Below are positions 1 through 64,000 of a stretch of DNA of 64,000 nt, one piece after another. The notes under the pieces are model-generated. The model was given only the letters and a program-made list of their open reading frames with translations, did not search any database and had not been told where the DNA came from. Within the stretch, counting starts at the first letter, position 1; every line of letters begins with the position of its first letter. This stretch comes from an uncultured Flavobacteriaceae bacterium. Its GTDB lineage: Bacteria; Bacteroidota; Bacteroidia; Flavobacteriales; Flavobacteriaceae. The stretch covers positions 124,001 through 188,000 of the forward strand of contig CANMFO010000003.1 in the NCBI GenBank assembly GCA_947497245.1. The letters are read 5' to 3'. The position numbers and the translations under genes are program-made.

Positions 1-821
1 ACCTGCTGACCGAGATGGATTTGGATCGATCCAGAAAATTTGCGGCCGAAATAGAAAAGCTCAATACCGATCGACGTGGAATGGATCAGGAAATTACCCA
101 GGAAGCCCTTTTGCAGATACAGGAAAATGGGGAGGAGGATCGGTTTACCTCAGTGGTATACAATGAGAATTGGCACAAAGGGGTCATTGGCATTGTCGCT
201 TCCCGCTTGACGGAAACCTATTACCGTCCCACCCTGGTCTTTACCAAAAGTGGGGATAAATTGGCGGCCTCCGCACGCTCGGTCAAGGGTTTCGATGTGT
301 ACCATGCCCTGCAAGGATGCCAAGACCATATTGAACAGTTTGGAGGGCACAAGTACGCGGCCGGGCTGACCTTGCGTGAAGATCGGTTTAAAACCTTTAA
401 GGAGAGGTTCGAAAAGGTCGTTGCGGAAAGCATAGACCCCAAGCTGCTGATTCCGGAGATCAAGGTAGATGCCGTAATCGAATTCAAGAACATTGATTCA
501 AAATTGATGCGAATCATCAAACAGTTTGCCCCTTTTGGCCCTGAAAACAGGACGCCTGTTTTTATGGCAGAGAATTTAAGGGATACGGGATATGCCAAAG
601 GGGTCGGGGGAAATGGTGCGCATTTGAAGTGCAGGCTGTTTCAGGGCCCCGGTCCAATAAAAATGGCGGGACAACCTTCTTTTGATGCCATTGGTTTTAA
701 CATGGGCAATAAATTGGACAAGGTTTCCGACGATAAAACCATTGATGCGGTATTTGCTCTGGATGAAAATGAATGGCAAGGGAAGCTAAGTCTGCAACTC
801 AGGTTGAAGGACCTTCGATAG
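1..821 (+). CDS. recJ: Single-stranded-DNA-specific exonuclease RecJ, 3' part (5' end outside window)
   Basis: This is the C-terminal 272 or so residues of a RecJ-type 5'-3' single-strand exonuclease used in recombinational repair and mismatch repair. The frame is open from the first bases of the window, so the DHH catalytic half lies upstream. The visible part carries the DHHA1 domain with the GGHKYAAGLTL glycine-rich motif at about residues 110-120 of the visible chain, followed by the C-terminal OB-like segment (AVIEFKNID and the FGPENRTPVF stretch typical of RecJ). The stop codon lies inside the 3' end of the convergent lpxH gene, giving a 23-base tail-to-tail overlap. The family assignment is secure; the true start cannot be seen. 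Confidence 0.93.
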   Translation, partial: LLTEMDLDRSRKFAAEIEKLNTDRRGMDQEITQEALLQIQENGEEDRFTSVVYNENWHKGVIGIVASRLTETYYRPTLVFTKSGDKLAASARSVKGFDVYHALQGCQDHIEQFGGHKYAAGLTLREDRFKTFKERFEKVVAESIDPKLLIPEIKVDAVIEFKNIDSKLMRIIKQFAPFGPENRTPVFMAENLRDTGYAKGVGGNGAHLKCRLFQGPGPIKMAGQPSFDAIGFNMGNKLDKVSDDKTIDAVFALDENEWQGKLSLQLRLKDLR

Positions 822-1587
822 GGCCTTGGAACGTATTCAATGAAAGGCTTTCCCCATCAAAGACGCCATAGGTGTAATAGGAGATCCAGTCCCCAAGGTT
901 CACATATTTCGATTTTCCGTCCAAATCAATTTCCAGGGGAAGGTGGCGGTGTCCAAAAACAAAATAATCGTAGTGCCGCTGCTCTAGCTTTCGTTTGGCG
1001 TACTGTACCAGCCATTCTTTGTCCTCCCCTAAAAATTTAATGTCCCCATCCCCGGAGATCAGTTTGTTCTTTACGGAAAAATATTGCGCCAATCGAACGC
1101 CCCAGTCGGGGTGCAACCAGCGATAAAACCATTGGGAAACAGGGTGGGTGAACACTTTTTTCATGCGCTTGTACCCCTTGTCATGTGGACCAAGCCCATC
1201 GCCATGACCTACGAAAAAGGAGATTCCGTTTATGTTGTATTGTTGGGGTTTATGAAAAACCGGAATCTGCAGTTCTTCCTCAAAATAGCCGTTCATCCAA
1301 AGGTCGTGGTTGCCCACGAAATAATAAATGGGGATTCCAGCATCGGATATTTCGGCCAGTTTGCCCAAGGTCCGCGTAAATCCTTTCGGCACAACAGTTT
1401 TGTATTCCATCCAAAAATCGAACAGGTCTCCCAATAGAAAAATGACCGCTGCGTCGGTCTTGACCTCATCCAACCAGGCGACGAACTTTTTTTCCCTTGG
1501 CCTGCTTTGCTCCATGGTGGGCGCGCCCAAGTGATTGTCACTTGCGAAATACACTTTTTTACCGGGAGGGACGGTTATCGATTCCAT
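799..1587 (-). CDS. lpxH: UDP-2,3-diacylglucosamine diphosphatase
   Basis: A calcineurin-like metallophosphoesterase of 262 residues. LpxH hydrolyses UDP-2,3-diacylglucosamine to lipid X and UMP at the inner face of the cytoplasmic membrane, the fourth step of lipid A synthesis. The metal-binding motifs appear in order: SDNHLG (D17, H19), GDLFDFW (D54), GNHD (N93, H94, D95), GHGD (H128) and GHRHLP near the C-terminus. The length fits Bacteroidota LpxH. It runs toward recJ with overlapping 3' ends and is followed upstream by queD on the same strand after a 36-base gap. A related YbbF/LpxH-like phosphoesterase is the only realistic alternative. Confidence 0.9.
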   Translation of the reverse strand: MESITVPPGKKVYFASDNHLGAPTMEQSRPREKKFVAWLDEVKTDAAVIFLLGDLFDFWMEYKTVVPKGFTRTLGKLAEISDAGIPIYYFVGNHDLWMNGYFEEELQIPVFHKPQQYNINGISFFVGHGDGLGPHDKGYKRMKKVFTHPVSQWFYRWLHPDWGVRLAQYFSVKNKLISGDGDIKFLGEDKEWLVQYAKRKLEQRHYDYFVFGHRHLPLEIDLDGKSKYVNLGDWISYYTYGVFDGESLSLNTFQGPIEGPST

Positions 1588-1623
1588 TGGTCTGTAAAGA
1601 TAAGCAAAAGCCCTTTGGGCAAA

Positions 1624-2079
1624 TTAATGGGGGTTGTCCGAGGCAAACCACTCCGCAAAGGAAGTTTCGGTCTCTTGGAGTTTTAGGGAATGTAATTTGA
1701 CGTTTTCCGGTAGTCGTCTCCCTATTTTTACGGCGAAGTCGATGACCATATTTTCACTCGTGGGCTGATATTCGGCCAAGATCACTTTGTGGCCCCGTTC
1801 ATCCAGTTCCTTGGCCAATTCGATATGGGGCGTATTCTTGTTGAAGACCGTGGCGTGGTCGAAGGCATTCACGACTTCTTCCTTGACAATTTTTTTTAGG
1901 TCCCCGAAGTCGATGACCATGCCCAACTTCACATGGGAAGTGTCCGAAATAGGGGTCCCGATGACGGTTACGGAAAGTTTGTAGCTATGACCGTGAACGT
2001 TCCGGCATTTGCCATCGTACCCGTATAGCGCATGACCGGTCTCAAAAGTAAATTGCTTGGTGATCCTAATGTTGCCCAT
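1624..2079 (-). CDS. queD: 6-carboxy-5,6,7,8-tetrahydropterin synthase (QueD/PTPS family)
   Basis: A 151-residue protein of the 6-pyruvoyl tetrahydropterin synthase fold. QueD makes 6-carboxytetrahydropterin from dihydroneopterin triphosphate, an early step toward the 7-deazapurine of queuosine tRNA. Zinc ligands are visible as H16 (FETGHAL) and H29/H31 in the NVHGHSY motif, and the putative catalytic cysteine is C25 (GKCRN). The later DHATVFN and PTSENMV motifs that complete the active site are also present. Bacteria with this family usually use it for queuosine rather than biopterin, so queD is preferred to a true PTPS, but sequence reading alone cannot separate them completely. Confidence 0.85.
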   Translation of the reverse strand: MGNIRITKQFTFETGHALYGYDGKCRNVHGHSYKLSVTVIGTPISDTSHVKLGMVIDFGDLKKIVKEEVVNAFDHATVFNKNTPHIELAKELDERGHKVILAEYQPTSENMVIDFAVKIGRRLPENVKLHSLKLQETETSFAEWFASDNPH

Positions 2080-2145
2080 GGTATCCTGTTGGAAGGCAAA
2101 GGTAGGGATTCTATCAAAAATGGACAGCGGGATAGGGTGCGGCCA

Positions 2146-2568
2146 TCAATCGATTACGATATTGGGGTCGCCCTCCAGAAGCTTTACATGACAACAGTCG
2201 GCACCCACAACGAATTCTGCACGCACCACCTCTTTTTCCGAAATAAAACCGGTGAAGCGGACCTTCAGGCTTTTGTTCCTGTATTCCTTTGAACGGGCAT
2301 CGGTAAAAATCGGATAGGAACCTTCCAACCTGAGTTGCTCCATTTCACGTTGATCTATCACAGGGGTAATATCCTCCCCGGTCGCGGAATTGACGACTTC
2401 AAAACGGTCCAACGGAACGACCACCCCGGAGCCATCCTTTACGCTCACCGCCACCGTACGAAAATCCTCCGTGCACAGGACTATCCTGCAGTCTTTAGTT
2501 CCATTGTCGTCATCGGAACATCCTAGCGACAAGAGGGCGACAAAGAACAAACCAAATATTTTCTGCAT
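2146..2568 (-). CDS. Hypothetical lipoprotein
   Basis: A small exported protein of 140 residues counted from the MQKIFG start. The N-terminus has a short basic start, a hydrophobic core (IFGLFFVALLSLG) and a lipobox cysteine followed by SDDDNG, the acidic Bacteroidota signal that often directs lipoproteins to the outer membrane or surface. An in-frame ATG at 2577 and another at 2595 would add residues before the signal core and are less likely starts. The mature part is predicted beta-rich, with several additional cysteines (CRIVLC and GADCCH), but I recognise no family. It sits between queD and a small membrane-peptide ORF on the same strand. Confidence 0.7.
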   Translation of the reverse strand: MQKIFGLFFVALLSLGCSDDDNGTKDCRIVLCTEDFRTVAVSVKDGSGVVVPLDRFEVVNSATGEDITPVIDQREMEQLRLEGSYPIFTDARSKEYRNKSLKVRFTGFISEKEVVRAEFVVGADCCHVKLLEGDPNIVID

Positions 2569-2639
2569 AGTGCCCATGTTTCTTGAAGGATGCAAAAATA
2601 GGCCAAGGGTTGCCTTAAAAGCAGTACAATCTTTGCCGA

Positions 2640-2753
2640 TCAGCGTTTAAACCTTCTTCGGGTGCGAATTCGGTTCACAAAGTACACGATGACCACGAAA
2701 AGGGCCAAGATGGGAAAGATAAGATCTCCGTTGAGAAAATTTAAAATGTCCAT
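2640..2753 (-). CDS. Small single-pass membrane protein (37 aa)
   Basis: A short ORF starting MDILNFLNGDLIFPILALF, with about 20 hydrophobic residues followed by a strongly basic tail ending RIRTRRRFKR. That is the layout of a one-helix inner-membrane peptide with N-out, C-in topology by the positive-inside rule. ATG and TGA are clean and it fits the gap between the lipoprotein gene and the enoyl-CoA hydratase family gene without overlap. No family is recognised. The evidence is only composition and placement, so it may be a chance ORF, although the helix-plus-basic-tail pattern is unusual for random sequence. Confidence 0.5.
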   Translation of the reverse strand: MDILNFLNGDLIFPILALFVVIVYFVNRIRTRRRFKR

Positions 2754-2794
2754 GGGATAGTTTAAAGGAATAGAACGGCAACAGCTCCACTTTA

Positions 2795-3562
2795 TTACTT
2801 TTTATATTGGGACAATGCATTTTTGGTAAATTCCGACAGGACCAATTTTCCAGTGATGGCGGCTCTATCGATCAGCAATTGGTCCCAATGGCCGGTGCCT
2901 TCCCAGAGGACATTTTTCCACTCCTTTAGGGCCTCCGGATTATAGGCCGCGAGTTTTTGTGCAAAGAAATGAAGTTCCCTGTCCAGTTCGTCCAGGGTCT
3001 CGAAGACTTTGGAGAACAACCCTTTTTCCTGTGCCCAATACGCATTTTTCCATTCTGTGGGGGAGAGCGATAGGTCGGAAAGGGCGGCCTTTCCCAGTTT
3101 TCGTTCCACTGCAGGGGCAATCACCAAAGGAGCGATGCCAATGGTCAGTTCCGAAAGGCGAACGGCGGCGTTCACGGAAGCAAAGGTATAATCGCAGGCG
3201 GCAGCAAGGCCTACTCCTCCGCCAACGGTCTTTCCCTGCACACGGCCAATGATTACTTTTTTACAGCTTCGCATGGCATTGATTACGTTTGCAAATCCAC
3301 TAAAAAAAAGGTTTCCCTCCTCCAAATTTTGGATGGCCATCAACTCATCGAACGACGCGCCCCCGCAGAAGGCGCGATCTCCCTCCGATCTTAACACAAC
3401 AACAGTAATGGCTTCATTTTCGGAAAGCTTGTGGAATTCTTCGGTAAGCCTGTCCAAAAGTTCCGCGACAAAGGAATTTCCGGCCGGGTGGCCAAATTCT
3501 ACCGTAGCTACCTTGTTTTCTATCGTGGTATACAGGCTTCCGTTTTTTCTAGTTGTACCCAT
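2795..3562 (-). CDS. Enoyl-CoA hydratase/isomerase family protein
   Basis: A 255-residue crotonase-fold protein. It retains the oxyanion-hole segments of the superfamily: the GDRAFCGGASFDEL stretch at about residues 60-72 and the GKTVGGGVGLAAACDYTFAS stretch at about 109-128. The SELTIGIAP segment follows, where crotonases vary their catalytic acids; here it is SELTIGI rather than PEI.LG. The family includes enoyl-CoA hydratases, methylglutaconyl-CoA hydratases of leucine breakdown and dehydratase-like members. In Bacteroidota, a methylglutaconyl-CoA hydratase-like role is common for proteins of this length, but I cannot fix the substrate. It lies just downstream of a MATE exporter gene on the same strand. 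Confidence 0.82.
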   Translation of the reverse strand: MGTTRKNGSLYTTIENKVATVEFGHPAGNSFVAELLDRLTEEFHKLSENEAITVVVLRSEGDRAFCGGASFDELMAIQNLEEGNLFFSGFANVINAMRSCKKVIIGRVQGKTVGGGVGLAAACDYTFASVNAAVRLSELTIGIAPLVIAPAVERKLGKAALSDLSLSPTEWKNAYWAQEKGLFSKVFETLDELDRELHFFAQKLAAYNPEALKEWKNVLWEGTGHWDQLLIDRAAITGKLVLSEFTKNALSQYKK

Positions 3563-3583
3563 TTGATCCGATTTTCTCCAAAA

Positions 3584-4918
3584 TTAAACGTTTTGTAACA
3601 GGGGCCGAAACTTTCTCCGAAACTTCCAGACCAGTGCGCCCCCGCGGATGACCATCCAAAGGGTGAAGGCAACCCATATTCCGGAAAGCCCCCAATGCAT
3701 ATACCTTCCCAGGAACAAAAGGGGCACAAAACCCAAAAAGGTGGCCAAAAGGAGCACGTTCCGAAGGTATTTCATCTCGCCCAGGCCTTTAAAGAGACCA
3801 TCAAAAACAAAGGCAAGGGTATTCATCGGTAGCCCCAAGATCAAAATGAAGAAAATAGAATAAAATGCGTCCAGGACAATGGACTCATTGGAAAACAGAC
3901 GTCCAATGGGACGATAAAAAACAAAGCACAGGACAAGCAGGACCACACTGACCATAAGCCCGTAGGATATGATCTTTTTCGCCAATTTCCACAACCCCCC
4001 ATAGTCTTTGGCACCGAGCAACCGGCCCCCCATGATATTTCCGGCGGCTCCGTAGCCATCGATAAAAAAGGCAGCGAACAACCATAGGTTTATGGCTATG
4101 GTATGGGCGCCGATATACTGGTCTCCCAGGGCGGTGGCCTCCCGAACGGCCAAAATAAGGGCAATGTTCAGGGCCAGTGCGCGTACGAAAAGATTCAGGC
4201 TCATCACGATCAACCTGTTGAGTTCCGGATGCAATGGAAATCGCAATTTTAGGCTGATATCGGTTTTGGTAATCAAAAGAACAAAGGCCATGATAGCCAT
4301 GATGGCCTGCGCAATCAGACTGGCCCAAGCCGCACCCTCCAAATACATTGGTTCGAGCCACCCATCAATGCCGTATACGAGGACAAGATCCAGTACCACG
4401 TTCAAAATGGCGCCCGTAATCGCAATGAGCATGGGCCAGAAAGTATTCTGCAACCCCCTAAAAATGCCCATGACCGCAAAAACAAAAAGAGTGAGGGGAA
4501 ACCCCCATACCCGGATGGAATAATAGCTTATGCAATAGGCCAGGATCTTGCCGGAAGCGTTCAGCAGTTGAAAGATTTCATCTATTACAAAAATAGTGGA
4601 CAAAAGGATCAGGATGCTCAGGCCCATGTTCAAGGCAATGGCCTGGGCGGGGAGTGTCTTAACCTCCGCCAACCGACCGGCCCCCAAATACTGGGAAATG
4701 ATCGCGGAAATGGCCGAACGGGTCTGGCCCAAAACCCAGATCAGCATGGACAAAAAAGAGCCGACGATCCCCGCGGCGGCCAATGATTCGAGTCCATCTA
4801 CCGGGATATTGCCCACGATCGCCGTATCCGTAATCGAAAGAAAAGGTTCGGCAATTCCAGCAATGGTGGCCGGAATGGCCAAATTATTGATGGTCCTGAA
4901 CGTAATGGCGGTTTTCAA
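3584..4918 (-). CDS. MATE family efflux transporter (DinF-like)
   Basis: A 444-residue polytopic protein with about 12 hydrophobic segments arranged as two MatE halves. The first helix region carries the IPATIAGIAEPFLSITDTAIVG motif pattern of the DinF branch of the MATE family, which exports cationic drugs or metabolites by proton or sodium antiport. The N-terminus is cytoplasmic and short, and length fits the family. The gene starts 11 bases after the stop codon of the adjacent acetyltransferase on the same strand, so the two are probably co-transcribed. No substrate can be inferred. Confidence 0.9.
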   Translation of the reverse strand: MKTAITFRTINNLAIPATIAGIAEPFLSITDTAIVGNIPVDGLESLAAAGIVGSFLSMLIWVLGQTRSAISAIISQYLGAGRLAEVKTLPAQAIALNMGLSILILLSTIFVIDEIFQLLNASGKILAYCISYYSIRVWGFPLTLFVFAVMGIFRGLQNTFWPMLIAITGAILNVVLDLVLVYGIDGWLEPMYLEGAAWASLIAQAIMAIMAFVLLITKTDISLKLRFPLHPELNRLIVMSLNLFVRALALNIALILAVREATALGDQYIGAHTIAINLWLFAAFFIDGYGAAGNIMGGRLLGAKDYGGLWKLAKKIISYGLMVSVVLLVLCFVFYRPIGRLFSNESIVLDAFYSIFFILILGLPMNTLAFVFDGLFKGLGEMKYLRNVLLLATFLGFVPLLFLGRYMHWGLSGIWVAFTLWMVIRGGALVWKFRRKFRPLLQNV

Positions 4919-4929
4919 TGCGAATGCCT

Positions 4930-5430
4930 TTAGAGTACAAGTTCATAACAATGGAATGGGTGCCCACTCTGCTCGGGGAAGAAAATATCACCAAGTTTTT
5001 GATAGCCCCTGGCCTCATAGAACCTTTGGTTGCGGGGATTTTGGCTGAAGGTGTCCAAACGTATGGAGACCGCCCCCCTTTCCTTGGCCCGATCTTCTGC
5101 GAAGGCCATCAACCGCTGGGCATAACCCTTTCCCTGCCGATCCGGGTGTACCGCCAACCTGTGGATGTATATGTTGTTCCGGTTCGGGGTGAGCCATTCG
5201 ACCGGAAGGTATTCCTCATCCATGAATGTGGAAATGACAATGCTGCCGATCAATTGGCCTTCGATTTCCATTACAAATAACTCTTCTCTTTGGATGTCCC
5301 TTTCAAAGGAAGCGGAATTGGGGTAATGTTCGTTCCATTGATAGATTCCCTTTTTCTCCATCATCTTGGCACAAGCCCTGGTCAAACGTAAAATATCAGG
5401 TATTTCAGGTATCTTTGCACTTCGAATCAT
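4930..5430 (-). CDS. GNAT family N-acetyltransferase
   Basis: A 166-residue GCN5-related acetyltransferase. The acetyl-CoA pyrophosphate-binding motif A is clear in AVHPDRQGKGYAQRLM (Q/R-x-x-G-x-G/A pattern) at about residues 92-107, preceded by the LIGSIVIS beta-strand and followed by the IRLDTFSQNPRNQRFYEARGYQ segment (motif B) typical of small-molecule or protein N-acetyltransferases. The acceptor is unknown. It is the upstream gene of a probable pair with the MATE exporter and is divergent from the UspA-type gene, with a 139-base shared promoter region. Confidence 0.88.
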   Translation of the reverse strand: MIRSAKIPEIPDILRLTRACAKMMEKKGIYQWNEHYPNSASFERDIQREELFVMEIEGQLIGSIVISTFMDEEYLPVEWLTPNRNNIYIHRLAVHPDRQGKGYAQRLMAFAEDRAKERGAVSIRLDTFSQNPRNQRFYEARGYQKLGDIFFPEQSGHPFHCYELVL

Positions 5431-5569
5431 TTATGCATTCATTTAAGTTGTAAATTTAAAGTATAAATAAACAACCGACGGTACGAAATGAACCCGAAAC
5501 AGAACGGATATGTTCCATCAAGTTCATCGGCGAAACGCTTCTTACCCGAACCCTGATACGCTTTAACAG

Positions 5570-6367
5570 ATGAAAAGTATTCTCGTTCCCATTGGCACCA
5601 ATCCCGAATCGCACGCTACCTTACAATACGCGGTGGACTTCGCTTCCGAATTTTCCTCGACCATTTATGTGATGGAGGTATTTAGTGTAAGCTCCAAGAC
5701 AGGCGGTTTGTCGAACATCTCCGAAAAGGTCTCCAAAAGCAGCAAAGAGCACATGCGCGAGGTCATCGATAAAATAGACCCGAAAAATGTGGATATCAAA
5801 ATAGCCACCTACAATGGCGATATTGTGGACGGGTTAAAGGACATTGACAAAGAGCTTGGCATCGATCTCATTATCATATCACCAAGGAGCAATGATATCA
5901 AGGAAGAGCTATATTTGGGCTACACCTCGGGCAAGATCGTCAAGCGGACCGATATCCCCACCCTCATCGTTCCCAAGGGAACCCCCTTTGCCCCTTTTGG
6001 CAGCGTTCTCACCGCGTTCAAATCCGGTGTACTGAAGCGGAAAAGGATTTTGGACCCCTTGGTGGCCATTCAAAATCGGTTCAAGCCCATTGTGAACCTC
6101 CTTTTGGTAAAGACACCGGGCTATTCCGATGAAGACCTGAAAGTGAACCCTGCTTTAATGGACATCAGCTCACACCTTACGATTACTGAAAACCCTACCA
6201 CCTATTTAGGGGTCACGGAACACTTTCGATCGCATCACCCCGATCTGCTCTGTGTATTCAGAAGAAAGCGGGGCTTTTTCAAGAAATTATGGGAATCCAA
6301 TACCATCCTGAAATCGGAATTCTATGCGCCCATTCCGGTCTTGATCCTGCCGGAAATGAAAAAGTAG
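5570..6367 (+). CDS. Universal stress protein (UspA family, tandem domain)
   Basis: A 265-residue protein built of an N-terminal UspA domain (about 1-138) and a more divergent second half (about 143-265). The first domain starts with the usual MKSILVPIGTN strand and ends with GKIVKRTDIPTLIVPKG, matching the end of Usp folds (S/G-x-x-hydrophobic-x4-PhLhV). The canonical ATP-binding pattern G2xG9xG(S/T) is not clear, so nucleotide binding is uncertain. It opens the co-directional group that continues through 11.7 kb but is separated from the next firm gene by about 490 bases, so it may be its own transcript. Confidence 0.85.
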   Translation: MKSILVPIGTNPESHATLQYAVDFASEFSSTIYVMEVFSVSSKTGGLSNISEKVSKSSKEHMREVIDKIDPKNVDIKIATYNGDIVDGLKDIDKELGIDLIIISPRSNDIKEELYLGYTSGKIVKRTDIPTLIVPKGTPFAPFGSVLTAFKSGVLKRKRILDPLVAIQNRFKPIVNLLLVKTPGYSDEDLKVNPALMDISSHLTITENPTTYLGVTEHFRSHHPDLLCVFRRKRGFFKKLWESNTILKSEFYAPIPVLILPEMKK

Positions 6368-6635
6368 TATGAATGCCCAATGTCATGGGGCGTAAAAGCA
6401 CCTTCCTTTGAAGCATCCCCGGGGCGGATCCCTCTGTCCACCTCAATACGGGGAACCCAAAACCGCTCTTTCCCTGCGCTTGGATATGTGCGCCCAGTTC
6501 TAAATACCTGCACTTCTCCCATTTTCCGGCCTTAGGGGTAAAATTTCTTCCTGAGCGGAAAAAAATCCCAATCCGATGTCCCGAAACCAAGTTTGGTACA
6601 GATATACCTGTACTCACCATCAAAATACATGAACT

Positions 6636-6836
6636 ATGCACATGGGGCAGCACTTTTTTAGAAAAGGTCAATCGATATGGACCAAACCCATCATCGAATA
6701 CGACCAAAGTAAAATGGACCAGTTGGTCACGGAGATCGTAACTGCCGAAAACGAGACGGACCAGATTCTGTTGCGGGACATGGGGACGAAGGACATTTCC
6801 ATGGAGACCGCCCTATACCTCATTTTACATTCCTGA
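6636..6836 (+). CDS. Small hypothetical protein (66 aa)
   Basis: An ORF of 66 codons in the gap between the UspA-type gene and the coiled-coil membrane protein gene, ending 19 bases before the latter. Its ATG follows an in-frame TGA almost directly, so the start cannot lie further upstream. The protein is soluble, acidic in the middle (about residues 20-45) and has no recognised motif. An overlapping opposite-strand ORF of the same length exists (6668-6868), but the plus-strand frame has the more protein-like composition and fits the direction and tight spacing of its neighbours. Confidence is modest. Confidence 0.4.
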   Translation: MHMGQHFFRKGQSIWTKPIIEYDQSKMDQLVTEIVTAENETDQILLRDMGTKDISMETALYLILHS

Positions 6837-6855
6837 CCGATCCAAAACCTATTCC

Positions 6856-8064
6856 ATGGTATTTTCAAATCAACAGCTCAAGAACATGGCGTATCGTGCA
6901 GCAAACCTGGGCATGGAGCCCCGGGGGGATTATATGCTGGATGAAAAGAAGATCATGAACGGTTACAAGACCAAGAAGTACTCGCTCAATGAGAAAATGG
7001 GCGATCTGGGGGTTTCCCTGGCCGAAAGCAGTCGAAAAATGGAGGTTATCAAAAGCCAATTGTCCAAGGAAGTAGCTACGCGCAACAAAGCTGCGGAAGC
7101 ATCGATCGAACGGGATATGGAAACCATGAAAGCTGAAATCCATTCCCAAAAAAAGGATGTCAAAAACCACATTCGTCGGTGTCAGTTAAATGGAGATGCC
7201 CTAACGCTTGGATTCAATGTAGATGAGATTACCTCTGCCGCCGATTTCGAGGCGCCAAAAGAGGTACGGCCCAGGGTGGCCCCGAAAAAAGGCCCAAAAA
7301 GGATACCGATGTGGGCCCTCTATATAGTGGAGGTGCTCTTCATTTTTGGGGAAGGGATACTTTTCTACAATATTTTGACGGAAACACACGATTTTCCGGT
7401 GATCATTTTACGGAGCGTTTTTTTCATACCCATTGTTTTTGCCGCCAGTTTTCTTACCTCCAGGAAAATATCCTTGAAATGGGTCTGGCTTCCCATTTTA
7501 CTTATCCTAGGGGTGTACGCGATTCTGGGCTTTACCGTTGTGGAATGGTTTTTAGAGTCAAAAACACTGGACGGCACACTTACTTTTTCGGCCTTTTTCA
7601 TTAAAAATGGGTTTTTGATCCTGGGAGCGCTCATGATGGTTACCCTGGCCCTTTTCTTGACCAACGCGGTGCGGAGCATCTATAACCATCGGGACAACAA
7701 AAAGAAAATAAAAGTACCCCCTCCGGCATCGGAACCCACGGAAAAGACCCCGCAACAGCTCGATTTGGAGTTCAAACTTTCCGAACTCAAGGGGTCTTAC
7801 AAGAGGTTGAGGACCTTGGAAAGTCGATTGGCGGAGCTACAGGACCACGGAAAGGGCGAATTCAAGCGAATTTTGCAGGATGTTGCCATTCTGGAGGGAA
7901 AAACGGATGAGATTTCGGCCCGGATCGGGAATTGTGAAAAGGAGTTGGATATCCTGGAAATCAGTTCTTCAGAAGAAATTGATAAGTACAGGGAGCATTT
8001 TGAAAATTACAACGACGGAAACTCACCCATTCAATGGAAGGTCTTTGATTTTACCCATATATAG
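6856..8064 (+). CDS. Coiled-coil protein with four central membrane helices, unknown function
   Basis: A 402-residue protein of unusual layout. Residues 45-110 are charged and helix-forming, suggesting a coiled coil. A basic linker rich in Pro and Lys (about 133-150) follows. Four hydrophobic segments lie at about 151-173, 181-201, 209-233 and 249-270. After a second Lys/Pro-rich linker, residues 300-390 again look like a long coiled coil. Both long arms would be cytoplasmic if the basic linkers stay inside. I recognise no family. The gene is the first firm member of a tight run (7 bases to the lipoprotein gene, then 2 bases to the next membrane gene) that ends with a class A PBP-like gene, so a role in envelope assembly or sensing is inferred from context only. 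Confidence 0.8.
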   Translation: MVFSNQQLKNMAYRAANLGMEPRGDYMLDEKKIMNGYKTKKYSLNEKMGDLGVSLAESSRKMEVIKSQLSKEVATRNKAAEASIERDMETMKAEIHSQKKDVKNHIRRCQLNGDALTLGFNVDEITSAADFEAPKEVRPRVAPKKGPKRIPMWALYIVEVLFIFGEGILFYNILTETHDFPVIILRSVFFIPIVFAASFLTSRKISLKWVWLPILLILGVYAILGFTVVEWFLESKTLDGTLTFSAFFIKNGFLILGALMMVTLALFLTNAVRSIYNHRDNKKKIKVPPPASEPTEKTPQQLDLEFKLSELKGSYKRLRTLESRLAELQDHGKGEFKRILQDVAILEGKTDEISARIGNCEKELDILEISSSEEIDKYREHFENYNDGNSPIQWKVFDFTHI

Positions 8065-8070
8065 TGAACT

Positions 8071-8802
8071 ATGAAAAAAACCACCGTTTTGGGCATTTTG
8101 GCCCTTTGTTCGATTCTGTTCAGTGCTTGTGATACCGAGTGCAAAAATGTTACCAGTAAGAACATCACCGTACTGGTGGATGCGACGGATACCTTGTTGG
8201 TACAAAGGGCAAAGTACGAACTCCGGAAGGAAAATTTTAAACAGCTTGTTTCCAAAAAGCTGGGTCTGGACGATCAGCCAGACTGTTTTACCATTAACTA
8301 CGATTTTGGCATTATCTCCACCTATAGTTACTATAACCCGGTGTCTACCCAGCTATCACACACCAATTGGGGGCAGGCAAAGAACAAACTGGTACTGGGC
8401 TGGCGCAATTTTTATGAGGCGCACGAGGGGAACCTCACAAGCCTTGACTCCGTGGGCGATATGGAAAACACCTCCTTGTTTCCAACCCTTATGAAGGCCA
8501 TCAATAAATCGGAGGGCACGATCGTTGTAGTGAGCGACCTTATCGAGAACAATGCCGCGGTGAACTTTTATAAAAACCCTCCTACGACCTTAGAGCAAAT
8601 GGAAAAGGCCTATCAGAAAATGGAAAGTTATTATTTGCCCGATAAGGTGAATCCCCGTTCCGGGACAGAGGTCCTTTTCATTGTAATGTCCAAACCCAAG
8701 GATTCCCATGTGGCCCATAAGGCCCGGGCGTTCTGGAAGTATGCCCTGGTAGAACATCTGCGGCTCAACGTCACCTTTGCCGATGGCATATCAACCCTGT
8801 AG
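8071..8802 (+). CDS. Lipoprotein with a probable VWA-like fold, unknown function
   Basis: A 243-residue exported protein. The signal ends in a lipobox (LFSAC, C20). The mature chain starts with a beta-strand and NITVLVDATDT, which resembles the DxSxS metal-site loop of von Willebrand factor A domains with threonines replacing serines (D37, T39, T41). A threonine near 134 (TSLFPTL) and an aspartate in IVVVSDLIEN (D156) sit where the other two parts of that site would be. Fold and metal binding are inference from motif order; no close family is recognised. The gene is tightly packed between two membrane-protein genes and probably acts with them and the PBP downstream. Confidence 0.78.
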   Translation: MKKTTVLGILALCSILFSACDTECKNVTSKNITVLVDATDTLLVQRAKYELRKENFKQLVSKKLGLDDQPDCFTINYDFGIISTYSYYNPVSTQLSHTNWGQAKNKLVLGWRNFYEAHEGNLTSLDSVGDMENTSLFPTLMKAINKSEGTIVVVSDLIENNAAVNFYKNPPTTLEQMEKAYQKMESYYLPDKVNPRSGTEVLFIVMSKPKDSHVAHKARAFWKYALVEHLRLNVTFADGISTL

Positions 8803-8804
8803 CC

Positions 8805-9686
8805 ATGCCAGCGGTACTAGTTTACATAGCGCTTCTGGGAATGGCACTGTTTGCCTGTGTACTTTTTTACATCCCGCCCAAGAACTGGCTCAACGCCAAG
8901 GTGGCCCGGAAAGAAGGATGGGGTACTTTTGTAATTCTCATAATCGGAATGGGCACAAGCCTTCTTTGTTTTGTGCTCAGCAAACTGTTGTTTTCAGCAT
9001 TTTGCCTCATGGTGTCCTCCAATATTGTGGAGTACAACATCCTGGTGAACAACGTGTATTGGTCCGGTTCGGAGCTGCTCTCGCCCTTGGGCAGCCCAAA
9101 GTACCCCTTATCCTATTTTGGTCTGCATACCCTTGCGTATTTTGCAGGCCTTTACGCCGTGCTGTATTGTTTGAGCAAGCTAAATATCGCCTCTAGATAC
9201 AATCTTTCCCATGATCGGTTAAAACTGCAGTTCATGTGCTTGGGGCTGTTTATGTTTTTCGAGACCATAATGTACCTGTCCTATCCGTTCCAAACGTTTG
9301 ATAGCGGTTGGCGGATCTTTCATAATTTCTTTGCCGTTTTTCTCGCGAGGCTCCATTTCACCGCCTGTCTCTTTATAGCGGCCTGGCTGCGGTTTCATTA
9401 CCCTTGGGTAAAGACGGCCATTGCCTTGGAGGTGCTTTCCATCCGGTTTCGATGGCTGAACCTCGCATTTGCCTCCCCACGGAACATCGTGGTGTTTTTC
9501 TTTGTACTGGGAATGGGCTTTCTATTTCCCGCCTTTGTTCGGATGTACTCTGAATCGAACTTTGGCCTTTTCCTTTCCTTGATGGTCAATGGTGGGCTGT
9601 TCGTTCTTTTTTGGCGTTGGATATCCCCCGCCATATATCAACTCATTCGTTTTATTACGGATTTTGAAAAACGAAAAATTGTATAA
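8805..9686 (+). CDS. Polytopic membrane protein, unknown function
   Basis: A 293-residue hydrophobic protein with about seven transmembrane segments, starting at the very N-terminus (AVLVYIALLGMALFACVLFY) and ending with a cytoplasmic basic tail (ITDFEKRKIV). There are no motifs I can tie to a transporter or enzyme family. Its ATG comes 2 bases after the stop of the VWA-like lipoprotein gene, so translation is probably coupled. The PBP gene follows after a 94-base gap. Function is best guessed from the group: a membrane partner of the preceding coiled-coil protein and lipoprotein. Confidence 0.75.
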   Translation: MPAVLVYIALLGMALFACVLFYIPPKNWLNAKVARKEGWGTFVILIIGMGTSLLCFVLSKLLFSAFCLMVSSNIVEYNILVNNVYWSGSELLSPLGSPKYPLSYFGLHTLAYFAGLYAVLYCLSKLNIASRYNLSHDRLKLQFMCLGLFMFFETIMYLSYPFQTFDSGWRIFHNFFAVFLARLHFTACLFIAAWLRFHYPWVKTAIALEVLSIRFRWLNLAFASPRNIVVFFFVLGMGFLFPAFVRMYSESNFGLFLSLMVNGGLFVLFWRWISPAIYQLIRFITDFEKRKIV

Positions 9687-9780
9687 AGGGAAAGAGGGTA
9701 CAAAAAGGATATGGATCGGTGCCGGTTAGGCCATTTGCCCACATCAGCTTAAAAAAACACCCCAAAATGTATAGAACAAA

Positions 9781-11697
9781 ATGAAAAACTGGATAAAAGC
9801 AATCACCACGGTGGCGGGTACATTCCTTGCACTGATCCTGTTCCATGTGGTGTGGCCGACCAAAATGGGGTTGACCCCAAATGACCAATATATTTCCGCG
9901 GTGCGGGACGAGGACCAGAACATACTGGCGGTCTTTGGCGAGAAGACCATTTTGGACAACCGACTGGGAAAAACGGAAATGGAGAAGCTGAATGCGAAGG
10001 GGATGTTGAACAAATTCCCCATTGTACCTATCACCGCATATGACGAACTGCCCCAAAACTATGTGTATTTTTTGACCAAGGTGGAAAACAAGAACTTTTT
10101 CACCTTTGGGAAGGACAATATATACGGTTTGTCCGTTTCCGGTCTGGCCCGCTTGTTAAGGGGAAAGGCCGATGGGGGCTCCAACATCCCACAACAGTTG
10201 TTGAAAAATATCATTCACAAAAAGGAGGGTATGGGAACCATTTACCTATCCCGTAAATATGGGGAGCAATTGGCATCTTTTCAAATGTACAAGGCCGCGA
10301 CTCCCGAGGAGATATTACTGGCCTATACCAATTATGCGGGCAATTTTTGGTACGAACAGGATTTCTCCGGCCTGGTCCTGGCTTCATATGCCATCTTCAA
10401 CAGGCCCCCTGTGCAATTGAACGACCTTGAAATGCTGCTCACGGTCAAGACCTTGAAAAGCGGACGGGAGCTTAGGGAACTTTGTGATGACAAAAGGGCG
10501 AATCGGGAGCTGATCAAGGAAAAGATGTTGGATTATTTTGAACAGATCGCCGACGGTTCCGAAAGCGATCGGAATAGGTTGAAGGCCATGCGACAGATGG
10601 ACCTGGGATTCTCCGACCGGAACGACCTAAGAAAAACTACTGCCTTGACCCATTTCTTAAAAAGTAGAAGCCTCGGGAACGGACAGCGATCGGCACTGCA
10701 GTACACTAGCTCGATCAGCAGTCACCATCAGCAAAGCTTAGCGGAGGCCGTGGGGGAATTTAGGAAAAAGTTCCGAAAATTCCAGTTGGTGAAGGGGTAT
10801 AGCTTGGAATTTGCCGTACTGGCCATCGATGTAAAAACGGGACTGATCGAGGCTACCTTTGGAAACAGCAAAAACAATGGCGCAACCATGAATTTTACCG
10901 ATTATGGGAATGGTTTTCAATGTGGCTCGGTATTGAAACCTTTAGTTTTCCTGGAACTTTTTGAAAATCATGGTTTCGATGAAAACAGCAGATTGTACAA
11001 CGGAAACCTTTCACAGTTCTCCTACAACCCCACCAACACGAACGACAAGTTGTTGCGCGAGGCGGTCCTTACCAGGGATATTTTTAAGTACAGTCTGAAC
11101 AAGGCCGCTGTCAACCATAGGGTATTGGCCGACCCCATTGCCGTGGCCGAAAAGGTGGAAGAAAGTCTCGCTGCCATGGACATTTCCGCGAATCCGGCCT
11201 ATAACCTGAGCGAGTCCTATGTTCTGGGAACCAGGACCATGACGCCGCTGGAGTTGACCCAAGCCTATCAAATGGTCTTCAACGAAGGAACAATGAAATC
11301 GCTTACGCCCTGGAAATATGTGACGAATCCCCATTCATTGGATACCGTTTTCAATTACAGGGCCAACCTTGGAAAGGCCATTTATGGCAAAGCGCATGTC
11401 AATCGCATTCGGAATTTGTTGCCCGCCGCCTTCGAACCCGGGGGGACCTGTCACCGACTGCTGAAATTTTTGCCAAAAGACAGGCCCTATTTCGGAAAAA
11501 CGGGGACTACCGGGAAGGCGGTCGATGGCTGGACCGTTTTGAGCGACGGACAAAAGTTGATCGTGGCCTGGACCGGTTATTTGAAGAACGAGAACGGCAT
11601 ATTGACCAGCAGAAATGCCCCGTCCATCCCCACAAAATCGGGAGGTGGTTCTGCCGGGGTCCTGGCCGCAATGGTCTACTCTAAATTGTACAAGTAG
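9781..11697 (+). CDS. Divergent class A penicillin-binding protein (transglycosylase/transpeptidase)
   Basis: A 638-residue bitopic protein with one N-terminal helix (about 5-25), a GT51 peptidoglycan glycosyltransferase domain (about 85-225) and a penicillin-binding transpeptidase domain (about 340-638). Both GT51 catalytic glutamates seem present: E102 in VENKNFF, where the usual motif is EDxxF, and E162 in RKYGE, the RKxxE motif. Motif 2 is GGSNIPQQLLKN instead of GGSTITQQLxKN. The transpeptidase has the full triad: SVLK (S383), SLN (438-440) and KTGT (573-576). The changed residues around the donor site suggest altered glycosyltransferase activity. The context is the preceding unknown membrane and lipoprotein genes rather than a division cluster, suggesting a dedicated, perhaps stress-linked, wall synthase. 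Confidence 0.88.
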   Translation: MKNWIKAITTVAGTFLALILFHVVWPTKMGLTPNDQYISAVRDEDQNILAVFGEKTILDNRLGKTEMEKLNAKGMLNKFPIVPITAYDELPQNYVYFLTKVENKNFFTFGKDNIYGLSVSGLARLLRGKADGGSNIPQQLLKNIIHKKEGMGTIYLSRKYGEQLASFQMYKAATPEEILLAYTNYAGNFWYEQDFSGLVLASYAIFNRPPVQLNDLEMLLTVKTLKSGRELRELCDDKRANRELIKEKMLDYFEQIADGSESDRNRLKAMRQMDLGFSDRNDLRKTTALTHFLKSRSLGNGQRSALQYTSSISSHHQQSLAEAVGEFRKKFRKFQLVKGYSLEFAVLAIDVKTGLIEATFGNSKNNGATMNFTDYGNGFQCGSVLKPLVFLELFENHGFDENSRLYNGNLSQFSYNPTNTNDKLLREAVLTRDIFKYSLNKAAVNHRVLADPIAVAEKVEESLAAMDISANPAYNLSESYVLGTRTMTPLELTQAYQMVFNEGTMKSLTPWKYVTNPHSLDTVFNYRANLGKAIYGKAHVNRIRNLLPAAFEPGGTCHRLLKFLPKDRPYFGKTGTTGKAVDGWTVLSDGQKLIVAWTGYLKNENGILTSRNAPSIPTKSGGGSAGVLAAMVYSKLYK

Positions 11698-12047
11698 TTT
11701 TTTTTTGCTAATTTTAGTATGTCAAAATGAAGGAAAAACAGTGTATTCGGCAGTTCGGTACGGCTGTAACACAAATTTGTTGTATTAACCCTTAATCCCA
11801 GAGCCATTCGAAATTGAGAATTACGCATTACCAAATTAAGGAGTCCTAAATAGGATGCTTGGGGTTATACCACCCAAGCTTTGACAGGGTGCATTTTCTT
11901 TCCGGCACTTTGGGATGAGTCCTATTGTAACTGCTTTCACTTCTTAGGTACGATTCAGCCAAACAAAAGAACCGATACATTACGGGCGTTGAAAGCCGGT
12001 GCGCTTCCAATTTTTAGCTACAATTGAGGGTATTTCCGCCTACGGTC
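11698..12047. other. Intergenic region without a supported gene
   Basis: About 350 bases between the PBP gene and the next gene. It begins with a run of T (11698-11706), which might serve as the U-tract of a weak terminator although no convincing stem precedes it. At 11857-11879 there is a perfect 7-base stem (GCTTGGG and CCCAAGC) with a 9-base loop. I see no ORF with protein-like composition and no consensus promoter. It may include the leader of the next gene. Confidence 0.4.
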
Positions 12048-12494
12048 ATGAGACCCATGGAATTGAAAACGACAACAATGGACAATCCGTCTAAAAACAT
12101 AAGTGCTACAATGGATGAGGTCTTGGGCAGCAGTAATGGGCAAGGGAATGAAGGGGCACAGGGCGCGTTGCGCTATAAAAAACTGGCGGCTTACCTGTTG
12201 CTTTTGTACCCCTCGTACCTCAAAGGAGAAACCTCCCTGGAACCTGAAGTGAAGATGGCCCTTTGGAGAATGGCAAAATTTGACAAAACGTTTTTGGCAA
12301 AAGTGCGGATAGCCCAATTGGAATACCTGGACATGGATCTCAGAACTCTGGAAGCGGATTGGGACCCCTCAAAGGACAACCTCTTTCCGTTACGGGAAAC
12401 CGGTGCAGGGATGCAATTGAGTCCCGAAAGAAAAAAACTGCTAATGGAGTATAAAACCGAAATTTTGCAGCTTTTACGTTTGGCCCAGCACTAA
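12048..12494 (+). CDS. Hypothetical protein (about 148 aa)
   Basis: A small soluble protein of unknown function. The frame is open from 12024, but that start would be TTG; ATG codons follow at 12048, 12057 and 12081, and I list the first. Residues 1-45 are polar and low in hydrophobicity. The rest is helical with alternating charged and hydrophobic residues, including a KKLAAYLLLLYPSYLKGE segment that could be a buried or membrane-associated helix. Its last codons overlap the end of the opposite-strand gene by 4 bases. No motif is recognised. Confidence 0.6.
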   Translation: MRPMELKTTTMDNPSKNISATMDEVLGSSNGQGNEGAQGALRYKKLAAYLLLLYPSYLKGETSLEPEVKMALWRMAKFDKTFLAKVRIAQLEYLDMDLRTLEADWDPSKDNLFPLRETGAGMQLSPERKKLLMEYKTEILQLLRLAQH

Positions 12495-13210
12495 GCGGAT
12501 ATCTTGACCCTACTGCCAAACAGGTATTTTTCGATTATTTTTGGATCGATGTCCCTACTGATGGGGAGCTTGTAGCAATCGATGATCGCCGGAATGGCCT
12601 CTGTCGCTATTTCAAGGGCCAGTCTTTCACCTTGCCGGCGGATCCATTTCCGATCCCTTTCAAATTCTCCTTTTTCACAACCTTCAAGGATTTCCGAAAA
12701 TTTCAACTCTTTGAGAAACCGATCGCGCAGATATTGCTTTTTGTGCTCCTCAAAACCGGAATGCGCGATCCAATCCTGGACATACAATTTTGTTTCGGCC
12801 AGCAAAATGCCCTTGTGTTCCCCCCAGGGCCCTTCAAAAATGCCCGGTTTCAAAATGGTCTCTGGAACAAATGTGGGTTTGGGCATGCCAAACTTCAGTT
12901 TTAGCAGGCGTACGTAATCATAGCACAGGTTCTTTATGATCGGAAAGTAATAGGAAGTAATTTTGGCCGTACATTTTTCCGGTACCAGATCTCCTGTTTT
13001 GTATCGCCTCAATTCCAGAATCAGCAAATCGGAAAAAACGCTCTTGCTATGTGCTTCCAGGTCTTCGTTGAACCCGAATTTTAAGAGCCGGTCTTTGATC
13101 AGCCCGGCAATGGAGTTATAGAACGCGGCACAACGCCGCAAGCTGTTCGGTTCCTGCAGGTACTTAAAAACGATATCCCAAGTGTTATTGTATGTTGGTT
13201 GGCGCCCCAT
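12491..13210 (-). CDS. Unknown protein, possibly a divergent sigma-70-like factor
   Basis: A basic, helix-rich 239-residue protein. Residues 26-105 resemble the spacing of sigma-70 region 2: an FYNSIAGLIKDRLLKFG helix, an acidic EDLEAH turn, a VFSDLL helix and an IIKNLCYDYVRLLKLKF helix. Residues 165-205 (a helix, KFSEILEGCEKGEFE and a KWIRRQGERLA helix) could be a region 4 helix-turn-helix. The resemblance is by pattern only and may be accidental. The gene sits near a clear ECF sigma gene and runs in the same direction, but the two are separated by about 340 bases. It converges with the preceding hypothetical gene. Confidence 0.6.
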   Translation of the reverse strand: MGRQPTYNNTWDIVFKYLQEPNSLRRCAAFYNSIAGLIKDRLLKFGFNEDLEAHSKSVFSDLLILELRRYKTGDLVPEKCTAKITSYYFPIIKNLCYDYVRLLKLKFGMPKPTFVPETILKPGIFEGPWGEHKGILLAETKLYVQDWIAHSGFEEHKKQYLRDRFLKELKFSEILEGCEKGEFERDRKWIRRQGERLALEIATEAIPAIIDCYKLPISRDIDPKIIEKYLFGSRVKISA

Positions 13211-13548
13211 AAGCCAATTTTTGCGACCGTAATTTGTTCAAAAACGTTTTTAAAGAAAATGGTTTTAAATACGAGGAATGCACTACGGCTACATATATAT
13301 CAACGCTTGGTTTGGATACTTATTTTAAAAGGCATCCAAATTGGGAAAAAAAACACCCTCTTTTAGGGAAGAAGCATAAAGTGCTGCGTTTATGCGGGAC
13401 ATACGGTCTTATTGAGCCTTCGAAAAACCGCTGAAAACGGTTTGGAATATTTTGACACTTTCGTTTGCGCCAGGGGCCCCATTTCTAAGTTGTACCTGCG
13501 TGCGGTCAGATCAAGGATCTCTTCAAAATGGAGGTGCACCCCTTGTTT
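13211..13548. other. Intergenic region without a supported gene
   Basis: About 340 bases lying downstream of the ECF sigma gene and upstream of the sigma-like gene, both on the minus strand. A plus-strand ORF with a TTG start (13234-13434) is present but has no recognisable features, and I do not accept it. A short stem (AAACCG and CGGTTT with a CTGAAAA loop) lies near 13425-13443. Nothing else is evident. Confidence 0.4.
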
Positions 13549-14163
13549 TCAACACCGATGGGACTTCACCCTTTCGCCTATGCCGAACACCAAGAACATA
13601 ACCATTTTAAACCTGTTCCCCAATTTCTTTCGAAGAATGGAAAAAGCTTTGGTTATCTGTGCTTCCACGGTCTTAATGGAGATGTTCAAATATTCGGAAA
13701 TCTCAATATTGGTCAGTCCTTCCTTTTTGCTAAGTATAAAGACCCTTTGACACTTGGTCGGTAGATTCGGTATTTCCAGCAATACCAACTCCATCATTTT
13801 ATCCAAGTCTGCGGTATCCGTGTTTTCAACTATTTCGTTCAGGGATTCCATATATTTCCGCTGCAACAGCAACATCGATTGGTTTTTCTGATAGGTGTTT
13901 ATGAATTCGTTGTAAACGGACTTGTACAGAAAGCTCTGGATGGAAAATTTAGGATACAATTTCCTGCGGAACTGCCAGGTCTTTAAAAATACACTTTGGA
14001 TAATATCTTGGGCCATCGCCTCGTCATTTATCAAGCTTAGCGCATAGGCATGTAGCCGCTTGTGATAGCAATCCAGTAAAAACATATAGGCCTTTTCTTC
14101 GCCCTTTTTTAAGGCTGAGATCAAAATTGAATTATCATGAAAATCAGGCGCTTCCAATTTCAT
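13549..14163 (-). CDS. ECF-type RNA polymerase sigma-70 factor
   Basis: A 204-residue extracytoplasmic-function sigma factor of the type that Bacteroidota pair with FecR anti-sigma factors to control SusC/SusD loci. Region 2 is at about residues 25-75 (LDCYHKRLHAYAL, then the DEAMAQDIIQSVFLKTWQ core-binding helix). Region 4 is at about 140-185 with the helix-turn-helix LTNIEISEYLNISIKTVEAQ. It is transcribed away from the divergent FecR gene with a 100-base gap, and the expected target is the SusC promoter downstream of fecR. The C-terminal tail is hydrophobic (MVMFLVFGIG), a little unusual. Assignment is firm. Confidence 0.93.
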   Translation of the reverse strand: MKLEAPDFHDNSILISALKKGEEKAYMFLLDCYHKRLHAYALSLINDEAMAQDIIQSVFLKTWQFRRKLYPKFSIQSFLYKSVYNEFINTYQKNQSMLLLQRKYMESLNEIVENTDTADLDKMMELVLLEIPNLPTKCQRVFILSKKEGLTNIEISEYLNISIKTVEAQITKAFSILRKKLGNRFKMVMFLVFGIGERVKSHRC

Positions 14164-14263
14164 ATCCGCAAAATAATACGAAAAACATAATGATTTTGAA
14201 AAAAATAGCTGAAAAAAATAAGGGTATTATAAATCGGCCCTGTAATATAATAAAGATTCGTAA

Positions 14264-15427
14264 ATGATGATCTCCCCAGAAATTGAAAATCGTATCGTAA
14301 AATTTGTGAATAAATCCGCCAATGCGGAGGATCTGGATGTTTTGGAGAAATGGATCCAAGAACCAGAAAACCAAACCGTATTTAAGGAATTCATCAAAAC
14401 CCACTTCGCGATCACAATGAGTTTGAGCAACCCTGATTCCGACGAGATTCGAGATCGATTGTTAAAGGAGATACGCAAGGAGAGATCGGCGCGCTACAAC
14501 GCTCCATTATATACCGTGCTCAAATACGCCGCCCTTGTTGTTTTTGTTCTCGGTCTGGGATATTTGTACCAGAACGGGTTGTTCGGTACTGCCTCGGAGG
14601 AGACGCTGATTCCCAAGGAGGACGCGATAACCCTCCAACTTGAAAATGGCAATATAGAGGTGATCAGTGCGGATGGTAGGACACAGGTGGTCGATTCGGA
14701 AGGAAACATTGTCGGTACCCAACAAGGTACGCGATTGGTCTATGACGAGGAGACGACCGTCGAAAAACTCGTTTACAATACTCTAAATGTCCCCAATGGC
14801 AAGAGGTTCGATGTTGTGTTGTCGGATGGGACCCATATCTTCCTGAACGCGGGGACCTCGCTAAAATATCCGATAAAATTTATCCAAGGGGAACCGCGCA
14901 AGGTATTTCTTGACGGCGAGGCGTTTTTTGATGTGACCACGGATGCGGAGCACCCATTTGTAGTAAATGCACAGGCATTGGATGTTACCGTTTTGGGGAC
15001 CAAGTTCAACATGGCCACCTATCGGGAAGACAGCGAATCCGAAGTGGTTTTGGTCGAGGGTTCGGTAGCGATGCATTCGGAGGAAGATGCGCCGGAAAGT
15101 GAGGGAACCGTCCTTCTACCGGGTTTCAAAGGCTCATACGATAGATCGGAGGGCACGTTTTCCACCCAAAAAGTGAATATTTCATTGTACACCTCCTGGG
15201 TTTCCGGAAATGTGATCTTCAGGAACGCCCCTTTTGAAAACATCATTAAAAAATTGGAGCGACTGTACAATGTGACCATTGTCAACAACAATGCACAACT
15301 GGCCAATGAAAATTTCAATGCAAGCATTGAAGTGGACAATGAGAGCATAGAGGAAGTACTGCACTACTTCAACAAGGTTTACGAAATAGAATACAGTATC
15401 GTGAACAACAAAATTATTATCGAGTAA
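14264..15427 (+). CDS. FecR family anti-sigma regulator
   Basis: A 387-residue inner-membrane regulator. The cytoplasmic N-terminal part (1-80) should bind the sigma factor. One membrane helix follows at about 84-103, then the periplasmic FecR domain (about 165-270, with the NVPNGKRFDVVLSDGTHIFL and LDGEAFFDV segments) and the C-terminal DUF4974-type domain (about 305-387). It takes the signal from the STN domain of the SusC protein and controls the sigma factor. It is divergent from the sigma gene and lies upstream of susC with 189 bases between. All expected parts are present, giving a complete trans-envelope signalling set. Confidence 0.93.
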   Translation: MMISPEIENRIVKFVNKSANAEDLDVLEKWIQEPENQTVFKEFIKTHFAITMSLSNPDSDEIRDRLLKEIRKERSARYNAPLYTVLKYAALVVFVLGLGYLYQNGLFGTASEETLIPKEDAITLQLENGNIEVISADGRTQVVDSEGNIVGTQQGTRLVYDEETTVEKLVYNTLNVPNGKRFDVVLSDGTHIFLNAGTSLKYPIKFIQGEPRKVFLDGEAFFDVTTDAEHPFVVNAQALDVTVLGTKFNMATYREDSESEVVLVEGSVAMHSEEDAPESEGTVLLPGFKGSYDRSEGTFSTQKVNISLYTSWVSGNVIFRNAPFENIIKKLERLYNVTIVNNNAQLANENFNASIEVDNESIEEVLHYFNKVYEIEYSIVNNKIIIE

Positions 15428-15535
15428 CCAAAAACCAAAAGACGATATGGGAAAATAATCCGAACAACAAGAACAGCACACCACATTCAAGATAACCCCA
15501 TAGGTGGAATCCAACCATAAACAGGGTTAAAAAAA

Positions 15536-15561
15536 CCGGAAAGTGCGGCAACACTTCCCGG
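15536..15561 (+). promoter_or_regulatory. Hairpin in the susC leader
   Basis: A 26-base inverted repeat between fecR and susC: CCGGAAAGTG and CACTTCCCGG with a 6-base loop and one A/C mismatch. It is not followed by a run of T, so it does not look like a simple intrinsic terminator. It lies about 55 bases before the susC start codon and could be a leader structure that sets the fecR/susC expression ratio, or a processed 3' end for fecR mRNA. Confidence 0.45.
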
Positions 15562-15616
15562 TAGTAAAATGTGGTCTAGCGAATACTAGATAACCACTAT
15601 TAAACACTTTAAAAGT

Positions 15617-18600
15617 ATGAAAAAACAAAGTAAGTCCAAGGGGGAGTCCCTTGGTGTATTAAAACTTGACTTAAAGATGAAGCTAACCATGCTTTTGATG
15701 ATTTCGGCCATGTTCAGTATACAGGCCAATAGCTATTCACAGGCAACAAAGCTATCATTGGACATGAAGAACGTAACGGTCGGTGCCGTAATCGATGAAA
15801 TTGAGGCCCAGACCGAATTCAACTTCCTTTTTAACACGAAAGTTGTTGATTTGGAGCGCGTGGTTTCCCTCAAGATAAGGAAGCAGACGATCGACAAAAT
15901 CTTGATTGCCCTGTTTCAAGGGACCAGTACCACCTATGAAATTGAAAATCGAAAGATATTGCTCTTTGAAGCTGCCGGGGACGAAGATCCGGACCAAGGA
16001 GCGGGAAAGGAAGAGGCCCAAAATCAGGCCCTCCAGGTATCGGGTACCGTTAACGACGACTTGGGCCCATTGCCAGGAGCCAGTATCGTGGTAAAGGGCA
16101 CGACCACGGGTACGACGACCGACTTTGACGGCAACTACACCTTGGAAGTACCCGATTCCGGGGCGATTTTGGTATTTAGCTATATCGGTTATACTACCCT
16201 GGAGATTCCCGTGAACGGGCAATCCACCATCAATGTGCTGATGAAGGAAGATGCCCAGGCATTGGAAGAAGTAGTGGTTACGGCCCTGGGCTTTGAGGTA
16301 AGGACCGATAAATTGGGCAGCGCGGTATCCAGTGTAAGATCGGCGGCACTCGTGCGATCGGGGGAAACTTCCGTCGCCAATGCGATTCAAGGTAAAATGG
16401 CCGGTGTAAACATCACCAGAAGTACCGGCGATCCCGGAGCGGGTTCCAATATAAGGATCAGGGGGGCCAACACCATTTTCGGAAGTACCCAACCCCTGAT
16501 AATTGTAGACGGAATACCCATCAACAATAACAATACCAGTGGCGGGGGAAGCAGCAGTACGGGAAATGGCACCTCCCAACAATCCCGTTTGAACGATATA
16601 AACCCTAACGACATAGAGACCCTACAGGTCCTAAAGGGCGCTTCTGCCGCCGCTTTGTGGGGATCCAGGGCATCAAATGGAGTGGTGGTGATCACGACCA
16701 AATCCGGAAAAAAAGGGTTTAGGGTCTCTTTTAAAAATACGGTTGCGATCGATGAGGTAAATGCCACACAAAAGTTGCAATCTACCTATGGACAAGGGCG
16801 AAACGGACTGTACAGGTCGGGCACGGAAATCCGATCTTGGGGCGACGAAATAGCGGCAAGATCCGGTGGCCAAGATACTTTTGACACCAGCGGAGGGCTT
16901 TTTGTGGGCGATCAGACCGGCAGAACGTACTATCCCGTTGCCAATGGAACGGCCGACAATCCGAGCGGCGGAAAGAATTCCAGGGAAACGTTCAATCAGA
17001 AAAACTTCGACCAGGTATTTGGTCAGGGAGTACTTTTGGAGCAATCACTGAGCATAAGTGCGGGAGACGATAAGAGCTCACTGTTTTTTAGCCTGGGAAA
17101 CACCGATCAGGAAGGGGTGATCAAAAACAATGATTATAAACGCCATACCGTGAATATCAGCGCTTCCAGAAAGTTCAACGACTATGTCCGTCTAAAACTG
17201 AAAGGGAAATACTCGAGGATCAGCGCCAACCGGATCCAACAAAATTCCAATGTGGCAGGGATACTTTTGGGACTTTATAGGACCCCTTCCGATTTTGATA
17301 TTGAAGACTATACCGGAACCTATGTCAGTGCTTCGGGTGCGGAAGCCACCGGACGGCACCGTGCCTATAGAAATGGCATCGGAGCAAGCAATAGGCCCCG
17401 TTACAACAACCCCTTGTGGACCACCAACAGGCAAAAGGCCCCGAACATTGTGAACAGGCATATTTATTCGGCCGATCTTGATATTTTTCCCGTCACCGGC
17501 CTGACCATTAAGTTAAGGGGAGGTGTGGATACCTACAATGACAAAAGATCGTACCTATACCCCATTGGGTCGGCCCGAACATCCACCCCACCGGTGACAA
17601 GGATAGATGGCAGTTTACTTTTTGATGACATCTCCGAGACCGAACTGAATTTTGATGCCATTCTGAAGTACGATACGGATATCGCGGAGAACATCAGTTC
17701 GTCGTTTGTTGTGGGATGGAATATCAACGATCGAAAGTTCAGTAGACAGACCTCTTATGGCAATGAGTTCATTGCTGATCGGGAAATATTCAACCTATCC
17801 AATTCCAGGGTTGTAGGGTCTGAAAATTTCATGAGCCACATCAGGTCCAATAGAGGCTATTCCACGGCCAATTTTGGACTGTTCGATCAATTGTACCTCG
17901 ATTTTTCCGGGACCATTGAGGCCGCATCGACCATTTCGGATTCATTCTTCTATCCTTCGGCGAGTGCCGCATGGCAGTTTTCAAACGCCGGCTTTTTTCC
18001 CGAGGAGGGTCTTATCAGTTTTGGCAAGGTGCGCCTCAGTTGGGGTAAAGTGGGTATCCAGCCCAGACCCTATGGCAATTCAACAAATTTCGAGGGAGAT
18101 TTCACCTACAATTCGGGCGTTGCCGGAGGCTTGAATTCCGTATCCAATGGCGGTGGATTGAGACTGGATAATCTGCTCGGAAACCCGGCGCTGAAACCGG
18201 AGATAAAAACAGAGACCGAAGCCGGTCTCGAACTGAGGTTTTTCAATGATCTGTTATCCACCAGTTTCACGTATTACACCAATAAGGTCAAGGACATCCT
18301 GCTCGAGATCGATACGGCTCCCAGCTTTGGATTTGAACGTTTTTACACCAACGGGGCCTCCATGGAAAACAAGGGGTTTGAATTTGAATTCAACGCGAAC
18401 TGGCTCCGGGGCAACGACAACTGGACATTTTCAACCTATGGGAACCTGGCCAGCAACCAAAATGAGGTCACCAGCTTACTGGGAGCCGATATCCAGCGCT
18501 TGACGGGCTTTGGAACAGGCGATTCCGTTGCAGCGGAGGGCGAGCAGATGGGAGCCATTTTCGGCGGGAAACTGCCTCGCGACGACAACGGCGACATTGT

Positions 18601-19228
18601 ATTGGATGAAAATGGATTCCCCGACGGGGAACCGGAATTTGATGTGATCGGTGACCCAAATCCGGATTGGACGGCCGGACTTGGTTTTAACGTAGGCTTC
18701 AAAAACCTCTCTATGAATGCGCTGTTCGAGCATTCCCATGGGGGCGATTTCTATGATATCACCCGACAAATAAACGCGAGGTACGGCAGGGCCGAGGTAA
18801 CGGGCAACCAAGTTACCATACCCACTGACGGCATTTTGGATTTTGATGGAAACACCTACGCCCAGGGCGAGGTGGTCCGAGGGAATCTGCACGACTTTGG
18901 AGGCGGGCAGGTACTTCTCAATGAAGCTTGGTACGATGACAACGGCGCGGACAACAGGGGGTTCAGCGAACTTTGGTTACAGGATGCCACCTGGACCCGA
19001 CTCAGGGAATTGTCCCTGACCTATTCCTTTGGGGAAAAGACGTTGGACAAATTGAAGTTGTCGGCAATGAGCATCGGGGTAACGGGAAGAAACCTGATAC
19101 TTTGGACAGATGTCATTGGAAATGACCCGGACAAGAACTTTGCGGGGGTCGGCAATTCTAGGGGATTGGACTACTATACGAATCCTTCGACGAAATCGTA
19201 CCTATTCAATTTTAACATAACCTTCTAA
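15617..19228 (+). CDS. SusC-like TonB-dependent outer-membrane transporter with STN signalling domain
   Basis: A 1203-residue outer-membrane receptor. Order: N-terminal signal region (about 20-42), STN secretin/TonB short domain (about 45-115) used to signal to FecR, a carboxypeptidase-like beta-sandwich (about 140-220), a TonB-box-like EEVVVTALG segment, the plug domain (about 230-350, with LKGASAAALWGSRASNGVV) and a 22-strand barrel ending in an aromatic residue (NFNITF). With SusD it imports an oligomer too large for porins. The STN domain ties it to the upstream sigma/FecR pair. The downstream genes encode peptidases, a D-aminoacylase and a racemase-like protein, so the likely cargo is a peptide or N-acyl amino acid rather than a glycan. 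Confidence 0.95.
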   Translation: MKKQSKSKGESLGVLKLDLKMKLTMLLMISAMFSIQANSYSQATKLSLDMKNVTVGAVIDEIEAQTEFNFLFNTKVVDLERVVSLKIRKQTIDKILIALFQGTSTTYEIENRKILLFEAAGDEDPDQGAGKEEAQNQALQVSGTVNDDLGPLPGASIVVKGTTTGTTTDFDGNYTLEVPDSGAILVFSYIGYTTLEIPVNGQSTINVLMKEDAQALEEVVVTALGFEVRTDKLGSAVSSVRSAALVRSGETSVANAIQGKMAGVNITRSTGDPGAGSNIRIRGANTIFGSTQPLIIVDGIPINNNNTSGGGSSSTGNGTSQQSRLNDINPNDIETLQVLKGASAAALWGSRASNGVVVITTKSGKKGFRVSFKNTVAIDEVNATQKLQSTYGQGRNGLYRSGTEIRSWGDEIAARSGGQDTFDTSGGLFVGDQTGRTYYPVANGTADNPSGGKNSRETFNQKNFDQVFGQGVLLEQSLSISAGDDKSSLFFSLGNTDQEGVIKNNDYKRHTVNISASRKFNDYVRLKLKGKYSRISANRIQQNSNVAGILLGLYRTPSDFDIEDYTGTYVSASGAEATGRHRAYRNGIGASNRPRYNNPLWTTNRQKAPNIVNRHIYSADLDIFPVTGLTIKLRGGVDTYNDKRSYLYPIGSARTSTPPVTRIDGSLLFDDISETELNFDAILKYDTDIAENISSSFVVGWNINDRKFSRQTSYGNEFIADREIFNLSNSRVVGSENFMSHIRSNRGYSTANFGLFDQLYLDFSGTIEAASTISDSFFYPSASAAWQFSNAGFFPEEGLISFGKVRLSWGKVGIQPRPYGNSTNFEGDFTYNSGVAGGLNSVSNGGGLRLDNLLGNPALKPEIKTETEAGLELRFFNDLLSTSFTYYTNKVKDILLEIDTAPSFGFERFYTNGASMENKGFEFEFNANWLRGNDNWTFSTYGNLASNQNEVTSLLGADIQRLTGFGTGDSVAAEGEQMGAIFGGKLPRDDNGDIVLDENGFPDGEPEFDVIGDPNPDWTAGLGFNVGFKNLSMNALFEHSHGGDFYDITRQINARYGRAEVTGNQVTIPTDGILDFDGNTYAQGEVVRGNLHDFGGGQVLLNEAWYDDNGADNRGFSELWLQDATWTRLRELSLTYSFGEKTLDKLKLSAMSIGVTGRNLILWTDVIGNDPDKNFAGVGNSRGLDYYTNPSTKSYLFNFNITF

Positions 19229-19242
19229 AGAACGTTGCAATC

Positions 19243-20634
19243 ATGAAAATATTCAAAATTAGTTCGATAGCTATCTTGCTCCTGTGCTCATGCCAGAGTA
19301 GCGTAGACGATATAAACGAGGATCCCAACAAGATAAGTACGGTTGACGGGAGCGCCATATTTACTGGGATACAGCTTGCGGATGTTGCGACCCAAATGGG
19401 TTTTTTGAACTGGGCCGGCGGCGTTAGTGCCGGTTATTTTGTCGGAGATGGTAGGCTCAGCACCATACAAAGTTACGCGTACAACAACACGGACTCGGAT
19501 ACCCCTTGGCAAAATATCTATGTGGGAGTGGTGAAGCAGGCCCACGAGATCAGAAGCGGCATCGAAGTGACCAATAAGGACTTTTTCTTTGGTGCATCAA
19601 AAGTATTGGAAGCCCATGCCATCGGCACGGCCACCAACATTTTTGGGGATGTGCCCTTTTCCGAAGCCGGGAATTCGGATTTTCCCAAGCCGCGATATGA
19701 CGGCCAACAAGAGGTGTACGGCAACCTGCAGAATCTTTTGGATGACGCCATCTTGGATTTACAGGCCTCTGGAATCTCGGGAGGCATTCAGGAAGACCTA
19801 TTTTTCGACGGGAACGCGGCGAACTGGATCAAAGCCGCATATACCTTGAAGGCCAGATTGTATATGGATGTCAGAGATTATCCAAATGCGCTCAGTGCTG
19901 CACAAAATGGAATCTCCTCCGTTTCGGAGACCATGCGATATGACCCCGTTACACCTGGTGTGGGAGGCGGGAACAATTTCCTGAACGAACTGCTGAACAG
20001 TTCCACTTTCGGGGGTGATATACGTTCCGAAGGCTCGTTCCTGATCGATTTGATCGGTGTGGATGCGTCCAGTAGAAACAACGCCAAAACCGATGAAACG
20101 GATAGGTTCTCTTATTACTACAATGGAACGGACATAAATATGGAGGGTATTGCGGCGGCGGACGAACCAATGAATCTAATTTCCCTTGAGGAGAACACCC
20201 TGATCTGGGCCGAGGCCCTGATCCGCTCCGGTGCCGGAAATTTTGATGCCGCCCTGAACAAATTGAACGAGCACAGGGCGAATTTAAGAAATGGCGAATT
20301 CTTTACGATTTCCACTGGAGTGTACGATGATTATGTAGAGGCCGACTTCACAAGTGGCGGGGTGGAAAACAGTGATGGCGTTCTTTCCAAAGAAGATGCC
20401 TTGTTGCGGGAGATCATTGAGGAAAGGTATGTGACCTTTTTTAACCAAATACTTGGATTCAACGATTTGCGCCGGATGAAAAAAGATCCGGTCGACCTGC
20501 AGGTGCCGGTGCCCTTCAATCAGGGCTCCCAACATCCCGAGCGCTTTCTATATCCCTTTTCGGAGGAGAACACCAATGGTGCAAATGTACCGGTGGTGGC
20601 CGATATATTTACCAAGACGACCATTAATCAATAG
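19243..20634 (+). CDS. SusD/RagB-like nutrient-binding outer-membrane lipoprotein
   Basis: A 463-residue surface lipoprotein (lipobox LCSC, C17) that caps the SusC barrel and captures substrate. It belongs to the SusD-like branch with the early FTGIQLADVATQMGFLNWAGG segment and TPR-like helices (about 60-240), and ends with a domain typical of the family (LREIIEERYVTFFNQILGFNDLRRMKKDP), where the RY and DLRR elements are diagnostic. The start is 14 bases after the susC stop, so the two are one transcript. The ligand is unknown; see the downstream hydrolases for context. Confidence 0.93.
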   Translation: MKIFKISSIAILLLCSCQSSVDDINEDPNKISTVDGSAIFTGIQLADVATQMGFLNWAGGVSAGYFVGDGRLSTIQSYAYNNTDSDTPWQNIYVGVVKQAHEIRSGIEVTNKDFFFGASKVLEAHAIGTATNIFGDVPFSEAGNSDFPKPRYDGQQEVYGNLQNLLDDAILDLQASGISGGIQEDLFFDGNAANWIKAAYTLKARLYMDVRDYPNALSAAQNGISSVSETMRYDPVTPGVGGGNNFLNELLNSSTFGGDIRSEGSFLIDLIGVDASSRNNAKTDETDRFSYYYNGTDINMEGIAAADEPMNLISLEENTLIWAEALIRSGAGNFDAALNKLNEHRANLRNGEFFTISTGVYDDYVEADFTSGGVENSDGVLSKEDALLREIIEERYVTFFNQILGFNDLRRMKKDPVDLQVPVPFNQGSQHPERFLYPFSEENTNGANVPVVADIFTKTTINQ

Positions 20635-20760
20635 GGATAGAAAATCGATCCGGGAAGAAGCGGGTGCAATTTTGGCAGGAAGGGGAGATTGGCGTGCCTT
20701 TGGAGCCACTCCATCGGAATCATTGATATTGTTTGGGTTAGTTGTGATCAGTTTTTTTCA

Positions 20761-20798
20761 AAGGAAGGCTGTTCCCGTCGTTCGGAACAGTCTTCCTT
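20761..20798 (+). promoter_or_regulatory. Strong hairpin between susD and the first M14 peptidase gene
   Basis: A 38-base inverted repeat of 15 pairs (one a G-U wobble) with an 8-base loop: AAGGAAGGCTGTTCC and GGAACAGTCTTCCTT. No T-run follows on either strand in the expected place, so I see it as a stable RNA stem rather than a standard terminator. It could protect the susCD message 3' end and lower expression of the downstream enzymes, as happens in other nutrient-uptake operons. The surrounding 20635-20962 region has no supported gene. Confidence 0.55.
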
Positions 20799-20962
20799 AA
20801 ACCAAACTGACCTAAAGCGAAAGCACCGGAAAACGACGTTGTGTCCCCTGGGGAAAGGGGAATGAACCAAACAATTTGCCGGAAAACCACCGTGATCAAA
20901 ATTCCAGTTTGCCGATGGGTCCTGTCCCCGAAGGCCCTTTTATCCAACCAATATCCTTTAAC

Positions 20963-22150
20963 ATGGCTTTGAAAAATCTTTCGTTCATATTCCTCTTGTT
21001 TCTGTTTTTCTCATGCAAATCGGAAAAAGGCTCAAAAGACCAGGGTGTTTTGGACAGGGTCCTTTTCGATACCCTGTTTCCAAGTGCCAGGTTGAACAAA
21101 GTCCAAAAAATAGGCGAGCACAGATATACAGCGTATGTCCTGCCCTCTTTTGAACCCGTGAACCAAAGCCCGTGGTTTGCATTTGGGCTTAGGGCCACTG
21201 AAAAAAAACAAATAGAATTGGTCTTGGACTACGGTCCCCACAAGCACCGGTATGTTCCCAAATTGAGTACGGACCGAGTCGATTGGAAACCCATGGATTC
21301 CTCCAAGGTCAAGATAGATTCCCTTCAGGGTAGGGCGACCTTGTTCCTGGACGTTTCACCCAAGAAATTATACGTTGCCGCCCAGGAAATAGAGACACCC
21401 CAGGATACATACCGTTGGATGGATGGGCTTTTGGACCGATCCCTTGAAATTAAAAAACAGCTGGCCGGAAAAACGGTACTTGACAACCACAACTATGTAT
21501 TGTCCCACGAAAGTGTGGGATCAAACCATGCCGTTGTTTTGGTGGCAAGGCAACATCCTCCAGAAATCCCTGGGGGCACGATTGGGTTTAAAAGCTTTTA
21601 CGAGACCCTTTTTTCCGATTCTCCCGAGGCACAAAGGTTCAGAAACCATTTTAACATCTATGCCTTTCCCCTTTTAAATCCAGATGGTGTGAGCATGGGC
21701 AATTGGCGGCACAACGCCAAAGGGGTAGACCTAAACAGGGATTGGGTCGACTTTACCCAGCCCGAAACACGGGCCGTAAGGCGCTTTCTGAACGCCAAAG
21801 CGGGGGAAGGCAAAAAATTCGTGTTCGCCATAGACTTTCACACCTCGTATTCGGGGCCGTACCTACTGGTCCTAGATTCCATCAATGAAACGAAAACCAG
21901 CAGAATCACGCCCCAATGGCTCGCCAATATAGAAGCTACCTCAGAATTTGAGGCAAATCCGAGAAGAAGAAATCAGGACCTTCCGTACTGCTACAACTAT
22001 TTTTTCAATGAATGGGGTTCCGAAGCGGTGACCTATGAGGACGGTGATGAGGTTGATCGGGAAATTATTAGGAAAAGGGCACAAGTATACGCCCGTGAAC
22101 TCATGAAAACACTTTTAAACAAAAAAAAGGATGGATCGCTCACAAATTGA
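20963..22150 (+). CDS. M14 family zinc carboxypeptidase, lipoprotein
   Basis: A 395-residue lipoprotein (lipobox cysteine C18, FFSCKS). The frame is open upstream to 20876, but the ATG at 20963 gives the signal peptide directly at the N-terminus. After a beta-rich N-terminal domain (about 30-160) comes an M14 catalytic domain. It has QHPPE (H198, E201 as zinc ligands), the NPDG and WRHNAKGVDLNRDW segments (substrate-binding N and R), FHTSYSG (H293 as third zinc ligand) and VTYEDGDEVDRE with the probable catalytic glutamate near the end. The family removes C-terminal residues from peptides or cleaves gamma-glutamyl-type bonds. It overlaps the next gene by 20 bases and resembles the second M14 gene at 26595. 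Confidence 0.9.
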   Translation: MALKNLSFIFLLFLFFSCKSEKGSKDQGVLDRVLFDTLFPSARLNKVQKIGEHRYTAYVLPSFEPVNQSPWFAFGLRATEKKQIELVLDYGPHKHRYVPKLSTDRVDWKPMDSSKVKIDSLQGRATLFLDVSPKKLYVAAQEIETPQDTYRWMDGLLDRSLEIKKQLAGKTVLDNHNYVLSHESVGSNHAVVLVARQHPPEIPGGTIGFKSFYETLFSDSPEAQRFRNHFNIYAFPLLNPDGVSMGNWRHNAKGVDLNRDWVDFTQPETRAVRRFLNAKAGEGKKFVFAIDFHTSYSGPYLLVLDSINETKTSRITPQWLANIEATSEFEANPRRRNQDLPYCYNYFFNEWGSEAVTYEDGDEVDREIIRKRAQVYARELMKTLLNKKKDGSLTN

Positions 22151-23702
22151 ACGTATCGTTTCGATTGTTTTGCTGTTGGCCATAGCCGCTTGTTCCCGGG
22201 AAAAGCTGCAAGCGGATATGCTTATTACCAATGGCATTGTTTATGATGGTACGGATGGGGCTCCAAAAAAGGTCGCCGTCGCGGTAAAGGGTGAACGGGT
22301 TATTTTCGTCGGGCCCAAAAGTTCGATTGAAATTGTTGCCAAAAAAACCATCGATGCTTCCGGCCTGGTCGTGGCCCCGGGTTTTATAGATCCCCATACC
22401 CATGCGGACAGGGAACTAAAAACCCCAGAAGGTTCGCACAATAAACCGTTCTTGTTCCAAGGGATAACCACGGTTGTGGTGGGCAACGACGGAGACAGCT
22501 TTTTCCCTACATCAAAGTTCAAGGAACGGTACGAGTCCCACGGGATAGGTACGAATGCCGTGTTGCTGGTAGGTCACGGAACCCTCCGTGAGCAGGTGAT
22601 GGGCAAAAGTGACAGGATCGCCAATGCAGGGGATATTGCAAAAATGCAACAATTGGTCCAAGAGGAAATGGATGCAGGGGCCTTTGGCATGTCGACGGGA
22701 CTGTTTTATGCCCCGGGAAGCTATTCCAACACGGACGAGGTGGTAGCCCTGGCCAAAACGGTGGCCAGGAACAACGGCATTTACGACACCCACTTGCGGG
22801 ACGAAAGTTCCTATACCGTCGGGCTGGTTCCTGCTGTAAAAGAAGCCATTGAAATCGGAAGGCAGGCAAAATTGCCCATCCATATTTCACATATCAAATG
22901 CTTGGGTGTTGATGTCTGGCATCAAAGTGCTGCCATTGTCGAATTGATCGAACAGGCACGGCAAGAGGGCATAGCGGTCACGGCCAATCAATACCCCTAT
23001 GATGCTTCGGCAACCGGTTTGAAATCGGCCGTGGTGCCCCGGTGGGCGGAAAGTGGCGGCAAGGATTCCCTGTTCCTTAGATATGCCGATCCAAGCATTG
23101 GAGAACGAGTGCTGCGAGAGACAAAGGCAAATATTGCCCGAAGGGGCGGGGCGGACAAACTGCTCATCGTAAAATGCGATACCACCTCCTTTTTTGGGAA
23201 AACACTTTTGGAAATATCTGAAATGTTGGGGAACACACCGGAAGAGGCAGTCTTCACACTTCTTAAAACCGGATATGTCCGGGTGGCATCCTTTAACATG
23301 GCCCCGGAGGACATTCGCAATTTTATGACGCAACCCTGGGTGGTCACCGGATCCGATGGAAATACCGGACACCCAAGAAAATATGGCTCTTTTCCGCGGA
23401 AATACCACAAATATGTGCAGCAGGAAAAAGTAATCGATATGGCGACCTTCATCAACAACGGCACCTCAAAAACAGCGGACATATTCGGAATCCCCGATAG
23501 GGGAAGATTGGTGGAAGGACATTACGCCGACATCATCGTCTTTGACCCCAAAACCTTTAAGGACAAAGCAGATTATACCGATGCATTTCAATTGGCGGAG
23601 GGATTGGAATACAGTATTATCAATGGACAAATGGTGATCGAGGACGGGAAATATACAAAAAGGTTGAGCGGGAAAGTATTAAGGAAAAAAACGGGACTAT
23701 GA
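22131..23702 (+). CDS. D-aminoacylase / N-acyl-D-amino-acid deacylase family lipoprotein
   Basis: A 523-residue amidohydrolase with an N-terminal lipobox (LLLAIAAC, C21), so it should act outside the cytoplasm. The D-aminoacylase family hydrolyses N-acyl-D-amino acids. Visible metal-site elements are H89/H91 (IDPHTHAD), H221 (DTHLRDE), H251 (IHISHIK) and the aspartate of VVTGSDGN. Where well-studied members have a metal-binding cysteine in GNCG, this one reads VVGNDGDSF (D120). The usual ends of the fold are present: an early beta-sandwich (LITNGIVYDGTDG) and a late GRLVEGHYADIIVFDP. It overlaps both neighbours, the preceding M14 gene by 20 bases and the following racemase-like gene by 4. Confidence 0.9.
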   Translation: MDRSQIERIVSIVLLLAIAACSREKLQADMLITNGIVYDGTDGAPKKVAVAVKGERVIFVGPKSSIEIVAKKTIDASGLVVAPGFIDPHTHADRELKTPEGSHNKPFLFQGITTVVVGNDGDSFFPTSKFKERYESHGIGTNAVLLVGHGTLREQVMGKSDRIANAGDIAKMQQLVQEEMDAGAFGMSTGLFYAPGSYSNTDEVVALAKTVARNNGIYDTHLRDESSYTVGLVPAVKEAIEIGRQAKLPIHISHIKCLGVDVWHQSAAIVELIEQARQEGIAVTANQYPYDASATGLKSAVVPRWAESGGKDSLFLRYADPSIGERVLRETKANIARRGGADKLLIVKCDTTSFFGKTLLEISEMLGNTPEEAVFTLLKTGYVRVASFNMAPEDIRNFMTQPWVVTGSDGNTGHPRKYGSFPRKYHKYVQQEKVIDMATFINNGTSKTADIFGIPDRGRLVEGHYADIIVFDPKTFKDKADYTDAFQLAEGLEYSIINGQMVIEDGKYTKRLSGKVLRKKTGL

Positions 23703-25240
23703 AAAAAGTAGATGTACTTATTGCAGTTTTTGCACTGCTGTTGATCGTTGGGTGCAAAGAGGGCCAAAAGGAAGGGGATGTTGCCCAACGGGAAACCGGA
23801 AAGGGAGATATGGTGAGGACCATCATCGAGGATGAAGGAAGTTTCTATCATATCGATTTCGGCAATTATCCAAGCGACGACCAAAGCCTTCCCATCGGGG
23901 TATTCGATTCGGGTATAGGAGGCCTTACCGTGCTTAAGGCCATTGTCAACTACGACGAGAATGAAAATGGAACACACAAAACTGGGGGTGACGGCATATT
24001 GGATTTCGGGAAAGAGTCCTTTATCTATCTGGGGGACCAGGCCAATATGCCCTATGGGAACTATTCAAGGGAAAATAAGATCGACCTCTTGAACGAACAT
24101 ATTATCAAAGACGCCCAGTTCTTGATGGGCAACAGCTACTATTCCGATGTGCAGGACACAACGGCCAATGGCGACAAACAGGCGGTCAAGGTGTTGATAA
24201 TCGCCTGCAACACGGCAACGGCATATGGCAAGGAACATATTGAAGCGTTTTTGAAAAAAGCAAAGTTAGATCTAAAGGTGATAGGTGTTATAGATGCCGG
24301 AGTCAGGGGAGCTCTGGAAAGTATTGAAAAAGAGGAGGATGCCATCATCGGTGTACTGGCTACAGAGGGTACGGTAGCGTCAAAGGGCTATCAAAATACC
24401 ATTGTAAAGTTTAAGGAAGAACTGGGTTATTCCGGGAACATCGAGGTATTTTCCCAAGGAGGGGTCGGCATCGCCGAGGCTGTGGACGAAGACCCGGACT
24501 ATTTTGACCGAAACCTTAGAAAGCCACGCAAAGAATACAAAGGACCGGGATTGTCCGGAAATGTAAAGATCGACAAAACCCTGTTCGACATTTACAATTT
24601 TGATTTCGACCAGGGCAAAATGTTATGCGATTCCGAAAATAGCGACGATTGTTCCATACTTCAGATCAACGATGCGGAAAATTATGTGCGCTATCATTTG
24701 GTGACCCTGTTGGAACAAATCAGAAAGTCCGGTACCACCAACCGATTAAAATCCATCATTTTGGGCTGTACCCATTACCCTTACATGACCGATGAGATTG
24801 AGGCGATTTTGAAAGAACTGTACCAGTATCAAGCGAAAGACGGTACGTATTTCTACCAGAAGTTTATGGCAAGGCATATCCAATTGATAGACCCAGCCGT
24901 GGACACGGCTAAAGAATTGCACGAATATTTAAAAAATGAGGCCTTGTTCAATCCCAAAGGGAATATCATGGACAGCGAATTCTATATAAGTGTCGCCAAT
25001 CAGGACAATCCAAATGTCACCACCGATAGCGAGGGCCGCTTTCCCTACGACTATAAATATGGAAGAAAAGCAGGCGAGATTCAGGAATATGTCAAGGTGG
25101 TTCCATTTAGCAGGAAGAACATATCGAATGAGATCCTGGACCGTTTTCAAGAGCAGCTTCCGTACGTGTACCAACTCATGCGGAATTTCAACCAAGCTAA
25201 TGGAAAGACACGGCATTTGGCCTTGGACAGTAAAATTTAA
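23699..25240 (+). CDS. Exported glutamate/aspartate racemase-like lipoprotein
   Basis: A 513-residue lipoprotein (lipobox LIVGC, C19) containing the complete active-site pattern of the glutamate racemase (MurI) fold: VFDSGIGG (D70, S71), GDQANMPYGNYS (111-122), IACNTATA with the first catalytic cysteine C170, GVIDAGVRG, and LGCTHYPYM with the second catalytic cysteine C357 and H359. Cytoplasmic MurI is about 265-285 residues; this protein is nearly twice that, with an insertion around 265-330 and an extra C-terminal domain of about 100 residues. Export and size make a cell-wall synthesis role unlikely. It overlaps the D-aminoacylase gene (ATGA) and precedes a glutamate-type symporter, so periplasmic conversion of D-Glu or D-Asp to the L form is the inferred role. 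Confidence 0.88.
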   Translation: MKKVDVLIAVFALLLIVGCKEGQKEGDVAQRETGKGDMVRTIIEDEGSFYHIDFGNYPSDDQSLPIGVFDSGIGGLTVLKAIVNYDENENGTHKTGGDGILDFGKESFIYLGDQANMPYGNYSRENKIDLLNEHIIKDAQFLMGNSYYSDVQDTTANGDKQAVKVLIIACNTATAYGKEHIEAFLKKAKLDLKVIGVIDAGVRGALESIEKEEDAIIGVLATEGTVASKGYQNTIVKFKEELGYSGNIEVFSQGGVGIAEAVDEDPDYFDRNLRKPRKEYKGPGLSGNVKIDKTLFDIYNFDFDQGKMLCDSENSDDCSILQINDAENYVRYHLVTLLEQIRKSGTTNRLKSIILGCTHYPYMTDEIEAILKELYQYQAKDGTYFYQKFMARHIQLIDPAVDTAKELHEYLKNEALFNPKGNIMDSEFYISVANQDNPNVTTDSEGRFPYDYKYGRKAGEIQEYVKVVPFSRKNISNEILDRFQEQLPYVYQLMRNFNQANGKTRHLALDSKI

Positions 25241-25249
25241 ACTGGGAAT

Positions 25250-26551
25250 ATGAAAAAACTTGCACTACACTGGAAAATATTACTGGGGATGCTTTTTGGG
25301 GTCATCGTTGGCTCGCTGATGGCCCATTTTGATGGCGGGAAGGAAATCGTCCAGGATTGGATAAAACCCTTTGGTAAAATCTTTATCAATTCCTTGAAAT
25401 TGATAGCCATTCCGTTGATTCTGGCAGCGCTCATAAAAGGAGTGTCCGATTTAAAGGATATCTCAAAGCTTTCCAAAATGGGGGGGAGGACCATAGGGAT
25501 CTACATCGCAACTACCGTAATGGCCGTCTCCATAGGCTTGCTTTTGGTCAATATCATAAAACCGGGAAACTCGATTACCGAGGCCACCAGAACGGAAATG
25601 GTCGGAAACTATACGGAAAGTACGACCCAATTCAAGGAAACGGCCAAGACACAGAAAGAGGCCGGCCCGTTGAAACCCTTGGAGGATCTGGTGCCGGAGA
25701 ATATTTTCAGTTCGGCGACGAGCAACCGCAATATGCTACAGGTGATCTTCTTTGCTGTTTTTTTTGGCATCGGTTTGATATTGATTCCAGAGGGAAAAGG
25801 GAAAACGGTCAAGAGTTTTTTTGATGGCTTTAATGAAGTCATCCTAAAAATGGTGGATCTGATAATGCTGGCGGCACCCTATGGTGTGTTTGCGCTATTG
25901 GCGGCCCTCGTGGTCGAATCTCCAAGTCTGGACCTGTTCAGGGCATTGGGATGGTATGCGCTTACCGTGGTGATCGGTCTGCTCCTAATGATCATGGTCT
26001 ACACCCTATTGGTCTTTATTTTTACCAAAAAGACACCCAAATTTTTTATAAACGGGATTTCCCCGGCGCAATTGCTGGGGTTTTCGACCAGCTCAAGTGC
26101 CGCTACCTTGCCGGTTACCATGGAACGGGTAACCGAACATCTGGGCGTGGAAGAGGAAGCCGCAAGTTTTGTGCTGCCCATAGGTGCCACGATCAACATG
26201 GACGGCACAAGCCTGTACCAGGCGGTGGCCGCCCTATTCATAGCGCAGGCATTTGGGATAGATCTGGATTTCCATACGCAGTTGGGGATCATTGCCACAG
26301 CTACACTGGCATCGATCGGTAGTGCGGCCGTGCCAGGGGCCGGGATGGTCATGTTGGTCGGTGTACTGGGCTATGCAGGGATACCCGAAGCGGGCTTGGC
26401 ACTTATTTTTGCCGTTGATCGGCCCCTGGACATGTGCCGAACCGCCGTCAACGTAACGGGCGATGCCGCCGTTTCGATGCTGGTCGCAAAGTCAATCGGA
26501 AAATTGGGAGCGCCAAAAATCAAGAACTGGGACGATCATTATTCCGGTTAA
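25250..26551 (+). CDS. Dicarboxylate/amino acid:cation symporter (DAACS, GltP/GltT type)
   Basis: A 433-residue inner-membrane symporter of the glutamate/aspartate transporter fold. The diagnostic elements are the serine-rich hairpin 1 (FSTSSSAATLPVTM, about 281-294), the TM7 motif NMDGTSLYQ, the hairpin 2 segment GSAAVPGAGMVML and the TM8 motif DRPLDMCRTAVNVTGD, whose second D and R/C/N residues contact the substrate carboxylates. DAACS members take up L-Glu, L- or D-Asp or C4-dicarboxylates with Na+ or H+. The gene starts 9 bases after the racemase-like gene, which points to an acidic amino acid as cargo. Confidence 0.93.
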   Translation: MKKLALHWKILLGMLFGVIVGSLMAHFDGGKEIVQDWIKPFGKIFINSLKLIAIPLILAALIKGVSDLKDISKLSKMGGRTIGIYIATTVMAVSIGLLLVNIIKPGNSITEATRTEMVGNYTESTTQFKETAKTQKEAGPLKPLEDLVPENIFSSATSNRNMLQVIFFAVFFGIGLILIPEGKGKTVKSFFDGFNEVILKMVDLIMLAAPYGVFALLAALVVESPSLDLFRALGWYALTVVIGLLLMIMVYTLLVFIFTKKTPKFFINGISPAQLLGFSTSSSAATLPVTMERVTEHLGVEEEAASFVLPIGATINMDGTSLYQAVAALFIAQAFGIDLDFHTQLGIIATATLASIGSAAVPGAGMVMLVGVLGYAGIPEAGLALIFAVDRPLDMCRTAVNVTGDAAVSMLVAKSIGKLGAPKIKNWDDHYSG

Positions 26552-26594
26552 GGCAGACCACTGGTTAAATGGATAATTAATTAAATTGATACTC

Positions 26595-27845
26595 ATGAAA
26601 AATTCGCTTGAACGATCCGAAAACGAAAACTGGAAGTATTTGGCAGGGGTACTTGCCGTTCTCCTTATCAGTTGCGGCACCCCCAAAAAAGTGGTATTTG
26701 AAGAGCCCGTGGACACAAAAAGCAGAAAGATAACCGATCAAACAAAAAAAAGTTATGAATTCAATGCCCTGGGACTATGGATCAGCAACGAATTCGATGC
26801 TGCCCGCTTAAACCATGCGGCCCAGATCAACGACTCCACAGTGATGCTACGTTTTGATCCGGAGAATGTCCCCATCAACAAGAGCCCTTATTTTGCCTTT
26901 ACCACCTGGTCAAAAGAGCCCAAACAAATCTATTTTGGATTCCAGTACCCGGATGGATTTGAACATCGGTACAGACCAAAAAAGAAGGAAAACAACCGTT
27001 GGGTGGCCATCGATTCCATGGATTTGATCAAAAAAGAGGATGCCCTATTTCTTAAGTTCCAGACCGGACCTGAACCACAGACAATAGCGGCCCAGGAGAT
27101 CAACTCGTCCGAAGATGTGCGGCAATGGTATGTCGCGAACATTGTTGGCAAAAACAATTTTGTCAGGTTGCGGAGCGTGGGTACATCGCAATTGGGGAGA
27201 AACCTTCCCGTGCTGGATATCTATCACGGCGACCCAAAGGGCAAACCTATTATCGTACTGTTGACCCGGCAGCACCCCCCAGAGGTCACCGGGTACTTTG
27301 CCTTTCAAAACTTTCTGAAGGCGATCGTAGCGGAATCGGCACTTTCCCGTGCGTTTTTAAGTAAGTACAGGGTGTTGGCATTTCCGATCCTAAACCCCGA
27401 TGGGGTGGACCTGGGGCATTGGCGGCATAACGCCAATGGGATAGACCTGAATCGCGATTGGGCGAAATACAGACAACCGGAAGTAAGGAATGTGGTATCG
27501 TTTATCGACAAAACCAGTAAAAAGGATAGGGGCAAAATTGTTTTGGGCCTGGATTTTCACTCGACCTACGAGGATGTTTTTTATACCAATACCGTCAGGG
27601 AGAAAACTACCCTGCCCGGTTTTATCGATGATTGGTTCGAGCTGTTGGAAAAGAACATTCCCGATTACAAGGTAAACGAGCAGGCCGCAAACAGCACCAA
27701 ACCGGTTTCAAAGGGATGGTTCCTATACGGACGGAACGCCACGGCCATAACCTATGAGATCGGTGACCACACCCCTAGGGACAGGATCGAGGAAATCGGG
27801 ACCAAATCGGCAAACGGCATGATGGAAATCCTTTTAAAAAAATGA
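26595..27845 (+). CDS. M14 family zinc carboxypeptidase, lipoprotein (second paralogue)
   Basis: A 416-residue lipoprotein (LLISCGT, C27). The upstream TTG at 26586 would only add three residues, so the ATG at 26595 is chosen. The same architecture as the M14 gene at 20963: a beta-rich domain followed by QHPPE (H227, E230), NPDG, WRHNANGIDLNRDW (N285, R286), FHSTYED (H322) and ITYEIGDHTPRD. The two proteins match in motif order and spacing but differ through most of the N-terminal domain, so they are diverged paralogues, perhaps with different cleavage positions. It lies 43 bases after the symporter gene and closes the locus. Confidence 0.9.
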   Translation: MKNSLERSENENWKYLAGVLAVLLISCGTPKKVVFEEPVDTKSRKITDQTKKSYEFNALGLWISNEFDAARLNHAAQINDSTVMLRFDPENVPINKSPYFAFTTWSKEPKQIYFGFQYPDGFEHRYRPKKKENNRWVAIDSMDLIKKEDALFLKFQTGPEPQTIAAQEINSSEDVRQWYVANIVGKNNFVRLRSVGTSQLGRNLPVLDIYHGDPKGKPIIVLLTRQHPPEVTGYFAFQNFLKAIVAESALSRAFLSKYRVLAFPILNPDGVDLGHWRHNANGIDLNRDWAKYRQPEVRNVVSFIDKTSKKDRGKIVLGLDFHSTYEDVFYTNTVREKTTLPGFIDDWFELLEKNIPDYKVNEQAANSTKPVSKGWFLYGRNATAITYEIGDHTPRDRIEEIGTKSANGMMEILLKK

Positions 27846-28099
27846 ATTGGACCCGGTGTTCCCAAGCCCGGGAACAGCGTGCCCTGACCAAGGGAATCAC
27901 GACAGGGATGAAAGACGGGATGGACCCCCGGATTAAAAAATTAAACTTAACTTAATGTCCTAAAATCAAACCTGCGATCGGCCCGCATTTATCAAAGGGA
28001 CATTTTCCCTAACCGTAGGATGCCTAAACCCATGGGTCAAGCGAGCAGTAAACGGTTTTTTGGTAGCCCTCGGGCTGCCCGGGAACAATCGCCAAAACC
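27846..28099. other. Intergenic region before the first ABC permease
   Basis: A 254-base spacer with no ORF I can support. It separates the peptide/D-amino-acid locus from the permease genes and probably holds a promoter for the first permease. I see no exact TAnnTTTG with a correctly spaced TTG and no strong terminator. Confidence 0.3.
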
Positions 28100-30517
28100 A
28101 TGAACCACTTTAAAACAAGCTATCGGAGTTTTATAAAGCACCGACCCTATAGTTTTTTAAATCTGGTCGGACTAAGTATTGGTCTGGCCGTTACCTTTAT
28201 AGTCTTGCTGTACATAAACGAAGAACTTGGGTTTGATACGCATCACGAAAATTCCGAAAATGTGTATCGGCTAATTTCCAAAGATTCGGTAAGACAGGAA
28301 TTACGGTCGTGGAACAATCCGCAGATCGCAAAACTATTGGAAGAGCGGATTCCTGAGATAGCGGTTTCCGCAAGTTATACACCGGCCAGGTTTGCGATGG
28401 AGGGCATTGCCGATAACGAAGGGTTTTATTATGCCGATCCCTCTATTGTCGATATCTTTAGTTTTGATTTCATCAGGGGGAACGCAAAAAAATTCAAAGA
28501 AGATTCCTATGCTATTATTGTTTCCGAAACTTTTGCGAAAGACCATTTTAGAGGAACTTCCGTTGTTGGCCGAACCATGGAACTTGGAAACGGGGAGGAT
28601 AGGGCCACATTTACAGTAAGCGCCGTTTTTGGGGATTTTCCCAGAAAATCCACTTTCAGACCGGCACTTGTTCTCCAAAATTACAGCTCATCAAGATATC
28701 GGAATCAGATCAAACCCGAACAACTGGGGTCTAGCGGGTATCAATCCTATTTGGCATTGGACAAAAATGCCTCTGTTCCCAAAGTGGTCGAAACAATGAA
28801 CAGGGTCTATGGAACGTTGCCCAAAACGTTTGGATGGACCTTTAGTCTACAACCTTTGGAAAGAGTGCATCTGTATTCCCAGGGGATAAACCGACAGGTC
28901 GAAAAGGGATCCATTAAAAAGGTAATGATGTATACGGTCATCGGGGCTTTGATATTGTTGATGTCCCTGATGAATTTTTTATTGCTCTATACCAGCATCA
29001 CCAAGCAGCGTTTTAAAGAGATCGCAATCCGGAAAATCAACGGTCTTCAAGGGCGTGGACTCTTGGACATGTTTCTTGTTGAATCGCTGATCATCAGCTT
29101 TGTCTGTGCATTTGTTGCCTTCGCTTTGATGTTTCTCTTAATTCCCTTTTTTAATACCTATACCCATAGCGACCTTAAGTTCAGTTTTGCGGGAGACTAC
29201 GCATTTCTAGTATATGCCATATTGTTGGTATTGGCCATTTCCTCGATTTCCGGGGCCTATTTCCACAACTTCATTAAAAACTTGAACAGTATCGATGTCC
29301 TGAATAGGAACGGGCGGGACAAAACCAGAAATTTTTTCTTCGGAGACAGCTCGGTAATTGTTCAGCTGACCGTAGTCTGCTCGATGCTTATTTTTTCCAT
29401 TGGCTATTATGTGCAGCTTGATTTTATGATGGATTCGGGAAAGGGCTTCGATTCAGAGAACGTATTGGTGCTGAAAAGGCGAAATTGGGATTCCAAAGTG
29501 TTCGAGAAAGAGGCCTTGAAATACCCGCATATAGAAGCGGTTTCTCGAGGGATGGTCTTGCCTTTGAACGGAAGCAGTACGGTATATGATATCAATGTAA
29601 AGGACAAGCCTTCATCAAGTATTCCCATGGAACTCATGCGGGTCGATGAGGCATACATTCCCTTGTACCACATAAAGCTATTACAGGGGCGTAATTTTTC
29701 CAATGCACATGCATCCGACAAATGGGGGGAAACTGTGATAATCAATGCATCTGCCCTAAGCATGTTGAATTTAAAAGATCCCATCGGGACGCAGACCAAT
29801 GAGGGCACGATCATCGGCATAGTGGAAGATTTTAAATTCGAAAGTTTCCATAAAACATTGCGTCCCCTCTTTTTTAGAATGCCCGAGACCACGGAAAATG
29901 CAGAAGTGAACAAGATGCTTCGAAACGATGGCGATTTAATGATCAGGTACAGCGAAGGGGAAAAAGAAAATACCATACGAACGGTAGAAACGATTTTGGA
30001 AAACCAGAACATCAATTTCATTTCGGACTACAGCGAACTGGCAAACCCAAGGGACAGGGAACAGACCTATGTGCTGTTCGACCGTGAATATTACACCAAT
30101 CTTGAGGACAAGATCTACGGAAACGAAAAAACATTGCAAAAGGTAATCATCTGCCTGACCCTGATCTCCATTTTCATAACGATATTCGGCCTTGTGGGGA
30201 TGTCGTTGTTCAAAGCAGGGCAAAAAACAAAGGAAATAGCAATACGAAAGGTGAACGGGGCCACCACAAGGCAAATATTGATCCTGCTCAACAAAGGCTT
30301 TGTAAGGTGGATATTGGTCGGCCTTGTCCTGGCGGTGCCCCTTTCGTACTTTGCGTTGAACCGATGGCTGCAGGGTTTTGCCTATAAATCCCCAATGTAT
30401 TGGTGGTTCTTCGCCTTGGGCGGACTCATGGTCCTCCTAGTGGCGATTCTCGTTGTAAGTTTTCAAAGCTACAGGGCATCTACGGCGAATCCGGTAAACA
30501 CCCTTAGAAGCGTCTGA
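28100..30517 (+). CDS. ABC transporter permease (MacB/FtsX type)
   Basis: An 805-residue protein with the common Bacteroidota layout of a duplicated MacB unit. One N-terminal helix (about 18-38), a periplasmic MacB-like domain, three FtsX helices (about 275-405), a second periplasmic domain, and three more FtsX helices (about 675-795, with KTKEIAIRKVNGA and the final SYRASTANPVNTLRSV). The repeated KEIAIRKxNG motif, where the cytoplasmic loop meets the ATPase, is present in both halves. Such permeases work with a LolD/MacB-type ATPase, but none is encoded next to it. The substrate is unknown. Confidence 0.9.
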   Translation: MNHFKTSYRSFIKHRPYSFLNLVGLSIGLAVTFIVLLYINEELGFDTHHENSENVYRLISKDSVRQELRSWNNPQIAKLLEERIPEIAVSASYTPARFAMEGIADNEGFYYADPSIVDIFSFDFIRGNAKKFKEDSYAIIVSETFAKDHFRGTSVVGRTMELGNGEDRATFTVSAVFGDFPRKSTFRPALVLQNYSSSRYRNQIKPEQLGSSGYQSYLALDKNASVPKVVETMNRVYGTLPKTFGWTFSLQPLERVHLYSQGINRQVEKGSIKKVMMYTVIGALILLMSLMNFLLLYTSITKQRFKEIAIRKINGLQGRGLLDMFLVESLIISFVCAFVAFALMFLLIPFFNTYTHSDLKFSFAGDYAFLVYAILLVLAISSISGAYFHNFIKNLNSIDVLNRNGRDKTRNFFFGDSSVIVQLTVVCSMLIFSIGYYVQLDFMMDSGKGFDSENVLVLKRRNWDSKVFEKEALKYPHIEAVSRGMVLPLNGSSTVYDINVKDKPSSSIPMELMRVDEAYIPLYHIKLLQGRNFSNAHASDKWGETVIINASALSMLNLKDPIGTQTNEGTIIGIVEDFKFESFHKTLRPLFFRMPETTENAEVNKMLRNDGDLMIRYSEGEKENTIRTVETILENQNINFISDYSELANPRDREQTYVLFDREYYTNLEDKIYGNEKTLQKVIICLTLISIFITIFGLVGMSLFKAGQKTKEIAIRKVNGATTRQILILLNKGFVRWILVGLVLAVPLSYFALNRWLQGFAYKSPMYWWFFALGGLMVLLVAILVVSFQSYRASTANPVNTLRSV

Positions 30518-30863
30518 CAAATCTTCCCTTGCCCTGTATGGCCTTAATTTTGAGGAGGGAACGGGCCCCTTCCAATTGGGAACGGTCCCGGAGCGCCCTT
30601 TGTTTCATATGCCTTTCGGCACAAAGAAGAAGCAAGGACTCTCAAAATTTGATATTCGAACGTAAAAATATTGGACACTTTACGTAAAGTTATTTTACAT
30701 TTTTTGAATGCTCTTAAAAAATAATCCACATAATAACTTAATGTTCAACGACTTATATCTTTGGCATACATTAAGTGTTAAAAAGATGGAGTGCCCTGAC
30801 TCCAAATCGGCAATTATCGATCCATCCAGCAAGTTTGCCATAGCATCGATCAAATAGAAAACT
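30518..30863. other. Intergenic region between the two ABC permease genes
   Basis: 346 bases without a supported gene. A Bacteroidota -7 box, TATCTTTG, lies at 30756-30763, about 100 bases before the second permease. A TTG at the right upstream distance is not clear, so it is at best half a promoter. The presence of this spacer suggests that the two permease genes are separately transcribed. Confidence 0.35.
30756..30763 (+). promoter_or_regulatory. Candidate -7 promoter element (TATCTTTG)
   Basis: Matches the Bacteroidota TAnnTTTG consensus upstream of the permease gene at 30864. The -33 TTG is not evident at the expected 19 or so bases upstream, so this rests on one element only. Confidence 0.3.
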
Positions 30864-33275
30864 ATGTTTAAGAACTATCTAAAAATCGCTTGGCGAAACC
30901 TAAAAAGGAATAAAGGCTACTCAGCAATCAACATTGGTGGACTGGCCCTTGGTATGGCAGTGGTCATAATGATCGCACTTTGGGTAATCGATGAGTCCAC
31001 TTTCAACAAATACCATGAAAACCATGATAAGATCGCCCAGATTTATAATCGAAGTAAAAATCTAGAGACCAGCGAAATCTCTGCATTTCCCTCCACGATA
31101 TATATAATGGGCACTACACTAAAAGAAAATTATTCCGACTACTTCGAACATATTTTGAGGGCCAATTGGGTTGGGGACTACACGATCAACAAAGGGACCG
31201 AAGTTTATTCGCAAACAGGTGAATTCATCGAAAATGGTGCCCTGGAAATGTTCTCATTGGAGATGGTTCGGGGCTCCCATGCCAGTTTGGAGGATTTAAA
31301 TGCCGTAGTTCTGTCCGAGTCCGCTGCGGAATCCATTTTTGGCAAGCATGACCCGGTGGGGCAACCTTTGAAAATCAATAATCAAATGGACGCCGTGGTC
31401 AAAGGGGTTTATAAGGATCTGCCCAAAAATACCCGCTTTGCAAATATACAGTTCTTCGCAAATTGGGATTTGATGGAAAAATCCGACCCCGATAGATTTG
31501 AAAGGGTAAGGACAATATGGGACAATTGGTCATTTAATGTCTATGTGCAGTTAAAACCGGGAATCGATTTCGAGACCGCCAATAAGGCCTTACGTAATCT
31601 GTATACCCAATACGGACCTTCGGACCGGGTCGAAAGTTATGAAGAACAGGGACTGCACCCGTTTGCCTATCCCATGGACGAATGGCATTTGTATTCAGAA
31701 TTCGACGCCCAGGGAAATTTTACGAAAGGCCGGATAACCTTTGTTTGGCTTTTTATCGCAATAGGAATATTTGTGCTGTTTCTGGCCTGTATCAATTTCA
31801 TGAACCTCAGTACGGCCCGATCTGAAAAACGGGCCAAAGAAGTTGGCATACGCAAGACGGTCGGGTCTAAAAAGAAGCAGTTGGTCATCCAGTTTTTGAG
31901 CGAATCCCTCTTGATTTCCGGTCTTGCCTTGATATTGGCGCTTGTACTTGTTTTTGTTTTCCTGCCGTGGTTCAATGAACTGGCGGGAAAAGAAATGGGC
32001 ATCCCTTGGAACAATATGGTTTTTTGGGCCTTAATTTTCATGTTTACGCTGATTACCGGACTCCTCGCAGGGAGTTATCCCGCACTTTACCTTTCCTCTT
32101 TTAGTCCGATAAAAGTCATGAAGGGAACTTTTAGATCGGGAAAATATGCGTCCATTCCCAGAAAGGTGCTTGTCGTATTCCAGTTTATGATCTCAGTGAT
32201 ATTGGTCATTGGAACCGTTGTGGTCTTTTATCAGATTCAGTTTACAAAGGACAGGCCGATCGGCTATGACAGGGACAATTTGATTTCCATCTTGATGAAC
32301 AACCCAGAATATCAAGGCAAATACGATGTGCTCCGCGAAGAATTGAAGAATACCGGGGTAGTAGAGGAAATGGCACAATCAACCTCCCCCTTGACCGGGG
32401 TTTACAGTAGGGGCGGTGGTTTTGACTGGACCGGTAAAGACCCGGAAAGAAGCAATCAATTCGGGATGTTGGGAATTACACATGACTATGGAAAAACGGT
32501 GGGATGGGAGTTTTTGCAGGGAAGGGATTTTTCCCGGGAAATGGCCTCGGATACCATGGCCTTGATAATAAATGGGACCGCTGTCGAGTATATGGGGTTG
32601 GAAAATCCCTTGGGTACGTTTCTTGACCTTGGCGATGGCTCTCCCAGGGAGATTGTGGGCGTAACGAAAGATATGGTAATGGAATCGCCCTATAGTCCGG
32701 TCTTTCAAGCGCTGTTCTATCTCACATATGAAAACACCAATTATGTAAACATCAGATTAAAACCCAAGGCAGGTTTGGACGCAGCAATTGCCAAGGTTGA
32801 AAATGTATTTGCAAAGGTGGTGCCATCTGCCAGTTTCGACTACAGGTTTGTCGATGAAGAGTTTGGTCAGAAGTTTGAATCGGAACAGCGCTTGGGAAAC
32901 TTGGCCGGTGTTTTTACGCTATTGGCCATTTTGATCAGTTGTCTTGGTCTTTTCGGCTTGGCCTCCTTCGTGGCCGAACAACGTAAAAAGGAAATCGGAG
33001 TGCGTAAGGTTTTGGGGGCTACGATTCTAAATTTATGGAAAATGCTGTCCAAGGATTTTATGGCCCTGGTACTTATATCGGTACTGATCGCCATCCCCAT
33101 CGCCCACTATTTTATGAACCGATGGTTACAGAACTACGCATACCGGATGGAAATCTCATGGTGGATCTTTGGACTGGCCATTGCGGGGGCCCTTCTTATT
33201 ACGCTATTTACCGTCAGCTTTCAGGCTATAAAGGCCGCCAGGGTAAATCCTGTTAAAAGTTTGCGGGCGGAATAG
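30864..33275 (+). CDS. ABC transporter permease (MacB/FtsX type), second copy
   Basis: An 803-residue homologue of the preceding permease family, also built of two MacB units. It starts LKIAWRNLKRNKGYSAINIGG, the usual N-terminus of these proteins, with a first helix at about 22-42. The FtsX cores lie at about 285-430 (with KRAKEVGIRKTVGS) and 680-795 (with RKKEIGVRKVLGA) and the protein ends KAARVNPVKSLRAE. No ATPase, membrane-fusion or outer-membrane partner gene is adjacent. The two permeases differ too much to be a recent duplication. Confidence 0.9.
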   Translation: MFKNYLKIAWRNLKRNKGYSAINIGGLALGMAVVIMIALWVIDESTFNKYHENHDKIAQIYNRSKNLETSEISAFPSTIYIMGTTLKENYSDYFEHILRANWVGDYTINKGTEVYSQTGEFIENGALEMFSLEMVRGSHASLEDLNAVVLSESAAESIFGKHDPVGQPLKINNQMDAVVKGVYKDLPKNTRFANIQFFANWDLMEKSDPDRFERVRTIWDNWSFNVYVQLKPGIDFETANKALRNLYTQYGPSDRVESYEEQGLHPFAYPMDEWHLYSEFDAQGNFTKGRITFVWLFIAIGIFVLFLACINFMNLSTARSEKRAKEVGIRKTVGSKKKQLVIQFLSESLLISGLALILALVLVFVFLPWFNELAGKEMGIPWNNMVFWALIFMFTLITGLLAGSYPALYLSSFSPIKVMKGTFRSGKYASIPRKVLVVFQFMISVILVIGTVVVFYQIQFTKDRPIGYDRDNLISILMNNPEYQGKYDVLREELKNTGVVEEMAQSTSPLTGVYSRGGGFDWTGKDPERSNQFGMLGITHDYGKTVGWEFLQGRDFSREMASDTMALIINGTAVEYMGLENPLGTFLDLGDGSPREIVGVTKDMVMESPYSPVFQALFYLTYENTNYVNIRLKPKAGLDAAIAKVENVFAKVVPSASFDYRFVDEEFGQKFESEQRLGNLAGVFTLLAILISCLGLFGLASFVAEQRKKEIGVRKVLGATILNLWKMLSKDFMALVLISVLIAIPIAHYFMNRWLQNYAYRMEISWWIFGLAIAGALLITLFTVSFQAIKAARVNPVKSLRAE

Positions 33276-33390
33276 CCCCATAAAGCCTTCATTTTGTGGG
33301 ACTGTTTGGAAAGCAAGGTTTTAACCGTTTGCGTAGATGGCACCATTGCATTTGGCAACTATGGACATTTTCGCATTGTCAGTGCCTGTT

Positions 33391-34548
33391 TTATTCTTTT
33401 GACCATCTATTGATCAGAGAAGATATTGAATCAATGTTTTCCAGTGGCCTTTCATTTTTTCTACCGTACTCACTGTAGATAACATCATCATCCAATGGAT
33501 GCTCCCTTTTACTGACCTGATGCCACAACATGACCCTATTCTTGTAGGTTTGGATAAAGGAGGGATCGATGAGGCCCTCCACTCCTGTGATCAATTTAAA
33601 ATCTTCCGGTTTTTTATAATAAACAAATCCCGTAAAAATATCTTGATACCTATCATCATGTTCGGTGTACGACCACATATCGAAATGATCTTTGCCAAAG
33701 GGTGAGTTTTTGAAGTCGAAACCGGAATCTTCAATATTTGCCACTTTAAAGGCGGCGTCCCATTTGCCATCTTGGATAATCACGGAATTTATTAGAACGT
33801 TTGCCGTTGTATTGGGGTACTTTTCAAAAAGAAACGCTCCAACATTATAGATCATTTCTTCATTTGATGCTTGAAAATTTTTGTTGTAGGCATGTCGGTA
33901 ATTCATAATAACAAGGCCTTTTTTTCTTTCAGCCTTGGTATTTTTAATTTGTTCGAACTTATCAATGATATACTCGGCCATCAATTTGTCCCTATGGTCA
34001 ATGTCATTGTTCCAGAAATCTTCTAAATGGCCAACAGTCAAGGAATCTAGGTTGACCGCGATATCTACTGGAAATACATTGATTTTTTCGCTTTCTGGCA
34101 AGGATTGATTTATAGTGTAGATTCCTTTGTTCTGGTAATAGAAATTGTACATTTCCCAAAGGGGGAAATAATCAGATCTTCTATGAAGTGAGATCAGTTT
34201 TTCCCCCACTTCATTTTCAGATAGATTTTCTGAATGGACAAAATCATTAAGTTCGGGATTCAGGTTTCTCATTCCCGTTTCAAAGAAAACATTACCGACA
34301 TTCTCGACAAACCTGGGATCGGAGATTATATCCATGATAAGTTCGTACTGGGTATTTTCTGAGTGATATCGTTCACAAAGAATCACCAGGTCGTTTTCTT
34401 CGAACAGATCTAGAACATAGTCCTTTGCCGACGTATTGTTATTTTCAATAAAATCAACATACTTGTTGATCTGTATATCATGCTTCGGCGCTTTATTACA
34501 GCTTATAACTGTAATTGCACCCAATATCAATAGGGGAATTTTTTTCAC
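33391..34548 (-). CDS. Lipoprotein of unknown function, perhaps ChaN/erythromycin-esterase-like fold
   Basis: A 385-residue lipoprotein (lipobox cysteine in VISCNK, about C17). The segment LFEENDLVILCERYHSENTQ, followed by a helix and a VFFETG strand, resembles the start of the ChaN/EreA-type fold, in which conserved His and Glu residues lie after the first strands. A later IMNYRHAYN also contains a candidate active-site His. The match is weak and the function is unknown. Base use seems more AT-rich than that of the flanking permease and hydrolase genes. Its minus-strand neighbour upstream is the serine hydrolase, 73 bases away. Confidence 0.72.
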   Translation of the reverse strand: MKKIPLLILGAITVISCNKAPKHDIQINKYVDFIENNNTSAKDYVLDLFEENDLVILCERYHSENTQYELIMDIISDPRFVENVGNVFFETGMRNLNPELNDFVHSENLSENEVGEKLISLHRRSDYFPLWEMYNFYYQNKGIYTINQSLPESEKINVFPVDIAVNLDSLTVGHLEDFWNNDIDHRDKLMAEYIIDKFEQIKNTKAERKKGLVIMNYRHAYNKNFQASNEEMIYNVGAFLFEKYPNTTANVLINSVIIQDGKWDAAFKVANIEDSGFDFKNSPFGKDHFDMWSYTEHDDRYQDIFTGFVYYKKPEDFKLITGVEGLIDPSFIQTYKNRVMLWHQVSKREHPLDDDVIYSEYGRKNERPLENIDSISSLINRWSKE

Positions 34549-34621
34549 GGTTTTTACCTTTTAGGAGTTGCCATTACCACTTGTGCTAACATAGAAAGAT
34601 GATTCTAGAGTTATTATGACA

Positions 34622-36661
34622 TCAATCAGTTTTGAGTTTGGGCCTGCCATTCCTTCCCGTGATCAAAAAGGCCTGTAGGGCCAAGTCCATCTGGAACCCT
34701 GTACTGCTGTTGGTAAGCAACACAAATCCTATTTTTTTGTTGGAATCCATGGCCAATCGTCCCTGATAGTCGCCATTGTTCCCGCCATGGTGGAGGAATC
34801 CCCCATAAGGCGATTCCTGTATCTCAAATCCCAAGCTTTGGAATTGCTTATCCCCTCCAAAAAAATGTATGAAGGGCTCCTTGTTCTCAACTTGGGGTTT
34901 GAACATTTCGGCATACCCTTCTTTTGACAGGCCCACTCCGTTCATTAGGCCGATCAGGTAGTTTGCCAAATCCCTACTGGTGGAGTACATGCTTCCCGCA
35001 ATCCAAGGCCTGGATTCAAGTGCCCAGAACATTGGCAAATCGGATAAATGGCCAATTCCTATTCTTCCCATTAATTTTGGAGTACCTGTCAAAGAGGTCT
35101 CGACCATGTTCATGATCTCAAAGACTTCTTCGTGCACTATTGTTTCGATATCCTTCCCCGTTATTTTTTCTATGGCCCGTTTTAAATATTCAAAGCCCTC
35201 GCCAGAGTATCCGTATTTGGTCCCCGGTTCAAAGAGCAGTTTTGTTTTTTTTCCGTTCATCCAACCAAAAGGACCACCAAAGGCCCAATTGGGCAATCCG
35301 GTCTGGTGGGAGAGTACCATACGCGCGGTAATCGCCTTGGAGCGCGGGTCTCCGGCGATATTTTCAAAGGGCAAATATTCGAACAAGGGTTTATCCAAAT
35401 CTATTGCGCCATTTTCGGCCAGTCTATTGATGGCAAAGGCACATACGGCCTTGCTTATGGAGGCCGTTTCAAAAATTGTTTTTTCGGTTACCGGTTCCCC
35501 CGTCATTATATTTTTGGTTCCGAAACCTTTGTTATATACTATTTTCCCTCCCTTGACCAGGGCTAGTGAAAGACCTGGTATATTATAGTATTGTCTGAAG
35601 GTCTCTACAAAATTGTCTACCTGAAAAGATTGACTTTCTTTATAGCTATGGAGCAGTCCCTCTTCTGGAATGAGGAATTCCGGTACTTCATACCATGAAA
35701 TTTTAAGGGTATCAGCTCTTGTTGTCCCACCCACTAGATCTATAGCAACTTCGGCCTTGTCATTTACCCTTGTTTTTTTTGGCGAAAAATTCAATGCGTT
35801 CGAGGTTTTATGTGCGGAGGAAATATGGTACTTCCCTTCGGGAAGATGTACCGAATAATTTCCCGTAGAATCCACGCTCGCCTGCGTCCAAAGAAGATCA
35901 TTATCCCTAGAGATGATCTTTACGCTCGAGGGCAATTCTTCCTCTAGTGGCATATCCCAAATAATGGTTCCGTTCAGATCCGCCAGTTTTTGATCGGCCT
36001 GCATCAATACTACATCGCCCATTCTCGATGGAACCCGGTTCTTGAACCCCCCGGGTCCCCATAAATGGGTCTTTGTCCCATTTTCATCCGCATCGACCAC
36101 TTCATGGTCAAGGCCGATACTTTTGTTGATAACGATGTTTTCGCCAAGATGTATTCGCCATTCATAAATAAGCGTATTTCCCTTTTTTCGAACTTTGAGC
36201 TTTGCATTTTCCTTACCCATATTTTGATGAAAGGGATCCCAGTTCGTGGGAATCTTCCAAAAATCCAGTCCTGCCCGGCTTCCAAAAAATACGACCGTTC
36301 CCGAGCCTTTGCTTTTGGAATGCTCGGCATCGATATACAGTATGTGCCTATCCTTGTTCCGGGTGAATACATCTCCTTCCATGTTGCCTACGACATTACT
36401 GTCGTCCTTTACCTCCAAGGCAATATAGAGCACCTGTTCTACCAGGTTGTACGCCACCATGAAATATCCGCTATAGTCCACTTTTTGGTCCGGACCCAAA
36501 AATTTCCCGCCTATGGGATATTTAATCGTACTTGAAGGCCAATCGTTCAACAGACCGTCAATACAAATATTTTCGATAGGATAGGCATAGGCCGTTTTTC
36601 CGTTATGGGAAAAGCTGGCAAACGTTGCCGAGAGGAATATTGTCAAAAAAATTGTTCTCAT
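34622..36661 (-). CDS. Serine hydrolase (beta-lactamase/PBP4-like) with N-terminal beta-sandwich domain
   Basis: A 679-residue exported protein when started at MRTIFLTIF (ATG at 36661); the upstream ATG at 36730 would precede the signal peptide by 23 residues. After the signal come a beta-sandwich region resembling CBM9-like domains (about 20-215, with IDGLLNDWPSS), a short spacer and a class C beta-lactamase-type domain (about 330-670). The latter has SxxK in TASISKAVC, a YSG in GYSGEGFEYL taking the YxN position, and HHGGN near the end as the KTG-like box. Such proteins are esterases, DD-peptidases or D-amino-acid amidases. Substrate is unknown. Confidence 0.85.
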   Translation of the reverse strand: MRTIFLTIFLSATFASFSHNGKTAYAYPIENICIDGLLNDWPSSTIKYPIGGKFLGPDQKVDYSGYFMVAYNLVEQVLYIALEVKDDSNVVGNMEGDVFTRNKDRHILYIDAEHSKSKGSGTVVFFGSRAGLDFWKIPTNWDPFHQNMGKENAKLKVRKKGNTLIYEWRIHLGENIVINKSIGLDHEVVDADENGTKTHLWGPGGFKNRVPSRMGDVVLMQADQKLADLNGTIIWDMPLEEELPSSVKIISRDNDLLWTQASVDSTGNYSVHLPEGKYHISSAHKTSNALNFSPKKTRVNDKAEVAIDLVGGTTRADTLKISWYEVPEFLIPEEGLLHSYKESQSFQVDNFVETFRQYYNIPGLSLALVKGGKIVYNKGFGTKNIMTGEPVTEKTIFETASISKAVCAFAINRLAENGAIDLDKPLFEYLPFENIAGDPRSKAITARMVLSHQTGLPNWAFGGPFGWMNGKKTKLLFEPGTKYGYSGEGFEYLKRAIEKITGKDIETIVHEEVFEIMNMVETSLTGTPKLMGRIGIGHLSDLPMFWALESRPWIAGSMYSTSRDLANYLIGLMNGVGLSKEGYAEMFKPQVENKEPFIHFFGGDKQFQSLGFEIQESPYGGFLHHGGNNGDYQGRLAMDSNKKIGFVLLTNSSTGFQMDLALQAFLITGRNGRPKLKTD

Positions 36662-36926
36662 ATCATTTTTTAAATCTTGGTTTGAAGGGGAACTTGAAAT
36701 GGAAATTTCCAATCGGTTCGGTGATGGCACCTAGTTTTTTTCAAACCATAAATCTTTACCTTGGCCCTGAATTTAGGGCAAGAAATGACAAGGAGATTTT
36801 CATCTTACAATTTTTTTGCGATCTTTTTTCGTTCAATATTCCAAAGCCTATAAATGAATGCATTGGCCCAAATAGAGCGGAGCGCTGCACTCCCATTGCT
36901 TTATAGGTTTTTAACCGGGGGCCAAA

Positions 36927-37523
36927 CTATTGGATGGTCAGGTCAAAGGTCTGGGTAATATCGGTTTCTCCCCCTGCATCGGCCAAAGTACCATCATTCG
37001 GTTTTTTGGGCTCGTGGCGCAAGGTAACCGCTAAGGTTCCCGAACTTGCATCGGTTGTTGTAAGCGTAAAAGCGATCCCTACCGGATTTGTTGAAGTAAA
37101 GTTTTCACCGGTTTCAGCGGACACGTAATCCGACTCATCATCTTCATAGGTGGTTGTGGCATTTAATCCTCCACCAACGATTAAAAAGAATTGGTGCTCA
37201 TCGGCTTCCCCTTCAATTTCTTCATTGACATTTTCTGCCGGTGTCTCCGTCTCATTCAATAGCACAACACCACCTCCATAAATGGTGTTTGCCGAAAGAT
37301 TTCCTGATACGGTAATATCTGGAGCATTGGGTCCGTCACCATCTAAATCCTTGGATGTCAGTGTAACGGTATCTCCACCTCCTTGAGGTATCAAGGTTAC
37401 CGTCATTGTGGTTATGGTTTCCTCCTCGTTAACGGGATCCGGATTTTCGTTATCATCATCAGAACATGCAATAAAAAGGGTGCCTGCAAAGGCAATCGTT
37501 GATAAGAATTTAATTGTTTTCAT
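36927..37523 (-). CDS. Lipoprotein associated with a TonB receptor
   Basis: A 198-residue lipoprotein with lipobox IACSDDDN (C20) and a Glu/Asp-rich linker, followed by a beta-rich, glycine- and threonine-rich domain. It resembles a small family that Flavobacteriia encode directly after TonB-dependent receptors, often labelled as a periplasmic-binding-fold protein although no enzyme motif is visible. It starts 14 bases after the stop of the receptor gene and is therefore co-transcribed. A ligand-capture or surface accessory role for the receptor is inferred. Confidence 0.8.
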   Translation of the reverse strand: MKTIKFLSTIAFAGTLFIACSDDDNENPDPVNEEETITTMTVTLIPQGGGDTVTLTSKDLDGDGPNAPDITVSGNLSANTIYGGGVVLLNETETPAENVNEEIEGEADEHQFFLIVGGGLNATTTYEDDESDYVSAETGENFTSTNPVGIAFTLTTTDASSGTLAVTLRHEPKKPNDGTLADAGGETDITQTFDLTIQ

Positions 37524-37537
37524 AATCTGTATTTAAT

Positions 37538-39937
37538 TTAATAGTTAAACTTTAATTGAATCATAATATTTCGGCCCAAATCATCAGCAAAAAAGCGTTG
37601 ACGATTCAGGTAATCCCTATACTTGGTATCCAAAAGATTGTTCACGACAAGCGAGGTGGTCAGGTTTGCGTGCTTTCCTAGGGGAAATCCAATCTTGGAT
37701 TGAAGTCCCATTAGGTGATAGGCTCTTGGAGGGGTATTGACTTCCAACAATACATTTTGTTGCTGTTCCGGTGAAAAAACGGATATGTTGCCCGGGACTT
37801 CGTTTTGGCGGAACACATATTGGCTTTCTAGAGCCACTTCAAAATTTTTCCATTCTGGTTTGACAAAGGCTATTTTGTTCCTCAAATGGGCAGCGGGCAT
37901 ATTGATCAAAGGACTATTATTTTCGTTGTCCCTTCCCTTTACCAAGGAAAATCGATGTTCGGTTCGCCAAGGTTTTCCCCAATCCACATAGATGAAGGCA
38001 TCGACCCCCAATAATCTTGCATTGGTCTGACGATATTCCCATACGGGGAAGGCACCCCGTACCGTGAATTCAACACTTGAGGGTTCAAGCAATAAAAAGT
38101 CGTCCACCCAATTCGCAAAGGGTTCCAGTTCAAAACCCCAGCTGGAGAAGTCTTTATAGTAGGCGGCGGCAATTTTATGCGACTTTTCACTCGCTATCCG
38201 CAAGTCACCCAATTCAATCCTTGCCGCGGAATGGTGCAACCCGTCACTGAACAGTTCAGAAGGGTTCGGTGCTCTTTGGGCCAGCGTATAATTGACCTTT
38301 ATGCCCGAATCATCATCGAACTTATGGTTCCCCCCCAGGGTTCCGGAAATGTTGTGGAAATCGAAAACCGGATTGACCAGCAATTGGGTGCCAAGATCCT
38401 CGATAATCAGGTCTTGGAATTCCGTATTGTACCCCCTTTCCTCCCATCGTGAAGTTTGGTAGAACTTTTTGGCATCGATCCTGGTAAAATCGTACCGCAG
38501 GCCTCCTTCGAGCAACAACCTATCATTGATTTGATATTCCCCTAGGGCAAAGCCGCCAAAGTCGAACTTTTCATAGTCCGGAATCAGCCGTCTAACCCCC
38601 GTGGCGGGATTGGCAAAATTTTCCTGATATCTTCCCAAAAGTCCGGCCTGCAACTGAAATTTTTCATTGGCATCCCATTTGAAATCTGTGGACAGGGTAT
38701 GCGTGGTGAGTTCAAGATCAATGGAAGCCCTGGCGCCCCTTTCCCCCCTGCGGACATCAAATTCAAACCTTCTGTTATTTTGGTAGTCGTACTGAAAATT
38801 TAATTTGCCAAGACCTTCAAACCGCTTGTAAAACCGGAATTTCCCCAAATGATGGGTAACCTCTTGCCTGGGATTTTGCAAATCATAGGTAAAAGGCCCA
38901 ATGATCTCCGGTTGCCCGTTGTTGATACTTCTTATCAAATCATCGACATTGCCAATATGCGAAGCCCTTAAAATTGCTATTTCCGAATTGAAGTAGCTGT
39001 ATTTGGCATCCCAGCCCGAAGTAAACCGTTGCTTTCCAAATTCTATGGTGCTTCCGATTTCCTGAATCCCGGTATTTGACAGTACATAATCTGGTGCTTC
39101 ATGGTCTCCCAATCGTTTGAAGGAGCCCTGACCCTTGACGAACCAGCCACTTTTAAAAGCTTTAACGAGTTCTGTGGTAATGTTGCCACCACGGCCATTG
39201 GAGACCCCGCTGATCATGGTTTTGCCGTACAAGGTGTCCTTGATGGGAATTCTTGCCCGATCCATTATGATCACGCCCCCTATGGCGTCGCCACCATACT
39301 GTAGTGCCGAAGCTCCCTTGATTACGGAAACGGAACCCGCGCTGTTGATATCTATATTGGGCGCATGTTCGTCTCCCCATTCCATGTCCTGCATTCGTAC
39401 ACCATCGTTCAAGATCAAAACGCGACTTCCATTTAAACCATGAATGGTTGGCTTTACGATATTCGCCCCTGTGTTGAGTGAGGAGACCCCGCCCAATTCC
39501 TTAAGCGCGTCACCTAAGCTGCCAGTACTAAAGCGTTCCAGCGTTTCTAATTTCAATCTTTCCTCTTGGGCAGAGTTGGTCTTATCGTTTATGGCGTCCC
39601 CAAAAACCTTGACTTCCTCAAGTTCTTCGAGATGATGTTCCAATTTGATGTTCAATGGGGTAGTCCCGTCCACTTCGATATCAATTAGGAGCGTCTTGCA
39701 CTCGGGGTGCGATACTTCCAGCTGATATGACCCTGGACATAAATCCGGGATCGCAAAATTTCCCGACGGGTCCGATGCTACCTCTAAAGATCGGCCAACC
39801 ATGGTTATCCTGGCGTTTTCCAATGGTACTTTGCTATGGTAATCCGTTACTTTCCCATTGAGGGTATCCCTACATTCCTGCGCTACCGAGCTCATCGGAA
39901 CTATAGCCCAAAGAATGATTAAAAGCAATGCTTTCAT
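37538..39937 (-). CDS. TonB-dependent outer-membrane receptor (metal-uptake type)
   Basis: A 799-residue receptor. Order: signal peptide (1-19), a carboxypeptidase-like beta-sandwich (about 22-105), plug domain (about 130-235, with the ILNDGVRMQDMEWGDEHAP segment) and a 22-strand barrel ending NIMIQLKFNY. The plug motif with WGDEHAP and several His residues resembles ZnuD-like zinc receptors rather than siderophore receptors. Its neighbours are the preceding small His/Cys protein and the following lipoprotein, a trio I associate with metal uptake in Flavobacteriia. It has no STN domain and no SusD partner. Metal specificity is inference. Confidence 0.88.
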   Translation of the reverse strand: MKALLLIILWAIVPMSSVAQECRDTLNGKVTDYHSKVPLENARITMVGRSLEVASDPSGNFAIPDLCPGSYQLEVSHPECKTLLIDIEVDGTTPLNIKLEHHLEELEEVKVFGDAINDKTNSAQEERLKLETLERFSTGSLGDALKELGGVSSLNTGANIVKPTIHGLNGSRVLILNDGVRMQDMEWGDEHAPNIDINSAGSVSVIKGASALQYGGDAIGGVIIMDRARIPIKDTLYGKTMISGVSNGRGGNITTELVKAFKSGWFVKGQGSFKRLGDHEAPDYVLSNTGIQEIGSTIEFGKQRFTSGWDAKYSYFNSEIAILRASHIGNVDDLIRSINNGQPEIIGPFTYDLQNPRQEVTHHLGKFRFYKRFEGLGKLNFQYDYQNNRRFEFDVRRGERGARASIDLELTTHTLSTDFKWDANEKFQLQAGLLGRYQENFANPATGVRRLIPDYEKFDFGGFALGEYQINDRLLLEGGLRYDFTRIDAKKFYQTSRWEERGYNTEFQDLIIEDLGTQLLVNPVFDFHNISGTLGGNHKFDDDSGIKVNYTLAQRAPNPSELFSDGLHHSAARIELGDLRIASEKSHKIAAAYYKDFSSWGFELEPFANWVDDFLLLEPSSVEFTVRGAFPVWEYRQTNARLLGVDAFIYVDWGKPWRTEHRFSLVKGRDNENNSPLINMPAAHLRNKIAFVKPEWKNFEVALESQYVFRQNEVPGNISVFSPEQQQNVLLEVNTPPRAYHLMGLQSKIGFPLGKHANLTTSLVVNNLLDTKYRDYLNRQRFFADDLGRNIMIQLKFNY

Positions 39938-40004
39938 TCTCAGTTTAATAATATGGTGAATTAGGTCGGTTTCCTAGACGAAACCTAAGAAGACTTGGTA
40001 TGTA

Positions 40005-40310
40005 CTAGACCAAGGAAACGGGTGGGGGCCTGGAAAAAAGGCGGAAGTAAAAAACTGCAGTTTCAGCTGGCTGATCAAAAAATGCCTGGGGAACACTATC
40101 TGCTATTTCGTGAGCTGGTACGACATCAATATTATCCCCAGCGAATTGTATGTCGGAAGTCAGATTTTCAAGTACTGCGTCACAGACAATACAATTTTCG
40201 ATATTGTCCGCATCGGTGTCGTCATGGGTATATATATGAAATGCCGAAACCTTGATCAACATCAAGGTACCGAAAAAGAAAAGCCCCAATACATTTTTAA
40301 AGCCACCCAT
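40005..40310 (-). CDS. Small exported protein with a His/Asp/Cys cluster
   Basis: A 101-residue protein with an N-terminal signal or anchor helix (about 5-22) followed at once by HIYTHDDTDADNIENCIVCDA, where H, H, D, D and a CxxC could bind a metal. The rest is polar with one hydrophobic C-terminal stretch. It opens the putative three-gene TonB locus, 67 bases before the receptor gene. I recognise no characterised family. A metal-binding or chaperone role is suggested by composition and place only. TAACTTTG on the minus strand (40318-40325) is close upstream but too near the start to be sure as a promoter. Confidence 0.65.
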   Translation of the reverse strand: MGGFKNVLGLFFFGTLMLIKVSAFHIYTHDDTDADNIENCIVCDAVLENLTSDIQFAGDNIDVVPAHEIADSVPQAFFDQPAETAVFYFRLFSRPPPVSLV

Positions 40311-40761
40311 CCAAGTCCAAAGTTACAATTTCCAAAGTAAAGAGTTATGTTAAAAAAATTGTAATGTTTACCGATCCATGGCAAATACGTTGGAATCGGT
40401 TCCATACGGTACGAGTAAAGATCAGTATGAAAGGCCAGACGGCATAAAAAGTAAAATGAAAAATTTCTGTAGTTCCCCATCCAAATGGAAAACGATGGGA
40501 AGCTCTGTTCTGGGAGAGTAGCCATGATCAATGGATATTCTTACAACCAGTGATTTAGGGGTTATTTTCAGTGCCTGTTTTATACGGCAATGCTTAAACC
40601 TTTGGGCCGTAGGGGACAGGCGTGCACCAATTTTACATATGTGCCCTACCGAACCGCGATGGCCATGTTTCGGATTTAAGTTTCTTGTTGGAATTATATT
40701 GGTTCCCTAAAACCATCATTTAATGGTGCCGTTTTATTGAATCAACAAATCCGTTTTGCGT

Positions 40762-40857
40762 ACAAATAAAAAAGCTCCAAAAGTTGAAAACTCTTGAAGC
40801 CCTATTAAAATTGGTGGAGAATACCGGAGTCGAACAGGTGACCTCTTGCCTGCCAGG
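40762..40857 (-). repeat. Left copy of a ~96 bp direct repeat (att-like), includes truncated tRNA-Gly
   Basis: This stretch matches 44457-44553 with only two substitutions and one base of length difference in an A-run. It holds the terminator and the 3' part of tRNA-Gly, ending in the anticodon stem, after which the two copies diverge completely. That is the pattern left by site-specific integration into a tRNA 3' end. The right copy restores the full gene; this left copy is the displaced end. Confidence 0.85.
40812..40857 (-). pseudogene. Truncated tRNA-Gly(GCC), 3' part only
   Basis: Minus-strand sequence matching the T arm, variable loop, 3' acceptor strand with CCA and the anticodon stem-loop of the intact tRNA at 44508-44584. 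The D arm and 5' acceptor strand are missing. One T-stem pair is broken (CCGG to CTGG), consistent with loss of function. Confidence 0.85.
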
Positions 40858-40941
40858 TTTCTTTAAGGTTGTGCAAAACAGTACTTGTTTTAATATATAA
40901 CTGATTTACAATTAATTATATGGTGATAAATTATTTTTGTC

Positions 40942-41115
40942 CTATTTTAAGTCAAATGAATCCATAAAGCCATCACATCCGTAGCACCAAACATAGGCTT
41001 TAAATAATACTTCATGCCAATCAAATTCTACTATATCATATTGTAGTTTGCCAAAAGATAGTTCTGTTAAACCGCCATTGAATAGAACTGTAAAGAATAT
41101 TAATAAACTATAAAC
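40942..41115 (-). pseudogene. Remnant ORF, C-terminal fragment of an unknown protein
   Basis: A minus-strand frame of 57 codons ending in TAG that reads like real protein (for example GKLQYDIVEFDWHEVLFK, then VWCYGCDG) but has no plausible ATG before its last few residues; the preceding codon in frame is TGA. Just upstream another frame contains a short protein-like ending. I take it as the decayed end of an acquired gene inside the tRNA-linked island. Family not recognised. Confidence 0.35.
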
Positions 41116-41441
41116 TCATCCAATTCCTGCTTTTGTCAGTTGCCCAGTTTCAAGCCATAAAATGCTGAATACCACCATTTAACATATAATTGGCGAATAT
41201 TGCCCAAATTACAGCTACCTTTATCAGGTTAAAATTCGGAAAGCTCCGATTAATCTTGTCTTGCCAGATTCAATATTCTTTTCCAGCTCTCTCTATTTTT
41301 CAGCAATAGTGCAAAAAATATTTTAAGTCCACACATAGGTTGGCGGTACTGGTTTGAACATTCATTTATATTTGGAATGAATGTACTCCAATTGTCTCCA
41401 AACCTATTGAGGCATATCCATGATCCTTGAACTACGTTTGA

Positions 41442-42566
41442 AAATCTGGATTAAACGAAATAAGTAGTATCAAAAATCCAAAATTTTCAGAAAGGACAAA
41501 CTCCGCTTTCTCAAAGACGTTGAGAGACAGGGTAAACACATACTTTAAGACGAACAACATGGGCAAGCATGCGAACAAGAGCATGATCGCCAAGACCCTT
41601 GTAATGCTAACCTTATTCTTCGCACCATTGGTTGTGATAAATATTGGTCTCGTTGCAAATACATGGCTGCTTTTTACACTTTACATGACAAGTGGAATCG
41701 GGATGGCCGGAATAGGTATGGGTATTATGCACGATGCAATTCATGGTTCATACTCCAAAAATCAAAAGGTGAATGAGTACCTAGGCTACACTATGAACCT
41801 AATTGGTGCGAACGCAACGGTATGGAAGATCCAACATAACGTATTGCACCATACATATACAAACATAGAAGGAGCGGATGATGATATTAACGCACCCTTT
41901 TTCCTGCGTTTTTCGCCACACGCAAAAAAATATAGACTCCATAGGTTTCAACACTTGTACGTATGGTTCTTTTATGGCCTGTCCACAGTCTCCTGGATAA
42001 CTGCCAAAGACTTCATAAGACTAGGCCGCTATAGAAAAATGGGGTTCTTGAATAAAAAGAACGAGTTCAGAAATGAACTTATAAAAATCATAGGCTGGAA
42101 ACTATTGTACTATTCCTATGCTTTGATTATACCACTGTCAATGGTGCCAATTGCCCCATGGATAGTCATCCTTGCCTTTCTTAGTATGCACTTTGTTACA
42201 GGGTTGCTTATCAGTATCGTATTTCAGGTGGCGCACATTATGCCAAATATGGAATTCCCCCTGCCTGATAATAGTGGTGTGGTTGAAGGCGATTGGTTTG
42301 CACACCAGTTGGCGACCACTACCAATTTTGCGCCCAAGAGCAGGTTTTTTTCCTGGTTGATCGGGGGATTGAACTATCAAATAGAACATCATTTGCTACC
42401 TAATATCTGCCATATACATTATAAAAAAATATCAGATATCGTGGCCGATACCGCTAGGGAATATGGAATGCCCTATAATACAAAACGAACGTTCGCTGCC
42501 GCCATTAGGGATCATATCGGGGCTTTGCGCAAGTTGGGAAAAATACAACGCATTCCAACACGGTAG
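41442..42566 (+). CDS. Fatty acid desaturase (acyl-CoA/acyl-lipid type), start codon unclear
   Basis: A membrane di-iron desaturase. The three histidine boxes are present: HDAIHG (about residue 70 of the TTG-start version), HNVLHHTYTN and QIEHHLLPNICHIHY. There are four or more hydrophobic helices and length is about 348 residues if translation starts at the TTG at 41520. The frame stays open back to 41442 and the added residues (ending PKFSERTNSAFSKTLRDRVN) resemble the usual family N-terminus, yet no ATG occurs in them. Either a non-ATG start is used or the original start was lost. Such enzymes raise membrane fluidity in the cold. It is inside the tRNA-Gly island, 102 bases before a cold-shock gene. 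Confidence 0.85.
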   Translation, partial: KSGLNEISSIKNPKFSERTNSAFSKTLRDRVNTYFKTNNMGKHANKSMIAKTLVMLTLFFAPLVVINIGLVANTWLLFTLYMTSGIGMAGIGMGIMHDAIHGSYSKNQKVNEYLGYTMNLIGANATVWKIQHNVLHHTYTNIEGADDDINAPFFLRFSPHAKKYRLHRFQHLYVWFFYGLSTVSWITAKDFIRLGRYRKMGFLNKKNEFRNELIKIIGWKLLYYSYALIIPLSMVPIAPWIVILAFLSMHFVTGLLISIVFQVAHIMPNMEFPLPDNSGVVEGDWFAHQLATTTNFAPKSRFFSWLIGGLNYQIEHHLLPNICHIHYKKISDIVADTAREYGMPYNTKRTFAAAIRDHIGALRKLGKIQRIPTR

Positions 42567-42668
42567 TAGCACAATTTAAACAACAAAAAATCAATTAAAA
42601 TGAATATTATAAAACAAGTATTGGATAAAATAGTAAACAATAAAACAGTAAACAATAAATATAAAGTA

Positions 42669-42863
42669 ATGAAAGAAGGAACAGTTAAATTTTTCAACAG
42701 TGCCAAAGGTTTTGGATTTATTAAACCCATAGATTCCGATGAAGATGTCTTCGTGCACCAAAGTGGCCTTGTCGACGAAATTCGTGAGAACGACAACGTC
42801 AAATTCACGGTGGAAAGAGGCCAAAAGGGATTGAACGCGGTAAATGTGGAATTGGTCAAATAA
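42669..42863 (+). CDS. Cold-shock domain protein (CspA family)
   Basis: A 64-residue protein covering a single cold-shock domain, with both RNA-binding motifs: KGFGFI (RNP1) and VFVHQS (RNP2). Csp proteins bind single-stranded RNA or DNA and act as RNA chaperones. The frame is open from 42600 with an ATG there, which would give an extra 23 residues rich in Asn and Lys; the ATG at 42669 fits the family length better. It lies downstream of the desaturase gene in the same orientation and is followed by a terminator. Confidence 0.9.
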   Translation: MKEGTVKFFNSAKGFGFIKPIDSDEDVFVHQSGLVDEIRENDNVKFTVERGQKGLNAVNVELVK

Positions 42864-42885
42864 ACTCTTATTTCCAGAACTATTG

Positions 42886-42913
42886 AAATGCCATCTTTAA
42901 AGGATGGCATTTT
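42886..42913 (+). terminator. Intrinsic terminator after the cold-shock gene
   Basis: An inverted repeat (AATGCCATC and GGATGGCATT with a TTTAAA-centred loop) followed by TTTA, 23 bases downstream of the csp stop codon. Confidence 0.7.
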
Positions 42914-43047
42914 ACGTCTTGTTTGTTGTGTTCTGCATCAGTACCGAAATTAAACTTTGGTGTTGACGAACAATATTCGAAAATAAACTTGACATCTTAC
43001 TGACACTAGGGTACTTGAACCTAAATGCCAATAGTTGCCTCTCCCCT

Positions 43048-43359
43048 TTAAAAGCGCATTAAAGTAATTATGCGAACAATACTATTCTTTATATTTCTGA
43101 CCTCATTGGCATCTCTCCGTGGCAGGGAACAAATCAAATAGAAAAAACGGAAGGAATCTTTATCGGGTATGATGTGATAATTAAGGGCTACGGATAAATC
43201 CACATCCTGCAAATCAGAGGATGAAGAGGCAGCATCTGTCATCGCTTTTTGAATTTTTACGTCCATTAAAATGACGGTTTGTACCATTGGTATTTTGAAG
43301 TGGATGCCTTCATTCAATACTTTGTCCTGAACGGCACCAAAATTCTGGACAACGTCCAT
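43048..43359 (-). pseudogene. Fragment of a prohibitin/SPFH-family gene
   Basis: The first 65 or so residues of this ORF match the SPFH (prohibitin/stomatin) core: FGAVQDKVLNEGIHFKIP, then VILMDVKIQK and SSDLQDVDLSVALNYHIIPDK. After that the reading changes to unrelated sequence and stops. The usual N-terminal membrane helix and the long C-terminal coiled coil are missing, and a full family member has about 270 residues. It is therefore a broken copy on the island, in the opposite direction to the desaturase and csp genes. Confidence 0.75.
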
Positions 43360-43846
43360 AGGAATTGGGTTTAATTATAAAGATGGGATTTCCGGTACCC
43401 GAGCTTCTTATACTAATTCAAGCCAATCTTACATAAATCACGCATTGTACAATACTGACAAGATACTATTTGTCCATGTTCTTTTAACCAGAAAGTCTGT
43501 GCTCATGAAAAGCGAAGTGATTCTGACAGAAAGGAAACCATGGGAACTTTAGCCGCCGGCGAAAGACTATTTTTAACCAAAAGGACATTTTAAGCCACTA
43601 GTAAGGCGTTTTAAGAGTGGGTAACGGTTGTATGGGGTTAATTGGCTTTGGAAGGATGCTATCGGCAGGCGGACTGAGTCAAAATTCTAGATGCTCAAAT
43701 AGCTTGTATCCCGCTTTTTATCTGTCTTAGTGTCGTGTTAAACCTGACCTCATAGTGTTACGTTTCAACTATCTTTACGTCTTATAAGATGTGTAGATAA
43801 AGGTGTGTATTACGCCTATCACAAGTAAGTAAATAGAGAAAGAATT
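43360..43846. other. Intergenic stretch inside the island
   Basis: About 490 bases without an ORF that I can support. No tRNA, insertion-sequence end or clear hairpin was seen. It looks like decayed sequence between the prohibitin fragment and the short ORF that follows. Confidence 0.35.
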
Positions 43847-43969
43847 ATGAAGCAGACAAAGAAAGGACCTCAAGAAAACAATAATAGTATTGACAGGCCA
43901 TTGACCCGCCATGAGAGCTGGAAAAATCACCGGAGGCACAATGCCTTAAAACTAATACGTTTTTCTTAG
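43847..43969 (+). CDS. Short hypothetical ORF (40 aa)
   Basis: A 40-codon basic ORF beginning MKQTKKGPQENNNSI and ending NALKLIRFS. It is preceded by an A/G-rich stretch and followed 16 bases later by a strong terminator, which suggests a transcribed unit ends here. The protein has no known motif. It may be a genuine small basic protein or the end of a decayed gene. Confidence 0.35.
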   Translation: MKQTKKGPQENNNSIDRPLTRHESWKNHRRHNALKLIRFS

Positions 43970-43984
43970 GGACCAGTACTATTT

Positions 43985-44009
43985 AAAGAGGGCTTTTGCC
44001 CTCTTTTTT
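43985..44009 (+). terminator. Strong intrinsic terminator
   Basis: AAAGAGGGC and GCCCTCTTT with a TTTT loop, extended by a run of T. A textbook plus-strand terminator placed just after the 40-codon ORF. Confidence 0.8.
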
Positions 44010-44102
44010 CGACAATAGCTAGCCGGATTGAGTATTGATAACCTTCCAAAATTGACGGTTCAAAAATCAAATTAAAATTCGTGTCCATCAAACTCACCAG
44101 TT

Positions 44103-44336
44103 GTGAATGACCTTCCCGAATTTGGTGTCGATTTCGACGATTATGTGCAATTAAAATGCATTTCTGAAAACCAGGAATCAAAGGTTTTAATCGATAACAA
44201 GGTAGTATATAAAATGGAAGTCCCTAAAACTTCATTGAAAATTAAGGGGATAACCATTCATTTTCAGGGAGCTGGTTCGGTAAAAGATGTCGAGTTTAAG
44301 AAAAATGGTGCGATGGTCCATGCATCAAATTTCTAA
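44103..44336 (+). pseudogene. Hypothetical protein, probably a C-terminal gene fragment
   Basis: A 77-residue frame with only a GTG start, open upstream for nine more codons. The chain is protein-like, with DDYVQLKCISENQESK, then KVVYKMEVP and IKGITIHFQGAGSVKDVEF, and reads as the end of a beta-rich domain. Because the beginning is missing and it lies near the right end of the island, I consider it a remnant whose 5' part was lost. No family is recognised. Confidence 0.4.
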
Positions 44337-44456
44337 AATCATATGACTCTTTATAAAAGAAGCGTTCTATATAAAGTAAAGAATGATCAAAGCAGGATAA
44401 TTGGCATCAAATAATACCAAGGCCAATTATATAGATGCTTTGCGTGCAAACTGCGC

Positions 44457-44587
<131 letters not shown>

Positions 44588-44706
44588 ATTTCAGACCCCA
44601 AAGGAAACACTTTTTGCCTAAGTATCAAAATGTAACAATCTTTTTCTTCTTGGAACAGCCCCCCATTTCCTGAATGCCCCGTGGGCGGTAAGGGGACCGT
44701 ACTATA

Positions 44707-45471
44707 TCACCGCCCGATCTGGGAAGCGGAATCGGAATCGAGGAATAAGGTCGCTTTGGGATGGGTCCTTAGAATTGAGGCAGGGCAGGCCGTACTGATT
44801 TCACCGTTCAATGCGCTGTAAACCGCGTTTGCCTTTCTTTGGTCGGGTACGACACAACTAATGGATTTGCTGGACATAATGGCGGGAATGGTAAGGGTAA
44901 GCGCTCGTTCAGGGACCTCCTCAAAGGTGCGGAACCAGCCTTCCCCAAGCTGTTGGTTTCTGCAGGCTTCGTCCAGGGCGACCAGTTTGACCAGATGGGA
45001 ATCCTCGAAATCGGCCACCGGGGGGTCGTTGAACGCAAGATGGCCATTTTCCCCGATCCCGATACAGGCCACATCGATCGGATGTTCCTTTAAGAGGTTG
45101 GTATAGCGCAGGATTTCGTCGTCGGGATTTTCGGCATCCCCGTTCAAAAAATGGACCTGCTTGGGATCCACGTGGTCCAAAATCCTATCCTTTAAATATT
45201 TTCGAAAACTGGCCGGGTGCGAATCTGAAATGCCCTGGTACTCATCCAAATGGAAAACGGTGACTTTTTGCCAATCTATTTCACACTCCCGCAGGGCCTT
45301 TAAAAATGAAAATTGCGATGCTCCCGTGGCCAAGATCAGATTGGCCGATTCCCTGTCCCGAATGGCTTCGTTCAAGTTTTTTGCAACCAAATTGGACGCG
45401 GCCACGCCCATTTCGGAGGCGTTTCCATACACAAGGACATTTAAATTGTCGATCGTCAGATTTCTGGTCAT
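44707..45471 (-). CDS. nagB: Glucosamine-6-phosphate deaminase
   Basis: A 254-residue NagB-fold protein that converts glucosamine-6-phosphate to fructose-6-phosphate and ammonia. Motifs: ILATGASQFSFLKAL (phosphate loop, about 47-61), FHLDEYQGI (catalytic Asp region, about 76-84) and IGIGENGHLAFNDPP (about 138-152, with the catalytic Asp/His/Glu set). The position downstream of an Nramp-fold transporter and nagA in one tight minus-strand set (10 and 4 bases between genes) supports amino-sugar catabolism. The chain is slightly shorter than the E. coli enzyme and lacks its allosteric C-terminus. Confidence 0.88.
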   Translation of the reverse strand: MTRNLTIDNLNVLVYGNASEMGVAASNLVAKNLNEAIRDRESANLILATGASQFSFLKALRECEIDWQKVTVFHLDEYQGISDSHPASFRKYLKDRILDHVDPKQVHFLNGDAENPDDEILRYTNLLKEHPIDVACIGIGENGHLAFNDPPVADFEDSHLVKLVALDEACRNQQLGEGWFRTFEEVPERALTLTIPAIMSSKSISCVVPDQRKANAVYSALNGEISTACPASILRTHPKATLFLDSDSASQIGR

Positions 45472-45480
45472 TTTTTTTGA

Positions 45481-46722
45481 TTAAAGGAATTCGGTAAGGG
45501 CAAACCATGTGGTTATCAGGGAAAACAAGATCACGGCAATGATACCAATGTTGAGCTTGGTGCTGGCCGAATAACGGTGCATCAGTTTTTTTCTATTGGC
45601 CAAGACAAAAATGGGGATCGCCACTGCGGGAAGGATACAAGCCTGAAAGGCCTGGGAAAAAATCATCAGGGCAGGAGGGCGCTCCTCCAAAAAAACCGTT
45701 CCGAAGGCAAACAGCAACCCAATAAAAATAAGCCATCTCGATTGTGTCGAACGGATGTTCCGGGGAGTTCCACGGAAATCGGAGATCAACCAAGGCGCAA
45801 TTAGGACAATGGGGAATATTGTGGAGAGCCCTGCCCCGGCAATCCCCAAAATAAGAACGAACGCGGCAAGTTTTCCGCCAATCGGTTCGAACAGGTCGAT
45901 CATCTCCACGGTATTTTCAAGTTTGAGCCCGGAAACATGGAGTGTTCCCGCCGCTACCGCCATGATGACCCCACTTAAAAGAAGCATCATGGCGGCCGAT
46001 ACGAAAGCATCCTTCTTTTCGGTCCGCAAATCGGTAATTCCCCATCCCTTTTCGGCAACCACCGTACTCCGCATAATGAAAACCGCTGCGGAACAGGTAG
46101 TACCGGTTATGGCGGCAATAAGACCAAGAGATCCGGGAGTTTCGGGAATCCTCGGCACCATACCTTCCACTATGGTCGAGATACTTGGCTTGACCATGAG
46201 AAAAACGATCACAAAGGACAGGCCCATGATGATGACCAGTGCGGTCAGGAGTTTTTCAAAAGTTTGATACCTTCCGAACCATAGCAGGGCATAAAGAATG
46301 ATCGAAAAGAAAAGGATGATCCAAAACGTGCGGACAATTAAGCCGTCGAATGCAAGCCGGATGCCCTCCTGGACCAGATCGGCAACGATGCCCATTACCC
46401 CCATCAGGGCCAGCAGTTCCCCAATGATCAGGGCAATTATGATGTACAGCGAAAGTACCCAACCCCATTTGAATTCCGTCCTGAAGTTGTACAAGGCGGT
46501 CTTCCCCGTGACCAAGGTCACCTTGCCGTAGGTGACCATAAGGATATAGGTAAAGACGCAAGACAGCACAAGTGCCCAGAAAAGGCCCATGCCGTGTTCC
46601 GCCCCGGTCTTTGCCATGGTGGTTACGCTGCCCGTGCCGATATTGTACCCGATCAGGAAAAGACCGGGCCCTATGGCACTTAACCCTATCAATACCTTTC
46701 TAAAGAGCGGATTGGTTTTCAT
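45481..46722 (-). CDS. Nramp-fold transporter lacking the metal-binding motifs
   Basis: A 413-residue polytopic protein with about 11 transmembrane segments, clearly related to Nramp (MntH) transporters from the first helix (SAIGPGLFLIGYNIGTG) and the following YGKVTLVTGKTAL loop. The DPGN motif of helix 1, which binds Mn or Fe, is replaced by IGTG, and the MPH motif of helix 6 is absent (GTTCSAAVFIMRSTVV). Both sites are needed for transition-metal transport, so a different substrate is likely. It lies between nagA and nagB with only 3 to 10 bases separating the genes. Uptake of an amino sugar or related compound is a reasonable guess; other ions remain possible. Confidence 0.85.
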   Translation of the reverse strand: MKTNPLFRKVLIGLSAIGPGLFLIGYNIGTGSVTTMAKTGAEHGMGLFWALVLSCVFTYILMVTYGKVTLVTGKTALYNFRTEFKWGWVLSLYIIIALIIGELLALMGVMGIVADLVQEGIRLAFDGLIVRTFWIILFFSIILYALLWFGRYQTFEKLLTALVIIMGLSFVIVFLMVKPSISTIVEGMVPRIPETPGSLGLIAAITGTTCSAAVFIMRSTVVAEKGWGITDLRTEKKDAFVSAAMMLLLSGVIMAVAAGTLHVSGLKLENTVEMIDLFEPIGGKLAAFVLILGIAGAGLSTIFPIVLIAPWLISDFRGTPRNIRSTQSRWLIFIGLLFAFGTVFLEERPPALMIFSQAFQACILPAVAIPIFVLANRKKLMHRYSASTKLNIGIIAVILFSLITTWFALTEFL

Positions 46723-46725
46723 TTG

Positions 46726-47874
46726 TTATTCTTGGGAGTAGACCAACTCACCTGCAATGTACGTACTTTTTACGGCCATTTTATTGTTTTTCATGGTGAA
46801 CAGGATGAGATTGGCCTTGCTGTCCGTTTGTATTTTCCCCAAGTGTTTTAGTCCGAAGAGTCGGGCGGGGTTGCCGCTCGCCATTTGAATGGCCTCTTGT
46901 AGGGAACACTGGGTGAAATCCATCATAACCCCAACGCATTGGCTAATGGGGGAAGCCGCTCCGGCCAACACATCTTCTTTGGGAAGCTTTACCACATTGG
47001 GGGTCAGCAGGAGGGTGCGTTCCCCACGGAGATACTCGCCAGGGGGCAGACCCGCCAGATCCAGGGCATCGGAGACCAAAATGGAGCGATCCACCCCCTT
47101 GGCCTTGTAAAAACTTCGCACTTCCTCCTTGGTCAAATGAAACCCATCGACTATAAAACTTGCCGTAAGGCCGTCATTCGACAGTTGCGGCCAAATGGGA
47201 TTGTAATGGCGGTTGATCTCGTTGGCACAGCCATTGCCCAGGTGTGTGGCCATTTTGGCGCCGGCTTCCACTGCCTTGAGAATGTCCGATGCCGAACCGT
47301 TGTGATGTCCAAGGGAAACCACGACCCCGCTGGCTACGCATTTTTGAATGAAAGGTATGGCCCCTTCCAGCTCTGGAGCAAGGGTGATCACTTTAATTTG
47401 CTTGTTGGCCGCTTTCTGGATTTCTTGGAACTCCTCCCAATCCGGAAGCTTGATATACTTCTCGAGGTGCGCCCCTCGAAAACCTTTGACCGGAGAGATA
47501 TAGGGCCCCTCTAAATGAAACCCGAGAATGGAATTTCTAATTTCGGGATCTTCCTTGGCCTTGGCAAGAATGGCCAGATTCTTTTTTATTCTATCGATAT
47601 CACTTGTGATGATCGTGGGTAGGTAAGAGGTCACCCCATCCTTCCAAAGTGCCTTTGTCGCTTTTTTAACGCCTTCAACGGTCAGGTCGGGTCCAGAAAA
47701 ATCCACCCCGACATACCCATTGATCTGCACATCGATCAATCCTGGGGCCACATACATCCCGGAAGAGGAGTTGTCCGTACCTTGTCTTTGAATGCCCTTG
47801 ATTTTGCCGTTTTCCACGGAAACGGCAACCGGTTTCCCATCGGAATATAAGATACCATCAATCGTACTTTCCAT
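46726..47874 (-). CDS. nagA: N-acetylglucosamine-6-phosphate deacetylase
   Basis: An amidohydrolase-fold enzyme that deacetylates GlcNAc-6-phosphate to GlcN-6-phosphate. The ATG at 47874 gives 382 residues, the size of E. coli NagA. Motifs: APGLIDVQINGYVGVDF, GFHLEGPYISP (metal-ligand Glu), VVSLGHHNGSA and MATHLGNG (His ligands) and VSDALDLAG (catalytic Asp). An alternative ATG at 47940 adds 22 residues with a hydrophobic stretch (VIVSLILLVLIY) that could act as a signal anchor; if used, the enzyme would face the periplasm, which would be unusual. Some residues around the second His motif differ from classical NagA (LGNG for LFNA), so a related N-acetyl-sugar substrate cannot be excluded. Confidence 0.85.
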   Translation of the reverse strand: MESTIDGILYSDGKPVAVSVENGKIKGIQRQGTDNSSSGMYVAPGLIDVQINGYVGVDFSGPDLTVEGVKKATKALWKDGVTSYLPTIITSDIDRIKKNLAILAKAKEDPEIRNSILGFHLEGPYISPVKGFRGAHLEKYIKLPDWEEFQEIQKAANKQIKVITLAPELEGAIPFIQKCVASGVVVSLGHHNGSASDILKAVEAGAKMATHLGNGCANEINRHYNPIWPQLSNDGLTASFIVDGFHLTKEEVRSFYKAKGVDRSILVSDALDLAGLPPGEYLRGERTLLLTPNVVKLPKEDVLAGAASPISQCVGVMMDFTQCSLQEAIQMASGNPARLFGLKHLGKIQTDSKANLILFTMKNNKMAVKSTYIAGELVYSQE

Positions 47875-48111
47875 TTGAAATGTTTTTTCGGGCCTGTAAA
47901 TCAATACCAAGAGAATCAAGGAAACAATAACCGCTTTCATATTTTGGAACCTAAGTTTAACGGGTTAGTCCGTAAATAACGATCAACAATATAGTAAGAT
48001 ATCGTTACATTGCAGGATAGAAAATGTTAGATTGGACCAGAAATGGTCAAATAGGGGTACAATTTCTGCGGTTTCAACCTAAGATGGGATTATCCTTAAA
48101 AACTTAAAACT

Positions 48112-48822
48112 ATGGATTTTAAAAACAAAGTGGCGTACATCACAGGGGGCTCCAAGGGAATCGGGTTCGGGGTGGCCAAGAAATTGGTCGAGGCGGGCAT
48201 GCGCGTGGCGATCAGTGGACGGACCTTGAAAACGGTGGAAAAGGCTGCCCAGTATTTGGGCGGTGAGGACAGGGTCCTTGCCCTGGAATCGGATGTGGTG
48301 CAGCTTGGGGACGAAAAAAAGGCCGTTCAGGCCATCTTGGACAGATGGGGCCAGTTGGATGTTGTATTGGCCAATGCCGGGGTCGGCCATTTCGCCCCTA
48401 TCGATGAAATGTCGGATGAGCATTGGCACCAGATGATCGACACCAACCTCAACGGAGTGTTCCATACCCTAAAGGCTTCGGTCGGAGCGCTCAAGAAATC
48501 AAAGGGATATTACATGACCCTGGCCAGTTTGGCCGGAACCAATTTCTTTGCCGCGGGAGCGGGATACAATGCCACCAAATTTGGGGTCGTTGGGTTCACC
48601 CAAGCCGCAATGTTGGATTTGCGGAAGCACGGTATCAAAGTATCGACCATCATGCCAGGATCTGTGGCCACGCATTTCAACGGCCACAGTCCGGACGAAA
48701 AGGATGCTTGGAAGATCCAACCGGAAGACATCGGGGATTTGGTTTTGGACCTATTGAAAATGCACCCACGGACGTTGCCCAGTAAAATAGAGGTAAGGCC
48801 TACACGACCGGATTTAAAATAG
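48112..48822 (+). CDS. SDR family NAD(P)-dependent oxidoreductase
   Basis: A 236-residue short-chain dehydrogenase/reductase. The nucleotide-binding TGGSKGIG motif is at 11-18, NAGVGHF at about 88-94, catalytic YxxxK in GYNATKFG at about 154-158, with the serine position in TLASLAG. It resembles 3-oxoacyl-reductase-like or sepiapterin-like reductases used on carbonyls, but no substrate can be named. The gene is divergent from nagA and converges with the addB-like gene, 61 bases apart. Confidence 0.9.
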   Translation: MDFKNKVAYITGGSKGIGFGVAKKLVEAGMRVAISGRTLKTVEKAAQYLGGEDRVLALESDVVQLGDEKKAVQAILDRWGQLDVVLANAGVGHFAPIDEMSDEHWHQMIDTNLNGVFHTLKASVGALKKSKGYYMTLASLAGTNFFAAGAGYNATKFGVVGFTQAAMLDLRKHGIKVSTIMPGSVATHFNGHSPDEKDAWKIQPEDIGDLVLDLLKMHPRTLPSKIEVRPTRPDLK

Positions 48823-48883
48823 CGGAATTGCTGGTGAAGGCCGCTTATGAACAAGATCCGGATACCGAATCCCTTATAGGTAT

Positions 48884-51652
48884 TCAATAGGTTTGGCCCG
48901 ATATTTCCTTTTCTATCAAAGGGATTCCGGGATTGCATATTTCCAGCACCAAGGTCTGGAGTTCGGATTTGAATTTGGAAAGCACTTCCCGGTCGATGAT
49001 CGTGTTTTTTGTGCGACTTCCCCTTTTCTCTTTTGTGGCGAACGGCAATAGTCCGGCATTTAGGTTTTTGAACGAAAGTATTCCGGCCTGTAGTTCTCCC
49101 ATCGGGTCCGTATCTTGGTACATCAGGGCATAACATAGCAGTTGGAAGGCCTTGCTGTGTTCATATTCCGTTCCCAGGGCCGTCCAATCAACAATTTCCA
49201 CTTGGGAAGGTAGCGTCTTTCCGGTTTTGTAATCGATAATTCGAGTGACCCCGTCCCTATTGTCAACGCGGTCCAATTTTCCCTTGAGAAAAACCGGGAA
49301 ATCGATTCCCGGGATCTTGAGTTGCCGTTTTAGCTTTTGTTCCAGCCCCAGAATCCGTATCTGGTGCTTTCGCACGTCCCGAATTTCCATATCGATAAAA
49401 TTCTCCACGTAGCGTTCCACTACCTTAAGAGCGATCAGGTTCTTGCCGCGGGGGGTATCACCATCCAAATGGTTTTTGGAAAAATGGTGCTTTACCAAGG
49501 ATTTGGTGTTTGTCCTGGCCTTTTGGAGATGTTCCTCGCTAAGGTCCTGGCCCAAAAAAGGCGTATAAAGCGCTTCGAGCGTATCATGTACAATGGTGCC
49601 AAAGGTGTTCGCGGCCACTGTTTCCTCCACTTCCATTACATCATCGATGTTCAGAAGGTTTCTTTTGTAAAAATCCATGGGATTTCTAATATAGTTGCTC
49701 AGGGAAGTGGGGGAAAAACCGCTGCCAGCATGTGCCTGGATGAGGGCCATCAATCCCGAATCCTTTTCTACCTTTTCAAGGGTTTTGATGCCGGGCCTGA
49801 TGTCGGGGACCGCGATATGCTCTGTGATGTCCCCGCGTTTGTTTTCGTCGCTCAGCAATTGCCGTATCAATCTACTTTTTTCCCCGCCTTCCAGGACATC
49901 CGGTTCAGTGTTGTACAGCAAATGGATGTTTTTGGCCCGCTGTAGCAAACGGTAAAAATGATAGGTGTAGACCGCGTCTTTTTCCTTGTAGGTGGGCAAT
50001 GCAAAATGCTTTTTAAGATCATAGGGAATGAAGGAGTTGTTCGATTTTCCGGAAGGGAGGATACCTTCGTTGACCGAAGTGAGGACCACGGTCTCGAAAT
50101 CGAGGTTTCTACTCTCCAACATGCCCATAATTTGCAGTCCTTGTAAAGGTTCTCCTTGGAAATCCAAGGTTTCTGATGACAGAAGTTCCTTATATAGGCT
50201 CAGTAGCGATTTTGCATCATTGATGAAGGGGTGTTCTTCGATCAGTTCCCGAATTTGGTTGAACAACTTATAAAACCGGTACAGGTATTCCATGGAGAGA
50301 CGATCGTTACTTTCCGATAAGATGTCCTTTAGTTCCATGATGATGGCCAAAGATTGTCTTACAAGGGTTTTGGGGGTCGCATTCCCTTCGAAGAACAATA
50401 GGGAAATGTTTGGATCGCCACCGACCGTTGGATTTAATTTATGGGAAGTGATATGGGTCCAATTGTTGCTCTTGATCGCCTCGACAAGAAGAGGGGCCCT
50501 ATTGTTCCCATCCTTGGACAACAGGGTCTGTACATAGGGATGCGATAAAAATGCCAAAATAGGTTTGTAGAACCATCCCTGTGGATCTTTGTTGATATAA
50601 AGGTCTATAAATTGTATGAACAGACCGGCCAAAGGGGTTTTGTCCAGAGGGTATCCCATGGTAATGTTCACATCCGGGAGTTCGGCGGGAATGGAATTTA
50701 AAATGGGATTGAGAAGGGTTTCATCCCCAAGTACAACAGCGGTATTTTTTAAAAGGTTCGGGTCTTTATGGTGCAGCTTCCTTAAAAGTTGGCCCACGTA
50801 TTTGGCTTGGGAGACATTTTTGGGCACCCCAACGACCGAGATGTTCTTTTCATCCAGATAATGGCTGCCCACCCCATTTGGAGGGTTGGTTTTAAGAACT
50901 TCCCAAGTTTTGAAATGATTGCGCATGAAAAAACCGGCATCGTGGATCGGATCTTCCAAAAAATAGGTGTCGATGTCCCAAAAGATCTCCCCTGTGGAAT
51001 CCCGCAAGATGGTTTGGATTATTTTTGTCTCAGCGGTATTCAGGGCATTGAAACCTATAAAAATGTGCACTTTTTGCGGGGAGCTTTCCATATAGGCATC
51101 CAACTTTTGGCACGCTTCGCGGTACACCAGCCCCTGATGTCCAATGCCCTTCCCAAGCAAACTTTTGTTGAACAGTTGGTACAGCGGTTCCAAATTATTC
51201 CAAAATGACAGGTAATCCTCCATCATTTGGGTCTTTTTGGCCTCCGGTGACCAAACACTTATTTCTTGAATGGCGGAGAGATTGGAAAATAGTTGTCGGG
51301 CATCGATAAGATGCCGATCTATTTCATTGAAATCCTGTAGAAGGGTCTGCCCCCATTTCGAAAAGGCAAAGAAACTGTCTTTTTCGCCTTTGGCCTGGGT
51401 GGCATAGGTTCGGTAAAGTTCAAAAAGTTGCTCGGTATGGGTGGCATATCCAATACCCGAAATGTGTCCCACGAAGTCCTCGATGCTATAGATTTCAGGT
51501 GCGAAGAGCGTTTTTCGGGTCGTTTTGGCCAGGGAATTCCGAACAAAGGTACCCGCCCGTTTGCTCGGGAGCACAAAGACCAGGTTTTCCAAGGAAGGGT
51601 ATTTCCCGGATATTTCAGCGACAACCTCTTCCAAAAAACTTTGCATGGCCAA
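48884..51652 (-). CDS. AddB-like exonuclease subunit (PD-(D/E)XK nuclease family)
   Basis: A 922-residue protein with the layout of the second subunit of an AddAB-type helicase-nuclease, used to process double-strand breaks. The N-terminus carries a helicase-like first motif LVFVLPSKRAGTFVRNSL (a degenerate Walker A). The C-terminal nuclease core is at about 755-835 (KGKLDRVDNRDG followed by IIDYKTGKTLPS), where D and the D-x-K of IIDYK form the PD-(D/E)XK site. Its presumed partner, the AddA-like helicase at 54370-57477, is on the same strand but separated by ompA and kbl. The gene's start is 3 bases from the ompA terminator. Confidence 0.85.
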   Translation of the reverse strand: MAMQSFLEEVVAEISGKYPSLENLVFVLPSKRAGTFVRNSLAKTTRKTLFAPEIYSIEDFVGHISGIGYATHTEQLFELYRTYATQAKGEKDSFFAFSKWGQTLLQDFNEIDRHLIDARQLFSNLSAIQEISVWSPEAKKTQMMEDYLSFWNNLEPLYQLFNKSLLGKGIGHQGLVYREACQKLDAYMESSPQKVHIFIGFNALNTAETKIIQTILRDSTGEIFWDIDTYFLEDPIHDAGFFMRNHFKTWEVLKTNPPNGVGSHYLDEKNISVVGVPKNVSQAKYVGQLLRKLHHKDPNLLKNTAVVLGDETLLNPILNSIPAELPDVNITMGYPLDKTPLAGLFIQFIDLYINKDPQGWFYKPILAFLSHPYVQTLLSKDGNNRAPLLVEAIKSNNWTHITSHKLNPTVGGDPNISLLFFEGNATPKTLVRQSLAIIMELKDILSESNDRLSMEYLYRFYKLFNQIRELIEEHPFINDAKSLLSLYKELLSSETLDFQGEPLQGLQIMGMLESRNLDFETVVLTSVNEGILPSGKSNNSFIPYDLKKHFALPTYKEKDAVYTYHFYRLLQRAKNIHLLYNTEPDVLEGGEKSRLIRQLLSDENKRGDITEHIAVPDIRPGIKTLEKVEKDSGLMALIQAHAGSGFSPTSLSNYIRNPMDFYKRNLLNIDDVMEVEETVAANTFGTIVHDTLEALYTPFLGQDLSEEHLQKARTNTKSLVKHHFSKNHLDGDTPRGKNLIALKVVERYVENFIDMEIRDVRKHQIRILGLEQKLKRQLKIPGIDFPVFLKGKLDRVDNRDGVTRIIDYKTGKTLPSQVEIVDWTALGTEYEHSKAFQLLCYALMYQDTDPMGELQAGILSFKNLNAGLLPFATKEKRGSRTKNTIIDREVLSKFKSELQTLVLEICNPGIPLIEKEISGQTY

Positions 51653-51654
51653 AA

Positions 51655-51691
51655 ATAAAAAAAGCCCTGACGTAATCGCCAGGGCTTTCTA
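51655..51691 (-). terminator. Intrinsic terminator of ompA
   Basis: Minus-strand AAAGCCCTGGCG, a short loop and CGTCAGGGCTTT followed by a T-rich run. It ends the ompA transcript before the addB-like gene. Confidence 0.8.
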
Positions 51692-51713
51692 AATTATTTA
51701 GGGACTTTGAAAC

Positions 51714-53060
51714 TTACTTGATCAAGTTAATTTCAACCCTTCTGTTCTCTCTTCTTCCTTTAGAGGTCTTATTGTCCGCGATGGGTCGGTCTTCACCGTA
51801 ACCCGTGGCGGTCAATCTGTCAGAACCAATTCCTTCGGCGACCAAGAAATCCCTTACCGCATTGGCACGTGACTCAGAAAGCTTTTGGTTGGTTTTGGCA
51901 CCACCTGAGCTATCGGTATGGCCTTCAACAGCAAACTTAGCGTTGGGGTATTCGTTCAATATTCTGATGATATCAACGAAAACTGATGTAGACTCTGGTT
52001 TCAAGGAAGACTTACCGGTGTCGAACAAGATGGTCTTGGCGTAGTCGTTCAATTGCTTTTGAACTTCTTCGGTAACTTCAGGACAACCATTGTTCGCTAC
52101 AGTACCGGCAACATCTGGACAGCTATCGTCTTTATCCAAGACACCGTCACCGTCCTTATCTGGCCATGGGCATCCGTTGTTGTCAGCTGGGCCCGCTTCG
52201 TTCGGACACTCATCATTTTTATCGGCAACACCATCACCATCGGCATCGGGACAACCGGCAAGGTTGGCCAATCCAGCCTCGTTTGGACACTCATCATCTT
52301 TGTCGGCAATGCCATCACCGTCAGCATCAGGACAACCGTTCATTTCTTTCGAACCTGCTTCGTTGGGGCAGCTATCCTTGCTGTCCTCGATTCCATCGCC
52401 ATCGGCATCAGGGCAACCGTTGAAAGCCTCCAAACCGGCAACTTCCGGACAGGCATCGTCTTTGTCGTAGATGCCATCGCCATCCGTATCGGTTCCTCCG
52501 AACTTCACGGCAATACCGGCCATGTGCTGCCAGTGCTTCACACCGTAATCCTCGAAGGCGTGCTTATAGCTGGTTTGAACCGTAAGGCCCACATTTTCAG
52601 TGAACCAAAGATTGAAACCAACACCGGCGTTAACCGTACCGGCCCCGATTTCGTCTACCCAGGTATATCCACCGCCCACTTCCAAGAAGGGGTCGATCAT
52701 GGTATTTTTCAAGAATGCATATTTGATGGTACCGTCCAAGGCATAGTGCGATAGATCATCAACACGGGTATCACCCAATTTGCTTATTTTATTCAAAGAA
52801 CCTCTAGCACCCACAGAAAAGCCACTCCCCACTGATTTGGAAAGACCAATATAAGAAATGGAAGGAAGGATATTCCAGTGGTCATTTGCATTGAATAGTT
52901 GGTTTCCAAAAGAACTTCCATCACCCGTAGGATACGTGTCTATGGCATTTACCCCAAAACTAACCTGCCAAGGGTTATTCTCGTCTTGAGCTTGTATGCT
53001 GTTAAAACCCGCAAAGAGCAGGGCAGCAACCAATAATTTGCTAAGATGTTTCATGTTCAA
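51714..53060 (-). CDS. OmpA-family outer-membrane protein with thrombospondin type 3 repeats
   Basis: A 448-residue outer-membrane protein. Signal peptide (1-24), an eight-stranded beta-barrel (about 25-190), five calcium-binding type 3 repeats (about 193-335, repeated [12 protein letters not shown] and CP motifs) and a C-terminal OmpA domain (about 345-448) with the peptidoglycan-binding signature [12 protein letters not shown] and [13 protein letters not shown]. It anchors the outer membrane to the wall and may be one of the most abundant envelope proteins. It has a near-ideal Bacteroidota promoter upstream (53089-53118) and its own terminator. Confidence 0.93.
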
Positions 53061-53088
53061 AATTTTAAGTTTAAGTGTTTATTAGCAG

Positions 53089-53118
53089 CAAATGTAAGTT
53101 GTTAATTATTATTAACAA
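53089..53118 (-). promoter_or_regulatory. Bacteroidota-type promoter of ompA
   Basis: On the minus strand a TTG (-33) is followed by exactly 19 bases and TACATTTG (-7), fitting TTG-N19-TAnnTTTG. It lies 29 bases upstream of the ompA start. The -7 box occupies 53089-53096 and the TTG 53116-53118. Confidence 0.75.
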
Positions 53119-53167
53119 AATTAACTGTTTATTTTTTTTGGTGCATTTCATACGCAAAACCATGCAT

Positions 53168-54361
53168 TTAAACGATATTTAGTTCCTTGCCCACCTCGGT
53201 GAATGCACGGATCGCTTTATCCAGATGTTCCCTTTTGTGTGCAGCGGACAACTGCACGCGGATTCGGGCCTTTCCCTTGGGGACTACAGGGTAAAAGAAG
53301 CCGATGACATAGATGCCGCGTTCCAGGAGCATATCGGCCATTTTTTGGGAAAGCTTCGCATCGTACAACATCACCGGTACAATGGCGGACTCCCCGTCGA
53401 CAATGTCAAAACCGGCATCCTTGATTCCCTTTTTAAAATAGGCGGTATTGCTTTGGAGCTGGTCGCGTAACGATGTGTCGTTTTTGAGCATATCGAATAC
53501 CCTAATGGACGCCCCCACGATGGCCGGGGCAAGGGAGTTGGAGAAAAGGTAGGGTCTTGACCGCTGGCGCAGTATTTCGATAATTTCCTTTTTGCCCGTG
53601 GTGTATCCGCCCATGGCACCGCCAAGTGCCTTGCCCAATGTGCCCGTAATGATATCGATCCGACCCATTACCTTTTTTTCCTCCAGGGTGCCCCTTCCGG
53701 TCTCCCCTATGAACCCTGTGGCATGGCATTCGTCAATCATTACCATGGCATCGTATTGTTCCGCAAGATCACAGACCTTGTCCAGGGGGGCGAGTAATCC
53801 GTCCATAGAAAAAACACCATCGGTTACAATGACCTTAAAGCGCGCGCCATCGGCATTGGCCTGTTTCAATTGCGCTTCAAGGTCGCCCATGTCACCATTG
53901 GCATAACGATAGCGCTTGGCCTTGCACAACCGAACTCCATCGATGATGGAGGCGTGGTTGAGCGAATCGGATATGATGGCATCTCCCGGACCCAGTAGGG
54001 GTTCGAACACCCCTCCGTTGGCATCAAAGGCGGCGGCGTACAATATGGTGTCCTCGGTACCGTAGAAATCCGCTATTTTTTGCTCCAGTTCCTTATGGAT
54101 GTCCTGTGTGCCGCAGATGAAGCGCACGGACGACATGCCGAACCCATGGGAATCCAGTGCATCTTTGGCCGCTTGGACCACTTCTGGATGGGAGGACAGG
54201 CCCAAATAGTTGTTCGCACAAAAATTGATGACCTCCTCCCCGGTCGAAATTTTAATGGCCGCATCTTGGGGCGAGGTAATGATGCGTTCTTGTTTGTAGA
54301 GTCCGTCTGCCTTTATCTGGTCCAACTCCTGCTTTAAATGCTGCTGTATTTTTCCGTACAT
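53168..54361 (-). CDS. kbl: Glycine C-acetyltransferase (2-amino-3-ketobutyrate CoA ligase)
   Basis: A 397-residue PLP-dependent enzyme that splits 2-amino-3-ketobutyrate with CoA into glycine and acetyl-CoA in threonine breakdown. Motifs of the alpha-oxoamine synthase family are clear: [44 protein letters not shown] and [10 protein letters not shown], the last with the PLP lysine. Absence of sphingolipid- or biotin-specific features and the overall Kbl-like N-terminus favour kbl over related synthases. Threonine dehydrogenase is not in this window. The gene follows the addA-like gene with 8 bases between. Confidence 0.9.
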
Positions 54362-54369
54362 AGTTTGAT

Positions 54370-57300
54370 TTAAATAAATTCGGGTATGATATTTTCGTCA
54401 ATATAAACAATGATCTTGTTTTCCACAATAAAGCCCATTTGTTCCAAGGCATCGCCATAGGCGTAGAGCTGTTGGTGGTAGGTGGGGTCCTTCTTTCCGG
54501 TCTTATAGTCAAGTATGGTAAGTTGTTTACCGTTGATGACCAAGCGATCCGGCCTTAGGAAATGGCCACTTTCCGTCAGAATGTCCTTCTCGTTCTTGAT
54601 CAGTTGCCCTTCCTTAAAGTAGCCTGCCAATTTGGGATGCGCTATGATCTGGCCCATCGTGGATCGAATGGCCTCCAGTTCGCCCTGTCCGATGTCCCCG
54701 CTCCGGGTCAGCACCTGTAATGCCGGTGCAACATCGTCCTCTGTTTCCACCAAGCTCATGGCATAATGCACCAGGTTTCCCCTGGAGAGCGCCGCTTCCC
54801 TCTCCGTTTCCCATAAATTGCCAGAGGAGGTCAGTATGTTAAAACCAGGTCTTTCCTTATAGGTATATTGATAGGGAACAGGTTCCTGCAGGTCGATGGC
54901 GGCTTTGTTGGTCACGTCCAATGCCCCAAATGTGTAGGTGCTTTTGACATTGTCCCATAGCCCCTTCTCCTTTAGATAATGGATAAAAAGCCCCGAGTAG
55001 TGGTCGATGTTGTGCCCCCCGTTCCGATCGAGCTGTTTTTTGGAGATGACGAAAAGTGCCTTTTCGGCCCTAGTGAGCGCCACATAGAGCACATTGAAGG
55101 AATCCAGTTCCATCTTGTTCTCTTCCTCGGAATAGAGTTGATGGGCAAGGGCCCCGTATTGGACCACCTCCTTCTTTTCGTTAATGGGCAGCTCCTCGAA
55201 TCCGCTGTAGTCTTCTTTTTTGACCGGGAGCCACAGCTTTTTATCCATCCTTTTATAGATATGCCCATCGGCATAGGGAAAAATAACCACGGGGAACTCC
55301 AGGCCCTTGGCCTTGTGCACCGTCATGATTTTGAGGGCATCCAGGTTGGCCGGGGCACTTAGGCCCAAGGTCTTTTTTTTCTTGTCCCAATAATCCAAAA
55401 ATACCTGTGTTCCGGTTCCTTCCCTGTTTTCGACCTCGAGGACAACGTCCATAAAGAAAACGATGAAGGCATCGGTATCATCGGCAAGGTCGAATTGTCT
55501 TATGGCCAGCTCCAAACCGTCATAGACCGACTTCAGCCTGAGCATATTGGGGTCAAAACCGTAGCGCTTGGGCAAAAGATCTTCGAGTTTCCCGATATTT
55601 TCAGAGATAAACCGGTGCCGTTCCGGGCTACCCTTCGACAGATAGGACAGAATACGGTATACTATGGCCGGGTCCTCGGGTTGGTCCAAGTACCGTAACA
55701 GATCAACCAGGAACCGCACTTTTTCGCTGCTGTCCAAGAGCAAGCTTTCCGAGGAAACCACCGGGACACCTTTTTGGGTAAGAAAATCGGCCAGGGCCAC
55801 CCCTTCCCTGTTGTTTCGCACCAAAATACAGATATCCCTGCGCGCATGCCCCTTGTGCATTACGTCACCAATGATCTGGAGAACGGCCTTCGCATAAAGT
55901 TCGTCCACCGTGGTTCCCGCTTCTTCATCGATAAAGGTCAGTTGTACGTAACCGCCCTTTTTGTTGTTCGTCTGTTGATCGTTTCCTTCTTTGAACAGTT
56001 GGCGGTACAGCTCGTTGTTGAGAAAGGGACTGGTGGCGGTAAAAAAATCATTGTTGAATTTGATGATCTCTTCACAACTTCGGTAATTTTTGGGAAGGGG
56101 CTCGATTTTGGGATCGAAAACAAACGGATTTTCCCGTCTTGAAAGAAGATCGAGAAACTGTTCGGCCCTGCCGCCGCGCCAGCGGTATATGGCCTGTTTG
56201 GCATCGCCGACCAGAAAAAGGGAGCCGGTTTTGCCCTGACCGTCCCCACTTTCGAGGGCATTGCCGACAAGAGGGACCAAATTTTCCCATTGCGTGGCGG
56301 AGGTGTCCTGGAACTCATCTATAAAATAATGCCGGTATTTTTCACCAAGGCGTTCATAAATAAAGGGAGCGGGCTGATCTTTGATTTCCTTGGAGATAAT
56401 GGAGTTGAATTCCGAGATGGAAAGCAGGCCCCTTTCTTCCTGTACCTTTTTGAGCTCCAGTTGTATGCTGTTCAATACCATAAGGGGAATGACGTTTCCG
56501 TAGGCGTTCCTCAAAAAGGAAACCTTGGAAAAGCGCTCTTTCAACAGCATGAACGATTTTGCGAGATCTTGTTGGAGCCGATCAATAATTGATTTTGTGC
56601 CCTCGGGACATGATTTATTGTAAAGGGGCCTGTCTCCAAAATTTTGTTTCCAAGCCTCATTAAAGCTGATTTTTGGATCGGCCAGGGCGATTTTTTGCAT
56701 GAAGTTCGGAAAGGAGCTCCTGGTAAAATCGGTGAATTCCAACCCGTTCTCCTCCAGAAGCTGCAGCACCCGGGACGCTTCCCGCGCCATTTGCTCCGTT
56801 AGGGTCTCGATTTTTTGCAGGAGTGTCGCCTTCAATTCCAAAAAATCGGCTATGGTCTTGTCCTTCAACTTTTCCACGTGCCCGGCGTGGTTCTCGCTAA
56901 AAAGCAGCTTGCCCACCTTGTTGAGGTCAATGGCCACGTCCCAACTTTTGTTGTCCTCGATCTTCTCCAGGGCGAAATCGACCAGTACCTTGGTAAGCAG
57001 GGGCTCGGTACCCGCTTTGAGGATCAAGCGGGAAACGGCCTCGTCCAACAATAGCTCGTTATCGAGCACCACCTCAAAATTCTGGGGCAGTTTCAGATCT
57101 TTGGCAAAGGTGCGGATGAGCCTATGGGTAAACTTGTCAATAGTTGAAATATCGAAAAAGGCATAGTTGTGGAGAATTTCCCTGAGCGTGTTCCCCGCCC
57201 TTTCCCGAAGGGTTTCCGTATCGAGCCCCAATTCGTCCTTTACCGCTAGAAACAAGGGGGTGGTGTTTTCGGTCCGCGCAGAGTGGCCAAATTGGTAAAG

Positions 57301-57477
57301 GCTGTCTAGAATCCGATGCTTCATTTCGCCCACCGCCTTATTGGTAAAGGTGAGGGCAAGGATTTTTCCGAAACTTTTCGGTGAGGAAAGTACAATTTTC
57401 AGGTATTCCTTGGTAAGGGTATGTGTCTTCCCGGAACCAGCTGAGGCGTTGTATATTCTAAAAGGACTTTCGACCAC
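54370..57477 (-). CDS. AddA-like UvrD-type helicase/nuclease
   Basis: A 1035-residue superfamily 1 helicase with C-terminal nuclease. Walker A is ASAGSGKT (11-18). Walker B is in [11 protein letters not shown] at about 386-396, and the [13 protein letters not shown] motif III follows at about 425. The later motifs V and VI are seen in [14 protein letters not shown] and [12 protein letters not shown]. The last 100 residues contain RPDRLV and [12 protein letters not shown], the PD-(D/E)XK nuclease. Together with the addB-like gene it forms an AddAB-type double-strand-break processing complex, placed 3 kb away on the same strand. The start codon follows a short divergent region shared with sodA. 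Confidence 0.9.
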
Positions 57478-57552
57478 TTATTTTTAGGTGCAAAATACGC
57501 ATTATGGCACAGTTCTTAACAAATAAATGGTGGAATGTGTTTGTTAAAAACG

Positions 57553-57560
57553 TAATTTTG
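57553..57560 (+). promoter_or_regulatory. Candidate -7 promoter element of sodA (TAATTTTG)
   Basis: Matches TAnnTTTG 37 bases before the sodA start codon. No TTG is found at the canonical distance, so the -33 box must be degenerate. Confidence 0.45.
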
Positions 57561-57596
57561 GAGAACACTATTATTTAACTAAAAAACACGTGAATT

Positions 57597-58205
57597 ATGG
57601 CTTTTGAATTACCTAATTTGTCCTATGCCTATGATGCATTGGAACCACATATCGATGCAAGGACCATGGAGATACACCATACCAAGCACCACAACGGGTA
57701 CACGACCAAATTGAACGGCGCAGTCGAAGGTACCGATTTGGCAGGGAAATCAATAGAAACTATTTTAACAGATCTCGACATGTCGAACGGCGCCGTCAGA
57801 AATAACGGTGGCGGTTTTTACAACCATGCGCTTTTCTGGGAAGTAATGTCGCCCAATGGTGGCGGACAGCCCTCGGGCGCATTGGCCGATGCCATCAATG
57901 CGGCCTACGGTTCTTTCGAAGCGTTCAAGGAAAAGTTCAGTGGGGCAGCTGGGTCCAGGTTTGGGTCTGGTTGGGCATGGCTTTGCGTTCATAAGGGCGG
58001 CACGGTGGAGGTCTGCTCCACTCCTAACCAGGACAATCCGTTAATGCCTGGAACGGGATGTGGTGGATTTCCAATACTGGGACTGGATGTTTGGGAACAT
58101 GCCTATTATTTGAACTACCAGAACAGGAGACCGGATTACGTGAACGCGTTTTTCAACGTAATCAATTGGGACAAGGTTTCGGACCTTTATGAGGCGAATA
58201 AATAA
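57597..58205 (+). CDS. sodA: Superoxide dismutase [Mn/Fe]
   Basis: A 202-residue Fe/Mn superoxide dismutase that converts superoxide to oxygen and hydrogen peroxide. Metal ligands: the first His in [12 protein letters not shown] (about residue 27), His in [11 protein letters not shown] (about 82), and Asp/His in [10 protein letters not shown] (about 163 and 167). The length and lack of signal peptide fit a cytoplasmic enzyme. Metal specificity cannot be decided by eye. It is followed by a terminator and then by a repeat array. Confidence 0.95.
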
Positions 58206-58235
58206 AGACAGGCTTCCCCAAGGATAAATATAAGG

Positions 58236-58268
58236 AACCATCTTGTTTTGACAGGATGGTTTTTTTGT
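58236..58268 (+). terminator. Intrinsic terminator of sodA
   Basis: AACCATC with GATGGTT around an inner stem (TTGT and ACAG), followed by seven T. It ends about 60 bases after the sodA stop codon. Confidence 0.8.
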
Positions 58269-58402
58269 GGCCGCACTTTCTTGGCCCAAAACCAATGCAC
58301 AAAGGAAACGCCCCCATGGCGCTAAGGCCAAGAATCGGGGCCGTAAGGAATGGACCACGGAACAATCTGGTTATCTGATAGTTCGCTATCTTTTTGGAAA
58401 TA

Positions 58403-58473
58403 GAAAAGGGCGGAGAAGTCTCCACCCTTTTCGTCCCAAATCTTACCATAAACTTAACCTACTTATGCTATGG
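58403..58473 (-). repeat. Hairpin-plus-box repeat, copy 1
   Basis: The most diverged of four copies. A stem (AAAAGGG-c-GGAG and CTCC-a-CCCTTTT) is followed on the plus strand by a 39-base box that starts CCCAAATCTTACC and ends TTATGCTATGG. Read on the minus strand, the box comes first and the hairpin with T-run last, as in a small RNA with its own terminator. It differs from the other copies by having ATAAAC in place of ATGAAC. Confidence 0.7.
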
Positions 58474-58605
58474 CACTACTAAATTACTGGTATTGTGGGA
58501 AATAAAAAAGGAATTTTAAGAAATTTTAAGTGTTTTCCCCCAAAAAAAACATAGGGAAAAAATCTGAAAAGTGGGGTTAACCTTGTTAATTGCTAGCGGT
58601 CCGAT

Positions 58606-58679
58606 AATAAAAAAGGCGGAGCATTGCTCCACCTTTTTTCCCCAAATCTTACCATGAACTTAACCTACTTATGCTATGG
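58606..58679 (-). repeat. Hairpin-plus-box repeat, copy 2
   Basis: A nearly perfect stem (AAAAAAGG-c-GGAGCA and TGCTCC-a-CCTTTTTT) followed by the conserved box ending TATGCTATGG. It shares ten more bases (TCCTCCAAAA) with copy 3 just beyond the box. Confidence 0.75.
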
Positions 58680-58906
58680 TCCTCCAAAAATAAGCATGGG
58701 AAGGCCCCTAAAAAAAGGTTTTAGATGAATACCCATATATATGGTTGAAATGCGCGATGGAACATATTGTCCTATAAATAGGAAAGAAAATAAATACGGG
58801 AATATGCGAAATTGAGTTTTCCATTGTGGTACGGAGCGCGGATCGTAAGGTATCGCCAAGCCTGTTTCAGGATTCGAGACCAATCTGGGTTTTGGCAGCA
58901 TACGGA

Positions 58907-58980
58907 AATAAAAAAGGCGGAGCAATGCTCCACCTTTTTTCCCCAAATCTTACCATGAACTTAACCTACTTATGCTATGG
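58907..58980 (-). repeat. Hairpin-plus-box repeat, copy 3
   Basis: Differs from copy 2 only in the loop centre (GCAATGC for GCATTGC) within the hairpin; the box is identical. The spacers on either side are unrelated to those of the other copies. Confidence 0.75.
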
Positions 58981-59134
58981 TCCTCCAAAAGTATGGCGAT
59001 GGCCCAGCTTGAAAAAACATCTTTGTTGAACTTCCCGATTAATGGGTTAAAGTGTATGGTTTAGGAAGTTTTGGGTTCGGGGAAAGCGAAGTGTGGCAGA
59101 TTTTTTCGCATTTATCCATTTGGTCCTGCCCTAA

Positions 59135-59208
59135 AATAAAAAAGGTGGAGAAGTCTCCACCTTTTTTGCCCCAAATCTTACCATGAACTTAACCTACTTA
59201 TGCTATGG
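59135..59208 (-). repeat. Hairpin-plus-box repeat, copy 4
   Basis: The hairpin here is fully paired (AAAAAAGGTGGAG, AAGT loop, CTCCACCTTTTTT) because the C/A mismatch of the other copies is a T-A pair. The box is the same as in copies 2 and 3. It ends about 105 bases before the purF-like stop codon. Confidence 0.75.
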
Positions 59209-59265
59209 CAGGTCTAAAATAGGTGGGCTGGGTTCCTCTGCGACCAAAAAGCCGACAAAAGCCCG

Positions 59266-59311
59266 AAATTATCGATGAAATGCACAAATTTGTGCGTTTC
59301 ATCGATAATTT
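59266..59311 (-). promoter_or_regulatory. 46-base near-perfect palindrome after the purF-like gene
   Basis: Two arms of 23 bases (left AAATTATCGATGAAAtGCAC..., right the reverse complement) with a single mismatched pair (t/g). It begins 2 bases after the purF-like stop codon. It could form a very stable RNA stem that acts as a terminator or 3' end protector, or be a protein-binding site. There is no proper T-run after it on the minus strand; a TTTTGTCGGCTTTTTGG stretch follows at a distance. Confidence 0.65.
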
Positions 59312-59313
59312 AA

Positions 59314-61212
59314 TCAATAGGCCCTTTGGTTTTTCCCCTCGTAGAAATTAATGAACGCCCTGTTCACGACCCGGTTTCCACCAGGGGTAGGGTAATTTCC
59401 CGTAAAGTACCAATCCCCCAAATTTTTGGGACAGGCCTGGTGCAGGTTTTCGATGGTCTGATAAATAATCTGGACTTCGGCCCTTATGCCCTCCGGACTG
59501 AGCAGCTCACCAATTTTCTGCGAGATCTCTTCGGCGGTAAAGGGTGCGTAGAACCCTTTTACGAAGTTGACGACTTCTCTGTCCCTGGTATGCACCTGCT
59601 CGAGACATTTGTCATAAATCTCCTTTACGGTGTGGAGGGTGTCCCGATCCTCATGGAGTGCCAATGCCGCCCGAAAGGCTATGAAGTCTTCCAGCTTGGC
59701 CATGTCTATTCCGTAGCAGTCTGGATACCGTATTTGGGGAGCGGACGATACCACAATTATTTTTTTGGGCGATAATCTGTCCAGAATCCGGAGGATGCTC
59801 TTTTTCAAAGTCGTACCCCTCACGATACTGTCGTCTATGATGACAAGGTTATCGCCTTTGTCGACAGATCCATAGGAAATGTCGTAAACATGGGCGACCA
59901 AATCGTCCCTGCTGCTGTCTTGCGTAATAAAGGTGCGTAGTTTGGCATCCTTTATGGCCACTTTTTCGATACGCGGACGAACCTCTAGGATTTCATGGAG
60001 CTGCTCACTCGTAATTTTGGGCCCCAAGGCCAAGATCTGCTCCTCTTTCTTTTTATTGAGATAGTTCTGGGCCTCCTTCACCATCCCAAAAAAAGAGGTT
60101 TCAGCAGTGTTCGGGATATAGGAGAAAACGGTTTTTTTGATATTCCCGTCAATGGCCGACAGTATTTTTGGAAAAATGAGCTTGCCCAGTTCCTTGCGTT
60201 CCTGATAGATTTCCTTATCGCTTCCCCGGGAAAAATAAATGCGTTCAAAGGAGCAAGCCTTACGTTCCCTAGGTTCCAGGATCTCCTTTATGGCCGCCTC
60301 TCCGTTCTTCTTAATGATAATGGCATGCCCGGGATCTAGTTCCTGTATCTTTTCATAACCGACGTTAAAAACGGTCTGGATGGCCGGACGTTCCGATGCC
60401 ACTACCACGACCTCGTCGTCCTTATAGTAATAGGTGGGCCGTATTCCGGATGGGTCGCGAAGTACAAAAGCATCCCCATGGCCCAATAGTCCAGCCATGG
60501 CATAACCACCGTCCCAGTTCTTGGCCGCCCTTCTTAGAATTTTGTGCACCTTCAATCGTTCGGCTATCAAGGGAGACGCCTGCATCTTGGTGTGCCCTTC
60601 TTTTTTGATCTGCTTATAGAGTTTGGCCACTTCATCATCCAAGAAGTGACCGATTTTTTCCATTACCGTGACCGTATCCGCCATCTCTTTCGGGTGTTGC
60701 CCCAATTGTACAAGATTGTCGAAAAGTTCGTGGACATTGGTCATATTAAAATTTCCGGCGACGATCAGGTTTCGGTGCATCCAGTTGTTCTGCCTTAAAA
60801 AAGGGTGCACGCTTTCAATGCTGTTCTTACCAAAGGTTCCATAGCGAACATGGCCCAGGAGCACCTCCCCTATATAAGGGATGTTCTTTTTCTGCAAAGC
60901 GACGTCCTCCGCATATTCCGGATGCTCCACAATGGCCGAATTGATCCTACGGTTGATCTGTGCAAAAATATCCTGTATGGGTTTTTGATCTACCGAGCGT
61001 ACCCTGCTCATGTATCGCTCGCCGGCCTCCATGTCCAATTTAATGCTGGCGAAACCTGCGCCGTCCTGACCCCGGTTATGTTGTTTTTCCATCATGAGGT
61101 ACATTTTGTTTACCCCATAGAATGCCGTACCGTACTTTTTTTTGTAGTACTCCAAAGGTTTTAACAATCGGATCACGGAAATACCGCACTCGTGTTTGAT
61201 CGCGTCGCTCAT
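59314..61212 (-). CDS. Amidophosphoribosyltransferase-like protein (PurF family, long form)
   Basis: A 632-residue class II glutamine amidotransferase joined to a phosphoribosyltransferase domain. PurF makes phosphoribosylamine from PRPP and glutamine. After a short propeptide (MSDAIKHE) the cysteine at position 9 begins the N-terminal nucleophile domain (CGISVI). The HNRGQDGAGFAS and GHVRYGTFG segments line the glutamine site. The PRPP loop VIIDDSIVRGTTLKKSI is near residue 462. It is about 130 residues longer than classical PurF, with a C-terminal extension after about 520. Bacteroidota often have this long version in addition to a normal PurF, so it may be a second enzyme with related chemistry. 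Genes for PurN and a PfkB kinase lie upstream on the same strand. Confidence 0.85.
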   Translation of the reverse strand: MSDAIKHECGISVIRLLKPLEYYKKKYGTAFYGVNKMYLMMEKQHNRGQDGAGFASIKLDMEAGERYMSRVRSVDQKPIQDIFAQINRRINSAIVEHPEYAEDVALQKKNIPYIGEVLLGHVRYGTFGKNSIESVHPFLRQNNWMHRNLIVAGNFNMTNVHELFDNLVQLGQHPKEMADTVTVMEKIGHFLDDEVAKLYKQIKKEGHTKMQASPLIAERLKVHKILRRAAKNWDGGYAMAGLLGHGDAFVLRDPSGIRPTYYYKDDEVVVVASERPAIQTVFNVGYEKIQELDPGHAIIIKKNGEAAIKEILEPRERKACSFERIYFSRGSDKEIYQERKELGKLIFPKILSAIDGNIKKTVFSYIPNTAETSFFGMVKEAQNYLNKKKEEQILALGPKITSEQLHEILEVRPRIEKVAIKDAKLRTFITQDSSRDDLVAHVYDISYGSVDKGDNLVIIDDSIVRGTTLKKSILRILDRLSPKKIIVVSSAPQIRYPDCYGIDMAKLEDFIAFRAALALHEDRDTLHTVKEIYDKCLEQVHTRDREVVNFVKGFYAPFTAEEISQKIGELLSPEGIRAEVQIIYQTIENLHQACPKNLGDWYFTGNYPTPGGNRVVNRAFINFYEGKNQRAY

Positions 61213-61225
61213 TTACTTTATCAAA

Positions 61226-61251
61226 TTAAAAAAGCCCCGATGGTCCGGGGC
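61226..61251 (-). terminator. Intrinsic terminator between the PfkB kinase and purF-like genes
   Basis: Minus-strand GCCCC, an 8-base loop GGACCATC, GGGGC, followed by six T. It lies between the PfkB gene and the start of the purF-like gene, so the latter needs its own promoter or read-through. Confidence 0.8.
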
Positions 61252-61255
61252 GTGT

Positions 61256-62182
61256 TTATTGTATCTCAATGTCAAATTGGGTAAGGGCCTTAAATTGATG
61301 GAGCCTTTTGCCCACTTCCCCGTTGTTCAAGTGCTGTATCCGTTCCGTTCCGAAGCGCTCCACACAGAACGAGGCCAGATTGGACCCATGGATTACCGCC
61401 CTTTTCATATTGTTGAATGAAATGTTGTCCGTTGCGGTCAAGTACCCGGCAAAGCCGCCCGCAAAGGTGTCGCCGGCACCAGTGGGATCAAAGACCTCCT
61501 CCAAGGGAAGTGCCGGTGCAAAGAAAACATGTTCTTTGTGAAACAACAGCGCGCCGTGCTCGCCCTTTTTGATGACCACGTATTTAGGTCCCATTTTCTG
61601 TATTTCCGCTGCGGCCCTTACCAGGGAATATTCGTTCGTCAATTGCCTGGCCTCCTCGTCGTTGATCGTGAGTACATCGATGCGCTTGATCACGGCCGTT
61701 AGTTCCTCCAGGGTATGGTCCATCCAAAAATTCATGGTGTCCAAAACGATCAACTTGGGCCGTTCGGCCATTTGATCGATGACGCTCATTTGGATGTTCG
61801 GGTGAAGGTTGCCGAGCATCACCACATCGGCATCCTTGAAATTACCTGGTACGATCGGATTGAAATCGGCCAGTGTGTTGAGCTCGGTGACCAGGGTATC
61901 CCTGGAATTCAGATCGTTGTGGTACTTCCCCTTCCAAAAGAAGGTTTTTCCGCCCTTTACGATCTCCAGTCCGGACAGGTCGATGCCCTTGTTGGAAAGG
62001 ACGTCCAGATAGGCCTTGGGCATATCGTCCCCCACCACCGATACAATGGCAGAATCCACATCGAATTGGGATGCGGCAAGGCCAATAAAGGTAGCGGCGC
62101 CACCCAAGATCCTGTCCGTCTTTCCGAAAGGCGTTTCAATGGCATCAAAGGCAACCGTGCCAACAATCAAAAGTTTCCCCAT
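61256..62182 (-). CDS. PfkB family sugar kinase
   Basis: A 308-residue ribokinase-like kinase. The N-terminal GG motif is GGAATFIGLAAS (about 27-38) and the C-terminal signature is DPTGAGDTFAGG at about 243-254, with the catalytic Asp in GAGD. Such enzymes phosphorylate sugars, nucleosides (adenosine, inosine) or aminoimidazole riboside. The neighbourhood of purF-like and purN genes makes a nucleoside substrate attractive but this is inference. It has its own terminator. Confidence 0.9.
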   Translation of the reverse strand: MGKLLIVGTVAFDAIETPFGKTDRILGGAATFIGLAASQFDVDSAIVSVVGDDMPKAYLDVLSNKGIDLSGLEIVKGGKTFFWKGKYHNDLNSRDTLVTELNTLADFNPIVPGNFKDADVVMLGNLHPNIQMSVIDQMAERPKLIVLDTMNFWMDHTLEELTAVIKRIDVLTINDEEARQLTNEYSLVRAAAEIQKMGPKYVVIKKGEHGALLFHKEHVFFAPALPLEEVFDPTGAGDTFAGGFAGYLTATDNISFNNMKRAVIHGSNLASFCVERFGTERIQHLNNGEVGKRLHQFKALTQFDIEIQ

Positions 62183-62300
62183 TCATTCTAAAATTTGGTG
62201 CAAATATACAGTTTTGGATTTCCAATTGCGAAGGGCACTGCCTCAAATTGTAAAATTCGTCCATGACCGTGGTTTTACCCCCAAAGACCTGTGCGATTTA

Positions 62301-62936
62301 CTATTTTCTTCCAAAATCCGCAGGGATTTCCCCCCAGGCCCTGGTCTCCCATTTAACAATAGGAGTGTTGTGCGGATGGGTCTTGAGCCAATGGAGGGCC
62401 CTTCGGACCAAGTCGAAAAGCGCTTTGTTCTTTTTTGTTTCCGGCAGTTTGGTATTGCATGTCTTTTTCCTTACCCAGCTCATGGCGGTTCTGGAATCGG
62501 TATAGATAATACGGTCGCTATTGCGTTCCTTTAAATAGGCCAGCCCGTGGACAATGGCCAAAAACTCACCGATATTGTTGGTGCCTTGGGCAAAGGGCCC
62601 CTGCTTGAAAAGGGTTTTGCCGGTTTTGGTATCCACGCCCCGGTACTCCATTGTGCCCGGATTTCCACTGGAGGCCGCATCCACTGATATGGAATGGTAG
62701 CTCGGGGTCCCTATTTTGAGCAGCTGTTCTTGTGAAAGTGAGGGGGGTCCCTTTTGCTTCCCCCGGTACTCCCCGTAATTGCCATTGTACGCTTTTTTGG
62801 CCATTTCAAAGGTGGGGAACGATTTGTACTGCGCCCCTTTGTACCCTTTTATGGCAGCTTGGCAATCCTCCCAGCTGGTATAGATCCCGGGGCGTTTGCC
62901 CTTCCAAACGGTATAGAATTTTTCTTTTTTGGCCAT
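62301..62936 (-). CDS. Ribonuclease HI with N-terminal viroplasmin domain
   Basis: A 211-residue protein. Residues 1-50 match the viroplasmin-like RNA:DNA hybrid-binding domain (FYTVWKGKRPGIYTSW, then AAIKGYKGAQYKSF). The C-terminal RNase HI domain (about 80-211) has the four catalytic acids in ISVDAASSGNPG, NNIGEFLAI, IIYTDSRTAMSW and the final EIPADFGRK. It removes RNA from hybrids. The stop codon is 118 bases from the PfkB gene, and it overlaps purN by one base at its start. Confidence 0.92.
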   Translation of the reverse strand: MAKKEKFYTVWKGKRPGIYTSWEDCQAAIKGYKGAQYKSFPTFEMAKKAYNGNYGEYRGKQKGPPSLSQEQLLKIGTPSYHSISVDAASSGNPGTMEYRGVDTKTGKTLFKQGPFAQGTNNIGEFLAIVHGLAYLKERNSDRIIYTDSRTAMSWVRKKTCNTKLPETKKNKALFDLVRRALHWLKTHPHNTPIVKWETRAWGEIPADFGRK

Positions 62937-63520
62937 TATTGCCGTGCTAACAATTGCTCAATTACCTTGGGGAAATGTTCATACTCCAACTGGTGCACCT
63001 TTTGGGCTATGCTCGCCACGCTGTCCTCCGGTGACAGGGCGGTTTTCGCTTGGTGGATGATGGCCCCCTCGTCATAATTTTCGTTTACAAAATGTATGCT
63101 GATGCCGGTTTCTTTTTCGCAGTTCTGTTTTACGGCTCGATGGACATGGCTCCCGTACATGCCCTTGCCTCCATATTTGGGCAAAAGTGCCGGGTGGATG
63201 TTGATGATTTTATCCGGAAAATTCCGGATCAACCGTTGCGGGACCTTCAACAAAAAGCCTGCGAGCACAATAAGGTCCGGATCAAGGCCCTTAAGAACCT
63301 CCAATACGCAATCGGTTTGGGAAAAGGCTGTTTTGTTGAAATATAAGGCGCTAATATTGAGCGTATCGCACCTTTCCAAAACCTTGGCATCCCTTTTGTT
63401 GGTAAGCACAGCGGCAATGGTGACGTTTGGTCTATCGCGAAAGTACCGTACAATGTTCTCAACATTTGAGCCTGAACCTGAGGCAAATAGTACAACGCGT
63501 TTTGTGGGAAAGGCGACCAT
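62936..63520 (-). CDS. purN: Phosphoribosylglycinamide formyltransferase
   Basis: A 194-residue GART that transfers the formyl group from 10-formyl-THF to glycinamide ribonucleotide, third step of purine synthesis. Motifs: FASGSGSNVENI (phosphate loop), LAGFLLKVPQRL, NIHPALLPKYGGKGMYGSHVH with the catalytic Asn/His, and HFVNENYDEGAII with the Asp. Normal length. It is divergent from acpP across a 147-base region and overlaps the RNase HI gene by one base. Confidence 0.93.
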   Translation of the reverse strand: MVAFPTKRVVLFASGSGSNVENIVRYFRDRPNVTIAAVLTNKRDAKVLERCDTLNISALYFNKTAFSQTDCVLEVLKGLDPDLIVLAGFLLKVPQRLIRNFPDKIINIHPALLPKYGGKGMYGSHVHRAVKQNCEKETGISIHFVNENYDEGAIIHQAKTALSPEDSVASIAQKVHQLEYEHFPKVIEQLLARQ

Positions 63521-63603
63521 TATTTCAGAATAATAATTTCTTGCACGAAAGTACTACTCCTGTCTTTAAATTTCTTAAATTACAATACATTTTAACGACA
63601 AAT

Positions 63604-63634
63604 AGTGTTATTAAACCAAAGTTTTTTATTTTTG
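63604..63634 (+). promoter_or_regulatory. Candidate promoter of acpP
   Basis: A TATTTTTG box (63627-63634) fits TAnnTTTG and lies about 35 bases before the acpP start codon. A weaker TTA/TTATT stands in the -33 position near 63607. The opposite strand of the same gap should carry the purN promoter. Confidence 0.5.
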
Positions 63635-63667
63635 CCAACAATTTAAATTTTTAAAACCAAAATAATT

Positions 63668-63901
63668 ATGTCAGACATTGCATCAAGAGTAAAAGCTATC
63701 ATTGTTGATAAATTGGGTGTTGATGAGAACGAAGTGGTATCAGAAGCTAGCTTTACTAACGACCTAGGGGCAGATTCATTGGATACTGTTGAATTGATTA
63801 TGGAATTCGAGAAGGAATTCGATATTCAAATCCCTGATGATCAAGCTGAAAACATCGCAACGGTTGGCCAAGCCATTAGTTATATAGAAGAAGCGAAATA
63901 A
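63668..63901 (+). CDS. acpP: Acyl carrier protein
   Basis: A 77-residue acidic ACP carrying acyl chains during fatty acid synthesis. The phosphopantetheine attachment serine is S37 in [10 protein letters not shown]. All four helices are of normal length. In most bacteria fabF follows acpP; the next gene is outside the window. Confidence 0.97.
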
Positions 63902-63930
63902 TTTTCATGTTTTCTTGAACAAGTTTCAAA

Positions 63931-63972
63931 ATTATCCATGCGGTAACCGTGCCGCATGGATAATTTTTTTTA
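63931..63972 (+). terminator. Intrinsic terminator or attenuator after acpP
   Basis: ATTATCCATGCGG, a TAACCGTG loop and CCGCATGGATAAT, followed by a T-run. It begins 29 bases after the acpP stop. It would end the transcript or reduce read-through into a following gene such as fabF. Confidence 0.85.
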
Positions 63973-64000
63973 ATTTCACTTTACTTATTATCCCCGGAAA

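Follow-up and report, generated by a model that had tools for sequence, protein, structure and literature searches.

Among the components of organic matter, D-amino acids of the bacterial wall are long-lived, and the peptidoglycan stem peptide is L-Ala-gamma-D-Glu-diamino acid-D-Ala. The DgcN-DgcA and L-Ala-D/L-Glu epimerase routes use an N-acylated or a dipeptide form inside the cell, and all D-Glu routes known to us act there. In the available part of the respective sources dgcN is reported from Mariana Trench Bacteroidetes (PMC12363236) and TonB-dependent uptake of peptidoglycan is proposed in Pedobacter heparinus, a member of the Bacteroidota (PLoS One 2012 7:e41204, PMC3400609).

The locus analysed here, positions 13549-27845 of the window (the whole stretch of 64,000 nucleotides of DNA that was analysed), shares SusC, SusD, sigma and anti-sigma factors and lipoprotein hydrolases with the SusCD nutrient loci of Bacteroidota that are under ECF/FecR/STN control, but a peptidase, an amidohydrolase and a racemase replace carbohydrate-active enzymes. 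No carbohydrate-active enzyme was found by Pfam and NCBIfam among the nine window proteins, so that the locus is not a polysaccharide utilisation locus; with a SusC above the cut-off and a SusD-family lipoprotein following it, it is a SusCD locus. Its features are:

13549..14163, minus strand: ECF-type sigma factor (PF04542/PF08281 above cut-off; TIGR02985 117 bits, below the cut-off of 126.4)
14264..15427, plus strand: FecR-type anti-sigma factor (PF04773, PF16344)
15617..19228, plus strand: SusC/RagA TonB-dependent transporter with N-terminal STN (TIGR04056 621 bits, cut-off 368)
19243..20634, plus strand: SusD-like_2 lipoprotein (PF12771 84 bits, cut-off 27)
20761..20798, plus strand: predicted 15-bp RNA hairpin in the SusD-M14a gap (folding of region 20735-20835)
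20963..22150, plus strand: M14 metallopeptidase lipoprotein a, M14a (PF00246; ATG at 20963)
22131..23702, plus strand: D-aminoacylase-family amidohydrolase lipoprotein, DAA (PF07969, Amidohydro_3; PDB relatives, AF2, Foldseek)
23699..25240, plus strand: glutamate-racemase-fold lipoprotein, RAC (TIGR00067 7e-33; phmmer to glutamate racemase structures, AF2, Foldseek)
24206..24208, plus strand: Cys170 of RAC (ACNTA motif), aligning with a MurI catalytic Cys in 52/52
24767..24769, plus strand: Cys357 of RAC (GCTHYP motif), aligning with the other MurI catalytic Cys in 52/52
25250..26551, plus strand: DAACS/SDF symporter (PF00375 413 bits; NMDGT and DMCRTAVN motifs)
26595..27845, plus strand: M14 metallopeptidase lipoprotein b, M14b (PF00246, motifs; start ATG 26595)

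All nine genes named in the original prediction are open reading frames at these positions, and their Pfam and NCBIfam families agree with the families it had assigned. The ECF gene is divergent from that of FecR, 100 bases apart, followed by gaps of 189 (FecR-SusC), 14 (SusC-SusD) and 328 bases (SusD-M14a, counted from the ATG at 20963). M14a and DAA overlap by 20 bases and DAA and RAC by 4, with 9 bases between RAC and the symporter and 43 between the symporter and M14b (from the ATG at 26595). The genes had been described as mostly overlapping each other or lying within some tens of bases; this is true of the stretch between M14a and M14b and of the SusC-SusD pair, but not of the other three junctions. 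The hairpin in the SusD-M14a gap has an MFE of -35.4 kcal/mol and a z of -4.0 against shuffles (region 20735-20835). SusC comprises STN, CarbopepD_reg_2 and Plug domains (Pfam/NCBIfam), and a signal peptide with a lipobox-like Cys is recognisable by eye at the N-termini of SusD, M14a, DAA, RAC and M14b.

On balance, this is probably a SusCD nutrient-capture locus for D-Glu-containing peptides, most likely peptidoglycan stem peptides. We infer its substrate, its induction, each enzymatic step and the direction of racemisation to be as follows. Substrate on the STN-type SusC would act via FecR on the ECF sigma factor, switching the locus on, and SusCD would move the peptide into the periplasm, where the two M14 lipoproteins would trim it. 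The DAA lipoprotein would then remove the acyl group (alanyl or acetyl) from D-Glu, exported RAC would racemise D-Glu to L-Glu on the outer side of the inner membrane, and the DAACS symporter would import L-Glu. Mammalian glutamate transporters take up D-Asp and bind D-Glu only at millimolar affinity (available part of eLife 2019 8:e45286, PMC6482001), and since these mammalian members of the family bind D-Glu so poorly, racemising before uptake would make sense.

RAC reached 31.9 bits against Asp_Glu_race of Pfam (cut-off 31) and 114.1 bits against TIGR00067 (glut_race) of NCBIfam, which is under the equivalog cut-off of 146.65, and we therefore name it racemase-like rather than MurI. D70, S71, Y119, G120, C170, T172, C357, T358 and H359 correspond to the catalytic residues of glutamate racemases in 52 of 52 aligned sequences, and the GCTH motif is present in 80/80 RAC loci, CNTA in 78/80. 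In a Foldseek search with the AF2 model (pLDDT 87.7) the first 41 PDB chains were glutamate racemases, aspartate racemase ranking 42nd (E 2e-14; TM by target length up to 0.76, by query length only 0.31-0.41 because of inserts in RAC). Judged by sequence and model, RAC has the predicted fold and the catalytic motifs of glutamate racemases (MurI family). MurI and RAC share fold and catalytic residues, but RAC, with 513 residues as compared to 265-290 in four MurI controls, carries inserts near 86-102 and 144-159, several more in the region of about 265 to 345, an extension at the C-terminus and a conserved Cys310/Cys318 pair (51/52), and it is predicted to be exported and lies below the MurI family cut-off. 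A separate MurI above that cut-off is encoded in the same genome, leading us to reject RAC as the genome's sole glutamate racemase. An export-type hydrophobic 11-mer precedes the catalytic core in 71/80 homologues and in 0/4 MurI controls at a score threshold of 1.9, with failing RAC sequences reaching 1.85 and one control 1.67, the control being weak as it consists of only four MurI proteins with short leaders. RAC thus looks exported in most homologues. The catalytic thiol pair of an exported RAC would have to remain reduced in the periplasm, which counts against the salvage reading.

The AF2 model of DAA (pLDDT 91.8) retrieved exclusively D-aminoacylase subfamily members among the first nine Foldseek chains (TM by target length 0.84-0.88), and H89, H91, H221, H254, K256, Y288, D409 and R416 are invariant in 51/51 copies, fold and metal-binding His placing DAA in this subfamily. 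With a 137-residue fragment of DAA no relative was found in the PDB; a second fragment gave relatives. The invariant set (51/51) includes the catalytic D409 and the alpha-carboxylate anchors K256, Y288 and R416, which were mapped by hand and are also present in the carbohydrate deacetylase OngB. The D-aminoacylase and N-acyl-D-glutamate deacylase structures 1M7J and 3GIP have the same fold and carboxylate anchors, but DAA is a lipoprotein, has a longer loop near the Arg295 position and carries Asp120 (51/51) where characterised D-aminoacylases have a Cys as metal ligand (Cys96 in the A. faecalis enzyme). At the position of Arg295 of N-acyl-D-glutamate deacylase, which binds the gamma-carboxylate, DAA aligns Trp305, with Arg304 one residue off; the Arg304 position is Arg in 36/51 copies and Lys in 5. 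The Asp in place of Cys and the lack of an exactly aligned Arg295 counterpart count against the salvage reading. The SDF symporter carries NMDGT and the Arg-bearing DMCRTAVN, as expected for DAACS glutamate/aspartate transporters, and we assume this Arg to be the acidic-substrate residue; against the NCBIfam GltP equivalog it reached 259.9 bits, below the cut-off of 638. M14a contains RQHPPE, DFHT and TYE motifs. In M14b a Lys is located 15 residues ahead of the catalytic Glu in all 22 M14b sequences aligned, including that of the window, a position found by counting that presumably is the site setting C-terminal specificity in carboxypeptidases.

A single-sequence scan of genome contigs gave no match; an alignment-based scan of named genomes gave 513 relatives, the best 80 loci of which were examined, some on short contigs. 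In these best 80 of 513, DAA is found within five genes of RAC in 47, SusD in 40, SusC in 37 (45 in the whole locus, or 46 at a looser E-value), M14 in 25 (24 by cluster membership), S12 in 22, GGT (gamma-glutamyltranspeptidase family) in 17 and SDF in 14. DAA immediately adjoins RAC in 43/80 loci, as two of the 44 adjacent copies lie in one locus. Three loci (L032, L042, L045) contain the full nine-gene set in window order, the ECF gene being on the opposite strand as compared to the window, and both RAC and DAA are present in Flagellimonas flava DSM 22638 (L045), Hyunsoonleella aestuarii KCTC 23449 (L031) and Polaribacter porphyrae NBRC 108759 (L039). The gene group is clearly conserved outside this genome, the lack of which would have spoken against the original prediction, and its recurrence leads us to reject chance grouping.

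Co-occurrence across Flavobacteriaceae, suggested as a check at the outset, was confirmed: RAC is present in 10/299 genomes (one copy broken, and one further short 42% match left out of the count), and DAA was matched in 10/10 of them, in G006 as a 444-bit fragment. Among RAC-less genomes DAA occurs in 5/289 above 700 bits (Fisher p 2e-15) and in 28/289 at the search's own level (Fisher p 3e-10), values that are optimistic because the genomes are related, the 700-bit level was picked post hoc and the DAA profile stems from RAC neighbours. As 7/8 Flavobacteriaceae genomes with full-length RAC recur among the 80 named loci the two sets are not independent, and an independent-pairs test of DAA versus SusC on the RAC tree gave a median p of 0.375, with too few pairs. 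Strict coupling is disfavoured by the 33/80 RAC loci without DAA and by two loci, L111 (M14-SusC-SusD-dehydrogenase-DAA) and L115 (SusC-SusD-S12 and a more distant DAA, 35%), that have SusC and DAA without RAC, indicating that racemisation is not obligatory. SDF being near RAC in only 14/80 loci counts against the salvage reading, as do the ten Sphingobacterium loci described below.

Accessory genes favour D-Glu (GGT, dipeptide-epimerase-like, MurQ); their labels come from blastp against one or two representatives per label, the majority of these named by Pfam/NCBIfam. L044 contains a MurQ above cut-off, then RAC; in L034 a gene 89% identical to this MurQ, cut by the contig end, is located before RAC, together with GH3, GH18, NagB/PIG-L and NagX-like genes in the locus. 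A dipeptide-epimerase-like gene is found in the clusters of L041, L047 and L062, and in L110, from a genome without RAC, a D-Ala-D-Ala dipeptidase-family gene lies some genes from DAA. These peptidoglycan-linked neighbours, six loci of about three kinds, one (L110) without RAC, narrow the putative substrate towards peptidoglycan stem peptides. Against this reading, no muramidase, amidase, NlpC/P60 or GGT gene was found by Pfam/NCBIfam in the window locus. The original prediction had a polymer or peptide with D-Glu or D-Asp imported, trimmed, deacylated and racemised; the D-Glu route fits most findings, but the D-Asp branch is disfavoured as RAC is of glutamate type in profile and fold rank and mammalian glutamate transporters, according to the source cited above, already take D-Asp. 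We thus set D-Asp aside as main substrate, yet Asp-type genes accompany RAC in two loci, an aspartate-racemase-family gene in L060 and one resembling a beta-aspartyl-peptidase in L031.

The peptidoglycan-linked neighbours would be left unexplained if the substrate were poly-gamma-glutamate or another gamma-glutamyl compound, from which M14 and GGT would free gamma-linked Glu, partly D, for conversion by RAC. The GGT genes near RAC (TTHxS motif in 16/17) and the invariant Lys of M14b, which would suit an acidic C-terminal residue, argue for such a substrate, but the N-acyl-D-amino acid deacylase would be without obvious role, one GGT type (L025) is under the NCBIfam cut-off (307 vs 358 bits), and no GGT gene was found by Pfam/NCBIfam in the window locus, so that we consider this substrate unlikely.

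A small N-acyl-D-glutamate taken from dissolved organic matter and bearing an acetyl, formyl or fatty acyl group, with DAA as key enzyme and the peptidases as accessories, would agree with DAA being the commonest RAC partner and with FGase-like (8), penicillin-amidase/PvdQ-like (6) and M20 (3) genes near RAC in the 80 loci, the FGase label being weak (the Pfam cut-off is reached by the copy of L019 but not by that of L053, and L079:2-775 is without NCBIfam match). SusCD importers would be unusual for very small solutes, however, and M14 or S12 hydrolases are near RAC in 46/80 loci, making this substrate improbable, although N-acyl-D-amino acids were predicted as substrates of a TonB-dependent transporter that lies next to a D-aminoacylase gene in a gammaproteobacterium, the prediction resting on this gene (available part of PLoS One 2012 7:e41204, PMC3400609).

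PpOngB, of the same amidohydrolase subfamily as DAA, deacetylates only an oxidised amino sugar, with no activity on any N-acetyl-D-amino acid tried (JBC 2025, PMC12017989, available part), and RAC, more than 200 residues longer than MurI, misses curated cut-offs, as would be expected if the folds mislead and both proteins act on unrelated substrates. We regard this as quite improbable, since neither the racemase catalytic residues of RAC nor the carboxylate anchors of DAA vary (OngB, however, has the latter too), and since a racemase, a symporter of the acidic-amino-acid type and GGT are found repeatedly around a single gene. That RAC runs in reverse and supplies D-Glu on the outer side of the inner membrane for signalling or for editing of the envelope is highly improbable: racemases are reversible, and ten Sphingobacterium RAC loci (L083, L085-L087, L090-L093, L097, L098) are without DAA, M14, S12, GGT and SDF in the stretch covered, but full loci combine hydrolases and uptake under ECF/FecR/SusC control.

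The original prediction knew of no described SusCD locus of this kind, and titles and abstracts of the literature matches listed likewise describe no SusCD locus for D-amino acids with an exported glutamate racemase. A related article, as far as its text was available, proposes TonB-dependent import of N-acyl-D-amino acids where a D-aminoacylase gene is the neighbour, similar to the window locus, but the case is that of a gammaproteobacterium and the word 'racemase' is absent from its main text (PLoS One 2012 7:e41204). Tentatively, the salvage of stem-peptide D-Glu may extend beyond this locus: Bacteroidota could possess a branch of exported, often lipid-anchored glutamate racemases serving nutrition instead of wall synthesis, which would, outside the inner membrane, convert the D-Glu of foreign or self peptidoglycan to the L-Glu that an ordinary glutamate symporter can import, with a SusCD dedicated to murein stem peptides. 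An exported glutamate racemase, if true, would be a new location for a textbook cytoplasmic enzyme and a marker of genomes with the ability to feed on murein peptides. The DgcN-DgcA and L-Ala-D/L-Glu epimerase routes also lead from D-Glu to the L form, as proposed for the window locus, but they are intracellular, whereas the window locus encodes a predicted exported racemase of the free-amino-acid type.

The original prediction had named nine gene families for the locus at 13549-27845, and Pfam and NCBIfam assigned all nine ORFs accordingly.

Genes of the locus at 13549-27845, in order
ECF sigma factor
FecR
STN-type SusC
SusD-like_2
20963-22150, M14a, first M14 metallopeptidase lipoprotein
22131-23702, DAA, D-aminoacylase-family lipoprotein
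RAC, glutamate-racemase-like lipoprotein
SDF, DAACS-type symporter
26595-27845, M14b, second M14 metallopeptidase lipoprotein

The tight packing proposed for the locus holds for M14a, DAA, RAC, SDF and M14b (overlaps or gaps of <=43 bases), but not for SusD and M14a, which are separated by 328 bases; a hairpin of 15 bp (z -4.0) lies in this gap. The window comes from contig C3 of a 5.25 Mb genome with 14 PF07980 (SusD_RagB) matches. Downstream of the locus two tandem ORFs (28100-33275) resemble FtsX-type ABC permeases by eye.

RAC is a protein of predicted glutamate racemase fold that, judged by its sequence, looks exported. A sequence search of the PDB gave 23 hits at E <= 0.001, every one a glutamate racemase. 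In a Foldseek search with the AlphaFold2 model of RAC (52 sequences, pLDDT 87.7, pTM 0.85), chains 1-41, with TM-scores of up to 0.76 by target length and 0.33-0.41 by query length, are all glutamate racemases, an aspartate racemase following at rank 42. D70, S71, Y119, G120, C170, T172, C357, T358 and H359 are invariant in the alignment (52/52), and N171 is kept in 51/52 sequences. Unlike the cytoplasmic housekeeping racemase MurI (265-290 residues in four controls), RAC comprises 513 residues and carries inserts and a C-terminal extension; these extra segments and the Cys310/Cys318 pair (conserved in 51/52) would be in keeping with export. Ahead of the core, 71/80 homologues but 0/4 MurI controls have a hydrophobic stretch of 11 residues (threshold 1.9), a weak control as MurI leaders are short and one scores 1.67. 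By eye, the nine failing homologues have weaker signal peptides (L071, L087, L089, L091, L092, L101) or truncated starts (L030, L066, L097). The strict lipobox pattern is matched by 52/80 homologues, and many of the others show an apparent signal-peptidase-I site at the leader end by eye. MurI is encoded elsewhere in the window's genome (224.9 bits). The scores of both RAC and DAA lie below the curated NCBIfam cut-offs.

The PDB relatives of DAA are D-aminoacylase, N-acyl-D-Glu deacylase and the carbohydrate deacetylase OngB, and the first nine structural matches of its model (pLDDT 91.8) are chains of the same three enzyme kinds. The metal His ligands, the catalytic Asp and the carboxylate anchors are conserved in 51/51 copies from 47 loci, whereas the metal-ligand Cys of D-aminoacylases is replaced by Asp in all 51, the window's copy (22131-23702) included. 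In the Bordetella enzyme, as an excerpt of PMC12017989 describes, Arg295 binds the gamma-carboxylate; the aligned DAA residue is Trp305, neighboured by Arg304, a position occupied by Arg in 36/51 and by Lys in 5/51 copies. The residue pattern suggests that DAA may be specific for Glu. According to the same excerpt, OngB, a member of DAA's amidohydrolase subfamily, has a substrate outside amino acids altogether (PMC12017989). A more distant DAA paralogue is located at G000:C8:145120-146718 in the window's genome.

RAC matches were found in 11/299 Flavobacteriaceae genomes, namely the window's own, eight with full-length copies (53-75% identity), G006 with a broken copy and G069 with a short match (42%; L021), which we excluded as it has the size of an ordinary racemase. 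The conserved co-occurrence put forward as a check was borne out in this family, DAA being present in 10/10 genomes with a kept RAC, in nine at > 700 bits and in G006 as a fragment scoring 444 bits. In the other 289 genomes, DAA exceeds 700 bits in five (G024, G032, G150, G251, G292) and is found in 28 at a looser search level, giving Fisher p values of 2e-15 and 3e-10, respectively, which are optimistic given the relatedness of the genomes, the post hoc choice of the 700-bit level and a DAA profile derived from neighbours of RAC. In G006 the DAA-RAC region (L020) is decayed, DAA matching to residue 399 and RAC being reduced to residues 404-513; SusC, SusD, an M14b-type gene and SDF remain long open frames. 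Phylum-wide, RAC occurs in 8/395 genomes, the window's own counted, from four family groups.

For the neighbourhoods we used the best 80 of 513 RAC relatives in named genomes (by title, Flavobacteriaceae 39, Sphingobacteriaceae 18, Cyclobacteriaceae 6, Saprospiraceae 3, Chitinophagaceae 2, plus others). Within five genes of RAC lie DAA (47 loci), SusD (40), SusC (37), M14 (25), S12 serine hydrolase (22), gamma-glutamyltranspeptidase family (GGT, 17), FecR (17), fn3 lipoprotein (14), SDF (14), 2,4-diaminopentanoate-dehydrogenase-like (9), FGase-like (8), penicillin amidase (6), ECF (5), S9 (5) and M20 (3) genes, counts that are not independent events as the loci share ancestry. DAA directly precedes RAC in 34 loci and directly follows it in nine; the pair has therefore outlived rearrangement. 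M14 and S12 are almost mutually exclusive (81 rows including the window: M14 only 25, S12 only 21, both 1, neither 34). Rows of SusD-like_2 type (n=28) have M14 only in 23, S12 only in 2, both in 1 and neither in 2, and rows of SusD_RagB type (n=13) have S12 in 12 and neither in 1, as if one DAA-RAC core were served by two transport-peptidase modules. All nine genes occur in the window's order in L032, L042 and L045, although ECF and FecR there share only 22-31% identity with their window counterparts and ECF lies on the same strand as the other genes, unlike in the window. Fifteen residues before the catalytic Glu, M14b has Lys (22/22) and M14a Tyr (17/17), the window's copies counted, which sets the two apart as strict M14 subtypes. 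The fn3 lipoprotein (e.g. L023:11542-12846) has in its L012 copy one fn3 domain and no further Pfam match. The dehydrogenase-like gene (L027:6294-7289 and eight more loci; 240 bits, cut-off 400) might encode a protein acting on a stem-peptide diamino acid.

Several loci argue against a SusCD locus that imports D-Glu peptides for racemisation outside the inner membrane. DAA is missing from 33/80 RAC loci, and in ten Sphingobacterium loci DAA, M14, S12, GGT and SDF are all absent within the stretch examined, the neighbours in nine resembling, by eye, genes for DnaX or an rRNA methyltransferase. Conversely, L111 (M14-SusC-SusD-dehydrogenase-DAA) and L115 (SusC-SusD-S12 plus a 35% identical DAA) lack RAC. 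An aspartate-racemase-family gene is found near RAC in L060, where RAC and GGT are followed by this gene and an S58 peptidase gene (L060:13366-15263), and L031 has a beta-aspartyl-peptidase-like gene near RAC. The substrate of OngB and the sub-cut-off NCBIfam scores of RAC and DAA count on the same side.

Of the two substrates originally proposed, D-Glu is favoured by GGT in 17 loci, 16 with the TTHxS motif (the L079 copy lies above the NCBIfam cut-off, the L025 copy below), while the RAC profile and fold ranking, which point to glutamate, and transporter data speak against D-Asp: mammalian glutamate transporters, an excerpt states, take up D-Asp and bind D-Glu at millimolar affinity only (eLife 8:e45286). 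In favour of peptidoglycan, MurQ precedes RAC in L044, a MAG, exceeding its cut-offs (TIGR00274: 329 bits vs 302), and an 89% identical gene, cut at the contig end, precedes RAC in Yeosuana marina (L034). GH3, GH18, FAD-oxidase and NagB/PIG-L genes, those of L044 assigned via clustering, follow RAC in both loci, and a NagX-like gene in L034 only. Clusters L041, L047 and L062 contain a gene akin to DgcA and L-Ala-D/L-Glu epimerase, under both cut-offs; the nearest PDB relative of the L041 copy is 3iji (354 bits), filed as muconate cycloisomerase, which we take to be an epimerase structure. L110 belongs to a genome that lacks RAC; downstream of its DAA lie M20, S58, S12, S9 and D-Ala-D-Ala dipeptidase-family genes. 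M14b matches murein tripeptide amidase MpaA weakly (21 bits, cut-off 157), and MurQ, dipeptide-epimerase-like and D-Ala-D-Ala dipeptidase-type markers are all absent from the window locus. A dipeptide-epimerase-like gene (36% identity) is located elsewhere in the genome (G000:C1:127959-128978).

Among the matches listed by a full-text literature search, no title or abstract reports a glutamate racemase that is exported, or a SusCD locus containing such an enzyme. According to an excerpt of a 2012 study, gene context predicts TonB-dependent uptake of N-acyl-D-amino acids by a gammaproteobacterium and of peptidoglycan by Pedobacter heparinus (PLoS One 2012 7:e41204). We rate the locus as one of the known SusCD type with a new, predicted-exported branch of the glutamate racemase fold as its core.
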